64,000 bases of DNA from Spirosoma panaciterrae DSM 21099 (lineage in GTDB: Bacteria; Bacteroidota; Bacteroidia; Cytophagales; Spirosomataceae). Both the position numbers and the translations under genes were made by a program. Of this stretch, positions 1 through 64,000 are shown in pieces (the first letter of the stretch is position 1; each line of letters opens with the position of its first letter). The stretch lies in contig NZ_KB893184.1 of the NCBI RefSeq assembly GCF_000374025.1, positions 310,001-374,000 of the forward strand, given 5' to 3'. The notes below the pieces were generated by a model, which did no database searches, was not told the DNA's origin, and saw only the letters and a program-made list of their open reading frames with translations.

Positions 1-1
1 C

Positions 2-1774
2 TTATCGCTGATCACCTTTGCGATGGAGCAGGAGTATTTCAAGGATAATCCGAACATCAGCCACATGATCAATGCCGGGTTGTACGCCCTGACGGGATTG
101 TCGATTGGCGCGTTGCTTCAGAAGTGGCTGCCCGGTCAAACGATCATTGCTTTTCTGATTGGCTTGGTATTTATTGCTCACCCGATCCATACCGAGATTG
201 TCGCGAATATCAAAGGGCGCGATGAAATCCTGAGCTTCCTGTTTATCTCGCTGATGTTACTGTCGTACTGGAAGCATCTTGAATCGGCTTCGTCGTTCTG
301 GTACAAAGGCCCGGTAGGCGACTGGTTATTTGGTGGCTTATTTGGTCTGTTTGCTATTGTTGGCGGCTGGGTCATTGGCAGCAGTCTGACGGGAAGTACT
401 TTTGGAGGTATCGTTGGTGTGCTGATCATGGGGTCGCTGTCGGCAAGCTGGGTAGGGCTGGCGTGTGTATCGCTGTATTTTGCCTTCCTGTCGAAAGAAT
501 CGTCTATTGTGAGTCTGGCGCTGATTCCGGCTATGCAGTACTGGTTTGCCCGCCGGAATGTGTGGCAGTCGCTGATTAGTTTATGGCCGTTCCTGATTGT
601 AGCCGCTTTGTTCTTCTTCCAGAAACAGAAGATGATTGGTACGCTGAGCGGAACACCGCCAGTCGACTGGGCCAACTATCCATATAAGATTTTACAGACC
701 GAGAAATCGACAACTTTCAAATTCCTGATGTATTACATCCGGTTGTTGATTTTACCGCACCCACTGGTCTACGATTACTCCTACAATGTGATTCCATCGG
801 GTAGTAAAGGGGATTTACTGACCTGGGCTGGTTTCCTGTCGTTGCTGGCTTTAGTTTGGTTAGGCTGGAAAGGGTTTATGAAGCGTACGCTATGGGGTTT
901 TGGTATCTTCTGGTTCTTTGTTACGATGGCTCCGGGTCTGGGCTTTATCTGGATGCGGGGTGGTATCTTTGCAGAACGGTTTGCCTATGCTGCCGTGATG
1001 GGTTTTGCCTTCATCCTGATCTGGGCTTTGCAGAAACTGCTCGTTCGTGTTCAGGCCAATTCATCAGATGAGTCGACTGCCAAACCTGCCTTGGTTCGTT
1101 ATGCACCGCTGCTGGGGCTAATGGCCGTTGTGGCTGGGTTGTATTCATTCAAAACGGTGGAACGTAACCGGGATTGGGAGAACAATTTCATCCTGTTCAA
1201 CTCGGCCCTTCCTTATGCGCCCAATAGCTGCCAGGTGCAACGACACGTAGCCAATGAATGGATTGAGAAAGGGCTGAAAGATCGGGCTAAAGCGGATTCA
1301 ATTGCGAATGCTACCAATGCCATCAAGCCGAAGCCAACACCTGAACAGATCAAGAAGGCACAAGCACTGATCGATACGAATATTGCGCATGCGAATGTCC
1401 ACGGTCGCTGGGCACTTGACCATTTACAGGAGTCGACCCGTATCTATCCGAACTTTGGTGAAGCGTATTTCTCAATGGCGTATGTTTTCCAGAAAATTAC
1501 GCCCAACGTCGATTCGGCCAAGTATTATTATAAGCAGACCATTCGGGCGGCCAACGCCTATGCACCAGCTTACAACAACTTGGGGGTAATTTATCAGGGT
1601 GAAGGGCAGGCGCAAAATAATCGGCAGAAAATCGAGTTGGCATCGTACTACTACAATCGCTCGATGGTCGTAAACCCGGCTTATGTTGATGGACAGAACA
1701 ACCGGGCGAATCTGCTGAAAGCCTACGGAATCGATGTGAAGGTGCTGCCCGATTCGATCATCAATAAGTACTAG
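2..1774 (+). CDS. TMTC-like membrane glycosyltransferase with C-terminal TPRs, 5' truncated by window edge
   Basis: The reading frame is open to the left edge, so the true start lies outside the window; the first internal Met is at position 23. The visible part has about nine to ten hydrophobic segments. It contains the stretch HPIHTEIVANIKGRDEI, which resembles the loop of TMTC/DUF1736-type lipid-linked mannosyltransferases (GT-C fold). It ends in a soluble region of about 190 residues with TPR-like units (AYFSMAYVFQK, YAPAYNNLGVIYQ, ANLLKAYG). By family it would move sugar from a lipid carrier onto proteins at the inner membrane, but the acceptor is unknown. It ends in a double hairpin terminator shared with the convergent permease gene. 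Family level is fairly sure; substrate is not. Confidence 0.75.
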   Translation, partial: LSLITFAMEQEYFKDNPNISHMINAGLYALTGLSIGALLQKWLPGQTIIAFLIGLVFIAHPIHTEIVANIKGRDEILSFLFISLMLLSYWKHLESASSFWYKGPVGDWLFGGLFGLFAIVGGWVIGSSLTGSTFGGIVGVLIMGSLSASWVGLACVSLYFAFLSKESSIVSLALIPAMQYWFARRNVWQSLISLWPFLIVAALFFFQKQKMIGTLSGTPPVDWANYPYKILQTEKSTTFKFLMYYIRLLILPHPLVYDYSYNVIPSGSKGDLLTWAGFLSLLALVWLGWKGFMKRTLWGFGIFWFFVTMAPGLGFIWMRGGIFAERFAYAAVMGFAFILIWALQKLLVRVQANSSDESTAKPALVRYAPLLGLMAVVAGLYSFKTVERNRDWENNFILFNSALPYAPNSCQVQRHVANEWIEKGLKDRAKADSIANATNAIKPKPTPEQIKKAQALIDTNIAHANVHGRWALDHLQESTRIYPNFGEAYFSMAYVFQKITPNVDSAKYYYKQTIRAANAYAPAYNNLGVIYQGEGQAQNNRQKIELASYYYNRSMVVNPAYVDGQNNRANLLKAYGIDVKVLPDSIINKY

Positions 1775-1783
1775 CTTAATAAT

Positions 1784-1839
1784 AACGCGGTAAGAAAGCC
1801 GCGCAAACGGGCTAAAGATTGCGGGCTTCTTACCGCGTT
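1784..1839 (+). terminator. Imperfect hairpin after the TMTC-like gene
   Basis: Left arm AACGCGGTAAGAAAGCC and right arm GGGCTTCTTACCGCGTT pair with one bulged base across a loop of about 20 bases. It starts 10 bases after the stop codon and has no strong T-run of its own. It stacks directly on the stronger terminator at 1842-1885. Confidence 0.55.
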
Positions 1840-1841
1840 CT

Positions 1842-1885
1842 AAAAAAGTTTGAGGGGTGGCATTCGCCACCCCTCAAACTTTTTT
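1842..1885. terminator. Bidirectional intrinsic terminator
   Basis: Perfect 20-bp arms (AAAAAAGTTTGAGGGGTGGC and its complement) flank a 4-base ATTC loop. The stem carries A- and T-runs on its two sides, so it can stop transcription from both convergent genes. The T-run reaches the stop codon of the minus-strand permease gene. Confidence 0.85.
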
Positions 1886-3111
1886 TATTCTTCAGCCAAT
1901 GTACGGGAGATGTTCATCCGGTAAACGCCCAGTGCCGGAAGGGCAGCGGCCAGGATGCCGATAAGAAGGGCAATGCCAAGCAGTCCCCACTCTTCGGGCA
2001 GGATGCCAAAGGCAGCCAGATTATAGTGATACTCATCCGAAACGCTTCCTGAGAATAGCCACAAGCCAATCCGGCTCAAGGTTAGGCCCAGCACGAAGCC
2101 GATCAACGCCAGCACGATTCCTTCCAGCAGCAGCATACCAAACAACTGCGCCCTTGTGGCACCCATCGACAGCATAAGGGCCATTTCGTAACGGCGTTCC
2201 TTCAATGAATTATACAGTGATACAAACACGCTGATTCCCGAAATCAGCATGATGACGATGGCCAGCCCACGGAGGGTTTCTACGCCTATACCCAGCAATG
2301 AAAACAGTCGGTTAATTTCTATATTGGGAAGGGCCGCCTGAAGCTTGGAGTTACTATTGATACCCCGTGCCAGCATCATACCCATCGGATTCCGAAATTT
2401 GATGAGCATACTGGTTATCTCGCGGGGCTCTTCCTCATGCTCGTCATGGTCTTCGTCTGCTTCGTGGGCTTCGCCTTCTTCATGATGTTCGTCATGATGC
2501 GCATGAATGGCCCATACGCTCGACACGGGTGTCAGAATAAGCTGGTCGGTTACTGTATTGGTCGGGTTCAGGATACCTACAACCTTGTATTTGGAATCGC
2601 CGTGCTCTTCGCCATCCTTATCCAGCCCGTGCGAACTGGCAAACGTATCACCAATTTTTAAGCCCGTTACATCCGCCACGCGAGGACCAATGACCACTTC
2701 CAGATCATTCTGAAATAACTTTCCCTGTGCAACCGTAGCGCCAAAATGATCGAGGTATTTTTTGTTGGTTCCCACAATGCGGAACGACCGATAGTTATCA
2801 CCCATAGCCAGGGGAATGGCCGTTTTGATCATGGGATTGCGCGAGAGTCGTTCGGCTTCCTCAAGGGGAATGTTGCCAACGGGGGAGTCGATCTGATAAA
2901 TACTGGACAGGATCAGTTGCAAGGGACTGCCTTTAGCGCCCAGCACCATATCGATGCCCCGAATATTTTTCCGAAACTGATCGTCCAACTGTTTGTTAAG
3001 CAGCAATAGCAACGAGATAATCGTAATACCAAACGTCATCAGGAGCCCACTTAAAAAGCTGCTCAGGGGCTTGTCGCGCAGATTACTCCAACTAATTCGG
3101 AAAAGATTCAT
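1885..3111 (-). CDS. FtsX/MacB-type ABC transporter permease with His-rich loop
   Basis: A 408-residue protein with the MacB/LolC/FtsX layout: one N-terminal membrane helix (about 17-40), a large extracytoplasmic domain (about 45-280), and three C-terminal helices. The loop at residues 203-228 holds eight His plus many Asp/Glu, suggesting metal binding or sensing. No ATPase subunit lies next to it. The upstream neighbour on the same strand is a GNAT gene 64 bases away, so the ATP-binding partner must be encoded elsewhere. Substrate unknown; metal-linked lipoprotein or peptide export is only a guess. Confidence 0.8.
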   Translation of the reverse strand: MNLFRISWSNLRDKPLSSFLSGLLMTFGITIISLLLLLNKQLDDQFRKNIRGIDMVLGAKGSPLQLILSSIYQIDSPVGNIPLEEAERLSRNPMIKTAIPLAMGDNYRSFRIVGTNKKYLDHFGATVAQGKLFQNDLEVVIGPRVADVTGLKIGDTFASSHGLDKDGEEHGDSKYKVVGILNPTNTVTDQLILTPVSSVWAIHAHHDEHHEEGEAHEADEDHDEHEEEPREITSMLIKFRNPMGMMLARGINSNSKLQAALPNIEINRLFSLLGIGVETLRGLAIVIMLISGISVFVSLYNSLKERRYEMALMLSMGATRAQLFGMLLLEGIVLALIGFVLGLTLSRIGLWLFSGSVSDEYHYNLAAFGILPEEWGLLGIALLIGILAAALPALGVYRMNISRTLAEE

Positions 3112-3175
3112 AGACGTGGGCTAATCGCTGATTGGTTCGAAAAAGTATTTTGCAAATTACTGAATGACAGTACGA

Positions 3176-3613
3176 TTACAAATCCAGCTTGAAATGGTGG
3201 CTGACAATGTTGAACCGTTTGTTCAGGTAAAGCCGATGAGCATCGTACCGGGCCGGATTCTGACCTGAGTCGAGCGATACGCACTGGCAACCGGCCTGCC
3301 GGGCCTGATCGATGATAAAATCCACAAGAGCACCAGCATACCCTTTGCCACGGGCTTCGGGCAGGGTGGACAGGTCGTCGATGTAGAGGGTTTTACCGCT
3401 GTACAGGAAATTCAGGTAGCGATAGCCCGTAACAGCCGGAACCGTTTCGTCTGGATTACCCGTGTCAACATAAGCTAATACAAAGCCATCCGTTTGCTGC
3501 TGCGAACGAATCCGGTCGAGAGCGTCGGCTGGAGTCAGGTGCGAACGCAGGGCCAGCATGGCTGGGATACACCGTTCTATTTCGGCGTCGGTGGTGGCAA
3601 TCTTAATGGTCAT
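3176..3613 (-). CDS. GNAT-family N-acetyltransferase
   Basis: A 145-residue protein of normal single-domain GNAT length. Beta-strand LYIDDLSTLPEAR leads into the acetyl-CoA loop RGKGYA (88-93), followed by helix LVDFIIDQARQ. The C-terminal part, YLNKRFNIVSHHFK, matches the usual end of the fold. Its ATG overlaps the TGA of hemC (ATGA), so the two are translationally coupled. The acceptor substrate cannot be told from sequence. Confidence 0.85.
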   Translation of the reverse strand: MTIKIATTDAEIERCIPAMLALRSHLTPADALDRIRSQQQTDGFVLAYVDTGNPDETVPAVTGYRYLNFLYSGKTLYIDDLSTLPEARGKGYAGALVDFIIDQARQAGCQCVSLDSGQNPARYDAHRLYLNKRFNIVSHHFKLDL

Positions 3614-4536
3614 AATTGTTGGCGGATTTGCTGTAAGATCACATTGCCCCCCCGTTCCAGAATGGCTTCGGCCAGTGAATGGCCCAGGGCTGATGCTTCG
3701 GCCGGAGAGCCCGTAAAGGTTTCACGAAGCAACTGGCTGCCATCCAGACTAACGAGGCCACCCGTAAGGCTGATGGTTTGATCGGTTGTCCAGTGGGCCA
3801 GGGCAAAAGACGGAATGCTACAGCCTCCTTCCAGTCGGGCCAGAAAGGCGCGTTCGGCGCGGAGACAGGCTGCCGTTGGCGCATGATTGACAATCTGGGT
3901 AATGGCTTCGCTGACTGACGGGTTTAAAGCCGTAGCGGCTTCGATGGCGATGGTTCCCTGCCCCACAGCGGGTACAAACTCGGTAATGGGTAAATGCTCG
4001 GCAATCAGATCGTCGTAGCCCATTCGGTGAACGCCTGCATAGGCCAGCAGCAAGGCATCACATTGCCCTTCGTCGAGCTTACGAAGTCGCGTTTGCAGAT
4101 TACCCCGCATCTCAACCGTAGTCAGATGTGGGCAGTAGTGTTTGAGCATGGCTACCCGGCGCGTAGAGGAAGTGCCAATGCGAAAAGGCTGACCGCTGCT
4201 GAGCGAAAGCGAGCCATCCCGACTGACGAGCACGTCGTTGGCCTGTTCGCGTTCGGTGAAGGCAATGATGGTCAGATCGGTCGGTAAGCTGGAGGGTAGG
4301 TCTTTGGCACTGTGGACCGCAATGTCGATACTACCATCGCGAAGCTGGTCTTCCAGTTCCTGCGTAAAGACCCCTTTACTCCCAATTTTAGACAGCGATC
4401 GGTCGAGCACCAGATCACCTTTGGTTTCGATAAAAACCAATTCGGAGGATAAGCCTCCCTGTTGAAGTAGGGTTTGAATATGCTCGGCCTGCCAAACGGC
4501 TAAGCGACTACTTCGGGTTCCAATTCGAATATGCAT
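3610..4536 (-). CDS. hemC: Hydroxymethylbilane synthase (porphobilinogen deaminase)
   Basis: A 308-residue cytoplasmic enzyme that joins four porphobilinogens into hydroxymethylbilane for haem synthesis. The N-terminus IRIGTRSSRLAVWQA, the catalytic region DIAVHSAKDLP (71-81, Asp79), the substrate-binding stretch GTSSTRR (121-127), and the dipyrromethane-cofactor Cys239 in EGGCSIP are all present. It is first in a unit with the GNAT gene and possibly the permease. No other haem genes are nearby. Confidence 0.96.
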   Translation of the reverse strand: MHIRIGTRSSRLAVWQAEHIQTLLQQGGLSSELVFIETKGDLVLDRSLSKIGSKGVFTQELEDQLRDGSIDIAVHSAKDLPSSLPTDLTIIAFTEREQANDVLVSRDGSLSLSSGQPFRIGTSSTRRVAMLKHYCPHLTTVEMRGNLQTRLRKLDEGQCDALLLAYAGVHRMGYDDLIAEHLPITEFVPAVGQGTIAIEAATALNPSVSEAITQIVNHAPTAACLRAERAFLARLEGGCSIPSFALAHWTTDQTISLTGGLVSLDGSQLLRETFTGSPAEASALGHSLAEAILERGGNVILQQIRQQL

Positions 4537-4706
4537 GATTCACAAAGATACGGCGCGAAAAGTAGCTTTCCGTACATCAACGAATTGATATTGTGGTGTG
4601 GCCGACTTTCCACAGAAAGCCCAGAAATCGCAACAGTCTGAAAAAGCGTATGTAGACACAAAAAATGATTATTAAGCCATTTAAACGTGTCAAAAAGGCA
4701 TTTTGC

Positions 4707-4729
4707 GGTAAAATTTCCATGATTTTACC
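4707..4729. promoter_or_regulatory. Inverted repeat upstream of Hsp20 gene
   Basis: GGTAAAAT and ATTTTACC form perfect 8-bp arms with a 7-base spacer, about 87 bases upstream of the Hsp20 start. Position and symmetry suggest an operator or mRNA structure for heat-shock control. No known motif is recognised, so its role is inferred. Confidence 0.4.
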
Positions 4730-4815
4730 TGTCATACTGACCGAAAAGTCGGAAATAAACCTTTAGGCACGAGGTTTGTCTATAGTACAGTAATTGAACA
4801 GTAAACAACACCACT

Positions 4816-5220
4816 ATGAAAGCGATAGAAAACGTGTTTCAGGGAACAGGCGGGCAGATCGACTTGCTGAATACCCTTTATGGTGGATCTAGTCAGACCA
4901 CTATGAACGTAGAGCGGGAAGATGAACGCCTGATTATCACCCTGTCCGCTCCTGGTGTCAAGGCCAACTCGTTTAATGTGCTGGTTGAGGGCAGTAAACT
5001 CGTTCTCTATACCTTACTGGTTGGTACAAGTGAGCATCAGGAAGATGGGATCAGCCAACGGCTGGCCGTGCCTATGTTCCTTCGGGTACTGGACATTCCG
5101 TCCTTTGTCGACGCTGATCATATTGAAGCCATTCATGAACAGGGTCGGGTAATGGTCATGCTGCCTTTCAAAGATGAAGAGCAGATGCATCGTCGGATCG
5201 ATATAAAAAACTTGTTTTAA
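4816..5220 (+). CDS. Hsp20/alpha-crystallin family small heat-shock protein
   Basis: A 134-residue protein. The alpha-crystallin fold is seen in alternating strands from about residue 30: VEREDERLIITLSAPGVKA, FNVLVEG, then VPMFLRVLDIPSFVDADHI and GRVMVMLPF. The usual IxI tail motif is replaced by IDIKNLF. Such proteins hold unfolding proteins in a refoldable state without ATP. It stands alone with its own terminator; the spacer upstream contains an inverted repeat. Confidence 0.85.
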   Translation: MKAIENVFQGTGGQIDLLNTLYGGSSQTTMNVEREDERLIITLSAPGVKANSFNVLVEGSKLVLYTLLVGTSEHQEDGISQRLAVPMFLRVLDIPSFVDADHIEAIHEQGRVMVMLPFKDEEQMHRRIDIKNLF

Positions 5221-5282
5221 GCAAACGACCGGGAATCTCTTCCGGAACCCAGAGTTGGTTCTGTTGCCTATAGATGAGTTCG

Positions 5283-5307
5283 GCCGCTTCTACGGAAGCG
5301 GCTTTTT
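5283..5307 (+). terminator. Intrinsic terminator of Hsp20 gene
   Basis: GCCGCTTC and GAAGCGGC pair around a TACG loop and are followed by TTTTT, 63 bases after the stop codon. Confidence 0.85.
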
Positions 5308-5365
5308 GCGTTTATAGCTCTCTTTTTTAGGAGATAAGTAGGTCATTGAAAATACATTAGATTAT

Positions 5366-5453
5366 TTTTTGTCATCCCGACGCAGGAGGGAACTTCGAAA
5401 ATGAGATAAAAAGTGATTTTCGAAGTTCCCTCCTGCGTCGGGGATGACAAAAA
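5366..5453. repeat. Long palindromic intergenic element A
   Basis: Two arms of about 37 bp (left 5366-5402, right 5416-5453) are complementary with one extra G in the right arm, around a 13-base AT-rich loop. The outer end reads TTTTTGTCATCCCGACG. Its outer arm (TTTGTCATSCYGACG) is shared with the element at 24301-24382, so this looks like a dispersed REP/MITE-like family. It carries no coding capacity. Confidence 0.8.
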
Positions 5454-5508
5454 CGCTCTCGCAGCATATCCTAAACTATTTTTCCATGACTACTTAATTC
5501 ATTTCGTT

Positions 5509-5754
5509 TCAGACGATGCTGATTTCCTGTTCGTCGTGGTATTGTCGGCGACCATCCGACCATTCGAGGTATACCCGCCAAAGTCCCTTTGCAAGCTTAT
5601 CCGTCGATACAACATACCTGGATTTACTGGTTGGCTGAACAGGGATATGAATGTCGTCCTCCACACCATTTCGCTTGCTGAAGGTCAGATTACATCGTAG
5701 AAACGACATCGGCAAAACAAAAGCCAGAATTTGGGAAGCAGGTTCGAATGTCAT
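5509..5754 (-). pseudogene. FixH-like C-terminal fragment
   Basis: An open stretch of 81 residues ending KGLWRVYLEWSDGRRQYHDE, which resembles the C-terminal half of Bacteroidota FixH proteins (cytochrome cbb3 oxidase assembly). The N-terminal membrane helix and first half expected in a protein of about 150 residues are missing. An in-frame TGA stands two codons before the ATG. No cco or fix genes are near. I read it as the remnant of a duplicated or transferred fixH; a diverged short gene is the alternative. Confidence 0.5.
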
Positions 5755-5934
5755 GGTTCACAAAGAGTAGGTGTCGAAACGTATTCCAGCATCAAAAATA
5801 ACCCCATTTATCGGCACCGTCTATGATATACGTCAGGAAACCGATTGACTGGTTTCAAGCTATGTACTGATCTCTATCAGGCAGGTGCCGATAAATCGGT
5901 TGCAGTTTTGGGCTTTCATTCGTACGTCCTCTTT

Positions 5935-7056
5935 ATGCTGAACCGCCTGATAGTCACCCTGCTCTATTTGCCTCTGCTAGCCTTTGCCCAACAGCCCGAC
6001 GATTGGGGAAGACTACGGCAGTATGCCAGCGAAATCGGTGTAGAAGAACCATGCGCTACCCCTGATACAACCTGCCTGCGGGCTTATTTCACGCACATTG
6101 TTTACGGAAAGCCACATGCACGATTGGGCTATCAGGGGCTAAAAGAGCTGATTGATACGGCTCGCATCAATCGGCTGACTACCCTGTTTCGGGCAGGTGG
6201 CGACTGGTGCCCACTCCTGGATTCGCTGGAATCGCACGATCCTACGTATCGACAGCTCAAAGCCTACTGCATACGTTGTCTGGTTGATGATTATATGGCC
6301 GATTCGCTGACGATTGAGCAGGTCAAATCGACCCTGAATTTCTACCGATGGCTCAATCGATTTCCGGCAGACAAACGCGTGATTGTGAATATCCCTTCGG
6401 CCACTTTGCGGGTGGTTGATCGGGACGGGGCTACCCTGCTTAGCAGTCGGGTGATTGTCGGAAAAACCAGTACGCCGACTCCTCTTTTCAATGCACAAAT
6501 TACAGGGCTGGTCGCCTATCCGTACTGGAATGTGCCGCGTTCGATAGCAGTGAGCGAATTACTACCCAAAATCTGGAAAAATCCAGCTGGTGTACTGGCC
6601 GACATGAACCTGCAAATCATAGACGGTAAAGGAGCGATTGTTGCGCCTGAGTCTGTAAACTGGTCGGCACTTACGGTCAAAACCTTTCCATACCGGCTTC
6701 GGCAATCGACGGGCTGCGACAACGCGCTGGGCATTCTGAAATTTAATGTAAATGACCCCTACGATATTTATCTGCACGACACCAATCAACGGGCTCTGTT
6801 TGCCCATGACAGGCGAACGCTGAGCCACGGCTGTATCCGGGTCGAAAAGCCCGTTGAACTGGCCAATATCGTGCTGGGAAAACCGCGATTTACTGCCTCG
6901 TTCTTAACGACCTGTCAAAAACAGGCCCAGCCGAAACCGATCGCTATTCCGCAACCCATTCCGGTGATTGTCACCTACAATCTGCTCGACATAGATGAGC
7001 AGGGAGCCATTGTGGTGTACAAAGATGTGTACGGCTGGTGGAAACTGGATTCATAG
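5935..7056 (+). CDS. L,D-transpeptidase (YkuD/YcbB-like), exported
   Basis: The start is set at the ATG that begins a clear signal peptide (MLNRLIVTLLYLPLLAFA, cut before QQ); the 30 codons further upstream have no signal character. The protein is 373 residues. The C-terminal catalytic domain has the YkuD motif SHGCIRV with catalytic Cys300 and a preceding HDT/HDR stretch. Such periplasmic enzymes make 3-3 cross-links in peptidoglycan or attach proteins to it. The N-terminal 150 residues are specific to YcbB-like members and Cys-rich (six Cys by residue 115). It is a single-gene unit. Confidence 0.88.
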   Translation: MLNRLIVTLLYLPLLAFAQQPDDWGRLRQYASEIGVEEPCATPDTTCLRAYFTHIVYGKPHARLGYQGLKELIDTARINRLTTLFRAGGDWCPLLDSLESHDPTYRQLKAYCIRCLVDDYMADSLTIEQVKSTLNFYRWLNRFPADKRVIVNIPSATLRVVDRDGATLLSSRVIVGKTSTPTPLFNAQITGLVAYPYWNVPRSIAVSELLPKIWKNPAGVLADMNLQIIDGKGAIVAPESVNWSALTVKTFPYRLRQSTGCDNALGILKFNVNDPYDIYLHDTNQRALFAHDRRTLSHGCIRVEKPVELANIVLGKPRFTASFLTTCQKQAQPKPIAIPQPIPVIVTYNLLDIDEQGAIVVYKDVYGWWKLDS

Positions 7057-7109
7057 GCCCTGACCTTACCCCATGTGCTATACTGTCAATAACCTATTTT
7101 ACTTAAATC

Positions 7110-7373
7110 ATGAATGCTATGAAACGGATTACGAAAGGTGTTATTACCCTTGCCTTGGGTGGGTTTCTTATCGCTTGCGCAGCTACCAAAGAGCCTAATG
7201 AAACGGTTGAGAAAGCATTTGTCAAAAAATTTGGTCAGGTCGACTCTGTCAAATGGACGCGTAATGCCGATTATTCGTACGCCCATTTTGTGTTTGATGG
7301 CAAGCCGGTAGTAGCTGTGTTTGGTAACGACGGTCAGTATATCGAAACCGATCGGGCCAAACCAACCCCTTAA
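7110..7373 (+). CDS. Small lipoprotein, PepSY-like
   Basis: An 87-residue protein (a second ATG four codons in is also possible) with a lipoprotein signal ending LIAC. The mature part reads FVKKFGQVDSVKW...YAHFVFDGKPVVAVFGNDGQ, resembling the beta-alpha-beta repeat of small Bacteroidota PepSY-like proteins. Function unknown; it is probably a periplasmic lipoprotein. Confidence 0.7.
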   Translation: MNAMKRITKGVITLALGGFLIACAATKEPNETVEKAFVKKFGQVDSVKWTRNADYSYAHFVFDGKPVVAVFGNDGQYIETDRAKPTP

Positions 7374-7419
7374 GTCCTGCTAAAGCCCGATACGATATAA
7401 ATGAGCTACAGGTTTATTG

Positions 7420-8844
7420 TCAATGCCAGCGTAGGGCGTTAATGTTATGCCCAATCTTCCTGCCTTCCGAAAGTCCCACTTCATTGTCATGTCGGGTATG
7501 GATACCACCCATCAATCGGGAGTTGGCACATTCCTGAGCAGCCTCCCAGAATGAGCGGTAATGACGAACTTCGTAAGGTAGCGTATGGCGGACCAGGCTG
7601 GGATAATAGTAAGGCTGCTGAGCCGAGGCCGACTGCACCAGAATAGCCTCCTCTGCGTAGTAAGTATAGGGTGCCCGATTCGTATGGGTGTTATCGGTGA
7701 AGGAAAACGCATCGCCATAAAGTTCGGTCAATACTGTGGCGGTAGCGGCCGACTGAACCGCATGACCCGAATAGAAAGAAGGAAAGGGTGGTTCCAGGAA
7801 GAAAGGTAACCAGGGCTTTTTATTTTTGTCGGGCGAAATGGTCGTATGGATGAAGGAGGAGGGCCGTTCGACCATATAGGTAAATTTGGTTTTCCAGCAG
7901 CAGATGAAGGCATCGGCTACGGCCATGCCTACCCGGGCGTAGGTTTCACAGGCTTTTACCAAATCGGTATTGCTATTTCGAATCGCAATGGTTGCCAGAT
8001 TGTACGAATGGCCGGGAGGGGAGCAGGTCTCTGTAGGATCATCGCCCCACCACATCACGATGGCCTGATCAGTTGGGCTAAGCGACTTTTTTCGCTCAAA
8101 AACCTCTTTATACTGCTGATAGTACTGACTGCTGGTATCTGTGGAATAAACCAGGGGCCTGGGTGCTGGTAATCGGCCATTACGGGGTGCAAACGTGCGG
8201 TTCTGGCCCCAGGTAGGGTGCATAGGGATTTTGGTGTTCGACTGACCAACCAGTGGAGGAACCCACACCCCCGTACCAACAGGTCGCACGTAGTCGGTGG
8301 GAAAATTACGCTGGTAGCCCTCATGCCCACCGTCGGTCATTGACCAATGGTAAATTTTTGTAGCGATGGTTTTGCCGAATTGTTCCGACCGCTCCACAAT
8401 GGCTGGGTCGAGCTGTGCGGCATAGTTAGAATGAACGGCTGCTGCCAGCGAATCAATGGGTTGTGTTTTTTCGGTATAGGCGTAAAGCGCTTTGAGTAAG
8501 TAGGCCTGCCCCGCGTTGAGGGCGAGTTCCCAACAATATGCCTGCCCCGGAACAGGCTTGGGCAAGGAGAGGGTATCAGACAGGAGCCGGATGACGGACT
8601 TATGCCGCCTGGACGCGTAAACAACCGTTTCGTACATGGTTAGCCCTAGATAACCTATGGCTCTGGAACCATAGGTTGGTGTATTTTTTGGCGCCCTGGT
8701 CATGATTCGTACGGTCATATCGGCCCAGGTAGTAGCTATCTGCTGGCTGGTCAACACCGTTTGAACGGGCTGGGCTTTTAGGGAGCAGGATAAGCTTATA
8801 AGTAAACAGAACTGCCAAAGGGGTCGTTGGAGTAAGTTGTTCAT
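7420..8844 (-). CDS. Vanadium-dependent haloperoxidase / PAP2-superfamily protein (copy 1)
   Basis: A 474-residue exported protein (signal peptide ending near SLKAQ). It carries the phosphatase/haloperoxidase signature: Lys320-x6-Arg327-Pro328, Ser-Gly-His at 359-361, and Ser442-Arg443-x5-His449-x3-Asp453. These residues bind vanadate or phosphate. The middle motif is PSFYSGH rather than the common PSGH. Members are haloperoxidases or acid phosphatases; sequence alone does not decide. It lies 119 bases downstream of a paralogue on the same strand. Confidence 0.82.
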   Translation of the reverse strand: MNNLLQRPLWQFCLLISLSCSLKAQPVQTVLTSQQIATTWADMTVRIMTRAPKNTPTYGSRAIGYLGLTMYETVVYASRRHKSVIRLLSDTLSLPKPVPGQAYCWELALNAGQAYLLKALYAYTEKTQPIDSLAAAVHSNYAAQLDPAIVERSEQFGKTIATKIYHWSMTDGGHEGYQRNFPTDYVRPVGTGVWVPPLVGQSNTKIPMHPTWGQNRTFAPRNGRLPAPRPLVYSTDTSSQYYQQYKEVFERKKSLSPTDQAIVMWWGDDPTETCSPPGHSYNLATIAIRNSNTDLVKACETYARVGMAVADAFICCWKTKFTYMVERPSSFIHTTISPDKNKKPWLPFFLEPPFPSFYSGHAVQSAATATVLTELYGDAFSFTDNTHTNRAPYTYYAEEAILVQSASAQQPYYYPSLVRHTLPYEVRHYRSFWEAAQECANSRLMGGIHTRHDNEVGLSEGRKIGHNINALRWH

Positions 8845-8963
8845 TATCTGTTCGTTAAATAGTTGAATCGGACATGGTTTGCCAGCCGAAGTGGTGTTTG
8901 GTGAATGACTATCCCCACCCGGTTTATGGGCGGGGATAGCTTTAGAAACCTGTGATAATACCC

Positions 8964-10361
8964 TTATCGAGCCCAGGGTAACTGATTGACTTTTCGCCCA
9001 ATGGCATAGCCCATCCGAAGGCCCTCTTCGCAGTCCATCCGGTAATGCACCCCCAGTACGACACGTGAGTAGGCATTTTCCTGAGCCATTTCATAAAAAC
9101 TATTGAAGCTTCTGGGAGTACCATTAAATTCGGTTCGCCCTTCATGGCACCGATCGGTCAGGGCATAGGCCGCTCCATAGATGTCGGTAAGGACTTCGGC
9201 AGCAGCGGCACCAAAGCACGAATGCCCGGATGGATAGGCCGGAAAGGGCGGGGTAACACCAATCATAATGCTGATGGGATTATTCAGCCGCGTTCGCCAG
9301 GTTGGATCGATCGTCCGCTGGATATACGTAATTGGTCGTTCCACATTATAGATGTATTTGGAATTCCAGCAGGCTACCCCTACGTCGCTGAGGCCCATGC
9401 CCACCTTGGCAAAGGTATACACGGCCTTATCGAGCGGGACCTTTTCCTTCCGAATCACCTCTCTGGCAACGGCAATCCAGCGTCCGGCAGGTTCAAACGT
9501 TAACTGATAAATATCGTCGCTCCAGAATTCACCAATCCACTTTTCTTCGCTGGTCAGGGGAGTAGTTGCCGTGTAAATTTCCAGTCCCTGGGCAAATAGC
9601 GTCGATTTTATGTTTGTGCTGTAATTCAGTGGTTCTTTGGCTATTTTGTCGGTTTCACTGGCCACAAACGTCCTGACTTTTCCCCAGTAGGGCAGCAGCG
9701 CCCGGCTATAATCGGGCGCGGTAGGTTGCCATTTGCCGACACCCGTTGGTGGAATATAATCGGCTGGCTGATTGCGGAGGTAAGCCCCGTCGCCCGCTAG
9801 GTCCGTTTTGGCATAAGCGATCACAGCCGTAGCCACATCCAGACCAAACTTTCTGGATCGGTTGAGTTCATCAGCATCCCCAGGACCGCCCGTTAGTTTT
9901 GTATGGAGCGAGTCGATTTTAGCCTTATCCTTGTCGGCGATATGAGGAAAGAAGCCTTTCATCATCTGGTAGTAAGACTCGTTCAGGGCTACCTCCCAGC
10001 GGTAGGTTTTACCGGCTTCGGGCCTGGGGATGCTAAGACCGGAAAATTTGTTTGCTATGGACTGGTAATTGGCTGAACCGGGCACTACGGTTTCATAAGC
10101 AGCCAGGCCGATATACGCCAGGGCCCGGGCGGCTACCGGCGGGCGATAACCAGGCGCATATCGATCGATAATCAAAAACAGATCCATCCACTGTAGGGAT
10201 ACGGAGGCATCCGTAGTGGATGCGGTGGCTTCGGGCACTACGTCCTGTTTGGGGGATTGGCAGGCCAGCGCCACTGCGATACAGAAACAGATTACGCAAT
10301 AGGAAATAGCCCTTCCTGTGCGGGAGGGCACTCGTGTTGACGGATGTATACAGGTGTTCAT
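8964..10361 (-). CDS. Vanadium-dependent haloperoxidase / PAP2-superfamily lipoprotein (copy 2)
   Basis: A 465-residue protein with an N-terminal hydrophobic stretch ending LAC (Cys34), so probably a lipoprotein. The full signature is present: Lys335-x6-Arg342-Pro343, Pro-Ser-Gly-His 377-380, and Ser432-Arg433-x5-His439-x3-Asp443. It shares its whole layout with the adjacent downstream copy, indicating an old tandem duplication. The two differ in anchoring (lipidated versus secreted). Substrate unknown. Confidence 0.82.
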   Translation of the reverse strand: MNTCIHPSTRVPSRTGRAISYCVICFCIAVALACQSPKQDVVPEATASTTDASVSLQWMDLFLIIDRYAPGYRPPVAARALAYIGLAAYETVVPGSANYQSIANKFSGLSIPRPEAGKTYRWEVALNESYYQMMKGFFPHIADKDKAKIDSLHTKLTGGPGDADELNRSRKFGLDVATAVIAYAKTDLAGDGAYLRNQPADYIPPTGVGKWQPTAPDYSRALLPYWGKVRTFVASETDKIAKEPLNYSTNIKSTLFAQGLEIYTATTPLTSEEKWIGEFWSDDIYQLTFEPAGRWIAVAREVIRKEKVPLDKAVYTFAKVGMGLSDVGVACWNSKYIYNVERPITYIQRTIDPTWRTRLNNPISIMIGVTPPFPAYPSGHSCFGAAAAEVLTDIYGAAYALTDRCHEGRTEFNGTPRSFNSFYEMAQENAYSRVVLGVHYRMDCEEGLRMGYAIGRKVNQLPWAR

Positions 10362-10749
10362 CGCTCTCTGAAATTTAGTGTGTAGTATGGGGTACGGAAA
10401 CGGGGCTATCGCTAACCCAGATTAACGTACGGGATAGAAGGGGCTAGCCATAAGCCAGCCACCAGAAGAGAGCAGCCATCTGGTCAGTTTGTACGCCAGT
10501 TTAACCTACAACTGTTCAGAGGACTGAAGAGAAGCCAATAATCGATCAGGGTTGCAGATCGCGACCGTAAGAAAGTGACAGCTAACTTGTTTCAGCCCAT
10601 ACAGTGGCTACTCTGGATGTAGAGGGACAAAACGTAGGCTCGAAAATGAGGGTGCTGATTGCCACTAGTATGGCTACAGTGCTTTGTAGGTGCAGCCCAC
10701 TCGCCAACCCATCTCAGGCAACTCCATTCGACGTTAATATCCCCTTTTT
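10362..10749. other. Intergenic stretch of 388 bases, no gene seen
   Basis: It lies between two minus-strand genes. Short open frames run on both strands but none has a plausible start, a signal or protein-like composition. No strong hairpin or promoter was recognised. Confidence 0.5.
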
Positions 10750-11289
10750 TCAGCGTTCTGGAGGGGGCGAATGTACAGGCAAGGCACGAACGAGCAGCAG
10801 AGACGGTTTGTTGGGTATTCGGATCGCTTGTTGCCAATGAGGAGCCAGAAACCTAAAAATGGCCTGTCGGGCAGGAGAGTATTCTTTCAATAAGAGCTTA
10901 AGAAACTGGTTGGCCTTTTGTTGCGACTGGCCAGCTTCGTGCATACGACCATTCAGGAAGGAAAGTAGATCGTCCTGCCATAACGAATGACTTTTCAACT
11001 CAAGACCGAGTATATAAAGCTGATCGCCGTGCCGCTCCATACTCACAACCGAATAATAATGTCCGTTGTAGGTAAAACCATCGGAAGTTGTGCGGGCAAT
11101 GTCGCTGAGTTCGAATCGGTTTTTCAGCGCGATCTCGAACTCGACCAGGCTATCGACTGAGCGATAGACGGAAAGTCGTTCCGACAGGTCATTTTCTGCC
11201 TGCCACCAACTGGTCACGGCCACGAGCATATACGCTAATGTATAACACCCCAACAAGGCGACAAGACCGATGGAAATGACTTTTTTCAC
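10750..11289 (-). CDS. Membrane-anchored protein of unknown function
   Basis: A 179-residue protein with an N-terminal membrane helix (about 5-28, ISIGLVALLGCYTLAYMLVAV) and a soluble domain that would face the periplasm. It has a mixed beta part (GFTYNGHYYSVVSMERHGDQLYILGLE) followed by a helical C-terminal half. No family is recognised. The steady residue composition and clean start support a real gene. It stands alone. Confidence 0.6.
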   Translation of the reverse strand: MKKVISIGLVALLGCYTLAYMLVAVTSWWQAENDLSERLSVYRSVDSLVEFEIALKNRFELSDIARTTSDGFTYNGHYYSVVSMERHGDQLYILGLELKSHSLWQDDLLSFLNGRMHEAGQSQQKANQFLKLLLKEYSPARQAIFRFLAPHWQQAIRIPNKPSLLLVRALPVHSPPPER

Positions 11290-11498
11290 GAGAGCAGTTT
11301 TCTTCAGCTTTAGGAAAGCTTATAAATAATAAACAAGATTTGTGCCATTTGTAACTTTTTGAATAAGAGTGAAAAGAAAGAGGCTTAGTGCTTTCGGCTG
11401 CCTGGATACGATCATTCGGTGAGCTGAGCAGGGTCATGGCGTATGGGTTGAGAGTGCACCATTTTTGGTGATCTCAAACCAACTAAACCCCTGCTGCC

Positions 11499-12491
11499 AT
11501 GACCATTGCTTTTTTTAGCGCTTTGCCCTTTGAGCAGACCTGGTTTGAGCGATATGCCGGTAACCATCAGATAACCTTTATTCCGAAAGCGCTTACCCTC
11601 CAAACGGCCGAACTGGCTAAAGGGCACCGGGCAATTTGCGCTTTTGTAAACGACGACCTGAGCCAATCGGTGCTGGGTCGGCTAAAGCAGATTGGGGTTT
11701 CGATTGTCGCTATGCGATCGGTTGGGCTGGATAATGTCGATCAGGAAGCCCTGGAAACGTTAAACATGAAGCTCCTGCACGTACCTGGTCATTCGCCGTA
11801 TTCAGTAGCCGAGCAGGCTGTTACCTTACTATTAGGAATGATCCGGCACCTGCCCGAAGCCCATAATCGGGTACGGGCAGGCAATTTCTCGATTGATGGG
11901 TTGATGGGCTATGACCTTCACGGGAAAACGGTAGGCATCATTGGTACCGGACGTATCGGAAAGGTAGTTGCCCGGATTATGCTGGGGTTTGGGTGCCATG
12001 TACTGGCCTACGACATCCGACCCGATCAGAAATTGATGGACGATGGTGTCCGGTATGTGCTGCTTGAGAAGGTTCTTCAACAGGCCGATATTGTATCGCT
12101 GCATTGCCCGCTAGCCCCATCAACGTATCACCTGATCAATACCCAATCATTGACCAGCCTGAAACCAGGCGCTATTCTGGTGAATACCGCTCGGGGGCCG
12201 CTCGTCGATACGGAAGTCGTTCTGGCCGCTTTGGATGCCGGGCTGTTGTTGGGCTACGCAACGGATGTATACGAAAACGAGCGGCCCTGGTTTCATTACG
12301 ATTATTCCGACCAACCGATTACAGACGAACTGCTGAATCGGCTCCGCTGCCATCCTGGTGTCTTGCTGACTGCGCATCAGGGGTTCCTAACCGAGGAAGC
12401 GCTGCGGCAAACGGCTCGTTTCCTGCTCAATCAGTTTAGTTTTTACGACAATCAGCAGACCGTACTGGTCACGAAAGCGTCGATGTGCTAA
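11499..12491 (+). CDS. D-lactate dehydrogenase-like 2-hydroxyacid dehydrogenase (copy 1)
   Basis: A 330-residue cytoplasmic NAD-dependent dehydrogenase. The Rossmann motif GTGRIG (149-154), Arg232 (NTARGPLVD), Glu259 (DVYENE) and His293 (TAHQGF) form the catalytic set of the family. The sequence fits the LdhA type (FF..PFE..., DGLMGYDLHGKTVGIIGTG), which interconverts pyruvate and D-lactate. A paralogue lies at 32533-33528 on the other strand, and the two flank the sulfur/stress island. No Crp-like operator was seen before it. Confidence 0.88.
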   Translation: MTIAFFSALPFEQTWFERYAGNHQITFIPKALTLQTAELAKGHRAICAFVNDDLSQSVLGRLKQIGVSIVAMRSVGLDNVDQEALETLNMKLLHVPGHSPYSVAEQAVTLLLGMIRHLPEAHNRVRAGNFSIDGLMGYDLHGKTVGIIGTGRIGKVVARIMLGFGCHVLAYDIRPDQKLMDDGVRYVLLEKVLQQADIVSLHCPLAPSTYHLINTQSLTSLKPGAILVNTARGPLVDTEVVLAALDAGLLLGYATDVYENERPWFHYDYSDQPITDELLNRLRCHPGVLLTAHQGFLTEEALRQTARFLLNQFSFYDNQQTVLVTKASMC

Positions 12492-12704
12492 GGTCAATGA
12501 GACCTGTCTTTCTATCGGCTGGTTTAACCACTTCCCGGTTCCGATTCGTTCTGTTTCATCGGGTCTGTGGGAGCATAGCCTGAAAGGTGAGGTTATAGTT
12601 TAAGGAGAGGCCGAGCCGCTCGCAGAGCTTTTTACAGGTAGATGCAACTTGCTCTGGCTGGTTTCGGTTACTGATAGCGATAGAGTCCAATCCCGTTTGT
12701 CGCT

Positions 12705-13346
12705 ATGAACATAAGCCTGAACTACTTACAGGAAACCTTTAAAGGACAGTTTGAATACGCTTTGCTTGACGATCTGGCTAAAGTTGGCCAGCAGAAAATA
12801 GTACCCACAGGAGCGTACCTGATCCGGCCCGGCGAGTTCATTCGTTCGGTTCCCATTATTATTCGGGGGTCGGTCAAAATCCTGCGCCCCGATCAGGAGG
12901 GTCGCGAAGCGTTGCTCTATTACCTGGGCGGGCTGGATGCCTGTGCCATGTCGCTTACCTGCTGCCTGGGCAGCCGGCGCAGTGAAATTACGGCCGTTGC
13001 CGAGGAAGAAACCGAACTGATTGCCATACCTGTCGATAAAGTAGATGAATGGCTATGCCGCTATTCGACCTGGAAACAGTTTGTGTTTCAGACCTATCAG
13101 AAACGGTTCGACAATCTGTTGACGACCATCGATGAGGTTACTTTTCATAAACTGGACGAACGGCTACTGACCTATCTTCAGAAAAAAGTACAGAGTTGCC
13201 AATGCCGCGAACTAACGATTACCCACGAAGAAATTGCCAATGAACTGGCTACCTCCCGGGAGGTAATCTCGCGCTTGCTCAAACAACTCGAAAAAATGAA
13301 TAAACTTAAGTTGCAACGGGGAAAAATTGAGATGGTGGGTGCTTGA
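12705..13346 (+). CDS. Crp/Fnr-family transcription regulator, likely master regulator of the sulfur island
   Basis: A 213-residue protein with an N-terminal cyclic-nucleotide-binding-like beta-barrel (about 15-115), a dimer helix, and a C-terminal winged helix. The recognition helix reads SREVISRLLKQLE. Arg185, Glu186 and Arg190 match the Arg-Glu-x3-Arg set with which E. coli Crp reads GTGA/TCAC half-sites. The residues that bind cAMP in Crp are not evident. Cysteines 80, 86, 87, 118, 165 and 167 are unusual; Cys80 with Cys86-Cys87 may sense sulfide, persulfide or redox state (inference). At least seven palindromes of the right type follow within 15 kb. Confidence 0.88.
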   Translation: MNISLNYLQETFKGQFEYALLDDLAKVGQQKIVPTGAYLIRPGEFIRSVPIIIRGSVKILRPDQEGREALLYYLGGLDACAMSLTCCLGSRRSEITAVAEEETELIAIPVDKVDEWLCRYSTWKQFVFQTYQKRFDNLLTTIDEVTFHKLDERLLTYLQKKVQSCQCRELTITHEEIANELATSREVISRLLKQLEKMNKLKLQRGKIEMVGA

Positions 13347-13377
13347 GCATCGTTCGTCACCCATTTAAACGGACTAT

Positions 13378-13421
13378 GTAACAATTATCACGGAAAGCCT
13401 TCTGGCCATGTGGTTGTTTTG
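13378..13421 (+). promoter_or_regulatory. Crp-like operator and promoter of tauE-MBL/rhodanese unit
   Basis: GTAACAATTATCAC at 13378-13391 is a GTRA-N6-TCAC palindrome inside TGTAACAATTATCACGGAA. A -7-like box TTGTTTTG lies at 13414-13421. The operator centre is 36.5 bases before the last G of the box, the same as at five other units. Because the box overlaps an earlier in-frame ATG (13410), the real start must be the later ATG at 13440. Confidence 0.75.
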
Positions 13422-13439
13422 CCTAAAAGTTTGACGGGC

Positions 13440-14243
13440 ATGACCACAATTCAACTAATTGGCTTTTCTGCATCTATTTTCATTGGCATCAGCCTCGGGC
13501 TGATTGGAGGAGGAGGGAGTATCCTGACACTTCCCGTTCTGGTCTACATGATGGGGATCAACCCTGTTCTGTCTACGGCCTATTCGCTATTTGTTGTAGG
13601 CACTACATCGTTGGTTGGCTCGGTTAATTACATGCGAAACGAGCAGGTTAATTACCGGGCGGCCTTTGTTTTTGCCATACCTTCTTTTCTGGCTGTTTTC
13701 TTAACCCGCAAATACCTGGTTCCGGCCATTCCCGATCCGGTGTTTACCACGGCAAGCTTCGCCCTTAGCCGGAATGTAGCCATCATGCTGTTTTTTGCGC
13801 TGGTTATGCTGGCTGCTTCGCTGTCGATGATTCGGGACAAAAAAAAGGAGACCAGCGCCGAAACAGACGCCGTACAGTTCAACTTACCCCTGATTGCTCT
13901 CGAAGGGGCACTGGTAGGTACGCTGACGGGGATTGTGGGCGCTGGTGGCGGGTTTCTGATTATTCCGGCGCTGGTGTTGTTGGCGCGACTGCCTATGAAA
14001 ATGGCGGTTGGAACCTCACTGCTCATCATTGCGGCCAAATCATTAATCGGGTTTCTGGGCGATTTGTCCAACATGCAGGTCGACTGGCCGTTCTTACTCG
14101 AATTCACGGCTCTGTCGGTAGTAGGCATTTTTGTGGGGTCCTATCTGTCGCGGTATGTGCCGGGTGAGAAACTTAAAAAGGCCTTTGGCTGGTTTGTACT
14201 CATGATGGGCGTGTATATCATTGCTAAGGAGCTGCTTTTTTAA
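13440..14243 (+). CDS. TauE/SafE-family sulfur-compound transporter
   Basis: A 267-residue inner-membrane protein with about eight helices. The two family repeats are visible: GISLGLIGGGGSILTLPVLV near the N-terminus and TGIVGAGGGFLIIPALVLL in the middle. The family exports or imports small sulfur anions (sulfite, sulfoacetate, taurine-like). The start was moved to 13440 because the promoter box covers the earlier ATG. It is followed after 34 bases by the MBL-rhodanese gene, so they share one transcript under the Crp-like operator. Confidence 0.9.
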   Translation: MTTIQLIGFSASIFIGISLGLIGGGGSILTLPVLVYMMGINPVLSTAYSLFVVGTTSLVGSVNYMRNEQVNYRAAFVFAIPSFLAVFLTRKYLVPAIPDPVFTTASFALSRNVAIMLFFALVMLAASLSMIRDKKKETSAETDAVQFNLPLIALEGALVGTLTGIVGAGGGFLIIPALVLLARLPMKMAVGTSLLIIAAKSLIGFLGDLSNMQVDWPFLLEFTALSVVGIFVGSYLSRYVPGEKLKKAFGWFVLMMGVYIIAKELLF

Positions 14244-14277
14244 TTGACTCAATCTAATCTCCATTCGTCAATCACCA

Positions 14278-15699
14278 ATGACCATGAACATAGAACAGAT
14301 TTATACAGGTTGCCTCGCGCAAGGGGCTTATTATATTGAAAGCCAGGGCGAAGTAGCCATTATTGATCCACTCCGGGAAGTGAAACCGTATATCGAACGG
14401 GCCGAACGGGCAGGGGCTACCATTAAATATGTGCTGGAAACCCATTTCCACGCCGACTTCGTGTCGGGGCACCTCGATCTGGCCAAACAAACCGGCGCCA
14501 CTATCGTTTACGGTCCCAACGCCAAAACCGGCTTCGAAGCCTACATTGCTCAGGATGGGGAAGAACTGCCGTTGGGAAATGTGAAAATTCGGGTGTTGCA
14601 TACACCAGGGCATACGATGGAATCGACCTGTTATCTGCTGGTCGATGAGCAGGGCCACGAAAAGGCCTTGTTCAGTGGCGATACGCTGTTTATTGGTGAT
14701 GTTGGTCGCCCCGACCTGGCTCAGAAATCCGACCTGACCATGGATGATCTGGCGGGTTATCTGTTCGATTCACTTCGTACCAAAATCATGACCCTGCCCA
14801 ACGATGTGATTGTGTATCCGGCACATGGGGCTGGCTCGGCCTGTGGCAAAAACATGAGCAAGGAAACCACCGACACGCTGGGCAACCAGAAACTATTCAA
14901 CTATGCCCTACGGGCTACCATGACCCGCGACGAATTCATTCAGGAAGTAACCGACGGGCTGCTGGCTCCTCCCAAATATTTTCCGCAAAATGTACGGATG
15001 AATAAGGAAGGGTATGAAAGCATCGATACGGTATTGGACCGGGGAGCGCAACCGCTTAGCCCGGAAGCCTTCGAAGCGGCTGCCAATGAAACGGGGGCGG
15101 TGGTGCTCGATGTGCGTTCGGCGCAGGCATTTGCGAAGGGCTTTATTCCGAACTCGATCAACATTGGGCTGGGTGGGCAGTTTGCGCCCTGGGTAGGGGC
15201 GCTGGTTCCCGATGTTCGGCAGGAGCTTCTGCTGGTGTGCGATCCCGGTACCGAACAGGAAACCCTGACCCGGCTGGCGCGCGTCGGATACGACCAGGTG
15301 CTGGGGTATCTGGAAGGTGGTTTCGGGGCCTGGGCAACCAGTGGTAAAGAAGTGGATACGATTGCATCGATTTCGGCCGATGAACTGGCTGACCGTCTCC
15401 AGCAGGGACCCATTTCGGTGATCGACGTTCGGAAGCCGGGCGAATTTACGGCTGAGCACGTCGATGCTGCGAAGAACGTTCCGCTCGATTACATCAGTGA
15501 GAACATGGCTGAGTTTCCTAAAAACGAACCGTTCTACATTCATTGTGCCGGCGGCTACCGATCCATGATGGCAGCATCCATTCTGAAATCGCGCGGCTAC
15601 GATAATGTGATCGATGTGGCTGGGGGCTTTGGCGCCATTCAGAAAAGCGGACGTATCCACACAACTGATTACGTTTGCCCAACCACGCTGAAAAAATAG
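14278..15699 (+). CDS. MBL-fold persulfide dioxygenase-like protein fused to two rhodanese domains (copy 1)
   Basis: A 473-residue cytoplasmic protein. The N-terminal ETHE1/Blh-like domain (1-235) carries HFHAD (His56, His58, Asp60), His112, Asp135 and His183 as metal ligands. It is followed by rhodanese 1 (265-360), with Cys321 in a degenerate loop, and rhodanese 2 (365-465), with active Cys423 in HCAGGYRS. The family oxidises glutathione persulfide to sulfite and passes sulfane sulfur. It is co-transcribed with tauE and has its own terminator. A second ATG two codons in is an equally good start. A close paralogue is at 25815-27227. Confidence 0.93.
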   Translation: MTMNIEQIYTGCLAQGAYYIESQGEVAIIDPLREVKPYIERAERAGATIKYVLETHFHADFVSGHLDLAKQTGATIVYGPNAKTGFEAYIAQDGEELPLGNVKIRVLHTPGHTMESTCYLLVDEQGHEKALFSGDTLFIGDVGRPDLAQKSDLTMDDLAGYLFDSLRTKIMTLPNDVIVYPAHGAGSACGKNMSKETTDTLGNQKLFNYALRATMTRDEFIQEVTDGLLAPPKYFPQNVRMNKEGYESIDTVLDRGAQPLSPEAFEAAANETGAVVLDVRSAQAFAKGFIPNSINIGLGGQFAPWVGALVPDVRQELLLVCDPGTEQETLTRLARVGYDQVLGYLEGGFGAWATSGKEVDTIASISADELADRLQQGPISVIDVRKPGEFTAEHVDAAKNVPLDYISENMAEFPKNEPFYIHCAGGYRSMMAASILKSRGYDNVIDVAGGFGAIQKSGRIHTTDYVCPTTLKK

Positions 15700-15717
15700 G
15701 TTTGACGCTTAAAAAGC

Positions 15718-15766
15718 AAAGGCGCTAGTGGATGTTCTGAGAGGGCTTCTGTTAGCGCCTTTTTTA
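15718..15766 (+). terminator. Intrinsic terminator after MBL-rhodanese copy 1
   Basis: AAAGGCGCTA and TAGCGCCTTTTTT pair across a loop of about 25 bases and end in a T-run. Confidence 0.8.
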
Positions 15767-15796
15767 ACGTATGACTTACCAGAATCAGCTTCCTGT

Positions 15797-15840
15797 GTAA
15801 CAATTGTCACGGATTGTGGTCAACGAGCTATCTACTTTTG
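15797..15840 (+). promoter_or_regulatory. Crp-like operator and promoter of DUF983 gene
   Basis: GTAACAATTGTCAC (15797-15810) is followed by a perfect Bacteroidota -7 box TACTTTTG (15833-15840). The operator centre is 36.5 bases before the end of the box, a class II activator position. This is the best combined example in the window. Confidence 0.82.
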
Positions 15841-15895
15841 GGTCATTGATCGGAGGCAATCAAACGGCCCCATCAGCACATAAACTCGACCAGCC

Positions 15896-16321
15896 ATGTT
15901 AAAGGGAAGCAAACTCTATAGCATTCTTTTCAATAAATGCCCACGTTGCCAGGAAGGCGATTTTTTTGTGAGCAAAAGTGCGTATAACCTGAAGCAGTTC
16001 GACAAAATGCACGAAACGTGCAGCCATTGTCATCTGCGTTATTCGCCGGAACCAGGATTTTTTACGGGTGCCATGTATGTGAGCTATGCCTATTACGTAG
16101 CCTTTATCATCAGCTCATTTGTCCTCTTTTATGCCATACTGGACATCAATCTGGATTATTATCTGGTTGTCCTGCTGCCATCGCTTATTATTCTGACTCC
16201 TTTCTTCTTTCGGCTTGCCCGGCGAACCTGGATTAACTTTTTTGTGGATTATCGACCCGAACTAACCAAACCAGAGGCAAACCCGGTGAAAGCAACAGCC
16301 CATTCGGAGGTGTTGCCATAA
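15896..16321 (+). CDS. DUF983 membrane protein
   Basis: A 141-residue protein. A zinc-ribbon-like N-terminus has CPRC (Cys15, Cys18) and CSHC (Cys42, Cys45). Two membrane helices follow (about 58-80 and 85-108), then a cytoplasmic tail. This is the DUF983 layout; its biochemical role is unknown. In other bacteria it is often near respiratory or stress genes. Here it is a single-gene unit under a Crp-like operator, which ties it to the sulfur/redox regulon. Confidence 0.88.
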   Translation: MLKGSKLYSILFNKCPRCQEGDFFVSKSAYNLKQFDKMHETCSHCHLRYSPEPGFFTGAMYVSYAYYVAFIISSFVLFYAILDINLDYYLVVLLPSLIILTPFFFRLARRTWINFFVDYRPELTKPEANPVKATAHSEVLP

Positions 16322-16328
16322 CGTCGAT

Positions 16329-16369
16329 ACCTACCTCCTGCCCGAACTCACTTACGGCTGGAGGTAGGT
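16329..16369. terminator. Hairpin between convergent DUF983 and dsrE genes
   Basis: ACCTACCTCC and GGAGGTAGGT are perfect 10-bp arms with a 21-base loop between two convergent stop codons. There is no T-run, so termination strength is uncertain. Confidence 0.55.
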
Positions 16370-16376
16370 GGTTGAA

Positions 16377-16820
16377 TCACGGATGAATAATGGCCCAGCC
16401 TTGCTGCTGACGGATAATCAGTTCGCCATTGCCGCTGGGCGTGTAGCCAATAAAAGGTAACATGTCGTCCTTGCTGATTTTGCGTTCCCGTAAGGTATTC
16501 TCACACTGAGCCAGCACAACGCCCTGTTTTTGCAGGTCTAGTAAGGTTTGTTCAAACGGGCTGCCTTTTTTCAGGGCTACCACGCCACCACCATGTACGA
16601 CGAGTTCGACCTCCAGTTTGCCTTTCAGCCGGGTGTCGTCCAAGGCATTCTGAATGTTTTTCAGAGTAGCTTTAATCTTTGATTCATCGTCAGTATTCAA
16701 CTGATATACTACCTGATAGGTTGATTTGGTGGCTTTGGCACCATGGAAATCAGGCTGAGCTACAACCGATTGAGCCAGAAACAGTACGAATGCCGTCAGG
16801 CCAATTGACAGATAATTCAT
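16377..16820 (-). CDS. Exported DsrE-family protein
   Basis: A 147-residue protein with a signal peptide (to about residue 21, VVAQ). The mature part has the DsrE/DsrF fold: YQVVYQLNTDDESKI, ELVVHGGGV, and Cys106 in AQCENTLRE, the position of the sulfur-carrying Cys in the family. Cytoplasmic relatives carry sulfane sulfur; this one should act in the periplasm. It shares a central operator with the divergent DUF2892 gene. A cytoplasmic relative with the same CENxLR motif is at 19896-20270. Confidence 0.85.
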   Translation of the reverse strand: MNYLSIGLTAFVLFLAQSVVAQPDFHGAKATKSTYQVVYQLNTDDESKIKATLKNIQNALDDTRLKGKLEVELVVHGGGVVALKKGSPFEQTLLDLQKQGVVLAQCENTLRERKISKDDMLPFIGYTPSGNGELIIRQQQGWAIIHP

Positions 16821-16871
16821 AAGCGTATTGACGTAATAAAATGGATAACTATGACTTGCGAGTAAACTTCA

Positions 16872-16945
16872 CGAAAGTATAGCACATAATCAGTTCGTTA
16901 TGTGATTTTTATCACGGAAGCAGCGGTACAGAAACCCGTACTTAG
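16872..16945. promoter_or_regulatory. Divergent promoter pair with central Crp-like operator
   Basis: GTGATTTTTATCAC (16902-16915) is a perfect GTGA-N6-TCAC palindrome. On the minus strand TACTTTCG (16879-16872) ends 36.5 bases from the operator centre. On the plus strand GTACTTAG (16938-16945), a weaker box, ends at the same distance. One operator thus appears placed to activate dsrE leftward and the DUF2892 unit rightward. Confidence 0.7.
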
Positions 16946-16961
16946 CTAAAAAAAGAAGGCT

Positions 16962-17177
16962 ATGAAAAAGAACATGGGTTCCGCTGACCGAATCATCCGG
17001 GTTATTGTTGCCGTTGTATTGATTGCCCTGTTTGCAACCAATGTACTGACGGGCACGTGGGGAATGATCAGTTTAGTCGTTGCTGGAATATTCATCGCTA
17101 CCAGCCTGGTTAGTACCTGTCCGTTGTATCTGCCGTTTGGCATCCGAACCAATCGAATCCGAAAGCACGCTAATTGA
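16962..17177 (+). CDS. DUF2892 (YgaP membrane-domain-like) protein
   Basis: A 71-residue inner-membrane protein. The start NMGSADRIIRVIVAVVLI is typical of DUF2892, with two helices (about 10-28 and 33-52) and a conserved Cys in STCPLYLPFGI. In E. coli YgaP this module is fused to a rhodanese; here it is free-standing and first in a five-gene unit with thioredoxin. A role in moving or relaying reduced sulfur at the membrane is inferred from context. Confidence 0.88.
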   Translation: MKKNMGSADRIIRVIVAVVLIALFATNVLTGTWGMISLVVAGIFIATSLVSTCPLYLPFGIRTNRIRKHAN

Positions 17178-17186
17178 GAGGAACGA

Positions 17187-17435
17187 ATGGAAACCTTATT
17201 AAAAAAATGGGATGTCATGCGGCTGGTCCGGTTGGTAGCTGGAATCCTTATTATCGGGAGTGCCTTTGTCGACCGTCAGCCTTTACTGGGGCTTATGGGG
17301 GGGATACTGCTGCTGCAAAGTCTGCTGAACGTAGGCTGTAGCGCGGCTGGTTGTGGTATGCCCCGGCAAAAGCATTCCACTAATGTCAAGGCCGATAAAC
17401 CGCAGGACGAGATACCGTATGAAGAAGTACATTAA
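17187..17435 (+). CDS. Small YgaP-like membrane protein with Cys pair
   Basis: An 82-residue protein with two membrane helices (about 12-28 and 32-50), followed by Cys residues in NVGCSAAGCGMP and a charged tail. It resembles DUF2892-type proteins that carry a C-x4-C site. It starts 9 bases after the previous gene and its 3' end overlaps the next start, so it is translated as part of the operon. Function unknown; a sulfur or thiol relay is plausible. Confidence 0.75.
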   Translation: METLLKKWDVMRLVRLVAGILIIGSAFVDRQPLLGLMGGILLLQSLLNVGCSAAGCGMPRQKHSTNVKADKPQDEIPYEEVH

Positions 17436-17652
17436 CCGATGGCAGTGGATAGGAGCCTTGCTGGGTGCTGTAGCTGGCTTTGTGTACTGGCGTGAAGTTG
17501 GCTGTTTGACCGGCCATTGCCCTATTCAGTCGCACTGGCAGTCCATGAGCATCTGGGGGGCAGTCACCGGATTATTGCTGGGCGATATGCTTCATCAACT
17601 CGGCCAAAAACTGATGAACACCTATGGAAACGCAGAAAAAAGAAACGTTTAA
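17419..17652 (+). CDS. DUF6132-like small membrane protein
   Basis: A 77-residue protein. The start is placed at the ATG (17419) that begins MKKYINRWQWIGALLGAVAG; an upstream extension in the same frame would overlap the previous gene by 80 bases and is unlike the family. Two helices surround a GCLTGHCPI loop, as in DUF6132. It overlaps the previous gene by 17 bases and the thioredoxin gene by 29 bases. The CxxxxC loop between helices again suggests a thiol or sulfur role. Confidence 0.75.
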   Translation: MKKYINRWQWIGALLGAVAGFVYWREVGCLTGHCPIQSHWQSMSIWGAVTGLLLGDMLHQLGQKLMNTYGNAEKRNV

Positions 17653-17947
17653 TGATATTATCAAGGGCGACACGCCCGTACTGGTCGATTTCTCTGCCGA
17701 ATGGTGCGGTCCCTGCAAAATGATGGGCCCCATTCTGAAAGAGTTTGCCGAACACATGGGCGACCGGGTCCGGGTTCTGAAAATCGACGTCGACCAAAGC
17801 CCGGCCGCTGCCAGTACGTACCGGATTCAGGGCGTACCAACGCTGATCCTGTTTCGAAAGGGGCAGGTTGTTTGGCGGCAATCGGGCGTTATCGAAGCCC
17901 GGCAACTGGAATATGTGGTAAATCAGCTCGAAACAAATCATGTATAG
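17624..17947 (+). CDS. Thioredoxin
   Basis: A 107-residue classical thioredoxin with WCGPC (Cys28, Cys31), the cis-Pro motif GVPTLILF, and DFSAEW before the active site. There is no signal peptide, so it is cytoplasmic. It is encoded inside the DUF2892-DUF6132 unit with overlapping genes on both sides. It probably reduces the Cys residues or persulfides of the partner proteins (inference). Confidence 0.93.
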   Translation: METQKKETFNDIIKGDTPVLVDFSAEWCGPCKMMGPILKEFAEHMGDRVRVLKIDVDQSPAAASTYRIQGVPTLILFRKGQVVWRQSGVIEARQLEYVVNQLETNHV

Positions 17948-18542
17948 CCAGGAGTTTTGGAATGCTCGCTATCAGGACCCGGCTTATATTTATGGGGTTG
18001 AGCCCAATACGTTTTTTAAGGAATGCCTGGATGCTCTGAATCCAGGACGACTCTTGCTGCCCGCCGAGGGCGAAGGGCGCAATGCCGTTTATGCTGCTCG
18101 TATGGGCTGGGCTGTCGATGCCTTTGATCAGAGTATAATAGCTCGTGAAAAAGCCTTGCAGTTGGCAGCAGAGGCCTGTACCTCCATTCACTATGAGACC
18201 AGTACACTACAGGCATTTTCGGCACCAGCCAATACCTACGATCTGGTCGGGCTGATTTATGCGCATATCCCGTCGGCTGACCGTCGGCAGGTTCATCAAC
18301 AACTGGTTTCGACTTTAACGCCATCGGGCTATCTGGTGCTGGAAGCTTTTCATAAAGACCAGTTGGGGCGGGGGTCGGGCGGCCCTAAAGACCCGGATAT
18401 GCTGTATAACCAAGCTGAGTTACTGGAAGACTTTAGGGAATTGGAAATTCTGAAAATTGAGGAAACCAACGTTGAACTCCACGAAGGAGCGTATCATAAT
18501 GGCTTAGCCTGTGTAGTTCGGCTAATGGCCCGAAAAAAGTAA
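17940..18542 (+). CDS. SAM-dependent methyltransferase, TehB-like
   Basis: A 200-residue class I methyltransferase. The start YSQEFWNARYQDPAYIYGVEP and SAM site LLPAEGEGRNAVYAA are typical of the TehB/thiopurine-methyltransferase-like group, with DAFDQS as acidic strand 2 and LIYAHIPS as strand 4. The group methylates tellurite, selenite or thiols. In this operon a thiol or sulfide acceptor would fit, but that is inference. It overlaps the thioredoxin gene by 8 bases and ends the unit. Confidence 0.85.
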   Translation: MYSQEFWNARYQDPAYIYGVEPNTFFKECLDALNPGRLLLPAEGEGRNAVYAARMGWAVDAFDQSIIAREKALQLAAEACTSIHYETSTLQAFSAPANTYDLVGLIYAHIPSADRRQVHQQLVSTLTPSGYLVLEAFHKDQLGRGSGGPKDPDMLYNQAELLEDFRELEILKIEETNVELHEGAYHNGLACVVRLMARKK

Positions 18543-18577
18543 TTGATTACCCACTTTTCTTAACTTAAACGGAGACG

Positions 18578-18602
18578 ACGCCACGGGTTCAGTCCGTGGC
18601 GT
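18578..18602 (+). terminator. Hairpin terminator after methyltransferase gene
   Basis: ACGCCACGG and CCGTGGCGT are perfect 9-bp arms around a 7-base loop, followed by TCGTGTTTG. The stem is strong but the T-run is weak. Confidence 0.65.
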
Positions 18603-18650
18603 TCGTGTTTGTAATGACGTTCTGAAAACGAAGGCTGCTGAACGGGCTCT

Positions 18651-18694
18651 GTGACTATTGTTACGGAGTTTGAATTCTCGAAGCCAGACCTTTG
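18651..18694 (+). promoter_or_regulatory. Crp-like operator and promoter of tsdA-like gene
   Basis: GTGACTATTGTTAC at 18651-18664, followed by GGA as at the other sites. A -7-like box GACCTTTG lies at 18687-18694, ending 36.5 bases from the operator centre. Confidence 0.68.
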
Positions 18695-18776
18695 CTTAAA
18701 CTCCATTAATCCGTTGAAAGGTACTGGTACGTAGTGTTTTGCGCAGAACGTAAAGCGCCTTTGATTCGGTCAAGGT

Positions 18777-19847
18777 ATGCAAGCTAAAGATCATTTCGAC
18801 CAAACGATTCAATCCCTTCAGCGCACCCTACTGGTTTTGGCAGGGTTGCTGGTTATTACGGTTATTGCTACCGCTATGCTGATCGCATTCCAGGTTGGCT
18901 GGATCGATGCATCGGCAAAAAGGGAGGAGCCGATGGCTTCGTCCGGTAGCTCATCGACCGCCCTATCCGTGAAGACGGAGGAACCGCTTTGGCAGACACC
19001 ATCCGAGGCAAAGCTGGCCGCGCTTTCCAATGGCGACCTGATCCGCTATGGTAAAGAGTTGATCGCCAATACGGCTCTGTATCTGGGACCTATGGGTACG
19101 GTAATGCATACATCGAACGGAATGAACTGTCAGAACTGCCATCTTGACGCGGGCACGAAGCCCTGGGGAAACAACTACAGTACAGTGGCATCGACTTATC
19201 CAAAATTTCGGGCACGTTCGGGTAGGGTCGAAACCATCGTGAAGCGGGTAAACGATTGTTTTGAACGCAGCCTGAATGGTAAAGGTCTAGACAGTAATAG
19301 CCGGGAAATGAAAGCCATTGTCGCCTATATCCAGTTTCTGGGCGATGGCATTCCTAAAGGCAAAAGTCCTAACGGATCGGGTATCTGGAAAGTACCGTAT
19401 CTCGACCGTGCGGCCAATCCCGAAAAAGGCAGGCTGACGTATGAGCAGAAATGTGTGAGTTGCCACGGCACTACAGGGCAGGGCGTAGCAAAACCCGATG
19501 GGAGTGGTTATACGTTTCCACCGCTTTGGGGACCAAATAGCTACAACCAGGGAGCCGGGCTGTTTCGCCTTTCACGACTGGCGGGGTACATTAAGTCTAA
19601 TATGCCGCTGGGAGCTAGTTGGGATAAACCGCAATTGAGCGACGAGGAAGCCTGGGACCTTGCCGCCTTTATCAATTCGAGGCCCCGACCGGGCAAAGAT
19701 CTACGCAACGACTGGCCCAACCTGGCCAGCAAGCCCGTCGATCATCCTTTTGGGCCCTATGCCGACTCGTTTTCCGAAAAACAGCATAAGTTTGGACCGT
19801 TTAAACCCATTGAGGCTTACAAAAACGCGCATTCCGAATCGAAATGA
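18777..19847 (+). CDS. tsdA: Dihaem c-type cytochrome, thiosulfate dehydrogenase (TsdA)-like
   Basis: A 356-residue protein with an N-terminal membrane anchor (about 18-40) and a periplasmic part. Haem 1 site CQNCH (118-122) and haem 2 site CVSCH (226-230). Cys161 in VNDCFERSLNGKGL corresponds to the unusual Cys haem ligand that marks TsdA, and Met276 in SNMPLG fits the second haem. TsdA joins two thiosulfates to tetrathionate, or works in reverse. The unit is completed by a DsrE-family gene. The gene symbol rests on motif match only. Confidence 0.82.
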   Translation: MQAKDHFDQTIQSLQRTLLVLAGLLVITVIATAMLIAFQVGWIDASAKREEPMASSGSSSTALSVKTEEPLWQTPSEAKLAALSNGDLIRYGKELIANTALYLGPMGTVMHTSNGMNCQNCHLDAGTKPWGNNYSTVASTYPKFRARSGRVETIVKRVNDCFERSLNGKGLDSNSREMKAIVAYIQFLGDGIPKGKSPNGSGIWKVPYLDRAANPEKGRLTYEQKCVSCHGTTGQGVAKPDGSGYTFPPLWGPNSYNQGAGLFRLSRLAGYIKSNMPLGASWDKPQLSDEEAWDLAAFINSRPRPGKDLRNDWPNLASKPVDHPFGPYADSFSEKQHKFGPFKPIEAYKNAHSESK

Positions 19848-19895
19848 GTGCTTCGCGACGAGGGTAGCTGGTTGTAAAATTGGACGTTCGTTATA

Positions 19896-20270
19896 ATGGA
19901 TAGGACACCGGATAGGGGTAAAGGGCATAGAGTCATTTTTCAGTTTGTTTCGCCCGATGAGGCTTCGCAGCAAGCTTTGATCAGTAATCTGAAAAATCTG
20001 CTGGCCATATGGCCCGAGGCCGAAGTTGAAGTTGTGGTTCATGGCCCCGGTATTGACCTGATCACGGCTAGTAAGACACGCTACGCGCAGCCTTTGCAAC
20101 AATTTGTTGATCATCACGCGGTTCGGATTGTGGTGTGTGAGAATAGCCTGCGTAGTAAACAGTTGACACTTGAGGATATGCTTCCCTCCGTCGAAACGGT
20201 CCCCGTAGCCATCATCGAACTAATTCTGAAACAGGAACAGGGCTGGGCCTATATAAAGGCTGGAGTATAA
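19896..20270 (+). CDS. Cytoplasmic DsrE-family protein
   Basis: A 124-residue protein without a signal peptide. VIFQFVSPDEASQQAL, EVEVVVHGPGIDL and Cys81 in VVCENSLRSKQL give the DsrE/F sulfur-relay fold and its sulfur-carrying Cys position. It ends IIELILKQEQGWAYIKAG, very like the end of the exported DsrE protein at 16377-16820. It starts 48 bases after tsdA and so should be co-expressed. Confidence 0.82.
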   Translation: MDRTPDRGKGHRVIFQFVSPDEASQQALISNLKNLLAIWPEAEVEVVVHGPGIDLITASKTRYAQPLQQFVDHHAVRIVVCENSLRSKQLTLEDMLPSVETVPVAIIELILKQEQGWAYIKAGV

Positions 20271-20295
20271 AGTTCGGTACAGGTGGCTGGTATCG

Positions 20296-21621
20296 CTATC
20301 TTCGAAAAAGTCGGATTACCTTTTTTAACCAGTTGAGCCGGTGAAGTCGCCACCGGATTACCGGGGGCGTAATAGCCTTGAATTCCTGACCTGTTTCGGT
20401 CGGTATCGCACTGGATTTGGGTATGGTAAGAACCTGCGATGCATAAAGGCTACGATGGCCCGACATCAGAAAGCTAATAACGCAGGATATGGCTGCATAG
20501 GGAGCCACCTCGGCTCCAAACAGTTCGATGGCTAAAATACTACAGGCAATGGGCGTGTTGGCCGCGCCAGCCAGCAGACTGACAAAACCAATAGCGGCAA
20601 AGGTTGAATGGTCTGCTCCAATCAAGTCGGCGTAGAAACTGCCCGCTGTGGCTCCAATAAATAAAGTGGGGGTGATGACACTTCCACTCCGACTGATGGT
20701 TAGTGTAATAACCGTAAAGAGCGCTTTGAGTAGAAAGGTGTAAGGCTTGACCGGATGGCCTTCTATCGCATTTTCCATCAAATTAAGTCCCAGCCCCAGG
20801 TAATCGCGCGAAAATAAAAGTGTCAGGCCAACCAGCACCAGCCCCCCCAGCAACCCTTTCCAGGGCCGCCAGATCGGAATGGAGTTTACGGCCGATGTAC
20901 AGGACTGGATGAGCCGAATCAGCCCGTACGCACATAAACCAAAGATGATCCCCCCACCCAGCAATTGCAGAAAGAAACCCCGCCCGAAAGCCGGAACAAA
21001 CTGAAGTGGATAATAGAAAAAAGTGACGCCAAGTGCTGAAGATATCTGGTAAGCCGTGATCGATGCTACGAACGCAGGAAGCAGCATATCGTATAGAATT
21101 ACCCCTACTGCCAGTAATTCGATGCCGAACAAGGCGCCCGCAATAGGCGCCCCAAACACGCAGGAAAAACCCGCACAAAACCCGCATAGCACCATTTTTC
21201 GTCGGTCCATATCGTCGACCCGGAATAGAGTGGCACAGAGGCTACCTAATCCCGCCCCAATTTGTGCACATGGACTTTCTTTTCCGGCCGAACCACCCGT
21301 AGCCAGAATCAGAATGACATTAATGACTTTAGTGGGTACAAAACTTCCTTCCATCTTCCCGTAATTTCGGTTGATGGCCGCAATCAGGGCGTCGGTGCCA
21401 ACATGCTGTTTCAGGACAAACTGACTGAGCAGGTTAGCGACAAAAAAACTGATTGGCAGCCAGTAAAACACGTACTGGTAGTGGTTACTCTGCTCGATCA
21501 CATAATGGATAAACAGAATAAAACCCGAAGCAGCCAAACCCGTCAGACAGCCAATCAGCACCGACAGAATAACCCACTTAAGGACACTAAATAACAGAAC
21601 CAGTTCTTCATGGATGCGCAT
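20296..21621 (-). CDS. ClC-family chloride channel or transporter
   Basis: A 441-residue inner-membrane protein with about 11 hydrophobic segments. The ClC signature GGSAGKESPCAQIG (109-122) holds the gating glutamate Glu115. The later motif CVFGAPIAGALFGIELL is also typical. The family moves Cl- or other anions, often against protons. It lies head-to-head with the porin gene across the operator at 21678, but no -7 box at the standard distance was seen on its side. Confidence 0.9.
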   Translation of the reverse strand: MRIHEELVLLFSVLKWVILSVLIGCLTGLAASGFILFIHYVIEQSNHYQYVFYWLPISFFVANLLSQFVLKQHVGTDALIAAINRNYGKMEGSFVPTKVINVILILATGGSAGKESPCAQIGAGLGSLCATLFRVDDMDRRKMVLCGFCAGFSCVFGAPIAGALFGIELLAVGVILYDMLLPAFVASITAYQISSALGVTFFYYPLQFVPAFGRGFFLQLLGGGIIFGLCAYGLIRLIQSCTSAVNSIPIWRPWKGLLGGLVLVGLTLLFSRDYLGLGLNLMENAIEGHPVKPYTFLLKALFTVITLTISRSGSVITPTLFIGATAGSFYADLIGADHSTFAAIGFVSLLAGAANTPIACSILAIELFGAEVAPYAAISCVISFLMSGHRSLYASQVLTIPKSSAIPTETGQEFKAITPPVIRWRLHRLNWLKKVIRLFRR

Positions 21622-21677
21622 GCTCGTTTAACCCGTTAGAAGCTGATGTGTTAAGATAAGCCTTTAATTGGCGCTAT

Positions 21678-21721
21678 GTAACAATTATCACGGAAAACGG
21701 GCGATTACCTGAAGAGTTTTG
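21678..21721 (+). promoter_or_regulatory. Crp-like operator and promoter of porin-YeeE unit
   Basis: GTAACAATTATCAC (21678-21691) is identical to the tauE operator, including the flanking TGT and GGAA. The box GAGTTTTG (21714-21721) ends 36.5 bases from the operator centre. Confidence 0.75.
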
Positions 21722-21747
21722 TGAAATTATTCAACACAACATAGGAC

Positions 21748-23136
21748 ATGATCGGACGTTTACTGGCTTTGGGATTGATGGCGCTGCTAACGACCAACGG
21801 GACGGCGGTATGGGCCAATCAGCCTGATACGCTGACCGCCAAACAGCAACGCTGGCTTGGGCGCGAGCGTTTTCCTATTCGCGCCCGGTCGTTTTTTATG
21901 GCAACGGATAATCAGGGCGAGTTGAGCGATGCGTATGCGTGGGGTGTTGGCGTAGGGCTTGGGTATCAGACCCCCCGGCTTTTCAACCACCTGACCGTAG
22001 GCGGAACGGCGTTTTTTAGCAAGAACCTGCTCTCGTCCGATCTGGCGGCCCGCGATTCGCAAACGGGTCAGCCAAACCGTTACGAAATTGGCTTGTTTGA
22101 TGGACAAAATCCAGGCAACCATGCGGTGCTTAGTCGACTCGAAGAGGTATATGCCCAGTATGTGTTCGGTAAAAAATCATGGATTACGCTTGGCCGTCAG
22201 CTACCTCGTAGTCCGTTTATTAATCCGCAGGATGGCCGTATGTCGCCCACGTTTGTAGAGGGCATCGTGCTGGAATGGAATGAGCGACCCAACACCCAGA
22301 TCCATGCCGAATACCTGACCCGAATCGCTCCCCGCTCGACCCTGGGCTGGTACACAATTGGCGAAAGTATGGGATTGTATCCGGTTGGGGTCGATGCTAC
22401 AGGTAAGGCTTCACAATATGCCGGAAACACGCAGTCGGCGGGTATTACGCAACTGGCTATAACCCAGAAAGTCGGCAAAGTAGTGCTTCAGCTTTGGGAT
22501 ACGCATGTACAGAATATTTTCAATATGACTTACACCCGAGCCGATCTGGGCATTCCAGCCGGAAAAAAGCGACAGGTTGTGGCTGGTCTTCAACTGGCTC
22601 GCCAATGGACGGTTGGGAACGGGGGAAACGACGAATCGGCCAAAGCTTACGACCAGCCCGGTAATCGCTCGCTGATTTTTTCGGGGCGGGTTGGCTACCA
22701 GACTACCCGCTGGACGTCTTACCTGAACGCGACGCGCATCACGGCCGAAGGGCGCTACCTGATGCCCCGCGAGTGGGGTCGTGACCCGTTTTATACATTT
22801 CTGATGCGGGAAAAAAACGAAGGATTTGGCGACCTGACCGCCGTGAATACTAATCTCTTCTTTACACCCACCAGCCACATCAAAGCCGAAGCAAGTTTTG
22901 GGTACTATCGGTTACCTGATGTAAAAAACAGTGTCTTAAACAAGTACGGAATGCCTTCCTATACGCAAACCAATTTAAGTTTTACCTACCGCTCCGGTAA
23001 TTTTCCGAACAGTTGGGATGTTCAACTGTTGTGGGTACTTAAAACCGACGTTGGCAATACCTACGACAACAACCGCTACGTCTATAATCGGGTAGGTATG
23101 CACCAGATCAATTTAATTCTCAACTATCGCTTATAA
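21748..23136 (+). CDS. OprD-like outer-membrane porin
   Basis: A 462-residue protein with a signal peptide (to about residue 24, VWA-NQ) and many alternating amphipathic strands ending in NLILNYRL, an outer-membrane beta-barrel end. The region FGKKSWITLGRQLPRSPFINPQDGR resembles OprD-family porins. It would pass small solutes. It heads a unit with the two YeeE/YedE halves under a Crp-like operator, so sulfur anions such as thiosulfate are plausible cargo (inference). Confidence 0.78.
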   Translation: MIGRLLALGLMALLTTNGTAVWANQPDTLTAKQQRWLGRERFPIRARSFFMATDNQGELSDAYAWGVGVGLGYQTPRLFNHLTVGGTAFFSKNLLSSDLAARDSQTGQPNRYEIGLFDGQNPGNHAVLSRLEEVYAQYVFGKKSWITLGRQLPRSPFINPQDGRMSPTFVEGIVLEWNERPNTQIHAEYLTRIAPRSTLGWYTIGESMGLYPVGVDATGKASQYAGNTQSAGITQLAITQKVGKVVLQLWDTHVQNIFNMTYTRADLGIPAGKKRQVVAGLQLARQWTVGNGGNDESAKAYDQPGNRSLIFSGRVGYQTTRWTSYLNATRITAEGRYLMPREWGRDPFYTFLMREKNEGFGDLTAVNTNLFFTPTSHIKAEASFGYYRLPDVKNSVLNKYGMPSYTQTNLSFTYRSGNFPNSWDVQLLWVLKTDVGNTYDNNRYVYNRVGMHQINLILNYRL

Positions 23137-23144
23137 ATCAATTC

Positions 23145-23717
23145 ATGGAGTTTATCGACCTTATCCGTAAGCCCTGGCCCTGGTATGTGGCCGGGCCACT
23201 GATCGGCCTCACAGTTCCGACGCTGTTACTCATCGGAAACAAATCGTTCGGTATTTCGTCGTCGCTTCGGCACCTATGCGCGGCCTGTCTGCCTGCTAAT
23301 ATTCCGTTTTTTCAATACAACTGGAAAAAAGAAATCTGGAATCTGTTTTTTGTAGCGGGCACTGTACTCGGCGGCTTTCTGGCGACCCATTTTCTGGAAA
23401 ACCCCGATGCGTTCCAACTGTCGGCCGCTACCGTCACCGACCTGAAGGCACTTGGCATCCGGGACTTTTCGGGCCTGATGCCCGCCGATCTGTTCGATAC
23501 GGTCAATCTGTTTACACTTAAAGGACTGGTATTTTTTGTGTTCGGTGGATTTCTGGTGGGTTTCGGCACGCGCTGGGCGGGTGGCTGTACGTCGGGCCAT
23601 GCCATTATGGGCCTATCGAACCTGCAATGGCCGTCGCTGATAGCTACCTGCTGTTTTATGGTTGGTGGTTTTACCATGACGCACCTGATTCTACCTCATT
23701 TAATGAAATTGTTTTAA
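23145..23717 (+). CDS. YeeE/YedE-family transporter, first half
   Basis: A 190-residue inner-membrane protein with about five helices. The diagnostic GFGTRWAGGCTSGHAIMG holds Cys148, matching the key Cys of the YeeE thiosulfate channel. Cys45 and Cys48 in HLCAACLP form an extra pair. The full-length YeeE duplicated fold is split here into this gene and the next. It starts 8 bases after the porin stop. Confidence 0.88.
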   Translation: MEFIDLIRKPWPWYVAGPLIGLTVPTLLLIGNKSFGISSSLRHLCAACLPANIPFFQYNWKKEIWNLFFVAGTVLGGFLATHFLENPDAFQLSAATVTDLKALGIRDFSGLMPADLFDTVNLFTLKGLVFFVFGGFLVGFGTRWAGGCTSGHAIMGLSNLQWPSLIATCCFMVGGFTMTHLILPHLMKLF

Positions 23718-23721
23718 CGAT

Positions 23722-24231
23722 ATGGGCTTTGATGCTCTCCTAAAAATCATGCAAAATACAGTAAGCCCAGATGCGTTGGTGTGCGATGCCCCCAACGATA
23801 TGAAAAAAACTGAGAGTGGTCTCGCCAATCTTAAGTACCTGGTGGTCGGGATTTTATTCGGCATTGTGTTCGTGAAAGCTGAAATCATTTCGTGGTTTCG
23901 TATTCAGGAAATGTTTCGGTTGCAAAGCTTCCATATGTACGGAGTCATTGGCTCGGCGGTAGTCGTCGGAATGGTTTCGGTATGGCTCATCAAACGGTTC
24001 GATATAAAAACGCTCTCGGGCGAACGGGTTGAGTTTCATCCCAAAACATTCAATAAAGGCCAGATTTACGGAGGGCTACTGTTTGGGTTGGGATGGGCCA
24101 TTACGGGAGCCTGCCCAGGCCCATTATTTGCCCAGATTGGTAGTGGCTACATGGTGGTCATTGCGACTTTGCTGAGTGCAGTGGCGGGTACGTGGGTATA
24201 TGGCTATCTGCGCGAAAAATTGCCTCACTAA
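23722..24231 (+). CDS. DUF6691 / YeeE-YedE second half
   Basis: A 169-residue membrane protein. KYLVVGILFGIVFVKAEIISWFRIQEMFR and WAITGACPGPLFAQIG (Cys131) are typical of DUF6691 partners of split YeeE. Starting at 23722 it begins 4 bases after its neighbour's stop. Family members often start at the position of the internal Met (23800), so the true N-terminus is uncertain by 26 residues. It should form a sulfur-compound channel with the preceding protein. Confidence 0.82.
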   Translation: MGFDALLKIMQNTVSPDALVCDAPNDMKKTESGLANLKYLVVGILFGIVFVKAEIISWFRIQEMFRLQSFHMYGVIGSAVVVGMVSVWLIKRFDIKTLSGERVEFHPKTFNKGQIYGGLLFGLGWAITGACPGPLFAQIGSGYMVVIATLLSAVAGTWVYGYLREKLPH

Positions 24232-24300
24232 TTTTTTCATGTAATTGATCAATCATAAGTACTTGGACTAATTCACTTTAGAGTATTCTGAGTGAGATAA

Positions 24301-24382
24301 TTTGTCATGCTGACGAAGGAAGCATCTCCGGGTCAGTAAAAAAAGCTGTTGGCGAAGATGCTTCCTTCGTCAGCATGACAAA
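24301..24382. repeat. Long palindromic intergenic element B
   Basis: Perfect 27-bp arms (24301-24327 and 24356-24382) around a 28-base loop. The outer end TTTGTCATGCTGACGAAGG matches element A at 5366-5453 over TTTGTCATSCYGACG. It lies between the YeeE unit and the SQR gene. The elements look like non-coding mobile or REP-like repeats. Confidence 0.8.
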
Positions 24383-24428
24383 AAATAGTCTAATATGCTT
24401 TCACTAAGCTACTTATGTCCTTATGGCT

Positions 24429-24470
24429 AAAAGCGGGAGTATGTAACAATTGTCACATACTCCCGCTTTT
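24429..24470. promoter_or_regulatory. Crp-like operator nested in a 42-base palindrome before SQR gene
   Basis: GTAACAATTGTCAC (24443-24456) forms the centre of a larger inverted repeat with 16-bp arms (AAAAGCGGGAGTATGT and its complement). Only one pair, A24445/C24454, is mismatched. The 3' side runs into TTTTTATTG, so as RNA it would be a terminator-like hairpin. Unlike the other sites, no good -7 box ends at +36.5; the nearest T-run and G end one base off. Confidence 0.65.
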
Positions 24471-24510
24471 TATTGTTTCATTTTTAGGAAAAATTTAACT
24501 ATTCCTAAGA

Positions 24511-25716
24511 ATGACTACTCATTTTCAAGTACTGGTAGTGGGCGGGGGCAATGCCGGTTTGTCGGCGGCTGCTCAACTGCTTCACAAAGCTTCATCCTTA
24601 CAGCTGGGCATTATCGAGCCTTCGGCCAAACATTATTACCAACCCGCCTGGACACTCGTAGGCGCAGGGCAATTCGATATTCGGGATACGGAAAAAGATG
24701 AACAGGATTACGTTCCTGAAGGAGCCGAGTGGATCCGGGATGCGGTAACCGCCTTTCAGCCTGAGCAGAATCAGGTGACCTGCCAAAGCGGAGCCACTTA
24801 TACCTACGATTCGCTGGTAGTGGTGCCGGGAATTCAGTTGGACTGGGCCAAAATTAAAGGCTTCAGCGAAACACTGGGTAAAAATCAGGTATCGAGTAAT
24901 TACTCGTTTCAGACAGCCCCCTACACTTGGGAGCTAATCCGAAACTTTAAAGGGGGAGTAGCGGTATTTACCAACCCTGCCACACCCGTCAAATGTGGAG
25001 GGGCACCTCACAAAATCATGTATTTGGCCTGCGACTACTGGCGTAAAAATGGAGTGCTTGACAAAACAGAGGTTCATTATATATCGGGAGCTGGGGCCAT
25101 TTTTGCCGTAAAAGAGTTTGCCCGGACACTCGAAGGGCTCCTGAAACGGTATCGGATCAAAACCCATTTCCTTCAGAACGTTACGGAAGTGGATGGCCCA
25201 AATCACAGGATCTATTTTGAAGGCAAAGATGCCGATGGAAATGTGCAGAAGCAGTCGATACAATTCGATATGGCCCACATTACCCCTCCGCAGTCGGCCC
25301 CCGACTTCATAAAAAATAGCCCGCTGGCCGATCCGACACAACCACTGGGTTGGGTCGAGGTCAATAAATTTACGTTTCAGCATACGCGCTTTTCCAATGT
25401 GTTTGCCTGTGGAGATGTGAGCAATGCGCCTACCTCAAAAACGGGGGCTGCCATCCGCAAACAGGCACCAGTCATGGTCGATCATATACTGGCACAGCTA
25501 CACAAAACCCAGTCCAGTGCCAGGTACGACGGGTATACGGCCTGCCCCATCCCGACCGAATACGGCAAACTGATGCTGGCCGAATTCGACTACACGAACA
25601 AGCCTAAAATGACATTCCCGTTCGATCAGGCCGTGCCGCGCTGGACCATGTGGCTGCTGAAAAAGTATATGTTGCCCTGGCTCTACTGGCACCGAATCCT
25701 GACTGGAAAAGCCTGA
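24511..25716 (+). CDS. sqr: Sulfide:quinone oxidoreductase, SQOR (type II)-like
   Basis: A 401-residue membrane-associated FAD enzyme that oxidises sulfide to persulfide and reduces quinone. The FAD site VVGGGNAGLSAA (9-20), Cys162 in PVKCGGAPHKIMYL and Cys345 in YDGYTACPIP match the redox Cys pair of human SQOR, including the shared YDGYTSCP context and LAEFDY just after. FACGDVS (298-304) is the second FAD motif. It stands alone behind a nested operator. Its product feeds the MBL-rhodanese proteins on both sides. Confidence 0.92.
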   Translation: MTTHFQVLVVGGGNAGLSAAAQLLHKASSLQLGIIEPSAKHYYQPAWTLVGAGQFDIRDTEKDEQDYVPEGAEWIRDAVTAFQPEQNQVTCQSGATYTYDSLVVVPGIQLDWAKIKGFSETLGKNQVSSNYSFQTAPYTWELIRNFKGGVAVFTNPATPVKCGGAPHKIMYLACDYWRKNGVLDKTEVHYISGAGAIFAVKEFARTLEGLLKRYRIKTHFLQNVTEVDGPNHRIYFEGKDADGNVQKQSIQFDMAHITPPQSAPDFIKNSPLADPTQPLGWVEVNKFTFQHTRFSNVFACGDVSNAPTSKTGAAIRKQAPVMVDHILAQLHKTQSSARYDGYTACPIPTEYGKLMLAEFDYTNKPKMTFPFDQAVPRWTMWLLKKYMLPWLYWHRILTGKA

Positions 25717-25743
25717 AAAGCTGACGATAATCATCCGGTCTTT

Positions 25744-25787
25744 GTAACATACATCACAGAAGCAGCCTCGCCTTTCAGCCAATTTTG
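25744..25787 (+). promoter_or_regulatory. Crp-like operator and promoter of MBL-rhodanese copy 2
   Basis: GTAACATACATCAC (25744-25757), flanked by T and AGAA. The box CAATTTTG (25780-25787) ends 36.5 bases from the operator centre. The box overlaps possible upstream starts at 25785 and 25788, so the start must be downstream, at 25815. Confidence 0.7.
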
Positions 25788-25814
25788 ATGCATCCATTTA
25801 ATCATCAAAATGTC

Positions 25815-27227
25815 ATGAACGTAGAGCAAATTTATACCGGTTGTCTGGCCGAGGCTGCGTATTATATTGAGAGCAACGGTGAAGCGGCCATCATCGATCC
25901 CCTTCGTGAAACCAAACCGTACATTGAACGGGCGGCTGCTGATGAGGCCACGATTAAATACATTTTTGAAACACACTTCCACGCCGATTTCGTATCGGGC
26001 CACCTCGATCTGGCGGCCAAAACCGGGGCTACCATCGTTTTCGGCCCAACGGCACAGCCCGGCTATACGGCGCATGTGGCTAAAGATGGCGAAGAATTCT
26101 CGGTAGGGAGCGTGAAAATTCGGGTACTCCACACGCCGGGGCATACGATGGAGTCATCGACGTTTTTACTGATTGACGAGAATGGGAAAGAATCAGCCAT
26201 TTTTACGGGTGATACCTTGTTTATTGGCGATGTAGGCCGCCCCGACCTGGCCGTTAAAACCGATCTGACCCGCGAAGATCTGGCGGGGTATCTGTACGAT
26301 AGCCTGCATACGAAAATCCTGACTCTACCCGACGATGTGACTGTTTATCCAGGGCATGGTGCTGGCTCGGCCTGTGGCAAAAACATGAGCAAAGAAACCA
26401 TCGACACGCTGGGAAATCAGAAACGGTTCAATTACGCCCTGCGCGCTCGGTCGAAACAGGAATTTGTGAAGGAAGTCACTACCGGCCTGATGCCCCCTCC
26501 GCAGTACTTCCCGAAAAATGCTGTGCTCAACAAAATGGGTTATGGGCAGGTCGATGAGGTGATTCAACAGGGTACTCAGGCGCTGTCGCCAGCCGCGTTT
26601 GAAGCAGCCGCCAATGAGGTTGGGGCTTTGATGATCGACGTACGCGCTGCTCAGGAATTTGCAAAAGGATTTATTCCAAACTCGATCAATATTGGCCTGG
26701 AAGGGCAGTTTGCCGGGTGGGTCGGTACACTGGTGCCCGATCTGAAACAACCGATTCTGCTCATTTCGCCCGAGGGGAAAGCCGAAGAAGCCGTACTACG
26801 ACTGGCACGGGTAGGCTACGATAATTGCATTGGTTATTTGAAGGGTGGGTTTGCCACCTGGCAGGCCGAAGGCCGTGAAGTCGATACGGTTACGTCTGTT
26901 TCTGCCGGGACATTTGCCGAACGCTATGCGCAAAATCCCGACTTACCCGTACTCGATGTTCGGCGTAAAAGCGAGTTTGATTCAGAGCATATGGTAGGGG
27001 CCGAGAATTTGCCGCTGGATTATCTGAACGACAATATGGCTCGGATCGACCGAAGCCAAACGTATTACGTTCACTGTGCCGGAGGCTATCGTTCAATGGT
27101 GGCGATCTCAATCCTGAAAGCACGCGGGTTCTCTAACCTGATCGATGTAGCAGGCGGGTTTGCGGCCATCAAGCAAACCGGCAAACTGCCCGTTACTGAT
27201 TACGTTTGTCCAACTACGCTTCTTTAA
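25815..27227 (+). CDS. MBL-fold persulfide dioxygenase-like protein fused to two rhodanese domains (copy 2)
   Basis: A 470-residue paralogue of the 14278-15699 protein, aligned from MNVEQIYTGCLAEAAYYIES. Metal ligands are in HFHADFVSGH, HTPGHTMES, GDTLF and PGHGAGS. Rhodanese 1 has lost its Cys (LLISPEG where copy 1 has LLVCDPG). Rhodanese 2 keeps it in VHCAGGYRS. The start at 25815 is chosen because the -7 box covers the upstream candidates. A terminator follows, then an OsmC gene. Both copies should work on SQR-made persulfide. Confidence 0.93.
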   Translation: MNVEQIYTGCLAEAAYYIESNGEAAIIDPLRETKPYIERAAADEATIKYIFETHFHADFVSGHLDLAAKTGATIVFGPTAQPGYTAHVAKDGEEFSVGSVKIRVLHTPGHTMESSTFLLIDENGKESAIFTGDTLFIGDVGRPDLAVKTDLTREDLAGYLYDSLHTKILTLPDDVTVYPGHGAGSACGKNMSKETIDTLGNQKRFNYALRARSKQEFVKEVTTGLMPPPQYFPKNAVLNKMGYGQVDEVIQQGTQALSPAAFEAAANEVGALMIDVRAAQEFAKGFIPNSINIGLEGQFAGWVGTLVPDLKQPILLISPEGKAEEAVLRLARVGYDNCIGYLKGGFATWQAEGREVDTVTSVSAGTFAERYAQNPDLPVLDVRRKSEFDSEHMVGAENLPLDYLNDNMARIDRSQTYYVHCAGGYRSMVAISILKARGFSNLIDVAGGFAAIKQTGKLPVTDYVCPTTLL

Positions 27228-27237
27228 TCGTATAACC

Positions 27238-27269
27238 GTGAGCCTGTCAGGTACGGCAGGCTCACTTTT
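27238..27269 (+). terminator. Intrinsic terminator after MBL-rhodanese copy 2
   Basis: GTGAGCCTG and CAGGCTCAC form perfect 9-bp arms around a 10-base loop, followed by TTTTCC. OsmC expression would need read-through or its own promoter. Confidence 0.75.
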
Positions 27270-27284
27270 CCTCTATTTATCCTC

Positions 27285-27734
27285 ATGGAAACGCATGAAT
27301 ATAAAGTAAACCTGGACTGGCAATATGCTCGTCTGGGCCGACTCAGTTCGCCCGATCTGACCGAAACGATTGAGGTGGCTACTCCCCCCGAATTTCCCAA
27401 GGGAATGCCAGGAATCTGGTCGCCGGAGCATTTGCTGGTGGCGGCCGTTTCGGGCTGTTTTATGACAACGTTTCTGGCGATTGCCGAAAATTCAAAACTG
27501 AATTTTGAAGACTTCGACTGTCAGGCCATCGGTACGCTTGAATCCGTAAGTACTAAGTTGATGATCAGTGAAATAAAGCTGTTTCCCCATGTTTTACTTA
27601 ATCATGAGGGCGATATGGAAAAAGCCCGGCGCGTGCTTCAGAAGACCGAACAAGCCTGCCTGATCACCAACTCCATTCAATCGAAAGTAATCATGGAACC
27701 CAAAATCCAGATCTCGCTTCAGGTATACGATTAA
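27285..27734 (+). CDS. OsmC/Ohr-family protein
   Basis: A 149-residue protein. Cys58 in AAVSGCFMTTFLAIAE and Cys125 in TEQACLITNSI form the peroxidatic and resolving Cys pair of the OsmC/Ohr fold. The motif PGIWSPEHLLVAA before the first Cys is typical of this group. Such enzymes reduce organic hydroperoxides; some reduce persulfides, which would fit here (inference). Convergent with the rhodanese gene across a long palindrome. Confidence 0.88.
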   Translation: METHEYKVNLDWQYARLGRLSSPDLTETIEVATPPEFPKGMPGIWSPEHLLVAAVSGCFMTTFLAIAENSKLNFEDFDCQAIGTLESVSTKLMISEIKLFPHVLLNHEGDMEKARRVLQKTEQACLITNSIQSKVIMEPKIQISLQVYD

Positions 27735-27743
27735 CAGCCGGGT

Positions 27744-27826
27744 ATATTGCTAAACCGCGAGGGCGCAATAGACGCAAAGAATAAGTACTTCTTTGCGTCT
27801 ATTGCGCCCTCGCGGTTTAGCAATAT
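27744..27826. repeat. Perfect 38-bp-arm palindrome between convergent genes
   Basis: Arms 27744-27781 and 27789-27826 are exact complements around the loop TAAGTAC. The arm contains CCGCGAGGGCGCAATAGACG and ACGCAAAG, resembling the CTTTGCGTC/GCGGTTTAG-type repeats common in Bacteroidota spacers. It lies 9 bases after osmC and 1 base from the stop of the rhodanese gene, so it may also stop both transcripts. Confidence 0.85.
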
Positions 27827-27827
27827 G

Positions 27828-28133
27828 CTAGTTCAAATTCCGCCAGCTACCGGCATCGTGTACATTGGTTAGGCCCTGACTGGATAAGAAAGCTTTGGCG
27901 CGGGCACTCCGCATGCCTGAAGCGCAGCAGACTACAATCGGTTTCTGATAGCTTTTGACTTTGTTCAGTTTCGTCTCAAGCTGGTCCAGTGGAATGTTTA
28001 CGGCACCTTTGGCATGACCTCCGGCAAATTCACTCGCTGAGCGAACATCAACAATAACGGCTCCCTGTTCCAGCACGTCCTGAAGCTGGGTATTGCCCGA
28101 ACCGCCAAATACTGATTTTAATAAATTTATCAT
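27828..28133 (-). CDS. Single-domain rhodanese
   Basis: A 101-residue cytoplasmic sulfurtransferase. The start is set at ATG 28133 (MINLLKSVFGGSG); an upstream extension would run through the operator. The active loop is Cys70-Ala-Ser-Gly-Met-Arg75, with an extra Cys69 just before; IVDVRSASEFAGGHAKGAVNIP is the classical N-terminal part. It would carry sulfane sulfur between SQR, MBL-rhodanese proteins and acceptors. It has its own Crp-like operator. Confidence 0.92.
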   Translation of the reverse strand: MINLLKSVFGGSGNTQLQDVLEQGAVIVDVRSASEFAGGHAKGAVNIPLDQLETKLNKVKSYQKPIVVCCASGMRSARAKAFLSSQGLTNVHDAGSWRNLN

Positions 28134-28190
28134 GGTTATTAATGGTTCTAATTGATGATGTGAATTTCGGGAATATGCGGTGGTCACTAC

Positions 28191-28204
28191 GTGATAAATA
28201 TCAC
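28191..28204 (-). promoter_or_regulatory. Crp-like operator before rhodanese gene
   Basis: GTGATAAATATCAC is a perfect GTGA-N6-TCAC palindrome ending 58 bases before the rhodanese start. At the standard distance on the minus strand the sequence is AAATTCA, a poor -7 box, so promoter geometry is not confirmed here. The divergent side reaches the 3' end of the usp gene, not a start. Confidence 0.6.
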
Positions 28205-28241
28205 GCAATGAGGAATTTGTCGGAGATTTAGGCTTAATGGC

Positions 28242-29069
28242 TCAGATACGCATAACCAGGACCGGCTTTTGGGAATGATTAAGCACATCTTCGGCTACAC
28301 TGCCCGACAGAAAATGCCGAAGGCCTTTGTAGCCGTGGGTAAACAGAAGGATCAGATCGGCATTGACCTCTTCGGCATAGTTGATGATGCCGTCAGGGAT
28401 GTTTCGGGCCTGCCGAACGGCAAAGTCGAATTGGGTAATGTTCTGTGAACGGGCAAATTCGCTAACCCAGTCATGTACACCCTCCGGGACATGGTTATCC
28501 AGCGGGGTGGTCACGTAAAGAAACTGATGCAATCCCTGTTTTCCCATCTGAAACGGATACTGCTGAGCTACTTTCAGGCGGTCGTCGATGTCGATGCCAC
28601 AAACGATCGTTTCGGGCTGGAAATGGGGAATGGGTTGCTTCACAACAAGTACCGGGCATTTGGCATAGCGGACAATGGCCTCGGCGTTGGAGCCAATCAG
28701 CCACTCTTCCAGCCCGGTTGCCCCTTCCGACGTCATCACAATCAGGTCGGCTCCCTGGTCTGTAATGTTATGGACCAAACCCTCGCCATTGGTGAGTAAG
28801 ATGGGTACAATCGTAACTCCTTTGTATTGCTCGTTGGTAGCCAGCCGTTCCAGTGCGGTTCTGGCTTCCTGCTCAATAGCCTGGCATTCTTCCAGCGTAC
28901 GGTTTACGGCAATCGTGGCCGCTTCGGCGTAGGCGGGTACGGGTAGGGGGTATACAACCGAATGGACGAGTTGTATCGTGGCTCCGGAGGTGCGGGCAAT
29001 ATCGACCGCTACAGACAGCGCCATATCGGTTTCGGTACGTAAATCAGAGGGGACAACAATCGTGTTCAT
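28242..29069 (-). CDS. Tandem universal stress protein (UspA domains)
   Basis: A 275-residue protein of two UspA domains (about 1-140 and 150-275). The start is at 29069 (MNTIVVPSDLRTETDMAL), because the 15 codons upstream do not belong to the fold. Domain 2 has GYKGLRHFLSGSVAE, close to the G-x2-G-x9-G-S ATP-binding motif; domain 1 has a weaker EGATGLEEWLIGSNAE. Such proteins protect cells in energy or oxygen stress. One of three usp genes at this end of the island. Confidence 0.88.
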   Translation of the reverse strand: MNTIVVPSDLRTETDMALSVAVDIARTSGATIQLVHSVVYPLPVPAYAEAATIAVNRTLEECQAIEQEARTALERLATNEQYKGVTIVPILLTNGEGLVHNITDQGADLIVMTSEGATGLEEWLIGSNAEAIVRYAKCPVLVVKQPIPHFQPETIVCGIDIDDRLKVAQQYPFQMGKQGLHQFLYVTTPLDNHVPEGVHDWVSEFARSQNITQFDFAVRQARNIPDGIINYAEEVNADLILLFTHGYKGLRHFLSGSVAEDVLNHSQKPVLVMRI

Positions 29070-29255
29070 ACCCATTAGTTGTTTAGGATTCGGGCCAAAA
29101 CAACGGGAATGCAACCGAATTTGTACTGATTAGTGAGGGGTAATGGTCTGATTTTCATCACTGATAATAATCACCTGCTTGCCTGACGGCGCTCTGCCTA
29201 TAGCGACCCCGGAGCCTGTAGCTTTGGGTATTCAAACCCCTAGCTACAAGTAGCC

Positions 29256-29684
29256 ATGTTACATGACTTATCGCCAGAAGTGACCGATTTTGTACTGCGT
29301 AATCAGTTCTTTGGACGCATTGGCTGCTATGCAGACGGACAGGTATTGGTGTTGCCAGTTGCCTATCTGTACGATGGGCAGGCCATCTATGGTCAAACCC
29401 GGGAAGGCACGAAAACCCGTTTGCTTCGGCAAAACCCGAAGGTATGTTTTGAGGTAGACGAAATAACCAGCCCGACCTACTGGCGGAGTGTGGTGGTGCA
29501 GGGTGAATATGAGGAATTGACTGGCGACGAACGTGCAGATGTAGCACAACGCCTGGGGCCCGGCCGGGTAGCCCCCCGGATGTATACGCAGGAAGTAGTT
29601 ACGGAATCGGTTGCCGAGAAGCCCATGATCGTATACCGAATTCGGATTCTTAGCAAAACGGGGCGTAGTGAAACAAAAGAATAA
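29256..29684 (+). CDS. Pyridoxamine-5'-phosphate-oxidase-like flavin protein
   Basis: A 142-residue split-barrel protein. It has VTDFVLRNQFFGRIGCYADG, VLVLPVAYLYDGQAIYGQTR and NPKVCFEVDEI, the pattern of the small PNPOx-like flavin- or haem-binding group (related to nimA-type proteins). The natural substrate is unknown. It starts a run of five plus-strand genes with short gaps. A partial operator (CTGATTTTCATCAC, 29148-29161) lies upstream but has no proper -7 box. Confidence 0.8.
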   Translation: MLHDLSPEVTDFVLRNQFFGRIGCYADGQVLVLPVAYLYDGQAIYGQTREGTKTRLLRQNPKVCFEVDEITSPTYWRSVVVQGEYEELTGDERADVAQRLGPGRVAPRMYTQEVVTESVAEKPMIVYRIRILSKTGRSETKE

Positions 29685-29714
29685 GTCTGAGAACCTGGTT
29701 TAACCTATACAATC

Positions 29715-30215
29715 ATGGAAGCGCTTGATACCACCATCGTTACTGTGTATATAGTGGTCAATAGCCTGTCGGTGTTACAGTGGATCGCTAGCTACCGATG
29801 GCCGCTGGCAGCCCGAATAGGCTTCTTTATACTCTTTCTGGGAGCCGCCATCATCAATACCCGTACGGGGCTGGAAACGCCCTGGCTCTATCAGGATTTT
29901 GCCGATTATGCCATCCCGTTATACCGTCGATTTATCATGGGGCCTTTCGAAACCATGATCACGCCCATGGTCCAAAGCATAGCCGTGGGTCAGTTACTTA
30001 TTGCGGCATCGATGTTTATGGAGGGGAATTGGTTTAGAGCAGGCTGCCTGGGGGGTATTATTTTCTGCCTGGCGATCACCCCGCTCGGCTTTGCAGCCGC
30101 TTTTCCGGCTACACTGCTCATGGCAACAGCTTTTTACCAGCTTTACCGCCAGGGAAACAATCGGCTGGAGAAAAAAGAAACAGACTCTAAAACCCTGGCT
30201 TTACCGTTTAACTAG
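29715..30215 (+). CDS. Integral membrane protein of unknown function
   Basis: A 166-residue protein with about five hydrophobic segments. Between segments 2 and 3 it has TGLETPWLYQDFADYAIPLYRRFIMGPF, with conserved-looking aromatic and charged residues. The C-terminal tail is charged and cytoplasmic. No family is recognised with confidence; DoxX-like size and shape are only a weak similarity. It starts 30 bases after the flavin protein gene, so co-expression is likely. Confidence 0.65.
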   Translation: MEALDTTIVTVYIVVNSLSVLQWIASYRWPLAARIGFFILFLGAAIINTRTGLETPWLYQDFADYAIPLYRRFIMGPFETMITPMVQSIAVGQLLIAASMFMEGNWFRAGCLGGIIFCLAITPLGFAAAFPATLLMATAFYQLYRQGNNRLEKKETDSKTLALPFN

Positions 30216-30305
30216 AATGAACGTATAGCCAACACCGTTAAGATTGGCTTAAGGCCATGAAGTGATTTGTCGGATTGCGCTCAAATTTACCCCGTGCTTA
30301 TTCCC

Positions 30306-31079
30306 ATGATACCAACCGATACCCCACCCAAAACGCGTTCAGACCAGCATCGTATCCGGCCGTTGGTGATGGATACACTCACGCAGGCACTCGACGGGCC
30401 TAAAGGTCGACGGTCGGAACTGCGGTTTATCATACAGGTTGGCTGGCAATTTTTGAAAGGATTACGTACGCTGCACTTTGTAGGGCCATGCGTTACGGTT
30501 TTCGGGTCGGCACGTTTTCGTGAAGGGCATCCCTATTATGCACTGGCGCGTCAGGTTGGGCGAGCCATTCGGGACCTGGGCTTTACCGTCATGACAGGGG
30601 GTGGACCCGGCCTGATGGAGGCTGCCAATCGTGGGGCTTATGAAGCAGGTGGGCGATCGGTAGGGTGTAACATTCGACTCCCGTTTGAGCAGCGACCCAA
30701 TCCGTATTTGCATACGGGCGTTACGATCGACTTCTTTTTTGTGCGGAAAGTGCTTCTGCTGAAGTATTCATACGCCTTTGTGGTGATGCCCGGTGGCTGG
30801 GGAACGATGGACGAGCTATTCGAAACCCTGACCCTCGTGCAAACGGGCGTAATTCACCAGTTTCCGGTGGTATTGATGGGACGCGATTATTATCAGCCAT
30901 TGCTGAATTATATGCAGGATATGATAAAGGCCGGAACGATCAGTCAGAGCGATCTGCAGTATGTCTGTTTAACCGACGACGTAGAGGAAGCTCAGCAACA
31001 TATTCGGACGTATGTTCAGCAGAACTACACGATCGTTAAACGGCGCAAGCCTTTATGGTGGCTTCTGGAGCGAGTATGA
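30306..31079 (+). CDS. LOG-family protein (nucleoside monophosphate phosphoribohydrolase-like)
   Basis: A 257-residue protein with GGGPGLMEAANRGAYEAGG (98-116) and PGGWGTMDE (162-170), the two motifs of LOG/TIGR00730 lysine-decarboxylase-like proteins. These cleave the ribose from nucleoside 5'-monophosphates, as in cytokinin activation and nucleotide salvage. An upstream in-frame ATG at 30267 would add 13 residues; MIPTDTPPK is the more usual start. It sits inside the stress gene run. Confidence 0.87.
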   Translation: MIPTDTPPKTRSDQHRIRPLVMDTLTQALDGPKGRRSELRFIIQVGWQFLKGLRTLHFVGPCVTVFGSARFREGHPYYALARQVGRAIRDLGFTVMTGGGPGLMEAANRGAYEAGGRSVGCNIRLPFEQRPNPYLHTGVTIDFFFVRKVLLLKYSYAFVVMPGGWGTMDELFETLTLVQTGVIHQFPVVLMGRDYYQPLLNYMQDMIKAGTISQSDLQYVCLTDDVEEAQQHIRTYVQQNYTIVKRRKPLWWLLERV

Positions 31080-31130
31080 ATGAGTTGGTTTCGATAAACA
31101 ACCTTATCTGGTTATTTTTTTAGACGTGTC

Positions 31131-32006
31131 ATGTATAAAATCCTCTTATTAACTGATTTTTCAGCGGCCTCACAACATGCAATTGCGTATACACAGGCCC
31201 TTTTCGACGATACGGCGGCCGACTTTTGTTTGCTGTATGCCTGCCCGATAGAACCCGATATGGAATATGCCGGGGCCACATTGCTGGCCGAACGCTGGCA
31301 GATGGCCGAACAATCGCTCAAACAACTCCGGCTCGAAATGACCGGCCAATCGGCACCTGCATACCATACCTACCGTACCATGGCGGTGATGGGTTCGCCA
31401 GCGGGCATCGTAAATCAATTGCTCGTTAAAGAACACTATGATTTGGTCGTATTGGGGGCTACGGGTTCGGGCTGGAGCGAACTGTTGGGGAGTGTCGCCA
31501 CCGATCTGGTCAGCGATGCGAAAACAAATGTGTTGGTGGTACCTGCGTCTGCCCCCATTCGACCCCTGGAAAAAATTGTTCTGGCAACGGATTATCGGTC
31601 GGTCAACGATGCCCAGTCGCTCCGCATACTGAACGATCTGGCAAGCCGAAAAGACGCTGACCTGACGGTATTAACGATCGAGAACCCGGAAAAGCCTGAA
31701 ACGCGAACGTCAGAATTAGGTCGGCAATATATACTGGATGCATTTCAGGAAGTGACTACGGACACGTATACCATCTACGACGACAACGTATTACAGGGTA
31801 TCAGAACCTATCTGAAGATGCACACGGTCGATATGCTGGTCATGTTGCCGCATCACAAAAGCTTTTTCGACATTATTCGGCATAAAAGTGTGAGCCGCAC
31901 CATGGCCTTTCGGCCTACGGTTCCGTTGCTGGCCCTTTACGATGCGCCCCTGCGGCATGAATCCTCTAAATTCGATAAGATCCCATTTGCCACGTACTTA
32001 GATTAA
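31131..32006 (+). CDS. Tandem universal stress protein
   Basis: A 291-residue protein of two UspA-like domains. MYKILLLTDFSAASQHAIAY opens domain 1, which ends with LGATGSGWSELLGSVATDLV, the G-x2-G-x9-G-S type nucleotide site. Domain 2 (about 145-275) is less conserved (KIVLATDYRSVND, DMLVMLPHHKSFFD) and lacks the glycine motif. It is followed after 7 bases by a small helical protein gene. Confidence 0.86.
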   Translation: MYKILLLTDFSAASQHAIAYTQALFDDTAADFCLLYACPIEPDMEYAGATLLAERWQMAEQSLKQLRLEMTGQSAPAYHTYRTMAVMGSPAGIVNQLLVKEHYDLVVLGATGSGWSELLGSVATDLVSDAKTNVLVVPASAPIRPLEKIVLATDYRSVNDAQSLRILNDLASRKDADLTVLTIENPEKPETRTSELGRQYILDAFQEVTTDTYTIYDDNVLQGIRTYLKMHTVDMLVMLPHHKSFFDIIRHKSVSRTMAFRPTVPLLALYDAPLRHESSKFDKIPFATYLD

Positions 32007-32013
32007 TACCCGT

Positions 32014-32409
32014 ATGAAAACCGAAAAATACCGCCAGCTTACCGATGTGCATCTGCTGCATCGAATCTGGCGCAGCGAACTGGAGCTGGCCCTTCAGGAA
32101 GTAAACTTTTGGGAAGACCTGCTCGGAACCTTAAACGAAGCTATAGACCCAACGTCGATACCCATCGATACCTGGCAAACCGAGATTAGCCAGCTTCATC
32201 ATTTTCGCCGATGGATTAAGCGACTGCTGAATGAGATAGAGGAAGTGAATGAACAGGTGGCTTTAGGGGTTCGTTTCGATCAGGTGCTGGATAAGGATAC
32301 GCGTCAGAACCACCAGTACCTACGCGAAGAAATGGATAGCTTTCATAGCGATTTCCGCACATTCAAAAACCACATACGCCAGTACCTGTCCGCTCAGCCT
32401 GCCTTGTAA
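32014..32409 (+). CDS. Small helical protein of unknown function
   Basis: A 131-residue, very charged and helical protein with long amphipathic stretches (LELALQEVNFWEDLLGTL, WIKRLLNEIEEVNEQVALG, HSDFRTFKNHIRQYL), as in a helical bundle or coiled coil. No family is recognised. It starts 7 bases after the usp gene and ends at a terminator, so it is last in the unit and probably works with the stress proteins. Confidence 0.7.
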   Translation: MKTEKYRQLTDVHLLHRIWRSELELALQEVNFWEDLLGTLNEAIDPTSIPIDTWQTEISQLHHFRRWIKRLLNEIEEVNEQVALGVRFDQVLDKDTRQNHQYLREEMDSFHSDFRTFKNHIRQYLSAQPAL

Positions 32410-32429
32410 GGAGGCAGGGCCTCATCCCG

Positions 32430-32467
32430 ACAATCCCGCTACCAACATCTGTGGCGGGATTGTTTGT
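32430..32467 (+). terminator. Terminator of the usp run
   Basis: ACAATCCCGC and GCGGGATTGT are perfect 10-bp arms around a 14-base loop, followed by TTGT. Confidence 0.7.
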
Positions 32468-32476
32468 ATCGGGAAA

Positions 32477-32510
32477 CCAAAAAACCAGTTCAGGAAGCCC
32501 GAACTGGTTT
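32477..32510 (-). terminator. Terminator of D-lactate dehydrogenase copy 2
   Basis: On the minus strand AAACCAGTTC and GAACTGGTTT pair around a 9-base loop and run into a TTTTTGG tract. It lies 22 bases beyond the stop codon. Confidence 0.75.
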
Positions 32511-32532
32511 CACCACTCACATACTAGTTTGA

Positions 32533-33528
32533 TTAACCAACTACAACGCAACTGTTTGGTAGGTAAGCTTGCTCCGGATGGGTTAAATTGTTGAGAGTAA
32601 CCTGAGCAATCTGAGCAAGTGCTTCTGCCGTTAAGAAGCCCTGATGAGACGTCACTACCACATTCGGTAAATGGGTCAGCGTATTCAGTTCAGAATCTGG
32701 TAATGGCTTCTCCGACCAATCGGCAAAGAAGAAATCCTCTTCAAGTTCATAGACATCGATGCCCAAGGCGCCAAGTTGACCCGAGTGCAGGGCGTTGAGT
32801 ACCGCCGGTGTATCCAGTAAGCCTCCCCGGCTGGTATTGAGCAGGTAAGCGCCCGTTTTCATCAGCCCGAGCGAATCGGGGTTAATCAGGTGATGCGTTT
32901 CGGGCGTAAGCGGGCAATGTAACGAGACGATGTCGGATGCGGATAATAGCTCAGGGAGTGTCCGGTATTCTACCCCCAGTTGTTGCAAAACGGCCGATCG
33001 AACTTTATCATAAGCCAGTACATGGCAGCCAAAGCCGAGCATGATCCGGGCAAAGGCCACCCCGATTTTGCCGGTGCCTATGATACCAATCCGCTTGCCG
33101 TAAAGATCAAAGCCCAGCAGCCCATCGAGCGTAAAGTTATTTTTTCGGGTGCGCTGGTAAGCCAGATGTATTTTTCGATTCAGCGCCATCAGCAGGGCTA
33201 CCGCATGTTCGGCCACCGAGTGAGGAGAGTAGCTGGGAACTCGTAAAACCTGAATGCCTAATTGCTGAGCGACGTCAATATCGACGTGGTTATAGCCCGT
33301 ACAGCGTAAAGCGACCCGTTTAATTCCCAGATCGGCCAGGCGATGCAATGTAGGCGCGTTAAGCTGATCGTGGACAAACACACATACCGCGTCGTGACCA
33401 GCCGCCAGTATGGCCGTTTCGGGCGAAAGGGCCTGACGGATAAATGTCAGTTGATGTTGTGTGGCTTGATTGGCCGACTCCAGAAACGGCTGTTCAAACG
33501 GCTGGTAGCTAAAAAAGGCAATTTTCAT
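32533..33528 (-). CDS. D-lactate dehydrogenase-like 2-hydroxyacid dehydrogenase (copy 2)
   Basis: A 331-residue LdhA-type enzyme. GTGKIG (151-156), Arg234 (NTSRGGLLD), Glu261 (DVYELE) and His295 (TSHQGF) are intact. It is clearly related to the 11499-12491 protein; both contain ARIMLGFGCHVLAYD. It probably makes D-lactate from pyruvate when respiration is limited. It lies 23 bases downstream of a usp gene on the same strand and may be co-transcribed with it. Confidence 0.9.
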   Translation of the reverse strand: MKIAFFSYQPFEQPFLESANQATQHQLTFIRQALSPETAILAAGHDAVCVFVHDQLNAPTLHRLADLGIKRVALRCTGYNHVDIDVAQQLGIQVLRVPSYSPHSVAEHAVALLMALNRKIHLAYQRTRKNNFTLDGLLGFDLYGKRIGIIGTGKIGVAFARIMLGFGCHVLAYDKVRSAVLQQLGVEYRTLPELLSASDIVSLHCPLTPETHHLINPDSLGLMKTGAYLLNTSRGGLLDTPAVLNALHSGQLGALGIDVYELEEDFFFADWSEKPLPDSELNTLTHLPNVVVTSHQGFLTAEALAQIAQVTLNNLTHPEQAYLPNSCVVVG

Positions 33529-33551
33529 AGTGTGGGCAAACGGAGTTCGAT

Positions 33552-34370
33552 CTAAACAATAGCCAGTAAGGGTAAATCAGTCAGGCGGGCCATGCGTTGT
33601 GTTTCTCCTTCCGAGAATAGCTGCCATAGCCAGCTTCGGCTTTGTGGGAGCATCATGATCAGATCGGCTTTGTTGGTATGGGAAAAGTCCAGAAGGGTTG
33701 TGTACACTTCTTCGCCCCCTACAATGCTTAGCGTATGCGGTTGTTGACTAAGCAGGCGACGAATCAGTTCAGCTCGCTCTTTTACCTGAGGAGCCGCTGG
33801 TGTGTCGCTGATGCAGAGTACGTTGACGACACTGCCAAACTCCCGCGCAAACGTGAGGGCGGTTTCCAGCGCAATGGCATTGGGCGGTACAGCCAGGTCA
33901 ATGCCTAACACAATGTTTTTCAGTCCGGCATAGCCCGTGCCTGGTGGAACCAGCAGTAGCGGGACTTCGGTTTCGGCAACCATGTTGGTAGCAATACTGC
34001 CCATCAACTGAGCACTCTGAGGGGCCGTACCCACAGTCGACATAATGAGTAAATCAGCCCGTTGGGCTTTGGTAAACTGCCGGATGGCGTTCATGGTATG
34101 GCCTTCCTGAGCAACGCACTCAATGGGGATAGTAAGGCCAAGATCCGTTTCGAGTTGCTGGGCAAGATGATTTAATGCCTTTTCACTGTTGGCCTGCATA
34201 GCGTTTACCGACAGCGGGAAGTCGCCTTCTTTGGCGGGATTATCGGGCCAGAGGTGAAAGGCATGAAAGAGAACAAGACGGGCCTTTTGCTCATTCGCCA
34301 GTTGGGCCGCAAACTGGGCAACCCGGTTGGCATTCGCAGAAAAGTCGGTAGCAAGAACAATCGTTTTCAT
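33552..34370 (-). CDS. Tandem universal stress protein
   Basis: A 272-residue protein of two UspA domains. KTIVLATDFSANANRVAQFAA opens domain 1, which ends STVGTAPQSAQLMGSIATNM (a nucleotide-site-like loop). Domain 2 begins KNIVLGIDLAVPPNAIALE and ends without the glycine motif. It is upstream of LDH copy 2 by 23 bases. A half-operator (GTGATTTTGGTAAG, 34491-34504) lies upstream but is too weak to call. Confidence 0.87.
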   Translation of the reverse strand: MKTIVLATDFSANANRVAQFAAQLANEQKARLVLFHAFHLWPDNPAKEGDFPLSVNAMQANSEKALNHLAQQLETDLGLTIPIECVAQEGHTMNAIRQFTKAQRADLLIMSTVGTAPQSAQLMGSIATNMVAETEVPLLLVPPGTGYAGLKNIVLGIDLAVPPNAIALETALTFAREFGSVVNVLCISDTPAAPQVKERAELIRRLLSQQPHTLSIVGGEEVYTTLLDFSHTNKADLIMMLPQSRSWLWQLFSEGETQRMARLTDLPLLAIV

Positions 34371-34799
34371 AAGTGAAGTAGAAACGGGCAGGCTCGGCTA
34401 ACTAAGCAGCAAAGCCGCCTGCGTGTTAAATGACGCTGTAAAACAACAGCGATTCGGCTACAGCACCTATGATAGCAATCAGACGGTTATGTGATTTTGG
34501 TAAGCGCTCGGTCCGTAAACCGGCGTTGCCCCAGATGAACCTACGCCATTTATCAGCCATTTTCTACATTCTATTGATCCATTTCGACGCTTCGTCAGAT
34601 CCTGCTTTTAGCCGGGTGGGTCAGTCCACTACTTTTGTCCGCAAGTGAACGAAGCCTGTCCAGTTACGGACAGAATTATACAATGGTAAATTTATTAACT
34701 AGCTGATTGTTAGGTTTTAGCGAGAATTGGCACAGGCTTTGGAATCCTATAGACAACACAGTAAACAACACATTCAAAACACATAACACAAATACTACC
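34371..34799. other. Divergent intergenic region (429 bases)
   Basis: It separates the minus-strand usp gene from a plus-strand exported protein. It contains a perfect -7-type box TACTTTTG (34630-34637, plus strand), with no convincing -33 element, and a small inverted repeat CTGTCC/GGACAG (34656-34673). A half Crp-like site lies at 34491-34504. No gene is seen. Confidence 0.45.
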
Positions 34800-35174
34800 A
34801 TGTTAACACTAATGAGCAAAGTCGCAGCGTCAATCTTAGTAAGTGCTTCGACGTTAATGAATCCTACTACGCCTAAAGGGCTTTCTTTCGATGCCAGTGC
34901 ATACGTGACGGCCAATCATGAAATTCGGGTGGCTGTTCAGAAATCAGCGTCTATTCCAGTCGTTGTCGTATTGAAGAATAAGAGCAACCAGGTCCTGTTT
35001 GAGCAGAACATCGGTAAGAAAGAAGAAAAGTACGCTATGAAATTGAACGTAGACGATCTGGCCGACGGCGAGTATGAACTGGAGATCAAATCCAGCGAAG
35101 GCAGCATTCGCAAGCAGGTGAATTTGTCGACAAAGCCCGTTCTGCAAAGTAACCGTACCATTGCCATGCAATAA
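34800..35174 (+). CDS. Small exported beta-domain protein of unknown function
   Basis: A 124-residue protein. The start is set at ATG 34800 (MLTLMSKVAASILVSASTLM), which begins a signal peptide; the frame upstream is not protein-like. The mature part alternates strands (VRVAVQKSASIPVVVVLKNK, QVLFEQNIGKKEEKY, LADGEYELEIKSSEGSIRKQ), like a single Ig-like domain of the Bacteroidota cell-surface type. Stand-alone gene with a strong terminator. Confidence 0.72.
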   Translation: MLTLMSKVAASILVSASTLMNPTTPKGLSFDASAYVTANHEIRVAVQKSASIPVVVVLKNKSNQVLFEQNIGKKEEKYAMKLNVDDLADGEYELEIKSSEGSIRKQVNLSTKPVLQSNRTIAMQ

Positions 35175-35186
35175 ACGTAGCGAACA

Positions 35187-35233
35187 TAGAAACGCACGAA
35201 AGCCCGGTTATACCGGGCTTTCGTGCGTTTCTA
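35187..35233. terminator. Strong bidirectional terminator
   Basis: Perfect 22-bp arms (TAGAAACGCACGAAAGCCCG plus GT, and their complement) around a 3-base loop, between convergent stop codons of the exported protein and the sigma factor. Confidence 0.85.
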
Positions 35234-35243
35234 TAGGTGATGA

Positions 35244-35798
35244 TTAGTAAAGGCTCAATTGGGAGGCACATATGGCCTGTATACGTTCGCGGCTACGTTT
35301 CAGTCGCATCTTAACCGCACTTGGTTTGAGCTTATATAACTGGGCAATCGCATCGATACTCATCCCATCTTCATATTTCAATCGTAGTAGTTTTCGTTCT
35401 TCATCCGTCAGCCGATCCATAGCTACCCGCATGAGTTGCAGGGTTTCTTCATGGAGTTGCGGATCGCCATAATCGGCTTGGGTTTCCTGCAAGTGAACGG
35501 TTAAATCGGTAGTAGGAATCCGCCGGGCTAATCGAATCTGGTCGGCACAGTAATTATAGGCAATGGAGTATAGCCAGGTAGAAAAACTTGAGCGTTGTTG
35601 AAATGCATCCAGCTTATGAAAGGCCTTCAGAAAAATATCCTGTGTGAAATCCTGAGCTTGTTCAGAATCATTGGTCATCGATAGACATTGCTGATATACC
35701 TTGCCTACATACCGATTGTAGAGCGCTTCAAAACATTGGTTTGGCTGCTGGGGTAGGTAGTGGCGAATCATCTCTTCGTCACTTAGGTGAACTTTCAT
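35244..35798 (-). CDS. ECF-type RNA polymerase sigma factor
   Basis: A 184-residue sigma-70 family protein. Region 2 is seen in DFTQDIFLKAFHKLDAF and FSTWLYSIAYNYCADQIR. Region 4 is the helix-turn-helix DGMSIDAIAQLYKLKPSAV followed by KMRLKRSRERI. No anti-sigma (FecR-like or other) gene adjoins it, which is unusual for Bacteroidota ECF sigmas. Upstream is a very AT-rich spacer. Its regulon cannot be told. Confidence 0.93.
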   Translation of the reverse strand: MKVHLSDEEMIRHYLPQQPNQCFEALYNRYVGKVYQQCLSMTNDSEQAQDFTQDIFLKAFHKLDAFQQRSSFSTWLYSIAYNYCADQIRLARRIPTTDLTVHLQETQADYGDPQLHEETLQLMRVAMDRLTDEERKLLRLKYEDGMSIDAIAQLYKLKPSAVKMRLKRSRERIQAICASQLSLY

Positions 35799-36155
35799 GG
35801 TGGATTGGTAACAAGTAGTTTAGAATTATTCTTCAAATTTAATTAATTATTTTACTATTTTCCCATATAGGTCTGAAATACAGGGTATAAACTTAATGAA
35901 TCTATTAAACGGTGTATATACACACATTATAAATATACAAATAGTTATTTAATTAAACAATATAGTACTATTTAATTCGAAGGTATTTGTCAAGGTTTGT
36001 AGTTACGAGTATGTGGGTATCTCGAGTCACTAAATCAAAAATAGAACTAAGATTATGTAGATATAGGCTAAAAATAAATGCTTCAAAGAGCGTAAAATTG
36101 ACTTTTGTTTAACTTTGTGTCTTATAAATGCCTTTTAAGTTAAACAAATAGTTGT
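35799..36155. other. AT-rich divergent promoter region (357 bases)
   Basis: Strongly AT-rich compared with its surroundings. A minus-strand -7-like box TAAATTTG (35841-35834) serves the sigma factor. A plus-strand box TAACTTTG (36110-36117) lies before the next gene. Neither has a clear -33 TTG at 17-21 bases. The base composition suggests bent or protein-bound DNA. Confidence 0.5.
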
Positions 36156-36551
36156 GTGAACGATAAATCTTCACCGAATGGCTTCTTTATTCATGAAGTA
36201 AGCTATAAGCATGTGTTGATGAACTGGCTGCTGGTTATTGCCGATTTTCATTCAAATTATAATCGACTGGTCAAGTGCCTGAATGCGTATAAAACACAGC
36301 AAGGGCCGTCTGAAACTACTAAATCGTGTGAAGTTCAACTGCCTGTTGGCCAGGTAGTATCGCTATTGAATACGATGCAGCAGGAACTGGAAAGGTTAGC
36401 AACCGATATGGAGCAGTACCAGGCTCCGCTTCCCAGCGATCAGAACAACTACTGTACTAAACTTGCGAATCATACACAGACGATTAACGAGTTGAATAAG
36501 CAGGCGCAGTGTATACTCCAACTGGCAACATTACCCGCTCTACAGAAGTGA
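36156..36551 (+). CDS. Small helical protein of unknown function (GTG start)
   Basis: A 131-residue protein beginning at a GTG; the -7-like box TAACTTTG lies 39 bases upstream. It is helical (LLVIADFHSNYNRLVKCLNAY, QVVSLLNTMQQELERLATDMEQ, LNKQAQCILQL), in general shape like the 32014-32409 protein, but with no proven relation. It is convergent with the histidine kinase gene, two bases apart, with no terminator between. Confidence 0.6.
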   Translation: MNDKSSPNGFFIHEVSYKHVLMNWLLVIADFHSNYNRLVKCLNAYKTQQGPSETTKSCEVQLPVGQVVSLLNTMQQELERLATDMEQYQAPLPSDQNNYCTKLANHTQTINELNKQAQCILQLATLPALQK

Positions 36552-36553
36552 AG

Positions 36554-38227
36554 CTAGGGCAGCAGTGGCAGGTAAAGTTTGAAGATAGCTCCCTGGCCTG
36601 GCTGGCTGGTAGCCGTGATGGCTCCTCCATGGTTTTGGGCTACCTTTTCACATATGGCCAGCCCTACGCCCGTTCCGGCAAATTCATTTTTGCCATGTAG
36701 CCGTTGGAATACCTGAAAAATTCGATCCAAATATTTTTCATCAAAGCCGATGCCGTTATCAGCAATACTAATGCAGGTGTATACTGCCGATGGCCGGGTT
36801 GGTTTAATCGATACGGGCAGATCAGTAGACTGAACGGTATAGGCCGACACTCGAATCTTTGGGTTGGTATCTTTCTGCCTGAACTTAAGCGAGTTGCTCA
36901 ACAGGTTCTGGAAGAGCTGCGTAAGCTGGGCGACATCGGCCTCAACCACGGGCAGGTCTTCTACCGTAATTTCGGCCATCGACTCCTCAACACTCACCGA
37001 TAAATTGTCCAGAGCGGTGTGGATCACCTGAGTCAGAGAAATTTCAATCGGCTCCTCCTGCCGGGTCGACAGACGGGAGTAGGTGAGCAGGTCTTTGATC
37101 AGGATCGACATACGGGCAGCAGCAGACTGCATTCGGTCCAGATAGAGTAGATCGTCGCTTGCCAGCGTGGTACTGCGCGTCTTGACCAGATCGCCAAACT
37201 GCTGAATTTTTCGTAAAGGTTCCTGTAAGTCGTGACTGGCTATGTAGGCAAACTGGCTGAGCTTGGCGTTGCTCAGGTTGAGTTCTTTGATGGTTGTTTC
37301 CAGTTTACGCTGCGATTGTTCCAGCTCTTCTTTGGCGCGACTTAGTTCTTCTTTTTCCTGGAGCGTTTGGCCAACAATCTTTTGCGCATCAATATTGACC
37401 ATGAAGCCAGTCCAGGCATTCACCTTACCAAGGTAATTGGTAACCGGCTGAACGGAAAACAAATGCCATACATACGTCTGCGTAGCTTTCTCTTTTAGCC
37501 GGAATTCATACTGAAAAGGCTTATGCTGAACGGCCTGTTCGGTCCACAGTTGCCAGAAAGCGCCGTAATCGTCAGGGTGAATAATGTCCGACCATTTACT
37601 CTGATTGAGGCTTTGGATGGATCGGCCCGTAAATTCAGTAACCCACTCGTTGGCATACAGGAGCTGTCCCATCTGATTGGCCGTAAAAATCATCAGCGGC
37701 AAGGAGTTGGTTACCAGTTTGTAGTGCTGCTCACTGGCTTTCAGCCGTTGCGACAGTTCCTGTAGCTGCTCGTTTTTTCGCTTTATTTCATCATAGGCCG
37801 ATAGGGGCTGATCGGTGATAAACTGAGCCCTCCACTCCTGAATACGTTCTGCACTGATTCGGCGGCTGATGGGCAGATTGAAAGACAACGTGATCTTACT
37901 TTCGCGTCCGGTGTTGCTGATTTCCAGCTTCTCGACCAGGCGCTGGGCATATTGCAAGCCTTGATGGAGCGGATTGGCCACGGTAAGATTTTTGTCTTTA
38001 ACCACGGCCACCAGTGCCTGGCTGCGCTGATAAGCGGTTGCCCCCAGCATCAGAACAGGCTCAGTACCATGCTCCATACTGTACCGGGCTACTTCGGATA
38101 CAGCGGTAGCGAACGTGGTTTGGGCCGCCAGCGACAGTCCAGCCAGTTCGGCTAATTTCATAGCGCGTTTATGGGCCAGAATCAGGTCCATTTCATTGTC
38201 GAGCAGTACTTTAGCTAATTCCTCCAT
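36554..38227 (-). CDS. PAS sensor histidine kinase with N-terminal RsbW-like region, stressosome output
   Basis: A 557-residue cytoplasmic kinase. Residues 1-135 resemble a degenerate anti-sigma-type ATPase (FATAVSEVARYSMEHG). A PAS domain spans about 167-282, a coiled coil 285-320, the phospho-acceptor His332 is in IASHDLQEPLRK, and the ATPase domain (about 430-557) has LLSNSLKFR, DNGIGF and GTGVGLAICEKV. There are no membrane helices. It overlaps the preceding gene by 17 bases and so is the last gene of the stressosome-like operon, probably its output. No response regulator is adjacent. Confidence 0.87.
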   Translation of the reverse strand: MEELAKVLLDNEMDLILAHKRAMKLAELAGLSLAAQTTFATAVSEVARYSMEHGTEPVLMLGATAYQRSQALVAVVKDKNLTVANPLHQGLQYAQRLVEKLEISNTGRESKITLSFNLPISRRISAERIQEWRAQFITDQPLSAYDEIKRKNEQLQELSQRLKASEQHYKLVTNSLPLMIFTANQMGQLLYANEWVTEFTGRSIQSLNQSKWSDIIHPDDYGAFWQLWTEQAVQHKPFQYEFRLKEKATQTYVWHLFSVQPVTNYLGKVNAWTGFMVNIDAQKIVGQTLQEKEELSRAKEELEQSQRKLETTIKELNLSNAKLSQFAYIASHDLQEPLRKIQQFGDLVKTRSTTLASDDLLYLDRMQSAAARMSILIKDLLTYSRLSTRQEEPIEISLTQVIHTALDNLSVSVEESMAEITVEDLPVVEADVAQLTQLFQNLLSNSLKFRQKDTNPKIRVSAYTVQSTDLPVSIKPTRPSAVYTCISIADNGIGFDEKYLDRIFQVFQRLHGKNEFAGTGVGLAICEKVAQNHGGAITATSQPGQGAIFKLYLPLLP

Positions 38228-39245
38228 AGTTAGCCTGCATTCGGCCGATAAACAATGACGCGTCGTCGGTTTGTCGGGCGTAATCTTTGTATAGAGCCGC
38301 TGCCAGAACCGTTAGGTCGTAGCGATGAATTAAAGGATATTTGTTGGCGTCCCAACGGGATTGAAGCCCATCGGAACACATAATTAATAACTGACCGGGT
38401 TCAATCGGTAAAAAGTGGTCATTCATGGCTGTGGGCAGATTCATACCAATTATGCCATTGTACGACAATAGATTCTTATTGGTTATGGCCCCGCTTAGCC
38501 GAGTCGAAATGTTGCCAACGCCACACCAGTTCCACCGATGGTTCTGTATGTCGTATACAACAATTGAACCGACCAGACCGCGCGTTTTATTTACGGAGCG
38601 GTGCAAAAACCGGATGATGTCGGCCGGGCGATGCTCGATACAGATTCGAAACGCATTGATAGCTGCCTGAACAGCCGTGTAGGCTTCTGGTCCGTGACCA
38701 AGGCCATCGCCCACAAAAAGTTTTATAAAGTTTTCAGTCTTTTTAACGTAAATCCCATCACCACACATCGTTTCGCCCGGTTTGGCAACCAGTAATGACC
38801 GGAACTCGAATCCCAGCGTTTTGGCCTGTGGGGGCAATGGATTTTTGAAAACTCTGACCAATACAATAGTGCCCCACCCTTTAATCGAGTAAAGCTGCGA
38901 CTGGTCCGCCAGGCGTTTTATCGATCCAAGGCCATGCCCCAGCGTATTGGTGGTCGATATGCCATCCTGCATCATTCGGGCCGGATCGGCCATACCCGGC
39001 CCATGATCAATACTAATAATTTCCAGCCCCGAATTGCTGGCAATCTGAAAGTGCCGGACCAGCAACTCGCCACCACCCGCGTGTTTGATCAGGTTAGAGG
39101 TTAGCTCAGCTACAATCAAATCAATTTCGTTCAGCCGTTGTGTCGTAAACCCGACCAGCGTTGCGAGTTGATAGATGCCTTTTTTTATGCTCGACAAATA
39201 ACTTCGATCAAGCGCCTGAAAGCGTACATGGGGGGAGTTATCCAT
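38211..39245 (-). CDS. RsbT-like ATPase fused to RsbX/SpoIIE-like phosphatase
   Basis: A 344-residue fusion. The N-terminal half (1-135) is a GHKL ATPase with ELTSNLIKHAGGG, DHGPGMADP and LGHGLGSIKRLADQ. The C-terminal half (140-344) is a PP2C-type phosphatase with VGDGLGHGPEAYTA, IMCSDGLQSRWD and TDDASLFIG. In Bacillus these activities are on RsbT and RsbX, which phosphorylate and dephosphorylate stressosome STAS proteins. The gene overlaps its neighbours by 8 and 17 bases. Confidence 0.85.
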   Translation of the reverse strand: MDNSPHVRFQALDRSYLSSIKKGIYQLATLVGFTTQRLNEIDLIVAELTSNLIKHAGGGELLVRHFQIASNSGLEIISIDHGPGMADPARMMQDGISTTNTLGHGLGSIKRLADQSQLYSIKGWGTIVLVRVFKNPLPPQAKTLGFEFRSLLVAKPGETMCGDGIYVKKTENFIKLFVGDGLGHGPEAYTAVQAAINAFRICIEHRPADIIRFLHRSVNKTRGLVGSIVVYDIQNHRWNWCGVGNISTRLSGAITNKNLLSYNGIIGMNLPTAMNDHFLPIEPGQLLIMCSDGLQSRWDANKYPLIHRYDLTVLAAALYKDYARQTDDASLFIGRMQANYGGIS

Positions 39246-39654
39246 TCTTCCATTTTAAAATAGTCACTGTAGTGCCCTGGCCTACAGCACTTTGAATCGA
39301 GAAGTCGTTGACCAGGCGTCTGGTGCCTGGTAACCCTAAACCCAGGCTTTTGCCCGTTGAGTAACCGTCCTGCATGGCCAGGCTGATGTCGGCAATACCT
39401 GGCCCTTTGTCGGAGAATGTCAGACGTACGCCCGTTTCGCGGCCTCGGCTTACCACTTCAATCAGTACAGTGCCCGTGCCCGCGTAACGGAGCATGTTTC
39501 GGACCAGCTCGCTGGCAGCGGTGATCAGCTTGGTTTGGTTAACAAGGCCCATCCCAATTTTCACAGCTACCTCTTTGACTCGGTTGCGGAGGGGAACCAC
39601 ATCCTGCTCTCTGGTGATGGCGATGCTGTCTTTACTCAGTGTAATCAGCATCAT
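39238..39654 (-). CDS. rsbT: RsbT-like serine kinase
   Basis: A 138-residue GHKL kinase of RsbT length. The N box is ASELVRNMLRYAG (47-59), the G1 box SDKGPGI (81-87) and the G2 box SLGLGLPG (103-110). In Bacillus, RsbT phosphorylates RsbS and RsbR, then leaves to activate its target. The gene overlaps rsbS by 23 bases and the fusion gene by 8 bases, so translation is coupled and subunit ratios are likely controlled. Confidence 0.88.
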   Translation of the reverse strand: MMLITLSKDSIAITREQDVVPLRNRVKEVAVKIGMGLVNQTKLITAASELVRNMLRYAGTGTVLIEVVSRGRETGVRLTFSDKGPGIADISLAMQDGYSTGKSLGLGLPGTRRLVNDFSIQSAVGQGTTVTILKWKNG

Positions 39655-40030
39655 CGTCGGTCAGTTCATCGTCGGAGCCAAGTTTCGTTTGCAGGAGAGC
39701 CATGCCACGCTCTACATCGAGGGCCGTATAAACACCACTTAACGATAATCCCAGTTCAATTAAGGTAATTGCAACCGCAGGCTGCATCCCTACAACCACC
39801 GTTTCGGCATCAAGAACCCGTGTCATGCTGGCGATATTCCCCAGAATACGACCCATAAATGAATCGACGATCGATACCGCCGAAATATCGATCAATACGC
39901 CACGAGCGCCCGTTTTATGAACCATATTTACCAGATCAGTTTCCAGGTTCAGAGCTAACCGATCGTATAAATCGACCTGAATGGTAACCAGCAAAAAGGC
40001 ACCCATTCGCAGAATTGGTATTTTATCCAT
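39632..40030 (-). CDS. rsbS: RsbS-like STAS protein
   Basis: A 132-residue single STAS domain. IPILRMGAFLLVTIQVDLYD and GVLIDISAVSIVDSFMG match RsbS, with Ser57 at the phosphorylation position. VVGMQPAVAITLIELGL is the second conserved part. It has an acidic tail (SDDELTDDDADYTE). It would form the stressosome core with the RsbR-like protein encoded 12 bases upstream. Confidence 0.9.
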   Translation of the reverse strand: MDKIPILRMGAFLLVTIQVDLYDRLALNLETDLVNMVHKTGARGVLIDISAVSIVDSFMGRILGNIASMTRVLDAETVVVGMQPAVAITLIELGLSLSGVYTALDVERGMALLQTKLGSDDELTDDDADYTE

Positions 40031-40042
40031 CGGGTAACGACG

Positions 40043-40909
40043 CTATAAGACTTTCTTTTCGGATTCTGCTCGTTTCACCGTCAGCCTGTTCATACTGAAT
40101 GCATGTTTGAGGGCACTGGCCAGCGAAGCTTTGGTAATGATATTGGACAGGTCGATACCCAGATGAACGACGGTCTGGGCTATTTCGGGCCGGATACCGC
40201 TGATGATGCAGTCGGCACCCATCAGTCGGGTCGCACTGACGGTTTTGATCAGGTGTTGCGCCACGAGGGAGTCGACTGCCGGAACGCCGGAAATATCCAG
40301 AATAGCGATGCCGCTACCCGTGTCAACAATTTTCTGGAGAAGGCTTTCCATAACCACCTGCGTTCGGGCGCTGTCCAGCGTACCAATGATGGGAAGGGCA
40401 AGAATACCGTCCCACACCTGAATTACGGGCGTAGAAATGTCGCTGATCTCTTCGGTTTGCCGGAATATAACCTCCTCACGGCCTTTTATAAACGTTTCGA
40501 ACGTAACCACGCCAAAGCTATCCAGCAGCCGATTGAATTTCAGGCTTGTTTTGAAGAGCAGAAGAGGATCGCTGCTTAGATCCTGCTGAAGCAGCTCAAA
40601 AATGGCTTCTTTCAGGCTGAAAATATACAGGCCAGTTTCGCGGGGCGAAAAGCCTTGCCGGGCTCTCGACATCGAAATGGCTGATAAGAGTTCAAACAAT
40701 TCATCGAAACTTGCCGACTCGGTTTGCTCAATATTATTGTCGTTCACGCTCTTGACCAGCAGATCAACCAATTCTTCGGATTGCAGACGGAGTTCATCAT
40801 TCGTCATTAAATCGTCCCGAAGGGTATCGCTGGCTAACTGTTTCTGGATCCATGTATCTAAAAGGAGGGCCTTATTCTTTTTTAGGAATTGAGCTACGCT
40901 ATTGGTCAT
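40043..40909 (-). CDS. rsbR: RsbR-like stressosome sensor
   Basis: A 288-residue protein started at ATG 40909 (MTNSVAQFLKKNKALLLDTW), where the RsbR/RsbRD-type N-terminal helical domain begins. That domain spans 1-150 (FSLKEAIFELLQQDL). The C-terminal STAS domain (165-270) has ILDISGVPAVDSLVAQHL with Ser214 where Bacillus RsbR has its first phospho-Thr, and GIRPEIAQTVVHLGID with Thr246 near the second. The N-terminal domain would sense an unknown signal. First gene of the operon. Confidence 0.88.
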   Translation of the reverse strand: MTNSVAQFLKKNKALLLDTWIQKQLASDTLRDDLMTNDELRLQSEELVDLLVKSVNDNNIEQTESASFDELFELLSAISMSRARQGFSPRETGLYIFSLKEAIFELLQQDLSSDPLLLFKTSLKFNRLLDSFGVVTFETFIKGREEVIFRQTEEISDISTPVIQVWDGILALPIIGTLDSARTQVVMESLLQKIVDTGSGIAILDISGVPAVDSLVAQHLIKTVSATRLMGADCIISGIRPEIAQTVVHLGIDLSNIITKASLASALKHAFSMNRLTVKRAESEKKVL

Positions 40910-40933
40910 GAGGCAAGTTGATTGTAAAACAAG

Positions 40934-40941
40934 CAAATGTA
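40934..40941 (-). promoter_or_regulatory. -7 promoter box of the stressosome operon
   Basis: On the minus strand TACATTTG, a perfect TAnnTTTG, ends 24 bases before the rsbR start. No clear -33 TTG was seen. Confidence 0.45.
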
Positions 40942-41251
40942 AAAATTACTTAACGATTACGGTAATTTATTAGGGAGTGGCGAAGCTAAAGCCAGGCAAA
41001 GTAAGGTTGCCTGGACGGACTTTGATCTATAAAATGTAAATATGTTGAAATAATTCATTGGTCGATAGTAAGCCAGCCATTAACCTGATTCTTTTAATCT
41101 CGGAAGGCATTTAAGGTTGCTGAATTGCTGGTGCTATAAACAAGCCCATGGGCGATCATAAGGCTCGTCTAACGATTTGTAACAGAATCCAGACCATGCT
41201 GTTTGACGAGAGCCATCCCGGCCTCTCTGCTGGCGAAAGCTACAGGCCAGG
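40942..41251. other. Intergenic stretch with one hairpin
   Basis: Between two minus-strand units. CCAGGCAA and TTGCCTGG (40992-40999, 41007-41014) form a short hairpin. No gene was seen. Confidence 0.45.
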
Positions 41252-41626
41252 CTAGGTGGCTGAACAGGCTCTCAAGCCTATAATACCTAGCCCAATCAGG
41301 AGAAGAAAAAAGAGTTCGGTAACCGACCAGGAGGCTCTAAGGACCATCACATCAACCACTTTGACCAGCGCCAGTGTCATGGCCGTCCAGATGGCAAAAG
41401 CAGTGGGTGTGGGAATCTGTTTGAGGGCCAGTGAGAAAAAGAACATATTGATCAGGCCAAATACAATATTTCCTAAAAAGGGTACCAGGATTGGTAAACC
41501 CGCACCAGGCAAATAGAATGAGTTCCAGCGCAAAGCTGTCAATTTATCGAAGTCCATGTACTTGAGCGAATACGTCCAGCCGGTTTGAAAGAGTGCAGCA
41601 ATGAACAGAAATAACCAGGCATACAT
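41252..41626 (-). CDS. SMR-like small membrane protein lacking the catalytic Glu
   Basis: A 124-residue protein with four helices in the SMR (EmrE-like) pattern. KQIPTPTAFAIWTAMTLAL matches EmrE helix 3 (AYIPTGIAYAIW). The first helix reads IAALFQTGWTYSLKYM, with Gln14 where EmrE has the essential proton/drug-binding Glu14. A loop of about 20 extra residues follows helix 1. It cannot work as a normal drug/proton antiporter; a different substrate or a partner subunit is likely. Single-gene unit. Confidence 0.78.
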   Translation of the reverse strand: MYAWLFLFIAALFQTGWTYSLKYMDFDKLTALRWNSFYLPGAGLPILVPFLGNIVFGLINMFFFSLALKQIPTPTAFAIWTAMTLALVKVVDVMVLRASWSVTELFFLLLIGLGIIGLRACSAT

Positions 41627-42023
41627 GATAAACGGAGTATTTTTACTCAGAAGGTAATGGCTCGCTGTAAAGGTAAAGTACGCGCATGATCTATATGTTA
41701 CCAGGTTATTATTGATTGATTAAGGATCAGGAGCGATTGAAAATATCGGAGTCGTTGGTAGGCACCCAGGGTTTCTAAAACCAGGCAATTCATAAAGATA
41801 GTCCTGAAAGCCAAGCTTTTACCATGGTTGAAGTGATAAACATGGGGCGTTCTGATTGGAGTTCTCGGAAATCATAACAGTTTGGAAATACTTCGGTAAA
41901 ACTGGGGTAATTTCTAACTGCTTGTTTTGCGCTTTCATTCGTGGCTTTTCTGAAAAGTCTTTCGTTCAGTTTTCTTTTTTGTCGATTGGCTGAATACACT
42001 CTCTCAACACTAGATGCATGATA
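41627..42023. other. Divergent intergenic region (397 bases)
   Basis: Holds the promoters of the SMR-like gene and of the exported protein at 42024. A 69-codon frame on the minus strand (41790-41999) has a Lys/Arg/Asn-rich, non-protein-like start and was not accepted. No strong hairpin was seen. Confidence 0.4.
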
Positions 42024-42893
42024 ATGAAGACTTTACTCTTCATTGCGGTTGGTCTGACGGGCCTTTCTTCCCTTTTCAGATGGGACCTGTCCATAGGCTT
42101 AACTACCTCTTTCACTGTCGATTCGCTTGGAGCCTGCCAGGGCGTGAGCTATCAGCAGGATAAGGTGTACTTGTATGGAGATCGGGAAGTCGGGATGATT
42201 CGTGCTTACACGGTCGGGAAGGATGCCCTTACCTATACGGGGCAGGAAGTAAAGCTGACGGTCGATGGACAGGATGTGATCAACCACCCAACTGGTATTG
42301 CCTACAACCAGACGGGGCCAACATTTATCGGTAACAGCATTCGCTTGAATCCTGAAGGCACTAAATGGCGGGCGGTTATTTATCTGGTCAACTGGGCGGG
42401 TCTGCTTCGGACGGGTACGCTGGACAACAACCTGCTGAATACAATTGAGGACGATGCCTGCATACAGGGTACGCGGCCCGAATATGTGCGTTATCAGAAC
42501 AAATGGTATGTTGCCACTGCCGACTATGGTGCTCAGGCCAACGAAGTGCGGCTCTACGATCCTATACTACTGGCAAAAGCCAGAAAGACCAGTGAGCCCG
42601 GTATAGTGGTTAAAAAATTTACCTGCTCACCCTGGGTGCAAAACCTGCATTGGATTCCATCGAAAGGGGTGCTTGTGCTGATTCAGAATCAAATTGAAGG
42701 ACGACGCTGGCGATTTACGTTTCTTGACCTCAAACGGTCTATTGAGTCAGGGCGGGAACAGGTGCTTAAAACCGTTGACATCGACAAAGCGGATGAATTA
42801 GAGGGATTTACGCTCCTTGGCGATAAGCTGACCGGACTTGCCGTGACCTCGTCGCGGCAGAATAACGTGCATTTCATGAACCTTTCCTGGTAA
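42024..42893 (+). CDS. Exported protein of unknown function, beta-propeller-like
   Basis: A 289-residue protein with a signal peptide (MKTLLFIAVGLTGLSSLF). The mature part is made of repeating strand pairs (VSYQQDKVYLYGDREVGMIRAY, GIAYNQTGPTFIGNS, YVRYQNKWYVATADYG, LEGFTLLGDKLTGLAVTSS), as in six-bladed propellers. No family could be named. It lies 48 bases before the susC-like gene on the same strand and may belong to the same locus. Confidence 0.65.
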   Translation: MKTLLFIAVGLTGLSSLFRWDLSIGLTTSFTVDSLGACQGVSYQQDKVYLYGDREVGMIRAYTVGKDALTYTGQEVKLTVDGQDVINHPTGIAYNQTGPTFIGNSIRLNPEGTKWRAVIYLVNWAGLLRTGTLDNNLLNTIEDDACIQGTRPEYVRYQNKWYVATADYGAQANEVRLYDPILLAKARKTSEPGIVVKKFTCSPWVQNLHWIPSKGVLVLIQNQIEGRRWRFTFLDLKRSIESGREQVLKTVDIDKADELEGFTLLGDKLTGLAVTSSRQNNVHFMNLSW

Positions 42894-42941
42894 CCAATCA
42901 GGCTTTCTCTGTACAACTAATCCAATTTTATACAACTTGAC

Positions 42942-45900
42942 ATGAATCATTACTCAATTTCATTGAGCAGGTATTTCTTTGGCCTGATGCTGCTGGTCAG
43001 CCTGCTCGCCAGCCATCAATTAGCGCTGGCCAACCCTCGTACCACCTTGCGGCTTGAGCAGCTCGTTCGGGTTAGTGGCACGGTCATCGATGAGCAGAAC
43101 CAACCCATTCCGGGGGTCAACATCGTTGAAAAGCAAACCCGGAAAGGAACCGTTACGGATGCGAATGGTCAGTTTTCGATGGATGTACCTACGGGGGCCA
43201 CACTGGTATTTTCGTCGGTAGGGTTTACCACACAGGAGGTTACGGTAGGGGCGCAACCGACGCTGAAGGTAATCCTGAAAGAGGATGTCAATCAGTTGAG
43301 CGAAGTAGTGGCGGTTGGGTATCAGACCTTGCGGAAAAGTGATGTAACCGGCGCTATCTCCAACGTAAAAGCCCGCGAGCTAAACGTGGCTGCGCCTACA
43401 CTGGGGCAGGCCCTGGTCGGTAAGCTGGCGGGTGTGCAGGTGTCGCAGGTGAGCGGGGCTCCGTATGTGAGTACCAAAATTCGGGTGCGAGGAATAGGCT
43501 CCATCAACGCCAGTTCCGATCCGTTGTATGTGATCGATGGGTTTCCGGCAGGCAACGACGTGTTCATCAACCCAAACGACATTGAGAGCATCGATATTCT
43601 GAAAGATGCTGCATCGGCTGCTATTTATGGTTCGCGGGCGTCGGGGGGCGTGGTACTCATCACAACCAAGCGAGGTAAAGAAGGGAAAGGCAAGTTTGAT
43701 TACGAATACCAGTACGGTATCAATCAACTGGCTAAAAAAGTAAAACTGCTGGATGCCAGCGGATTTGCACAACTGGTGATCGATGGTCGGAACAATACCT
43801 ATCGCGACCTGGTGCAGAACAGCGGCAAACCCTGGACCGACGCCATGTTCTCCGATGATAATGCAACCCGGATCGCTAAAGTGGGCAATGCATCCTCGGT
43901 CAGTATCCCAACGGAGTTCTATGATTTCGCCAATCAGAAACTGATCACGCCCAAATACAATACCGACTGGCAGAACGAACTATACCGCAACGCACCGATG
44001 AGCCGCCATAACCTAACCTTCTCAGGGGGTAACAATGGCGTTCGCTACCTGATTAGTGGCGGTTACCAGAACCAGCAGGGGATTATTGTGGCTACGAAAC
44101 AGGAGCGGCTGAATTTTCGGGCCAATATCGATGCCGATGTAAGCAAAAAGTTTAGGGTGGGTACCAGTATGTTCGTAACCTCCACCAGTAATCGCGAAGT
44201 GCAGGAAGGTCGCTTCAACCAGGGGCCGATTCTGGGAGCGCTGATTTATGCGCCGATTTTCCGGGCGCGTGATGAGAATGGCAATCTGATCAAAAACGAA
44301 ATGGCCGCTCAACAGCCGGTTTATGGCTACCAGACCATCGAGAATCCGGTGGCTATGGCTATGGAGACCAATATCACCCGCAAAGGACTTCGCGGTACGT
44401 TCAACGGTACGGCCAGTTACGAAATTATTCCGGGGCTGGTTGCAAAAGCCAACGTTGGGATGCAAACCTTCAACGAAAAATATGAATACTATCTGCCCAC
44501 CAGCCTGAGCAGCGGCAACAACCCACCCTATTCGCCCCAGGCTATTGCTGCCGCTACTGCTCAGGCGCTAACGGTCAATACCCAAAACCTGCTGGCTGAA
44601 TTTACGGCTACCTATGCCAAACAGTTGGGCCGCCACCGGATTAATGGGCTGATTGGTTACACGGCCCAAAAGACGAACCTCGACCAGATCAGTGTGTCGG
44701 CGCAGGGGTTTCAGAATGATGCCGTTCAGGAAATCACGGCCAAAGGAGCCGACGCCACCAACTTCTTTCTAAACGCGACCACCACTACGAGCAGTGTCGG
44801 ATTTACCGGCACGGGCAAACAGGAAGAAACGCTGCTGTCGTATCTGGCGCGTGCCGAGTACAACTATGATGATCGCTACTATCTGACAGCTGCTTTCCGT
44901 ACCGATGGTTCGTCGCGCTTTGGGCCCCTGAACCGCTGGGGGAGTTTTCCATCGATTTCGGGCGGTTGGACCCTTTCAAACGAACCCTTCTATGCCGATG
45001 TATTCGGTTCTTCGTCGACCCTCAAACTGCGGGGAAGCTGGGGGCTTACCGGAAACTACAACGTGGGCAACTACAACTACCTGCAAACGATGGCCAGCCC
45101 GACCGGAGCCGTATTCGGATCTGGAACCATTCAGACCGCATTTTATTCCGGACCAATCAAAGATCAGAAACTCGGCTGGGAATCGACCTCGCAGTATAAT
45201 CTGGGGGTAGACGTGGGTTTGTTCAACAACCGGATCCTGCTGATTGCAAACGGTTACCTGAGTTATTCGTACAACCTGCTGTTCAACCAGCCCATCTCAG
45301 CCATTTCGGGGGCTACCAGCATCCTGACCAACCTGCGCGATTCGAAAATCCGGAACCAGGGGGTTGAATTGCAGATAGATGGCCGGGCCATTTCGACCCC
45401 GGATTTTAAGCTGAACCTGAGTGGGAATATTTCGCTGAACCGCAATAAAGTTTTGAATATGGGCGGTGCCAACACCATTCTGGTGGCGGGTGCTGAGCGG
45501 TCATACATCACACACATTACCCAGGAAGGCCAGCCCGTCGGCATGTTCTACGGTTTCAAGGCTATTGGTATGGTTCGCCAGAAAGACATGGATAATCTGG
45601 CGGCCGACAATGCGGTTTATAATGCGGCTACCCAGTCGTTCCCGGCAGGTTATGTGCTGAAAGGACCCGCCCGGTCAACGGCTTCGACCAACCCACTTCG
45701 TCCCGGCGATCTGATTTTTCAGGATGTAAACGGCGATGGGGTTGTCAACGACGCAGATAAGCAGGTGATTGGCAGCCCGTATCCAAAATTTACTTACGGT
45801 TTTTCGGTAAACGCCAGCTACAAAGCTCTGGATTTTAATGCCTCGTTCAATGGTATTTACGGAAGTCAGGTACTCGACGGGCAGGACTATTACCTGTTCA

Positions 45901-46292
45901 ACATGGAAGGCTCGGGTAATCAGTATTCGGTCGTGGCTGATCGGTATCGGTCCGAAGATCAACCGGGCAACGGGCAGGTGTATCGCGCATCGCGGGGGGG
46001 GACGCAAAGCAACAGCACCCGCCTGTCGACTTTTTATCTGCAAAACGGTTCGTACTTCCGCTGCACGAACCTGACCCTGGGCTACAATCTGCCCGCCAGT
46101 CTGGTAGCCAGAGCGCGTGTGAGCGGATTACGGCTGTACATCAACGTCAACAACGCCTTTACCATCACCAAATACAAAGGGTATAACCCAGAGGTAGATT
46201 ACAACAACGGGGCTAACCTGGCGCCGGGTGTCGATTACGGTAAATACCCATTGGCTCGTGGCTACAACCTGGGTGCACGCATCACGTTTTAA
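42942..46292 (+). CDS. SusC/RagA-family TonB-dependent outer-membrane transporter
   Basis: A 1116-residue protein. Signal peptide to about residue 30; CarboxypepD-regulatory-like domain (about 42-115) with VSGTVIDEQNQPIPGVNI; TonB box and start of plug VVAVGYQTLRKSDVTGAI; plug about 125-230 with DPLYVIDGFP; barrel to GYNLGARITF with a C-terminal Phe. It imports oligosaccharides or other large nutrients with the SusD-like lipoprotein encoded 70 bases downstream. No anti-sigma or hybrid sensor is adjacent. Confidence 0.97.
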   Translation: MNHYSISLSRYFFGLMLLVSLLASHQLALANPRTTLRLEQLVRVSGTVIDEQNQPIPGVNIVEKQTRKGTVTDANGQFSMDVPTGATLVFSSVGFTTQEVTVGAQPTLKVILKEDVNQLSEVVAVGYQTLRKSDVTGAISNVKARELNVAAPTLGQALVGKLAGVQVSQVSGAPYVSTKIRVRGIGSINASSDPLYVIDGFPAGNDVFINPNDIESIDILKDAASAAIYGSRASGGVVLITTKRGKEGKGKFDYEYQYGINQLAKKVKLLDASGFAQLVIDGRNNTYRDLVQNSGKPWTDAMFSDDNATRIAKVGNASSVSIPTEFYDFANQKLITPKYNTDWQNELYRNAPMSRHNLTFSGGNNGVRYLISGGYQNQQGIIVATKQERLNFRANIDADVSKKFRVGTSMFVTSTSNREVQEGRFNQGPILGALIYAPIFRARDENGNLIKNEMAAQQPVYGYQTIENPVAMAMETNITRKGLRGTFNGTASYEIIPGLVAKANVGMQTFNEKYEYYLPTSLSSGNNPPYSPQAIAAATAQALTVNTQNLLAEFTATYAKQLGRHRINGLIGYTAQKTNLDQISVSAQGFQNDAVQEITAKGADATNFFLNATTTTSSVGFTGTGKQEETLLSYLARAEYNYDDRYYLTAAFRTDGSSRFGPLNRWGSFPSISGGWTLSNEPFYADVFGSSSTLKLRGSWGLTGNYNVGNYNYLQTMASPTGAVFGSGTIQTAFYSGPIKDQKLGWESTSQYNLGVDVGLFNNRILLIANGYLSYSYNLLFNQPISAISGATSILTNLRDSKIRNQGVELQIDGRAISTPDFKLNLSGNISLNRNKVLNMGGANTILVAGAERSYITHITQEGQPVGMFYGFKAIGMVRQKDMDNLAADNAVYNAATQSFPAGYVLKGPARSTASTNPLRPGDLIFQDVNGDGVVNDADKQVIGSPYPKFTYGFSVNASYKALDFNASFNGIYGSQVLDGQDYYLFNMEGSGNQYSVVADRYRSEDQPGNGQVYRASRGGTQSNSTRLSTFYLQNGSYFRCTNLTLGYNLPASLVARARVSGLRLYINVNNAFTITKYKGYNPEVDYNNGANLAPGVDYGKYPLARGYNLGARITF

Positions 46293-46362
46293 CTGACCTC
46301 AGACGAGAGGAGAGTACGCGGTTCGCTGTCGGCTTTCCTCCTTCCTTCATTTTGACATAACC

Positions 46363-47898
46363 ATGACATCTAAATCATTACTTCGCTACGTTCCGCTAGT
46401 AACGCTGCTGTTGCTGGGTTCGTGCAGTCAGGATTTTCTGATCGAAACCAATCCAAACGCCATTGCGACCTCCGACTACTACAAAACGGAAAATGATGTA
46501 CTACTGGCGCTGAACGGCGTGTATAATTCCCTGCGTAACAACAACGGCATTGCGGAAGGGAGTGGCTTGTTTTCCGAAGAACGGTCCGACAATACCGGCC
46601 GGAACGATAACCAGTCCAATGCCGGTGAGCCGTTTCAGTTCAACGATTTTTCGCTACTGCCCAGCAACTCGTATCTGCAAACCCACTGGACGGCCCTCTA
46701 TCAGATCATTACGCGGGCCAACAGCGTACTGGCGGGTTCTGAAACCATCCCCTTTACCAATGCCGACACAAAAGCTCAATATCAGGCCGAAGCGAAGTTC
46801 ATCCGGGCATTGACGTACTTTCATCTGGTGCGCAAATGGGGCGATGTGCCGCTTGTGACAAAACCGCTCAATACAGCCGATGAAGTGTTGACCAATACGT
46901 TTCGCGAAAAGAAAGAGAACGTATATGCACAGATTGTGGCCGACCTGACCGATGTCGTCAACAGTCCATTGCCGGATGTTCGTTCGGCAGCTGATAAAGG
47001 ACGGGTATCGAAAGTGGCCGGAAATGCCTTGCTGGGGCAGGTGTATCTGACTATGGCAACTACACTCGATCAGGCCAATCGGGCTGCGAATCTGGCGCAG
47101 GCAAAAACCTACCTCACAAACGCCTACAACAAGCGGACGTTCGGCACCTTAAAGGAAATTCCGTATGCCGACGTGTTCGACGTAGCGAAGAAAACAACTA
47201 ACCCTGAAGCCATTTTCCAGATCGTTTATAAACAGGGCGATATTAACTACTCGTCGAGCATTGCGGCCAGCAACCAGGCGCAGGGCGAAACCATCAATTC
47301 GCTCAAAACAGCTACGGGCGTTGGCGGCAATGTAAAGGCCGACCTGGTAAGCGATTACGAGAACGGTGATATTCGGAAAGATTATTCGATCAAATACGCC
47401 AACGCAGCCGTGGTAAAGGACTACTTCATTACCAAATTCCGGGACGCCAGTTCCACGGCCGGAACCAGTGGCTATGGTGGGAACGATTGGCTGCTGATTC
47501 GCTATGCCGATGTGATGCTGATGCTGGCCGAAGTGAATATGTATCTGGGCGATGAAGCGACGGCGATTGGCTTTCTGGATCAGGTGCGCGAACGGGCCAA
47601 ATTGCCACTTTATAACGTGGCCAAAACCGATCCAGCCTATAGCGCCCGATACCCTACGCTGAAACTGGCGATTCTGCACGAACGGCGTGTTGAGCTGGCG
47701 TTCGAAAACCAGCGTTGGTTCGATCTGCTCCGCTTCTTTACACCCGCCGAACTGGTCAGCTATTTTAAAGCGAAACCCCAGTCGGGTTATGGAACGGCTC
47801 AGTTATCGAACTTCGGTACGAAAGACTATTACTACCCCATTCCGTTCAATGAATACAAACTGAATCCGACGGGAATGTACCAGAATTCGGGCTATTAA
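46363..47898 (+). CDS. SusD/RagB-family nutrient-binding lipoprotein
   Basis: A 511-residue lipoprotein (signal ending LLLLGSC, Cys21). Features of SusD: NPNAIATSDYYKTENDVLLALNG at the N-terminus, AKFIRALTYFHLVRKWGDVPLVT, and the closing ILHERRVELAFENQRWFDLLRF. It caps the SusC barrel and binds the substrate at the cell surface. It is the end of the unit, followed by a hairpin. Confidence 0.97.
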   Translation: MTSKSLLRYVPLVTLLLLGSCSQDFLIETNPNAIATSDYYKTENDVLLALNGVYNSLRNNNGIAEGSGLFSEERSDNTGRNDNQSNAGEPFQFNDFSLLPSNSYLQTHWTALYQIITRANSVLAGSETIPFTNADTKAQYQAEAKFIRALTYFHLVRKWGDVPLVTKPLNTADEVLTNTFREKKENVYAQIVADLTDVVNSPLPDVRSAADKGRVSKVAGNALLGQVYLTMATTLDQANRAANLAQAKTYLTNAYNKRTFGTLKEIPYADVFDVAKKTTNPEAIFQIVYKQGDINYSSSIAASNQAQGETINSLKTATGVGGNVKADLVSDYENGDIRKDYSIKYANAAVVKDYFITKFRDASSTAGTSGYGGNDWLLIRYADVMLMLAEVNMYLGDEATAIGFLDQVRERAKLPLYNVAKTDPAYSARYPTLKLAILHERRVELAFENQRWFDLLRFFTPAELVSYFKAKPQSGYGTAQLSNFGTKDYYYPIPFNEYKLNPTGMYQNSGY

Positions 47899-47928
47899 AT
47901 AGACTATTCATCAACCGCGTGGGCGTCG

Positions 47929-47967
47929 GGCTACCCAGAATATGTCGACAACTTATTCTGGGTAGCC
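47929..47967 (+). terminator. Hairpin after susD-like gene
   Basis: GGCTACCCAGAATA and TATTCTGGGTAGCC are perfect 14-bp arms around an 11-base loop, 31 bases after the stop. There is no T-run. Confidence 0.6.
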
Positions 47968-48045
47968 TGATGCCTACACGCTTAAAAATCTGTGCACCTG
48001 GCCAGATGTCGAAGTTTCTGATCGATGAGGTTTTGTCTTCGCTGC

Positions 48046-48201
48046 TCAGGTGATGTCGACGAAGTAGATGAGCAGGAGAGTAAGTACCAGAAAAGCAAGA
48101 ATTCCCAATACGAATTGACGTTGGCGAGTTGGCGAGTAACGTACATAGCGGCTGTTACCGGCCAGTAAATTCATAAGTTCGTTAATCCAGTGTTCCAGCA
48201 T
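48046..48201 (-). CDS. Small membrane protein, 51 residues
   Basis: An ATG-to-TGA frame giving MLEHWINELMNLLAG... followed by the single membrane helix FVLGILAFLVLTLLLIYFV and the end DIT. The N-terminal 30 residues are polar and include RYVRYSPTRQRQ, so the inside-positive rule puts the N-terminus in the cytoplasm. The composition is very unlike random sequence. No family is known; conservation in related genomes would decide. Confidence 0.5.
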   Translation of the reverse strand: MLEHWINELMNLLAGNSRYVRYSPTRQRQFVLGILAFLVLTLLLIYFVDIT

Positions 48202-48352
48202 GACGATGGCCTGAGTCCTTCTTTAGTATGGACTGCCTGATGGCCTGGAGTCACCCGTTTTTAGGTTATCAAATTGTTACAATTGAAGGTAAGACCTGAC
48301 TCGTTTCTCAAACTAGGCTATCGACGAAGCAGCGGGTAGCGGAGTACTAGCT

Positions 48353-49576
48353 TTATTTACGTTTTCGGGAACGATTATAATATAGGTTAGCAAACTGGAT
48401 GAAATTGCGCCAGTCGTAGGCCGTTAAGTTGTGTTCGCCCTCGCGGTTATGGTAGCCGATTGGGGCGTTTAGGATCGGTTGGTTAATAGCCGGGGGATTG
48501 GCCGGAAGGTGGGATTTCAGGCCATATAAAGCATAAACGCTTTCGGCTTGTTTTAACGCCAGGAACGTCCCGGTAGGGTCGGCCCACAGGTCCTTCGATG
48601 CATTGGTCGCGTAAAGCGGTCGTGGGGCAATTGCAGCCAGCAGCATGTGCTGATCCACGGGTAACGCATCTTCGTTGTTATTGAATTTTTTGTAGTTGTC
48701 CGTAAACCAGTGGGGAAACGTAGTGTTGATTCGGGCGATCGTTTCGCCAAAACGTCTATGAGATAAAGCGGCTCCTGTATTGCCCGAGCAGTTGGTAATA
48801 CACATGGCGAATCGGGGATCTTCGGCAGCCGCCCACAAGGACGCTTTTCCGCCCCGCGAATGCCCAACTACAGCCACCTTTTTAGCGTCGATTGCGGCAT
48901 CCTTTTCCAGATAATCGAGCACTCGGCTGGCCCCCCAGGCCCAGGCGCCAATGGCCCGCATTCCGTTGGGCGCCGTTAGCTGGTCAGGATAAAGTTGTAA
49001 AACTCCAGTTGCGTACCGGATTGTGTCGTCGGGAGCGAGGTCGCTAACATGAAAAGCCGCAATCGCATAACCACTATCAACAACCATTTCGGCGGGCCAG
49101 AAATCGCTTTTGTGAATCCGGGTCGGGTCGGTGTTGTCTTTAGCCCGGTTGTTGATCAGCAGAAAAACCGGAGCGGGGCCTTTCGACTGGTTCGGTACAA
49201 AAAGAACGAGGTGTATGGTCACCTGTTTTGTTCGGTTGATCACGTCAATACGTACTTCTTTCAAAGTCGCTTTTCCTCCCATAGCCTGGGCATCTTCGTT
49301 CGTTACCGAATATGTAAGCCGATCGTAAGACCTGGGCATTTGCCCGTACACGTTTTCTTCAAAAAGCCGGATTATTTCAGGGCGTCGTTCCGTTTCCCAG
49401 GCCGTCTTGTTGCGGATGGCCCGATTGGTCGTTGTTTTTAAAACCGCAGGCAGGGTATAGGCCGGAACCTTTGCTTCGTCGTAATTCACCTGTGGCTGTG
49501 CCTGAAGACGGGTGAGTACAGACAACAGAAAAAGGCTGACGTAAAATGACGTACAGACTGTACTAAGCTTGCTCAT
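48353..49576 (-). CDS. CE15-type glucuronoyl esterase-like alpha/beta hydrolase
   Basis: A 407-residue exported enzyme; the start at 49576 begins a signal peptide ending LTRLQAQ. The nucleophile Ser240 is in VVGHSRGGKASLW; NCSGNTGAALSHRRFGE (262-278) is typical of CE15; the catalytic His382 is in NREGEHN. CE15 enzymes cut the ester between lignin and glucuronoxylan. Its position next to the SusCD pair, on the opposite strand, suggests a small xylan-related locus (inference). Confidence 0.82.
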   Translation of the reverse strand: MSKLSTVCTSFYVSLFLLSVLTRLQAQPQVNYDEAKVPAYTLPAVLKTTTNRAIRNKTAWETERRPEIIRLFEENVYGQMPRSYDRLTYSVTNEDAQAMGGKATLKEVRIDVINRTKQVTIHLVLFVPNQSKGPAPVFLLINNRAKDNTDPTRIHKSDFWPAEMVVDSGYAIAAFHVSDLAPDDTIRYATGVLQLYPDQLTAPNGMRAIGAWAWGASRVLDYLEKDAAIDAKKVAVVGHSRGGKASLWAAAEDPRFAMCITNCSGNTGAALSHRRFGETIARINTTFPHWFTDNYKKFNNNEDALPVDQHMLLAAIAPRPLYATNASKDLWADPTGTFLALKQAESVYALYGLKSHLPANPPAINQPILNAPIGYHNREGEHNLTAYDWRNFIQFANLYYNRSRKRK

Positions 49577-49719
49577 TGGATATGCACGGCTGAAGTAGTA
49601 GGCCACAAATCGGGCCGATCCGGCAAACGAATCGGGAGAATAAGCAGCCAGCCTTGCGGAATTACTTGCCAGTCAATTAAGATGCGAAGCAGCCGATGGG
49701 GGCATAAAGCCGTATACGG

Positions 49720-50097
49720 TTACGGATTAAACCGCCTTATGCGTTCATTATATTGATCCAAAGTGGCATCGTCCAGGGTGCCAGCCTGCTGAAGCTCGAA
49801 GCGGAGAAAATCTGCCCGATCGGCTCCTTCCACCATGCCTTCAAATTTCAACTCCTGCTCTACCCACTCCGAGGGTTTATGCAGCCTGATAGCCTGAGTC
49901 AGTACAGCCTTCACAATCTGTGCGGTCCGGTTCGCATCCTGCGTTGTCAGTAACAATATTCGAATGTTGGTCAGATAATCTCCATACGTGAGCCGTTGGG
50001 CAGGCAGTTCGGCCAGTGCCCATTCTAAGGCCAGACTCCGAACGAGTTCAGTATAGGGTGATGTCTCTAGATCGTTAAAACTAATACGTTGATTCAT
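49720..50097 (-). CDS. Hypothetical helical protein
   Basis: A 125-residue soluble, acidic, helical protein (RSLALEWALAELPAQRLTY, TAQIVKAVLTQAIRLH, FLRFELQQAGTLDDATLDQY). No family is recognised. It is preceded by a second small gene on the same strand 96 bases upstream. Normal composition and codon use support that it is real. Confidence 0.6.
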   Translation of the reverse strand: MNQRISFNDLETSPYTELVRSLALEWALAELPAQRLTYGDYLTNIRILLLTTQDANRTAQIVKAVLTQAIRLHKPSEWVEQELKFEGMVEGADRADFLRFELQQAGTLDDATLDQYNERIRRFNP

Positions 50098-50193
50098 TCC
50101 TTACGTCATGGTCTACTATTCCAAACGTTGACGGGTCATAGAGAACCCATCCGTACACCCCGGCAGACTGGTTTTATGAGCCTGGAAAACCGC

Positions 50194-50388
50194 TCAGGCA
50201 CATATACGCACGCGTGTAAGCCGAATATCCGGTCGATTAAACTGTCGCTGCATCTGGGCAAATACCTGATCAATCGCTTCATCGGGATCAGCAGCCGTAA
50301 TCGATAGATTGCCATTCGTAAAGAGACTATGATTCCGTTCATCTAAAACATCGAATGCGACCCGAATGATCTGTTTTTTGCTTGCCAT
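50194..50388 (-). CDS. Small hypothetical protein
   Basis: A 64-residue protein starting MASKKQIIRVAFDVLDERNH, with a beta-alpha-beta look (IIRVAFDVL, LSITAADPDEAIDQVFAQM, IRLTRVRICA). It resembles a small single fold. No family is recognised. It is upstream of the 49720-50097 gene and possibly co-transcribed with it. Confidence 0.5.
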   Translation of the reverse strand: MASKKQIIRVAFDVLDERNHSLFTNGNLSITAADPDEAIDQVFAQMQRQFNRPDIRLTRVRICA

Positions 50389-50676
50389 AGTATAGAGTAA
50401 TTAGAGGACCTGGAAAAATCCACACATATGGCCTGATGGAGCCGGGGAAAGCACATTCAGGCACGGGAGCGTTGCTCTATGGATTTATGGCAAAAATACG
50501 GCTACTGTATCATAGTTGTATTATATATAGCAAAATAAAAATAGGGCGTACTCATTTCCCCATGCCTCCTATGCCGCTTGTTGGCGAGTCGGGCACTGGT
50601 CGGCGGAGTAGACAACCGTGTACCTTCGATAAGGCCCGGTACGAATCGATGATCGGTTTAAAATACCCGAAATGCA
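50389..50676. other. Intergenic stretch without a recognised feature
   Basis: About 290 bases between a small minus-strand gene and the tRNA terminator. A plus-strand frame of 132 codons runs from here through the tRNA and is therefore not a gene. Confidence 0.5.
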
Positions 50677-50711
50677 AAATCCCCTGTAAACGCGAAATTT
50701 ACAGGGGATTT
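50677..50711 (-). terminator. Terminator downstream of tRNA-Gln
   Basis: AAATCCCCTGTAAA and TTTACAGGGGATTT are perfect 14-bp arms with a 7-base loop. On the minus strand they run into TTTTGCATTT, 26 bases past the tRNA 3' end. Confidence 0.8.
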
Positions 50712-50736
50712 AATGAAGTGTGCACTTTGCTTTTTG

Positions 50737-50808
50737 TAGCCCGACCAGGATTCGAACCTAGACAAACAGAACCAAAATCTGTCGTACTACCCTTATACTA
50801 TCGGGCTA
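50737..50808 (-). tRNA. tRNA-Gln (TTG anticodon)
   Basis: On the minus strand the 72-base gene has acceptor arms TAGCCCG and CGGGCTA, anticodon stem ACAGA/TCTGT around loop TTTTGGT (anticodon TTG), and a T arm with GGTTCGAATCC. No CCA is encoded. It is a single tRNA with its own terminator. Confidence 0.93.
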
Positions 50809-50931
50809 TTTTGCATTTGCGAGTGCAAAGGTAACAGATTATGGGAGTTAAAAACAAATTCTGATCTAAAAAAAAGTGTCTCTTTTAGCTGAAAATTCGA
50901 TTCGACATTGATTTACAGCAGGCTAGCTCGC

Positions 50932-51807
50932 TTAAATTCCGGCCACGGGTGTAGCTGGGCTGATCTTTTTGACCAGACCCTGTAAAACTTTTCCCGGACC
51001 GCACTCAAAAAATTCAGTAGCTCCATCCGCTACCATCCGCTCTACGGACTGCGTCCAGCGAACCGGCGAAGTCAATTGCGCAATGAGATTGGCTTTAAGT
51101 TGTACCGGGTCGGTAACGGCTTGGGCATTTACATTCTGATATACCGGGCAGCGAGGTGCGTGGAAAGTCATCCGTTCGACAGCCTCGGCAAATTCGGTGC
51201 GGGCTGGCTCCATAAAGGGCGAATGGAAAGCCCCGCTGACAGCCAGTGGGACAACGCGTTTGGCTCCGGCTGCTTTCAACCGTTCTTCGGCCAGTTGAAT
51301 ACCCGCTACGCTGCCCGAAATAACGACCTGGCCAGGGCAATTGTAGTTGGCAGGAACGACAATTTCTTCAGTAATCTCAGCACATACGCTTTCGATGGCT
51401 TCGTCGGCCAGGCCCAGTACAGCGGCCATGGTTGAGGGCGCCAGATCGCAGGCCCGTTGCATGGCTGTAGCGCGTACCGATGCCAGGCTTAGTCCATCCG
51501 CAAACGACAGGACACCGGCAGCCGTGAGTGCGGCCAGTTCGCCCAGTGAGTGACCCGCTACCATAGCAGGCGCAAATGACTCCGTTGTGAGGGCTAGTAC
51601 AACACCGTGAACAAAAACGGCAGGCTGAGTATAAATGGTTTGTTTGAGTTCATCGTCAGAGCCTTCAAACATAATGCTGGTCAGGTTATACCCCAGCACC
51701 TCATTGGCCTGGTCGAACAATTGGCGGGCGGCTTCGGAGGCCTGGTAGAGATCCTGCCCCATACCCCGAAACTGAGAACCCTGACCGGGAAAAACGTATG
51801 CTTTCAT
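50932..51807 (-). CDS. fabD: Malonyl-CoA:ACP transacylase
   Basis: A 291-residue enzyme that loads malonate onto acyl carrier protein for fatty-acid synthesis. FPGQGSQ (6-12), Ser87 in VAGHSLGELAALT and His195 in SGAFHSPFM form the active site; GQVVISG is the usual strand before it. It stands alone, divergent from sdhC. No other fab genes are nearby. Confidence 0.96.
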   Translation of the reverse strand: MKAYVFPGQGSQFRGMGQDLYQASEAARQLFDQANEVLGYNLTSIMFEGSDDELKQTIYTQPAVFVHGVVLALTTESFAPAMVAGHSLGELAALTAAGVLSFADGLSLASVRATAMQRACDLAPSTMAAVLGLADEAIESVCAEITEEIVVPANYNCPGQVVISGSVAGIQLAEERLKAAGAKRVVPLAVSGAFHSPFMEPARTEFAEAVERMTFHAPRCPVYQNVNAQAVTDPVQLKANLIAQLTSPVRWTQSVERMVADGATEFFECGPGKVLQGLVKKISPATPVAGI

Positions 51808-52123
51808 TGGATGAGCCTATTAGTGAATAAAATGGCTATTGACTGCAAAATAGATGGATTATTGTGGTTGTTCAAAACGAAGCTACGTTTGCTGTCTATT
51901 TCCACAGAAATGTGTCAACTTCTCTAACAAGCACCTACAACGTAGTGTTGAGCAGGTCAGTCGTTGATTTCGATTAATTTATATCGGCTGTAAATAAACC
52001 ATAAAACCGTTCAGAAAAGGTCTATAACTTGTTTCCATCGGGTTTGTGGCTTAGTTTTGATGCGCCGTTCAAACCGGCTTTTTTTCAATTGTTTACCACT
52101 AAATTTTTCGTGTCGTTCATCCT
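51808..52123. other. Divergent fabD/sdhC intergenic region
   Basis: 316 bases with the sdhC promoter (52029-52059). The fabD side has no clear box. Nothing else was recognised. Confidence 0.45.
52029..52059 (+). promoter_or_regulatory. Promoter of sdhCAB
   Basis: TTG (52029-52031), 20 bases, then a perfect -7 box TAGTTTTG (52052-52059), matching the Bacteroidota TTTG-N17-23-TAnnTTTG form. The sdhC start is 65 bases downstream. Confidence 0.6.
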
Positions 52124-52819
52124 ATGGCTTGGGTAACACAAACGCTATCCAGCTCCCTCGGTCGAAAGGTTATCATGTCGCTGACGGGACTGTTTCTAAG
52201 TTCATTTCTGATTGTACATATGGCTGGAAATCTCCAGTTATTTAAAGGCGATGGCGGTCGGGCTTTCAATGAGTATACTTACTTCATGACCCACAACCCG
52301 CTTATTATCACCATCTCCTACCTCCTCTACACGTCGATTCTGGTTCATGCGCTGATGGCTTTTGTCTTAACGCGCCATAACCAGGCGTCTCGCCCCATCA
52401 AGTATGCCTACAGCAAGCCCGAAGCAAACAGTGCCTGGGCATCGCGGAATATGGGTATTCTGGGGACCATTTTGCTGCTGTTCATTGTTATTCACATGCG
52501 AACATTCTGGTACGAAATGCATTTCGGATCGGTGCCCATGGCGGAGTACGATGGAAAGGAGTACAAGGATTTGTATGCGGTTGTGCAGGTGGCTTTTGGT
52601 GAGTTATGGTACGTTGTTCTCTACGTCATTTGTATGGTGGCTATTGGCTATCATCTATGGCATGGTTTCCAGAGTGGATTCCAGACGTTGGGCATCCGGC
52701 ATAAAAAATACACCCCGGTTATTGAGTTTCTGGGCAAGTACTTTTTTGCCATCATCATTCCGGCAGCTTTCGCAGCCATGCCAATTTACGTGTATTTACA
52801 GGTTCACAATATAATTTAA
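52124..52819 (+). CDS. sdhC: Succinate dehydrogenase cytochrome b558 subunit
   Basis: A 231-residue membrane protein with five helices. SLGRKVIMSLTGLFLSSFLI opens helix 1. His residues in LIVHMAGNL, LVHALMAF, FIVIHMRTFW, and GYHLWHGFQSGFQTLG supply the two haem b ligand pairs of Bacteroidota/Wolinella-type (type B) enzymes. It anchors SdhAB and passes electrons to menaquinone. First gene of sdhCAB. Confidence 0.93.
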   Translation: MAWVTQTLSSSLGRKVIMSLTGLFLSSFLIVHMAGNLQLFKGDGGRAFNEYTYFMTHNPLIITISYLLYTSILVHALMAFVLTRHNQASRPIKYAYSKPEANSAWASRNMGILGTILLLFIVIHMRTFWYEMHFGSVPMAEYDGKEYKDLYAVVQVAFGELWYVVLYVICMVAIGYHLWHGFQSGFQTLGIRHKKYTPVIEFLGKYFFAIIIPAAFAAMPIYVYLQVHNII

Positions 52820-52929
52820 AGAGTGAAAGAGCGAGAGAGTGAATGGCGAATATTCTGCGTCAGAATTCACTTCTATAATGGCGGGTTACTCTTTCGCTCT
52901 TTCGCTCTTTCAGTCTTTCGCTCTTTAAA
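52820..52929. repeat. Heptamer-built hairpin before sdhA
   Basis: The left side contains GAGTGAAAGAGCGAGAGAG; the right side contains repeated CTCTTTCGCTCTTTCG units and ends AAAGC directly before the sdhA ATG. The two sides pair as an imperfect stem. Similar elements lie at 60761, 61361 and 61967. It fills the whole sdhC-sdhA gap. Confidence 0.75.
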
Positions 52930-52931
52930 GC

Positions 52932-54869
52932 ATGAAACTGGAATCTAAAATCCCCGAAGGCCCTTTAGCCGAGAAATGGGCACGGCATAAGTTTGCGCTG
53001 AAGCTGGTAAACCCCGCAAATAAGCGTAAATACGATATTATTGTAGTTGGTACGGGTTTGGCGGGAGCTTCGGCTGCCGCTTCGCTGGCTGAGCTGGGGT
53101 ATAATGTAAAAGCGTTCTGCTATCAGGATAGCCCTCGTCGGGCGCACTCGATTGCCGCGCAGGGAGGAATCAATGCCGCGAAAAATTACCAGAACGACGG
53201 CGACAGTGTATTCCGGCTATTCTACGACACCATTAAAGGGGGCGACTACCGCGCTCGGGAAGGAAACGTTCACCGGCTGGCCGAAGTAAGTGTCAATATC
53301 ATTGACCAGTGTGTGGCTCAGGGCGTACCGTTTGCCCGTGAATACGGTGGAGTACTGGCCAACCGTTCGTTTGGGGGCGCTCAGGTATCCCGGACATTCT
53401 ACGCCCGTGGTCAGACGGGTCAGCAGCTGCTGTTGGGAGCCTATTCGGCTCTGAGCCGTCAGGTCTCCAACGGGAAAGTGAAACTCTATACCCGTACCGA
53501 AATGCTTGATCTCGTTGTAGAAGGGGGCAAAGCACGAGGTATTGTCGTTCGGAACCTGGTCACCGGGAAAATCGAATCGCACTCAGGGCATGCCGTTCTG
53601 CTGTGTACGGGTGGTTATGGCAACGTATTCTATCTGTCTACGAATGCGATGGGCTGTAACGTAACGGCTGCCTGGCGGGCACACAAAAAAGGGGCTTTGT
53701 TTGGCAATCCCTGCTTTACACAGATTCACCCAACCTGTATTCCTGTATCGGGCCACTACCAGTCGAAACTCACGCTGATGTCCGAATCGCTTCGGAATGA
53801 TGGGCGGGTGTGGGTACCCAAAACCGTAGAAGATGCTGAGAAAATTCGGAAAGGCCAGTTGAAACCAACCGACCTTCCTGAAGATAAGCGTGACTACTTC
53901 CTGGAACGCCGGTATCCATCGTTCGGGAACCTTGTACCCCGCGACGTAGCCTCCCGGAATGCGAAAAATATGTGTGATGAGGGCCGTGGCGTATCGAAAA
54001 CAGGTCTGGCCGTATACCTCGATTTTGCCGACGCTATCAAGCGCGATGGGCATAAAACCATCGAAGCCAAGTACGGTAACCTCTTCGAGATGTACGAAAA
54101 AATCACTGGAGAGAATCCGTACGAAACGCCGATGATGATTTATCCGGCTGTTCACTATACGATGGGTGGTTTGTGGGTCGATTATAACCTGATGACCACC
54201 GTTCCGGGTCTGTATGCCCTGGGTGAAGCCAACTTCTCTGACCACGGTGCAAACCGACTGGGCGCTTCGGCACTGATGCAGGGGCTGGCCGACGGGTATT
54301 TCGTTATCCCATATACCATTGGTGATTACCTGGCTACGATTGGGCCAGCCGACAAAATTCCCGTTGATGCGCCGGCTTTCAAAGAGGCTGAAAAGAAAAT
54401 CCAGGATCAGATCAAGCAACTTCTGAGCATTAAAGGTGATCGCCCTGTCGATGATTTGCACAAAGAACTGGGCCATATTATGTGGGAATACTGCGGTATG
54501 GCTCGTTCGGCTGAAGGGTTGAAAATTGCCAAGCAAAAAATTCAGGCGTTGCGGAACGAGTTCTGGTCGAATGCAAAAGTGCTGGGCGATGCCGAAGAAA
54601 TGAACCAGGCTCTGGAACAGGCTGGCCGGGTTGCCGACTTTATCGAACTGGGTGAGCTGATGGTCGATGATGCGCTGCACCGGAATGAGTCGTGTGGTGG
54701 TCACTTCCGCGAGGAGTACCAAACCCCCGATGGTGAAGCCCTTCGCGATGACGAACACTTTGCCTATGTAGCTGCCTGGGAATATCAGGGTGAGGGTAAA
54801 CCGGAAATCCTGAACAAAGAGCCACTGGTATTTGAAAACGTAAAACTGACACAGCGGAGTTACAAATAA
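52932..54869 (+). CDS. sdhA: Succinate dehydrogenase flavoprotein subunit
   Basis: A 645-residue FAD subunit. FAD site [19 protein letters not shown]; the FAD-linking His is in [27 protein letters not shown] is the substrate-region motif; [17 protein letters not shown] binds the flavin. Length and the loop [12 protein letters not shown] at the C-terminus are typical of the Bacteroidota form. It follows sdhC across the repeat hairpin and is followed by sdhB. Confidence 0.97.
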
Positions 54870-54876
54870 TAGTATT

Positions 54877-54916
54877 CGTCAGCCGATCGTTCGGTTCTGA
54901 AACCGATCGGCTGACG
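54877..54916 (+). other. Hairpin between sdhA and sdhB
   Basis: CGTCAGCCGATCG and CGATCGGCTGACG are perfect 13-bp arms around a 14-base loop. There is no T-run. It may weaken or protect the mRNA rather than end it. Confidence 0.6.
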
Positions 54917-54939
54917 GCTATTGATTAGCCACTACAGCT

Positions 54940-55698
54940 ATGAAAATCAATCTCAAAGTCTGGAGACAAAAAAATAGTAATACACCGGGTAAACTGGTCG
55001 AATATCAACTGGATAACGTATCGGAAGATATGTCGTTTCTGGAGATGTTCGATGTACTAAACGATTCGCTGACTCGCAAAGGCGAGGAGCCTGTTGCTTT
55101 CGACCATGATTGCCGGGAAGGTATTTGTGGGACCTGTTCCATGTACATCAATGGGCGGCCGCATGGCCCACAAACGGGTGCTACTACCTGCCAGTTGCAC
55201 ATGCGTTCGTTCAACGATGGCGATACCATTGTGGTAGAACCCTGGCGGGCTCGGTCTTTCCCCGTCATTAAAGACCTGATGGTAGACCGGCTCGCTTTCG
55301 ACCGGATCATCCAGGCTGGCGGCTATGTTTCCGTCAACACGGGTTCGGCTCCCGATGCCAACGAAATTCTGATTCCGCGTAGCATTGCCGACGAAGCGAT
55401 GGATGCGGCTGCCTGCATTGGTTGCGGAGCCTGCGTAGCGGCCTGTAAAAATGCATCGGCCATGCTGTTTGTGTCGGCGAAAGTGTCGCAACTGGCTATT
55501 TTACCACAAGGTAAGGCTGAGCATAAAGAGCGGGCTGAACGAATGGTAGCTCAAATGGACGCTGAAGGGTTTGGCGCCTGTTCGTTTACAGGGGCCTGTT
55601 CGGTTGAGTGTCCGAAATCGATCTCACTCGACCACATTGCCCGGTTGAACCGTGAATATTTAGGCGCGAAACTAACCTCTGACAACATTCAGGGTTGA
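54940..55698 (+). CDS. sdhB: Succinate dehydrogenase iron-sulfur subunit
   Basis: A 252-residue subunit with three Fe-S clusters: [2Fe-2S] ligands in [11 protein letters not shown] and TTCQLH, and two sets [14 protein letters not shown] and [15 protein letters not shown] for the [4Fe-4S] and [3Fe-4S] clusters. It links SdhA to the cytochrome b subunit. Last gene of sdhCAB, ending in a clear terminator. Confidence 0.97.
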
Positions 55699-55713
55699 TT
55701 CGTGTATTGGTAT

Positions 55714-55758
55714 AAAAAATCCGGTGCTTACTCGATGAGGAAGGGCCGGATTTTTTTT
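55714..55758 (+). terminator. Terminator of sdhCAB
   Basis: AAAAAATCCGG and CCGGATTTTTTTT pair around a 21-base loop, ending in an 8-T run. Confidence 0.85.
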
Positions 55759-55824
55759 AAGTAGTCGATTTCTGATAGAATATGACAAACTATTATTTTT
55801 TCACTTGTCTTTTTGTACGTATCG

Positions 55825-56313
55825 ATGGCAAGTGAGCTTTTTAATCGCCGGGATGTACTGGCTTATTTTATTGTTGCTGCCATTGGGGCTTCATTGCAGT
55901 TAATTGCCGGAAGTTTATTGCAGGAGTGGTTTCAGATCAGTTACCGGCAGGCTTTATTGATCGGTTATGTTGTCGCTTTTTTCGTTGGGTTTGTGCTGAC
56001 GAAACTGTTTGCCTTCAACGCCCGAAACTCAGCCCAGACCAAGCGGGAAGCGATTAAGTTTACGCTTGTTTCCATCATTTCCTGCCTCATCACCGTTTAT
56101 GGAGCTTCCATAGTGTATGATTTTTCGGTCAACAATTTTAAACCACTGACCGTATTGATTCCATTTTCCGTAAAAGAGGTAAACATCAATAAGCTTGTTG
56201 CCCAGATTATCGGTATGGGGATGAGCTTTGTTAGTAACTATGTATTGCACAAGCAATTTACCTTTCGAGATACGGGTTTCTATGAACGACTGAAGAGCTT
56301 ACTAAATCTATAA
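55825..56313 (+). CDS. GtrA-like membrane protein
   Basis: A 162-residue protein with four helices (start at ATG 55825, four codons inside an upstream ATG). ASLQLIAGSLLQEWF, ALLIGYVVAFFVGFVLTKLFAF and the end FVSNYVLHKQFTFRD are typical of GtrA-family proteins, which help move lipid-linked sugars across the membrane. It is encoded alone between sdhB and prfA. Confidence 0.82.
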   Translation: MASELFNRRDVLAYFIVAAIGASLQLIAGSLLQEWFQISYRQALLIGYVVAFFVGFVLTKLFAFNARNSAQTKREAIKFTLVSIISCLITVYGASIVYDFSVNNFKPLTVLIPFSVKEVNINKLVAQIIGMGMSFVSNYVLHKQFTFRDTGFYERLKSLLNL

Positions 56314-56365
56314 AGCCCTATCGCTGGGAACCATTGACTCAATGGCTCCGGGCGATAGGGCTTTA
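56311..56365. terminator. Bidirectional terminator that includes the gtrA-like stop codon
   Basis: TAAAGCCCTATCGC and GCGATAGGGCTTTA are perfect 14-bp arms; the first bases are the stop codon of the GtrA-like gene. The loop holds a second inverted repeat CCATTGACTCAATGG. It separates two convergent genes. Confidence 0.8.
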
Positions 56366-56385
56366 GTCGTTACTACAGGGTCGTT

Positions 56386-57459
56386 TTAGGCGCTTGCCCC
56401 CTCTTTAAGTCGTTCGGCGTTTTCAGCAATCCGAAGCTGCTCAATGAAATCACCGATGTCGCCGTCCATCACGGCCGGAAGGTTATAGACCGTCATGCCG
56501 ATACGGTGGTCGGTTACGCGGCTCTGTGGGTAATTGTAAGTACGGATTTTATCGGAGCGGTCGCCACTACCTACCATCGTTTTACGTTGAGAGGCAATCG
56601 CTTCGTTGTGCTTCTGCAATTCGATTTCGTACAGCCGGGAGCGTAGAACAGTCAGGGCTTTGTCGAAATTTTTTAACTGTGAGCGTTCATCCTGACATTG
56701 AACGACCAGCCCGGTTGGAATGTGCGTAAGCCGAACCGCCGAATAGGTTGTGTTGACCGACTGACCACCTGCTCCCGATGAGCAGAACGTATCCTTGCGG
56801 ATGTCGTTCATGTTCAGTTCAACATCGACCTCTTCCGCTTCCGGCAGAACCGCGACACTGGCCGCAGACGTATGGATACGTCCCTGGGTTTCAGTGGCGG
56901 GTACGCGTTGTACACGATGGACGCCCGATTCAAACTTGAGCTTCCCATATACGTCTTCGCCTTCAATTTCGGACACAATCTCTTTGTAGCCTCCCGACGT
57001 ACCTTCCGTGTAATCGACTAACGACATGCGCCAGCCCATTTTCTCGCAGAAACGCTGGTACATACGGAACAGATCACCCGCGAAGATGGCCGCTTCATCA
57101 CCACCAGTACCGCCACGAATTTCGAGAATAACGTTTTTACTGTCGTTGGGATCTTTCGGAATCAGCATCTCTTTGAGCGTTTCCTCCATGGTTTCCCGGC
57201 GGGGGAGGAGTTCGTCCAGTTCAGCTTTGGCCAGTTCGCGGAAATCTTCGTCTTTTTCAGTAGAGATAATCTGTTTGGCGTTCTCTATTTCTTCGAGCAG
57301 TTGGGTATAGGCCTGGTACTGCACGACAATCTTTTCTAAATCTTTGTATTCTTTACTCAGCTTCATGAAGCGTTTCTGATCCGAAACAACTTCGGGCTGC
57401 ACAATTTGTTGAGATACTTCATCGAAGCGTTCACGAATGGCTTCTAGCTGTTCGAGCAT
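56386..57459 (-). CDS. prfA: Peptide chain release factor 1
   Basis: A 357-residue factor that ends translation at UAA and UAG. PAT at 187-189 (RVPATETQG) is the RF1 codon-reading motif, and GGQ (231-233, SGAGGQSVN) triggers peptide release. A minus-strand -7 box TAACTTTG lies at 57530-57523. Confidence 0.97.
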   Translation of the reverse strand: MLEQLEAIRERFDEVSQQIVQPEVVSDQKRFMKLSKEYKDLEKIVVQYQAYTQLLEEIENAKQIISTEKDEDFRELAKAELDELLPRRETMEETLKEMLIPKDPNDSKNVILEIRGGTGGDEAAIFAGDLFRMYQRFCEKMGWRMSLVDYTEGTSGGYKEIVSEIEGEDVYGKLKFESGVHRVQRVPATETQGRIHTSAASVAVLPEAEEVDVELNMNDIRKDTFCSSGAGGQSVNTTYSAVRLTHIPTGLVVQCQDERSQLKNFDKALTVLRSRLYEIELQKHNEAIASQRKTMVGSGDRSDKIRTYNYPQSRVTDHRIGMTVYNLPAVMDGDIGDFIEQLRIAENAERLKEGASA

Positions 57460-57617
57460 GATCTATAACTTTACTTGCCACACCAATCAGAATGGCAACG
57501 AATAAGACAATTAAATAAAAAACAAAGTTACGAAAATCCTCTCAGTTGGGCTTAGAGATACGTTGCTCTGCTAACAGGATTGGGCTGATTTTATTATTTT
57601 TGTTTATATATAATCTA

Positions 57618-57836
57618 ATGAGGAATATGACTGGCAATTTGCAGCCACCTTTATCGAATGTTCAGATGGAGTTATTGAAGCTCTACGCAAGAGGTGTTTC
57701 AGATGAAACACTACTTGAACTGAAAAAAGTGATGGCTAAATTCTTTTTAGATAGACTCCGCAAGGAAGCTGACCAGGTTTGGGAGGAGAAAGGATACTCG
57801 GATGAGTTTTTTAAGCAATCCAATAGGGATGCCTGA
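57618..57836 (+). CDS. Antitoxin of a PIN-type toxin-antitoxin pair
   Basis: A 72-residue protein (MRNMTGNLQPPLSNVQMELL); a further Met three codons in (57627) is possible. VQMELLKLYARGVSDETLLELKK and FFLDRLRKEADQVWEEKGYS form two helices, typical of small antitoxins that bind their toxin with a helical tail. It overlaps the toxin gene by 8 bases. The pair is visibly more AT-rich than its neighbours. Confidence 0.7.
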   Translation: MRNMTGNLQPPLSNVQMELLKLYARGVSDETLLELKKVMAKFFLDRLRKEADQVWEEKGYSDEFFKQSNRDA

Positions 57837-58239
57837 AGTACGTGTTGTTCTTGATACGAATGTTGTTTTACGAGCTATATCAAGTAAGTCTTCATTGAAA
57901 CGCATAATCGACAGATTATATGAAGAAGAATTCAAAATGGTCGTTTCAAATGAGATCCTTTTAGAATATGAAGAGTTGATTACCCGTTTTTATGGTACAG
58001 CTACAGCTCATACATTTTTAGATTTTTTGTTATTACTTCCCAATGTAGAACGGATTGAACCTTACTTCACTCTCAATCTAATAACGGTTGATCGAGACGA
58101 CAATAAATTCGTCGATTGTGCTTTTGCGGGCAATGCTCACTACATTGTTTCAGATGATAAGCATTTTGAGGTTCTTTCATCTGTTAACTTTCCGAAGCTT
58201 TCAGTCATTAAAGCAGAGGAATTTTTGCTAGTACTATGA
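57829..58239 (+). CDS. PIN-domain toxin (putative RNase)
   Basis: A 136-residue PIN protein. The start at 57829 overlaps the antitoxin stop (ATGCCTGA); an earlier ATG at 57802 is less likely. Acidic residues Asp9 (VVLDTNVV), Glu46 (EILLEYEEL), Asp90/Asp91 and Asp96 (VDRDDNKFVDCA) form the metal site, and VSDDKHF ends the fold. PIN toxins cut RNA when not held by the antitoxin. Confidence 0.85.
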   Translation: MPEVRVVLDTNVVLRAISSKSSLKRIIDRLYEEEFKMVVSNEILLEYEELITRFYGTATAHTFLDFLLLLPNVERIEPYFTLNLITVDRDDNKFVDCAFAGNAHYIVSDDKHFEVLSSVNFPKLSVIKAEEFLLVL

Positions 58240-58303
58240 TACAGGCTAAACGAACGTATAAAGTGTTTTTTAGCTACCAAATTGTATACTCACAGGCTTC
58301 GTT

Positions 58304-58885
58304 ATGATCCGTGTATTACTACTTCTTAGTTTATCAATCTCTTTTTTAATGTCCTGTAATCCCGAGAGGGTGCAGTATACCAATGAATTGAAACAGGAAA
58401 TGGCCGATTCGAAAATCAAACGAGTCACCGATGCCGACCTGATCGAAACGATTGATAATCTGGGTGGTAAGGTGAGCGCTACCGTGCAAAAGGAACTTAC
58501 TGCGGCTCTTCAGAAAACAACGGACCCAGCCGCACGAACTAAGCTCTGTCAATTGCAGAATCTGAGCCGGACCAAAGCGATTGAGGATCGTTATGCGGTA
58601 GACATCCGCCTGCTAGGACCAGCCGACATTCAGAATAAAGCCATTCATCCGAAGGAGCGCGAAATTCTGGCCGCTTATCTCTACACCGCTAAACAGAAGC
58701 AGACTGCCGCTGCAAATATCCAAAAAACGTCAGACACTTTATTTATTTATAATCTGGCAGTTCCGGCCGAAAGTCCCATCTGTGAAGCCTGCTTTGGGAA
58801 GCAGGAAGTACCGTTTGCTGTCTGGCACATAGGCTTCCGCAAGCGCGAAGTAGTTCGGCGGATGAATGCCTCAATCAGGAAATAA
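58304..58885 (+). CDS. Lipoprotein of unknown function
   Basis: A 193-residue lipoprotein (signal ending FLMSC, Cys18). A mostly helical, charged mature region (ELKQEMADSKIKRVTDADLIETI) is followed by PICEACFGKQEVPFAVWHIGF, with a C-x2-C pair. A haem- or metal-binding role is possible but there is no CxxCH motif. It ends one base before the stop of mnmH on the other strand. Confidence 0.7.
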   Translation: MIRVLLLLSLSISFLMSCNPERVQYTNELKQEMADSKIKRVTDADLIETIDNLGGKVSATVQKELTAALQKTTDPAARTKLCQLQNLSRTKAIEDRYAVDIRLLGPADIQNKAIHPKEREILAAYLYTAKQKQTAAANIQKTSDTLFIYNLAVPAESPICEACFGKQEVPFAVWHIGFRKREVVRRMNASIRK

Positions 58886-58886
58886 A

Positions 58887-59936
58887 TTACCGCAGAACAC
58901 CGCTGGCCAGTTGGGCGTTGGCCCACTGGATAAGCTGCCGGGCTGTTTCTGTCGGATTGTCTTCTCCCGTTTCTATCGACTGAATACGTGCCGGATCGCG
59001 CTGGGCCAGCGCATGGATGTACGCCTTGTCGTAATAGGCCAGCGTTAAATCGGCTACCGCTTCATAATCCTGTCGGGCTAAGGCGGCAAGTGCATCCTGG
59101 GTAGCTTTCCCACCCAGCCGTTTTCGGATTCGTTCGGTAGCTTCTACGAGCAGAGTGTGATCGATACCTGTATATTCGGTTACGAGCCGATGGATTCGTT
59201 GGGCTTTCGGTACATCTACAAAAATGGTAGTGGCCTGTTGCATTTGCTGCCAGAGCAATAACGGGATAAAGCAACTGCCCAGGCTTCGGCTTTCATCTTC
59301 AAGCCAGATGCGCCGGGAAGGATCTAACAATCTTACCTGCGAGAAAATCAGGTTTTCGAACTGCTCGTTGCTAGGCTGAGGCTTTTGCCCAATGGCACCG
59401 TACGACGACCCTTTGTGATTGGCCAGAGCCTCCAGGTCAATGATTTGTTCGCCTTGTTGGACTAGTTCTTTCAGAATGTCCGTTTTTCCGCTTCCTGTTT
59501 TCCCGCCCAGAATGATCAGATTATAAGGCTCTGCAAACGACGATAACACTGCATTGCGGTAGGCTTTGTAGCCGCCCACGAGCGTTGAGGCTGTAAGTCC
59601 GGCGGTGTCGAGGAGCCAGGCAAATGAGCCACTTCGCATACCGCCCCGCCAGCAATGAACGAGTACCTCTTTATCGACAGGGCCTACCTTTTTGGACTGC
59701 ACGACAAAATCGGCCAGCTTGGGCCCTACCATGGTAAGCCCCAGCAATACTGCAGCATCTTTTCCCGCTTGCTTGTATTTGGTCCCTACCTGTGCCCGTT
59801 CATCGTTATTGAATAACGGAATACTGACTGCGCCAGGAATATGGGCATGTTGATACTCGGCTGGCGACCGAACATCGATTACCGGAAGCCGTCGGGCTTT
59901 CTCTAAAAAATCGTCAACAGCAAGTTGATGAACCAT
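58887..59936 (-). CDS. mnmH: tRNA 2-selenouridine synthase (MnmH/SelU)
   Basis: A 349-residue enzyme. The N-terminal rhodanese domain has active Cys95 (LVHCWRGGMRS), and the C-terminal part has P-loop GGKTGSGKT (144-152). It changes 2-thiouridine in the wobble base of some tRNAs to 2-selenouridine through a geranylated form. It needs selenophosphate from SelD, which is not in this window. Convergent with the lipoprotein gene. Confidence 0.93.
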   Translation of the reverse strand: MVHQLAVDDFLEKARRLPVIDVRSPAEYQHAHIPGAVSIPLFNNDERAQVGTKYKQAGKDAAVLLGLTMVGPKLADFVVQSKKVGPVDKEVLVHCWRGGMRSGSFAWLLDTAGLTASTLVGGYKAYRNAVLSSFAEPYNLIILGGKTGSGKTDILKELVQQGEQIIDLEALANHKGSSYGAIGQKPQPSNEQFENLIFSQVRLLDPSRRIWLEDESRSLGSCFIPLLLWQQMQQATTIFVDVPKAQRIHRLVTEYTGIDHTLLVEATERIRKRLGGKATQDALAALARQDYEAVADLTLAYYDKAYIHALAQRDPARIQSIETGEDNPTETARQLIQWANAQLASGVLR

Positions 59937-60007
59937 CTGAACCGGGATTTAACTGATTTGACTGACCGACCTTGACAGGCTTTCAAAGAAAGCTAATAAA
60001 GAACCAA

Positions 60008-60751
60008 TCAGAGTTTTTCAGTTGAATCATATACATCCTGGTTCAGACAGCGTCGGTACATCTGAATGGTATTTTCCAGGCCATAATACAAAGCATCGCA
60101 AATCAGTGCATGACCTATTGAGACCTCCAGCAGTCCGGGAATGTGCTCATCGAAATACCGGAGGTTCTCCAGGCTCAGATCATGCCCTGCATTTAGTCCC
60201 AGCCCCAGTTCGTTAGCCCGTTGGGCCGCTTTAACAAAAGGAGCGATGGCTGCTTCCCGATTAACTGCATAATGGGTTGCATACGGTTCGGTATATAATT
60301 CAATCCGGTCAGTACCAACGGCTTTGGCCCCTTCGACCATACGCTCATCAGCATCCACGAAAATAGAAACACGAATATTATCTTCCTTAAAAAGAGCAAT
60401 TAACTGACGAAGGTGCTCTGCATAACGGACCGTATCCCAGCCTGCATTCGACGTGATGGCATCAGGCGCGTCGGGAACGAGGGTTACCTGATCGGGTTTA
60501 ACGCGTTTGACAAGCTCGATAAAACGGTCGTCTGGGTTGCCTTCAATATTGAATTCAGTTGTCACGACCTCTTTCAGATCCAGCACATCCTGATACCGGA
60601 TATGCCGTTCGTCGGGGCGGGGGTGTACCGTAATGCCTTGTGCACCAAATCGCTCGCAATCAAGAGCAACCTGAACTAAGTCTGGGTTATTACCACCGCG
60701 AGCATTGCGGAGTGTAGCTATTTTGTTGATATTAACAGATAAACGAGTCAT
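60008..60751 (-). CDS. pdxJ: Pyridoxine 5'-phosphate synthase
   Basis: A 247-residue TIM-barrel enzyme that joins deoxyxylulose phosphate and 3-amino-2-oxopropyl phosphate to pyridoxine phosphate. [33 protein letters not shown], and [10 protein letters not shown] are typical. [12 protein letters not shown] is replaced by [12 protein letters not shown], a normal variant. Divergent from the yqeY-like gene. Confidence 0.96.
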
Positions 60752-60760
60752 CTTTTCTTA

Positions 60761-60906
60761 AAGAGCGAAAGAATGAAAGAGTGCATGAGTGAAATCGGCT
60801 CACCATAGCGGAGCGAAATACGAATTACAAATTTGTAACTTTGCCAATCAAGCGAAGGTTCAGATACCTGTGTCCGCTCTTTCGCTCATTCACTCTTTCG
60901 CTTTTT
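60761..60906. repeat. Heptamer-built inverted repeat between pdxJ and yqeY-like gene
   Basis: Left AAGAGCGAAAGAATGAAAGA (60761-60780) continues with GTGCATGAGTGAAA. Right GCTCTTTCGCTCATTCACTC (from 60876) continues with TTTCGCTTTTT. The two sides are complementary with small gaps and enclose the promoter region, including a plus-strand -7 box TAACTTTG (60836-60843). The right side ends 4 bases before the start. Confidence 0.72.
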
Positions 60907-60910
60907 AATT

Positions 60911-61360
60911 ATGTCGCTGAAGCAACAAATAGACGCCGATATTAAGCAGGCCATGCTGGCAAAAAATCAGGATAAACTTCGTGCCTTACGGGCCGTAAAG
61001 TCAATGATTCTGCTGGAGGAAACCAAAGAAGGTCAAACCGGCGATCTTAAACCCGAAGATGAAACCCGGATTTTAACGAAGGCAGTAAAGCAACGTAAAG
61101 ATTCGGCGGATATTTACCGTCAGCAAAATCGCGCTGATCTGCTGGCCGTTGAAGAAGCCGAAATAGCCGTTATTGAGCATTATCTACCCAAACAATTGTC
61201 GGAAAGCGAACTGAAAGAAAAACTTCAGGCAATCATGGCCCGCATTGGGGCATCGGCTCCGTCGGATATGGGTAAAGTAATGGGTGTAGCTACCAAGGAA
61301 CTCGCCGGTCAGTCCGATGGCAAAGCCATTTCGGCTATGGTGAAGCAACTACTTTCTTAA
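60911..61360 (+). CDS. GatB/YqeY-family protein
   Basis: A 149-residue helical protein of the YqeY type. SLKQQIDADIKQAMLAKNQ, LRALRAVKSMIL, YLPKQLSESELKEKL and DMGKVMGVATKEL are typical. The family is the tail domain of GatB and may act on aminoacyl-tRNA. It begins just after one repeat hairpin and ends at another. Confidence 0.9.
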   Translation: MSLKQQIDADIKQAMLAKNQDKLRALRAVKSMILLEETKEGQTGDLKPEDETRILTKAVKQRKDSADIYRQQNRADLLAVEEAEIAVIEHYLPKQLSESELKEKLQAIMARIGASAPSDMGKVMGVATKELAGQSDGKAISAMVKQLLS

Positions 61361-61440
61361 AGAGCGAAAGAGCGAAAGAGTGAATGAGCGAAAAGGCTGG
61401 ATCACTCTTTCGCTCTTTCGCCATTCACTCTTTCGCTCTT
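61361..61440. repeat. Heptamer-built hairpin between yqeY-like and cvpA-like genes
   Basis: Left AGAGCGAAAGAGCGAAAGAG (61361-61380) then TGAATGAGCG. Right CACTCTTTCGCTCTTTCG (from 61403) and CATTCACTCTTTCGCTCTT. The units are related 7-8-mers, so the two sides can pair in more than one register. It fills the gap between the two genes. Confidence 0.78.
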
Positions 61441-61964
61441 TGAACAGCCTCGACGTATTCATGTTTATTCCCCTGGCCTGGGGGGCTTTTAACGGCTACC
61501 GCAAAGGGCTGCTGGTCGAAATTGTGGCCATTATCGCCTTTGTGGTAGCCATGATTGTTGGGCTTAAGTTTCTGGCGTTCGGCATTGATCTGCTCAGTCC
61601 GTACATCAGCCGCGAACTGGCCCGAAAGGTTTTGCCCCTATTGGGTTTCTCCATAATCTTCTTTCCGACGGTGCTGATGGTCAATCAGTTGGGGCTGGCC
61701 CTTCGGCGCTCTCTGAAATATACCCTACTCGGGACGTTCGATAGCGTGGCTGGTGCTACGGTTGGGCTTTTTACCTGGGTGTTTGGAATTAGTGTTATCC
61801 TTTGGTTGTTCAGCTACATGAACGTCGTCATACCCGCGCGTTATACCGAAAACGCTTTTCTGTACCCCTATGTACGGCCCATTGCGCCAAAAGTTATGGA
61901 TAAGGCCGCTGTTTGGGTACCGAAAGGGCTGGAAGCCGGAAAAAAGTGGCGAGCCGAAAAATAA
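61440..61964 (+). CDS. CvpA-family membrane protein (TTG start)
   Basis: A 174-residue protein with four helices. The frame is open from an ATG at 61380, but that ATG lies inside the repeat hairpin and would give a serine/arginine-rich N-terminus. The TTG at 61440 gives MNSLDVFMFIPLAWGAFNGY, the expected CvpA start (colicin V production family). An ATG at 61461 is the other option. Function unknown beyond envelope or secretion effects. Confidence 0.8.
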   Translation: MNSLDVFMFIPLAWGAFNGYRKGLLVEIVAIIAFVVAMIVGLKFLAFGIDLLSPYISRELARKVLPLLGFSIIFFPTVLMVNQLGLALRRSLKYTLLGTFDSVAGATVGLFTWVFGISVILWLFSYMNVVIPARYTENAFLYPYVRPIAPKVMDKAAVWVPKGLEAGKKWRAEK

Positions 61965-61966
61965 TT

Positions 61967-62049
61967 AATGAATGATTGAGTGATAGAATGATTGAATAGG
62001 TTCTTGCGTCAGCTATTCAATCATTCTATCACTCAATCATTCAATCATT
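61967..62049. repeat. Heptamer-built hairpin before rlmN
   Basis: Left arm 61967-61999 is built of GAATGATT/GAGTGATA units. The right arm 62013-62049 is its complement over at least 29 bases (CTATTCAATCATTCTATCAC and on). It ends four bases before the rlmN ATG. The repeat unit differs from that of the three GAAAGAG-type elements, but layout and position are the same. Confidence 0.8.
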
Positions 62050-62053
62050 GACC

Positions 62054-63097
62054 ATGCAGGACATCCGTAAACTAAATACCTCCCAACTCAAAGACTGGCT
62101 AACCCAACACGGTGAGCAGGGATTTCGGGCCAAACAAATTCAGGAATGGCTCTGGAAAAAATCGGCCTTGTCATTTGAGCAGATGACAAACCTCTCTCTG
62201 CCAACGCGGGAACTGCTAAAAGCACATTTTGAAATCCGCCCGCTCACTGTCGATCAGGAACAACGCAGCAGCGATGGGACTATTAAATCCTCGTTTCGTT
62301 TGTTCGATGGCAATCTGGTTGAGGGGGTACTCATTCCGGCGCTTCGCAACGATGACGTAGATCGTATGACAGCCTGCGTATCGAGTCAGGTAGGGTGTTC
62401 GCTGACCTGTAAATTCTGTGCAACAGGCTACATGGATCGCAAGCGGAATCTGGATGCGGCTGAAATCTACGATCAGGTGGTAACCATTGATCGACAGGCC
62501 AAAGAGAACTATAATGTCCCGCTCTCAAACATTGTGTACATGGGCATGGGCGAACCTTTGCTCAACTACAAAAATGTACTGGAATCGGTTGACCGCATTA
62601 CCTCGCCCGATGGGTTGGGCATGTCGCCCAAGCGGATTACGGTATCGACGGCTGGAATTGCCAAAATGATCCGCCAACTGGGCGATGATGCGGTTAAGTT
62701 CAATCTGGCGCTCTCGCTGCACGCGGCTAATGATCAGAAGCGCGACCAGATTATGCCCATTAATGAAAGCAACACGCTGGAGGCTCTGGGCGATGCGCTG
62801 GGGTATTTTTACAAAAAGACAGGTACACGCATCACCTTCGAATATATTCTCTTCTATAACTTCAACGATACCCTTCAGGACGCCCAGGAACTCTGGAAAT
62901 TTACCAAACGCGTGCCTGCCAAAGTGAATATTATTGAATACAACCCGATTGCCGAAGCCAACTTCAAAAATACGGACCCCAAAACGCTGGATAAGTTTGC
63001 GGGCTTTCTGGATACCAAAGGCGTAACGGTCAATGTCCGCCGAAGTCGGGGGAAAGATATTGATGCCGCCTGCGGCCAATTGGCCGGTAAAAAGTAG
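62054..63097 (+). CDS. rlmN: Dual-specificity RNA methyltransferase RlmN
   Basis: A 347-residue radical-SAM enzyme that methylates C2 of adenine in 23S rRNA (A2503) and some tRNAs. The cluster motif Cys115-x3-Cys119-x2-Cys122 (GCSLTCKFCATG), GMGEPLLNY, and a C-terminal Cys in DAACGQLAG are present. The start is set at ATG 62054; a TTG two codons earlier (62048) overlaps the hairpin. Confidence 0.95.
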   Translation: MQDIRKLNTSQLKDWLTQHGEQGFRAKQIQEWLWKKSALSFEQMTNLSLPTRELLKAHFEIRPLTVDQEQRSSDGTIKSSFRLFDGNLVEGVLIPALRNDDVDRMTACVSSQVGCSLTCKFCATGYMDRKRNLDAAEIYDQVVTIDRQAKENYNVPLSNIVYMGMGEPLLNYKNVLESVDRITSPDGLGMSPKRITVSTAGIAKMIRQLGDDAVKFNLALSLHAANDQKRDQIMPINESNTLEALGDALGYFYKKTGTRITFEYILFYNFNDTLQDAQELWKFTKRVPAKVNIIEYNPIAEANFKNTDPKTLDKFAGFLDTKGVTVNVRRSRGKDIDAACGQLAGKK

Positions 63098-63118
63098 AGA
63101 CGCGACACTTCGCGTCTC
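63097..63118 (+). terminator. Hairpin at the end of rlmN
   Basis: GAGACGCGA and TCGCGTCTC are perfect 9-bp arms around a 4-base loop that begin at the stop codon. No T-run follows; the same GAGACG/CGTCTC unit occurs again at 63200-63206. Confidence 0.55.
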
Positions 63119-63227
63119 CTGACCAGATGGTATGTTGGTTTGTGGGGTGATCTACTGTTGAGGGGATGGGCTGGCCGACACACATGAGACTTCATACACG
63201 GCGTCTCTACTTAACAATTTGTTAACA

Positions 63228-63255
63228 TTGCTCTGACCAGTTTGACGTACTTTTG
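63228..63255 (+). promoter_or_regulatory. Promoter of the PiT gene
   Basis: TTG at 63228-63230, 17 bases, then a perfect -7 box TACTTTTG (63248-63255). The start codon is 58 bases further. Confidence 0.6.
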
Positions 63256-63312
63256 TGGCAATCATTGGCTTACGGACCCACTGTTAGCCTACTTACTGAA
63301 GATACTCCACTT

Positions 63313-64000
63313 ATGTTTGGATTAGAAACGGATGTTTTTATCCTCCTTTTTATCAGCTTATTTGCTGCTTGTGCCTTCGAATTTGTCAATGGTTTCCACG
63401 ATACTGCCAACGCCGTCGCTACGGTTATTTACACCAATTCTCTGAAACCCACCGTGGCGGTCGTCTGGTCTGGGATATGCAATTTTACGGGTGTACTGCT
63501 GGGAGGTATTGGCGTAGCCATGGGGATTGTTAACCTGTTGCCGGTCGAACTGCTGGTCGATCAGAATGTGTATCATAGTGTAGCCATGGTGCTGGCCTTG
63601 TTGCTGAGTGCTATTATCTGGAACCTGGGCACCTGGTATTTTGGCATTCCCAGTTCCAGTTCGCATACTCTGATTGGCTCAATCCTGGGAGTTGGACTGG
63701 CGTTTTCTACCCTTCCGGAAAATAAGACCGGCGCAGCGGTCAACTGGGATAAAGCCATCGAGACTGGCGAAGCATTGCTCTTGTCACCCCTGTTAGGGTT
63801 TAGTCTGGCGATTGTGCTGATGTTCGTACTGCGTCGATCCGTATCCCAGGACGTTAAAGATCAGCTTTTTAAAGAGCCGAAGAAAAATACAGAACCGCCC
63901 TCCTGGATTCGGGGCGTCCTGATTCTGACCTGTTCGCTGGTGAGTTTCTTTCACGGTAGCAATGATGGGCAGAAAGGAGTAGGCCTGATTATGCTGATTC
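63313..64000 (+). CDS. PiT-family inorganic phosphate transporter, 3' truncated by window edge
   Basis: The first 229 residues of a membrane protein. GFHDTANAVAT (27-37) near the N-terminus and FHGSNDGQKGVG at the right edge are the two copies of the PiT signature; SSSSHTLIGSILG is another conserved site. PiT carriers move phosphate with a cation into the cell. The start ATG (MFGLETDVFI) follows a clear promoter; the gene runs off the window. Confidence 0.93.
   Translation, partial: MFGLETDVFILLFISLFAACAFEFVNGFHDTANAVATVIYTNSLKPTVAVVWSGICNFTGVLLGGIGVAMGIVNLLPVELLVDQNVYHSVAMVLALLLSAIIWNLGTWYFGIPSSSSHTLIGSILGVGLAFSTLPENKTGAAVNWDKAIETGEALLLSPLLGFSLAIVLMFVLRRSVSQDVKDQLFKEPKKNTEPPSWIRGVLILTCSLVSFFHGSNDGQKGVGLIMLI

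Follow-up and report, generated by a model that had tools for sequence, protein, structure and literature searches.

A cysteine-bearing Crp/Fnr-family regulator as a candidate persulfide-responsive activator of a sulfide-oxidation island in Spirosoma panaciterrae

Which genes does a Crp/Fnr-type protein control, and which signal does it read, when its cyclic-nucleotide domain carries a group of cysteines and its gene stands next to a group of sulfur genes? The question is raised by the gene at 12705..13346 (+ strand, ATG start) of the window, i.e. the whole stretch of 64,000 nucleotides from Spirosoma panaciterrae DSM 21099 that was analysed. The gene was delimited as an open reading frame and characterised by Pfam, alignment and a structure model. 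Its product of 213 amino acids has a cNMP_binding domain at residues 33-116 (E 1.3e-9) and an HTH_Crp_2 domain at residues 153-209 (E 2.7e-9), and PF00027, PF13545 and PF00325 all score above their cut-offs, as expected for a member of the Crp/Fnr superfamily. The AF2 model (pLDDT 91.7) places a helix at residues 121-165; in structure comparisons both Foldseek and VIA-align matched CRP and FNR, with Foldseek also matching PDB 3dv8. The recognition helix, TSREVISRLLKQLE, contains R185, E186 and R190 (i.e. R185-E186-x3-R190), while cysteines occupy positions 80, 86 and 87, all inside the cNMP domain, and further positions 118, 165 and 167. To this extent the sequence-only reading, which had seen a Crp-family regulator with a Crp-type helix and with Cys80, Cys86 and Cys87 in its sensor domain, is confirmed. 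The NCBIfam CRP equivalog is not reached (49.7 against a cut-off of 266), nor is the NCBIfam Fnr model (23.3 bits against 228), and the N-terminal Fe-S cysteine cluster of FNR-type proteins is absent, residue 80 being the first cysteine of the protein. The CsoR, ArsR and NtrC-type folds (those of CstR, SqrR/BigR and FisR) do not apply either, Pfam and the fold both being Crp/Fnr.

Conservation of the cysteines was computed over a family alignment of 165 rows, drawn from 80 family-genome regions and 80 named loci. In the family-genome part, 84 of the 104 matches, down to E 2.8e-30 and including the window's own protein, were aligned; of the 20 outside the alignment, L028, inspected separately, has Cys80 but Gly86, and the other 19 are mostly 30-41% identical or partial, with one, in G105, at 59%. 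The named loci are 80 of 584 relatives and range from Spirosoma to Flavobacteriia, Sphingobacterium and Prolixibacteraceae; at L164 no row for a homologue passed the filters. Cys80 is kept in all 165 homologues, being one of ten exceptionless columns, and Cys86 is frequent (141/165), whereas Cys87 is found in 132, only in Bacteroidota, and lost in 33. The cluster that had been called unusual is therefore real, but it is the hallmark of its own family, and its three members are not equal. Of the 24 homologues that miss Cys86, 11 have Cys80 as their sole cysteine, which means that a Cys80-Cys86 bond cannot be universal and that, if all members work alike, Cys80 must suffice in these 11. Cys87 was rejected as the key residue, as it is missing in those 33 homologues and in all 13 proteobacterial relatives (see below), and so were Cys118, Cys165 and Cys167, which are present in only 37-40 of the 165. 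None of 44 Crp/Fnr paralogues, taken from four family genomes, has a cysteine at position 80; this control represents 44 of 82 PF00027 matches, after exclusion of long proteins, family members and unfetched entries, and with one 159-aa protein skipped.

The genes next to the regulator are those of an apparent sulfide-oxidation island. It includes a TauE/SafE-type exporter (13440..14243, +), for which the ATG at 13440 was taken as start because an upstream GTG at 13410 would fall in the promoter, and a first MBL-fold/rhodanese protein (14278..15699, +), by resemblance of the persulfide dioxygenase/sulfurtransferase type (PDB relatives 3tp9 and 3r2u). These are followed by a DUF983 gene (15896-16321), a DsrE/DsrF-like gene (16377..16820, -) and, divergent from the latter, a group made up of a gene for a YgaP-like TM protein, a pair of small ORFs and a thioredoxin gene (16962..17947, +). 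Further on lie genes for a TsdA/SoxA-like cytochrome c (18777..19847, +), a second DsrE-like protein (19896..20270, +), an OprD-like porin (21748-23136, +) and, within the same stretch of 21748..24231, two Sulf_transp proteins (YeeE/YedE and DUF6691; 23145-23717 and 23722-24231, +), then a sulfide:quinone oxidoreductase of the mitochondrial type (sqr, 24511..25716, +; 6mp5, E 2.5e-109), a second MBL-fold/rhodanese protein (25815..27227, +) and a single-domain rhodanese (27828..28133, -). An OsmC gene is also part of the island. Directly behind the thioredoxin gene, at 17940-18542, lies a SAM-dependent methyltransferase with weak similarity to TehB, which could methylate sulfide or thiols. Outside the island, at 7420-10361, two adjacent minus-strand genes give, from their translations, the impression of phosphatase/haloperoxidase-like motifs.

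Such neighbours are not peculiar to this genome. Genes for MBL-rhodanese, TauE, SQR or YgaP occur in 124 of 160 homologue loci versus 0 of 40 paralogue loci. None of these four markers is near the regulator in the other 36; in 20 of the 36, for which neighbours were listed (20 proteins scanned), YeeE/YedE was present in one locus and no common theme was apparent (HAD, ABC, SDR, TetR and others). The pattern that the earlier reading proposed to look for, cysteines conserved only beside SQR or MBL-rhodanese genes, thus holds as a family-wide tie, but it fails to the letter, because Cys80 is also present in members without a linked sulfur gene. In a branch with an ARVV helix (L093, L095, L096, L098-L101 and L110), which has Cys80 and Gly-Gly at 86-87, all eight loci contain at least one sulfur neighbour; a palindrome scan and a search for the -7 element gave nothing convincing as an operator for this branch.

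Candidate operators were found before several of these genes. The window holds 13 matches to GTRA-N6-TCAC versus 2.88 expected, a number reached in none of 100 shuffles. Eight operator positions (GTRAY-N4-RTCAC) lie within 14.8 kb of the island, where about 0.1 would be expected, and with 60 distinct genome-wide sites the Poisson value of this clustering is about 5e-13 (calculated by hand). The putative operators are GTAACAATTATCAC before tauE (13378..13391, +; centre to ATG -55.5), GTAACAATTGTCAC before the DUF983 gene (15797..15810, +), the palindromic GTGATTTTTATCAC between the divergent dsrE-like and ygaP-TM genes (16902..16915, no strand assigned), GTGACTATTGTTAC before the TsdA/SoxA-like gene (18651..18664, +), GTAACAATTATCAC again before the porin and YeeE/YedE genes (21678..21691, +), GTAACAATTGTCAC again before sqr (24443..24456, +), GTAACATACATCAC before the second MBL-rhodanese gene (25744..25757, +) and the palindromic GTGATATTTATCAC upstream of the rhodanese gene (28191..28204, -). 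Two further GTRA-N6-TCAC matches, at 26466 and 38748, both lie inside coding sequence and are probably due to chance. All five copies of the tight operator GTAACAATNRTCAC in the 8,127,746-bp genome lie in the sulfur island, and the wider palindrome GTRAYNNNNRTCAC is found 73 times genome-wide versus 72 for its reversed control. A role as global catabolite regulator was rejected on these grounds, the tight site being confined to the island and the wider pattern being at chance level across the genome.

The same type of site emerged from an unbiased scan of all 4-mer palindromes upstream of sulfur genes, made without prior choice of a motif. For regulators with an SREV helix the top word was GTGA-N6-TCAC (61 versus 0.3 in shuffles; 205 regions, 63 loci), and for those with SRVV it was GTAA-N6-TTAC (65 versus 1.7; 119 regions, 55 loci). 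Site densities per kb upstream of sulfur genes, versus the rest of the same loci, were 0.909 versus 0.023 for SREV and 1.815 versus 0.095 for SRVV. Predicted operators thus precede sqr, MBL-rhodanese, tauE and rhodanese genes in the window and are enriched family-wide, and an Arg-Glu-x3-Arg helix together with GTGA-N6-TCAC sites is the combination expected of CRP-type recognition; the proposal that the Crp-type helix fits the local operators is upheld at the level of these predicted sites, to which we infer that the regulator binds directly. The change from Glu186 to Val goes with a change from G to A at the third half-site base, the base pair read by Glu181 of CRP, with 73 concordant and 4 discordant of 77 loci. 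As independent covariation, however, this correspondence of Glu/Val with GTGA/GTAA had to be discarded: it amounts to one independent phylogenetic contrast only, so that the match of helix and half-site is a consistent story rather than a statistical proof. Many SREV-group operators carry GGA behind TCAC (G at +1 in 69%, A at +2 in 78%), e.g. at 13392-13394 of the window, which is perhaps an extended contact.

Sites were also sought at MBL-rhodanese genes away from the regulator. This was done in 17 genomes in which the retrieved locus of the regulator has no MBL-rhodanese gene, with 20 genomes without a detected regulator as control; loci were examined for 30 of the 40 MBL-rhodanese matches. 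A site within 400 nt was present at 11 of these 30 loci versus 0 of 22 in the control genomes (Fisher p 0.0012). Three of these 11 loci cannot count as remote: another homologue, 36% identical, lies 2 kb from L302, and the regulator is 11-12 kb from L306 and L307. The difference is 10/29 versus 0/22 without L302 (Fisher p 0.0027), and 8/27 versus 0/22 without all three (Fisher p 0.0056). Two of the 22 controls (L332 and L337) have a full operator with a -7 element about 900 nt upstream and tauE in the same loci; in these genomes the regulator may have been lost or may reside on a plasmid, as does the copy on pSLIN02 in S. linguale. That plasmid copy (L205) comes with a tauE-MBL-YeeE cassette and an adjoining Tn3 transposase, and a genome of the same genus (G039; L039 and L044) contains three complete regulator genes and one fragment, from which the system looks mobile.

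The narrowness of this predicted target set bears on the possibility of a thiol-redox regulator, in which peroxide, disulfide stress or oxygen would simply oxidise Cys80 and Cys86 to a disulfide, the sulfur genes being just one output of a redox response. The family offers precedents in CprK and Lactobacillus FLP; the profile matches of the protein include CprK structures, it has vicinal as well as Cys-x5-Cys thiols, and a thioredoxin is encoded inside the island. Nevertheless, the targets look sulfur-specific, with all five copies of the tight operator in the island and with paralogue loci devoid of sulfur genes, and members with Cys80 alone retain sulfur neighbours in several loci, which makes this explanation unlikely.

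Most operators also stand at a fixed distance from a promoter element. Among 121 SREV-group operators (52 loci), 85 have the TTTG of TAnnTTTG, the -7 element of Bacteroidetes, at exactly +22, and among 65 SRVV-group operators (37 loci) 39 do; every other offset between 0 and 45 accounts for at most 5 operators. A -33 TTG is not conserved, offsets of -3 to 9 giving at most 2/121 and 5/65. Within the window TTTG is at +22 in five of nine operator orientations, namely before tauE (TTGTTTTG, 13414-13421, +, exactly 22 nt past the operator), DUF983 (TACTTTTG), the tsdA-like gene (GACCTTTG), the porin gene (GAGTTTTG) and the second MBL-rhodanese gene (CAATTTTG); the dsrE-like gene and sqr have variants at this position (TACTTTCG and the weak -7-like CATTTTTA, respectively), and the ygaP-TM and rhodanese operators have no TTTG there. 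None of 24 off-island sites has TTTG at +22 on either side. Since transcription starts a few bases past the -7 element, the operators would be centred near -41, i.e. where CRP and FNR sit when they act as class II activators, and from this geometry we infer activation rather than repression.

A repressor that leaves the DNA upon persulfidation, like CstR or SqrR/BigR, would also be conceivable, given that an operator near -41 would overlap or border on the position of a -33 box and that the known persulfide sensors SqrR and CstR repress (PMC9774590). A repressor, though, needs no fixed phase, and the 22-nt distance is fixed in two groups in the absence of a conserved -33 TTG, which fits an activator and leaves repression quite improbable.

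What, then, became of the cAMP pocket? For its positions we take the residue numbering of CRP (Ile70, Gly71, Glu72 and Arg82) as reference. In the alignment with E. coli CRP, Cys80 is opposite Ile70, Ala81 opposite Gly71 and Met82 opposite Glu72. Position 82 is M, L, I, V, A or H in the 165 homologues but never E (Met in 132, otherwise mostly Leu or Ile), and position 92, corresponding to Arg82 of CRP, is Arg in only 12 of 165, the window's protein among them. The pair Glu72 and Arg82 that marks a CRP cAMP cassette is therefore not retained, which bears out the earlier remark that cAMP contacts are not evident. As read from the confident structure model, the phosphate-binding cassette is turned into a cysteine-bearing helix (residues 81-89).

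A protein of this kind could instead be a sensor of haem, of a metal or of a small anion, Cys80 serving as the ligand; the signal would then be, for instance, sulfide bound to a thiolate-ligated haem, Cu/Zn, sulfite or thiosulfate. Cys80 is indeed invariant, and CooA, a haem-containing Crp/Fnr protein whose haem thiolate lies in the same region as Cys80, is a profile relative. In CooA, however, Cys and His are spaced by two residues, and a His two residues after Cys80 is not conserved among the 165 homologues (Met82 in the window's protein); nor does the cassette offer any second conserved His or Cys ligand, position 82 being the Met, Leu or Ile described above and position 86 being variable, so that such a sensor has a low probability.

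The cysteine motif extends beyond the Bacteroidota. Plasmid records gave 51 matches, of which 20 were opened. Cys-x5-Cys is present in 13 of 13 proteobacterial relatives (DSCILTASC, ESCVLTTAC and similar). Sulfur genes are found directly downstream in nine of the 13 loci (two of Thioclava, four of Paracoccus, two of Ruegeria and one of Chelativorans), in varying sets of DUF2892, YeeE, DUF6691, MBL-fold, sulfurtransferase and SulP genes; in the Thiothrix and Azospirillum loci DUF2892 is the only one of these genes, and the Tritonibacter and P. aminovorans records carry no annotation. At most 50 nt past the regulator gene, 11 of the 13 have GTGA-N5-TCAC (TTAC in Thiothrix), with a spacer one base shorter than in Bacteroidota. 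Azospirillum has one such site, before its DUF2892 gene, and none was found in P. aminophilus. In L198, L202, L353, L354, L358, L359 and L362 the proteobacterial sites are 13-mers (N5), as opposed to the 14-mers (N6) of Bacteroidota, with identical half-sites. A proteobacterial -10 element at offset 22 is suggestive only. A clostridial relative, from Pusillibacter, keeps Cys-x5-Cys and has no annotated sulfide-oxidation gene within 7 kb. Both Thermus relatives, as well as a Fusobacterium match on a shorter, unannotated stretch, are without the cysteines in the alignment, and the Cys-less Thermus proteins adjoin FeoAB/hemerythrin or nitrate-reductase genes. That the cysteines merely have a structural role, in a regulator that is constitutive or follows another ligand, can draw on the invariance of Cys80 even without a linked sulfur gene (invariance alone being no proof of reactivity), but it is very unlikely in view of the paralogues, 0 of 44 of which have a cysteine at this position, and of a motif that accompanies sulfur operons in two phyla, the Cys-less Thermus relatives having other neighbours.

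Following these results, the protein is a real, conserved and dedicated regulator, and the interpretation that we favour, and regard as reasonably probable, is that of a dedicated class II activator of the sulfide/persulfide-oxidation island that senses persulfide or polysulfide via Cys80, usually together with Cys86. Of this interpretation, the sites and their geometry have strong support, and the signal is the proposed part. In the mechanism envisaged, SQR would oxidise sulfide to persulfide or polysulfide, which would be the signal and would attack Cys80, with Cys86 as its usual partner, at the former cAMP phosphate-binding cassette. The resulting Cys80 persulfide, or a Cys80-Cys86 di- or polysulfide, would reorganise the cassette helix (81-89) and shift the protein to its DNA-binding dimer state. 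The homodimer would then bind GTGAY-N4-RTCAC palindromes, centred near -41, at promoters with TAnnTTTG but without a conserved -33 TTG, and recruit RNA polymerase to the SQR, MBL-rhodanese, TauE, YeeE, DsrE, Trx, TsdA-like and rhodanese genes. Activation of these export, oxidation and sulfur-transfer genes would in turn lower the signal.

How does such a regulator relate to known systems? With E. coli CRP, which reads GTGA half-sites through the same recognition residues and activates from a class II position, it shares the fold, Arg-Glu-x3-Arg, the GTGA half-site and an operator centre near -41; it differs in that CRP has an intact cAMP cassette, against Met82 at the position of Glu72 and an Arg82 position that is not conserved here, and in that CRP is global, against a local set of sites here. 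The nearest solved relative is PDB 3dv8, a putative transcriptional regulator of Eubacterium rectale (profile E 1.5e-36), which has cysteines at positions 80 and 86 within DMCLLSASCIM but Ile in place of Cys87, at 26% identity. A similar gene set is that of the Staphylococcus aureus cst operon, where CstR controls TauE, MBL-rhodanese (CstB) and SQR. CstR, a CsoR-family protein, is an unrelated all-helical repressor, in contrast to the Crp/Fnr fold and activator-type promoter layout found here. According to PMC9774590, it senses persulfides through a dithiol, SqrR/BigR and FisR respond to sulfide or persulfide through a cysteine disulfide or tetrasulfide, and persulfide sensing is also described for OxyR, OhrR and LasR. 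SqrR/BigR (ArsR family) and FisR belong to other families, being repressors or, for FisR, an activator of sigma54-dependent transcription. MarR and PerR are named in titles of the literature retrieved. The nearest report is that of a Crp-like protein of A. baumannii that becomes persulfidated under sulfide (PMC7315123). Titles and the beginnings of abstracts in the open literature described no Crp/Fnr persulfide sensor, phrase matching being likely to miss 'Crp/Fnr', and neither did the passages of PMC8014003 that were retrieved; a search pairing the Fnr family with sulfide quinone gave no match.

The wider claim is that certain Crp/Fnr activators form a subfamily, shared between phyla, whose cAMP phosphate-binding cassette has been rebuilt as a Cys-x5-Cys trap for persulfide or polysulfide; it would be a main activator of the sulfide response in Bacteroidota, extend to Rhodobacterales plasmids and follow a fixed class II grammar. 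For this claim we see slightly better than even chances. If true, it would supply a code of regulator, operator and promoter for sulfide oxidation in Bacteroidota, apparently absent from the literature searched (titles, abstract beginnings and passages), as well as a testable case in which the exchange of one residue (Glu to Val) turns the GTGA half-site of a Crp protein into GTAA. It would also mean that this large superfamily of regulators includes a branch dedicated to the reading of reactive sulfur, at the site where CRP reads cAMP.
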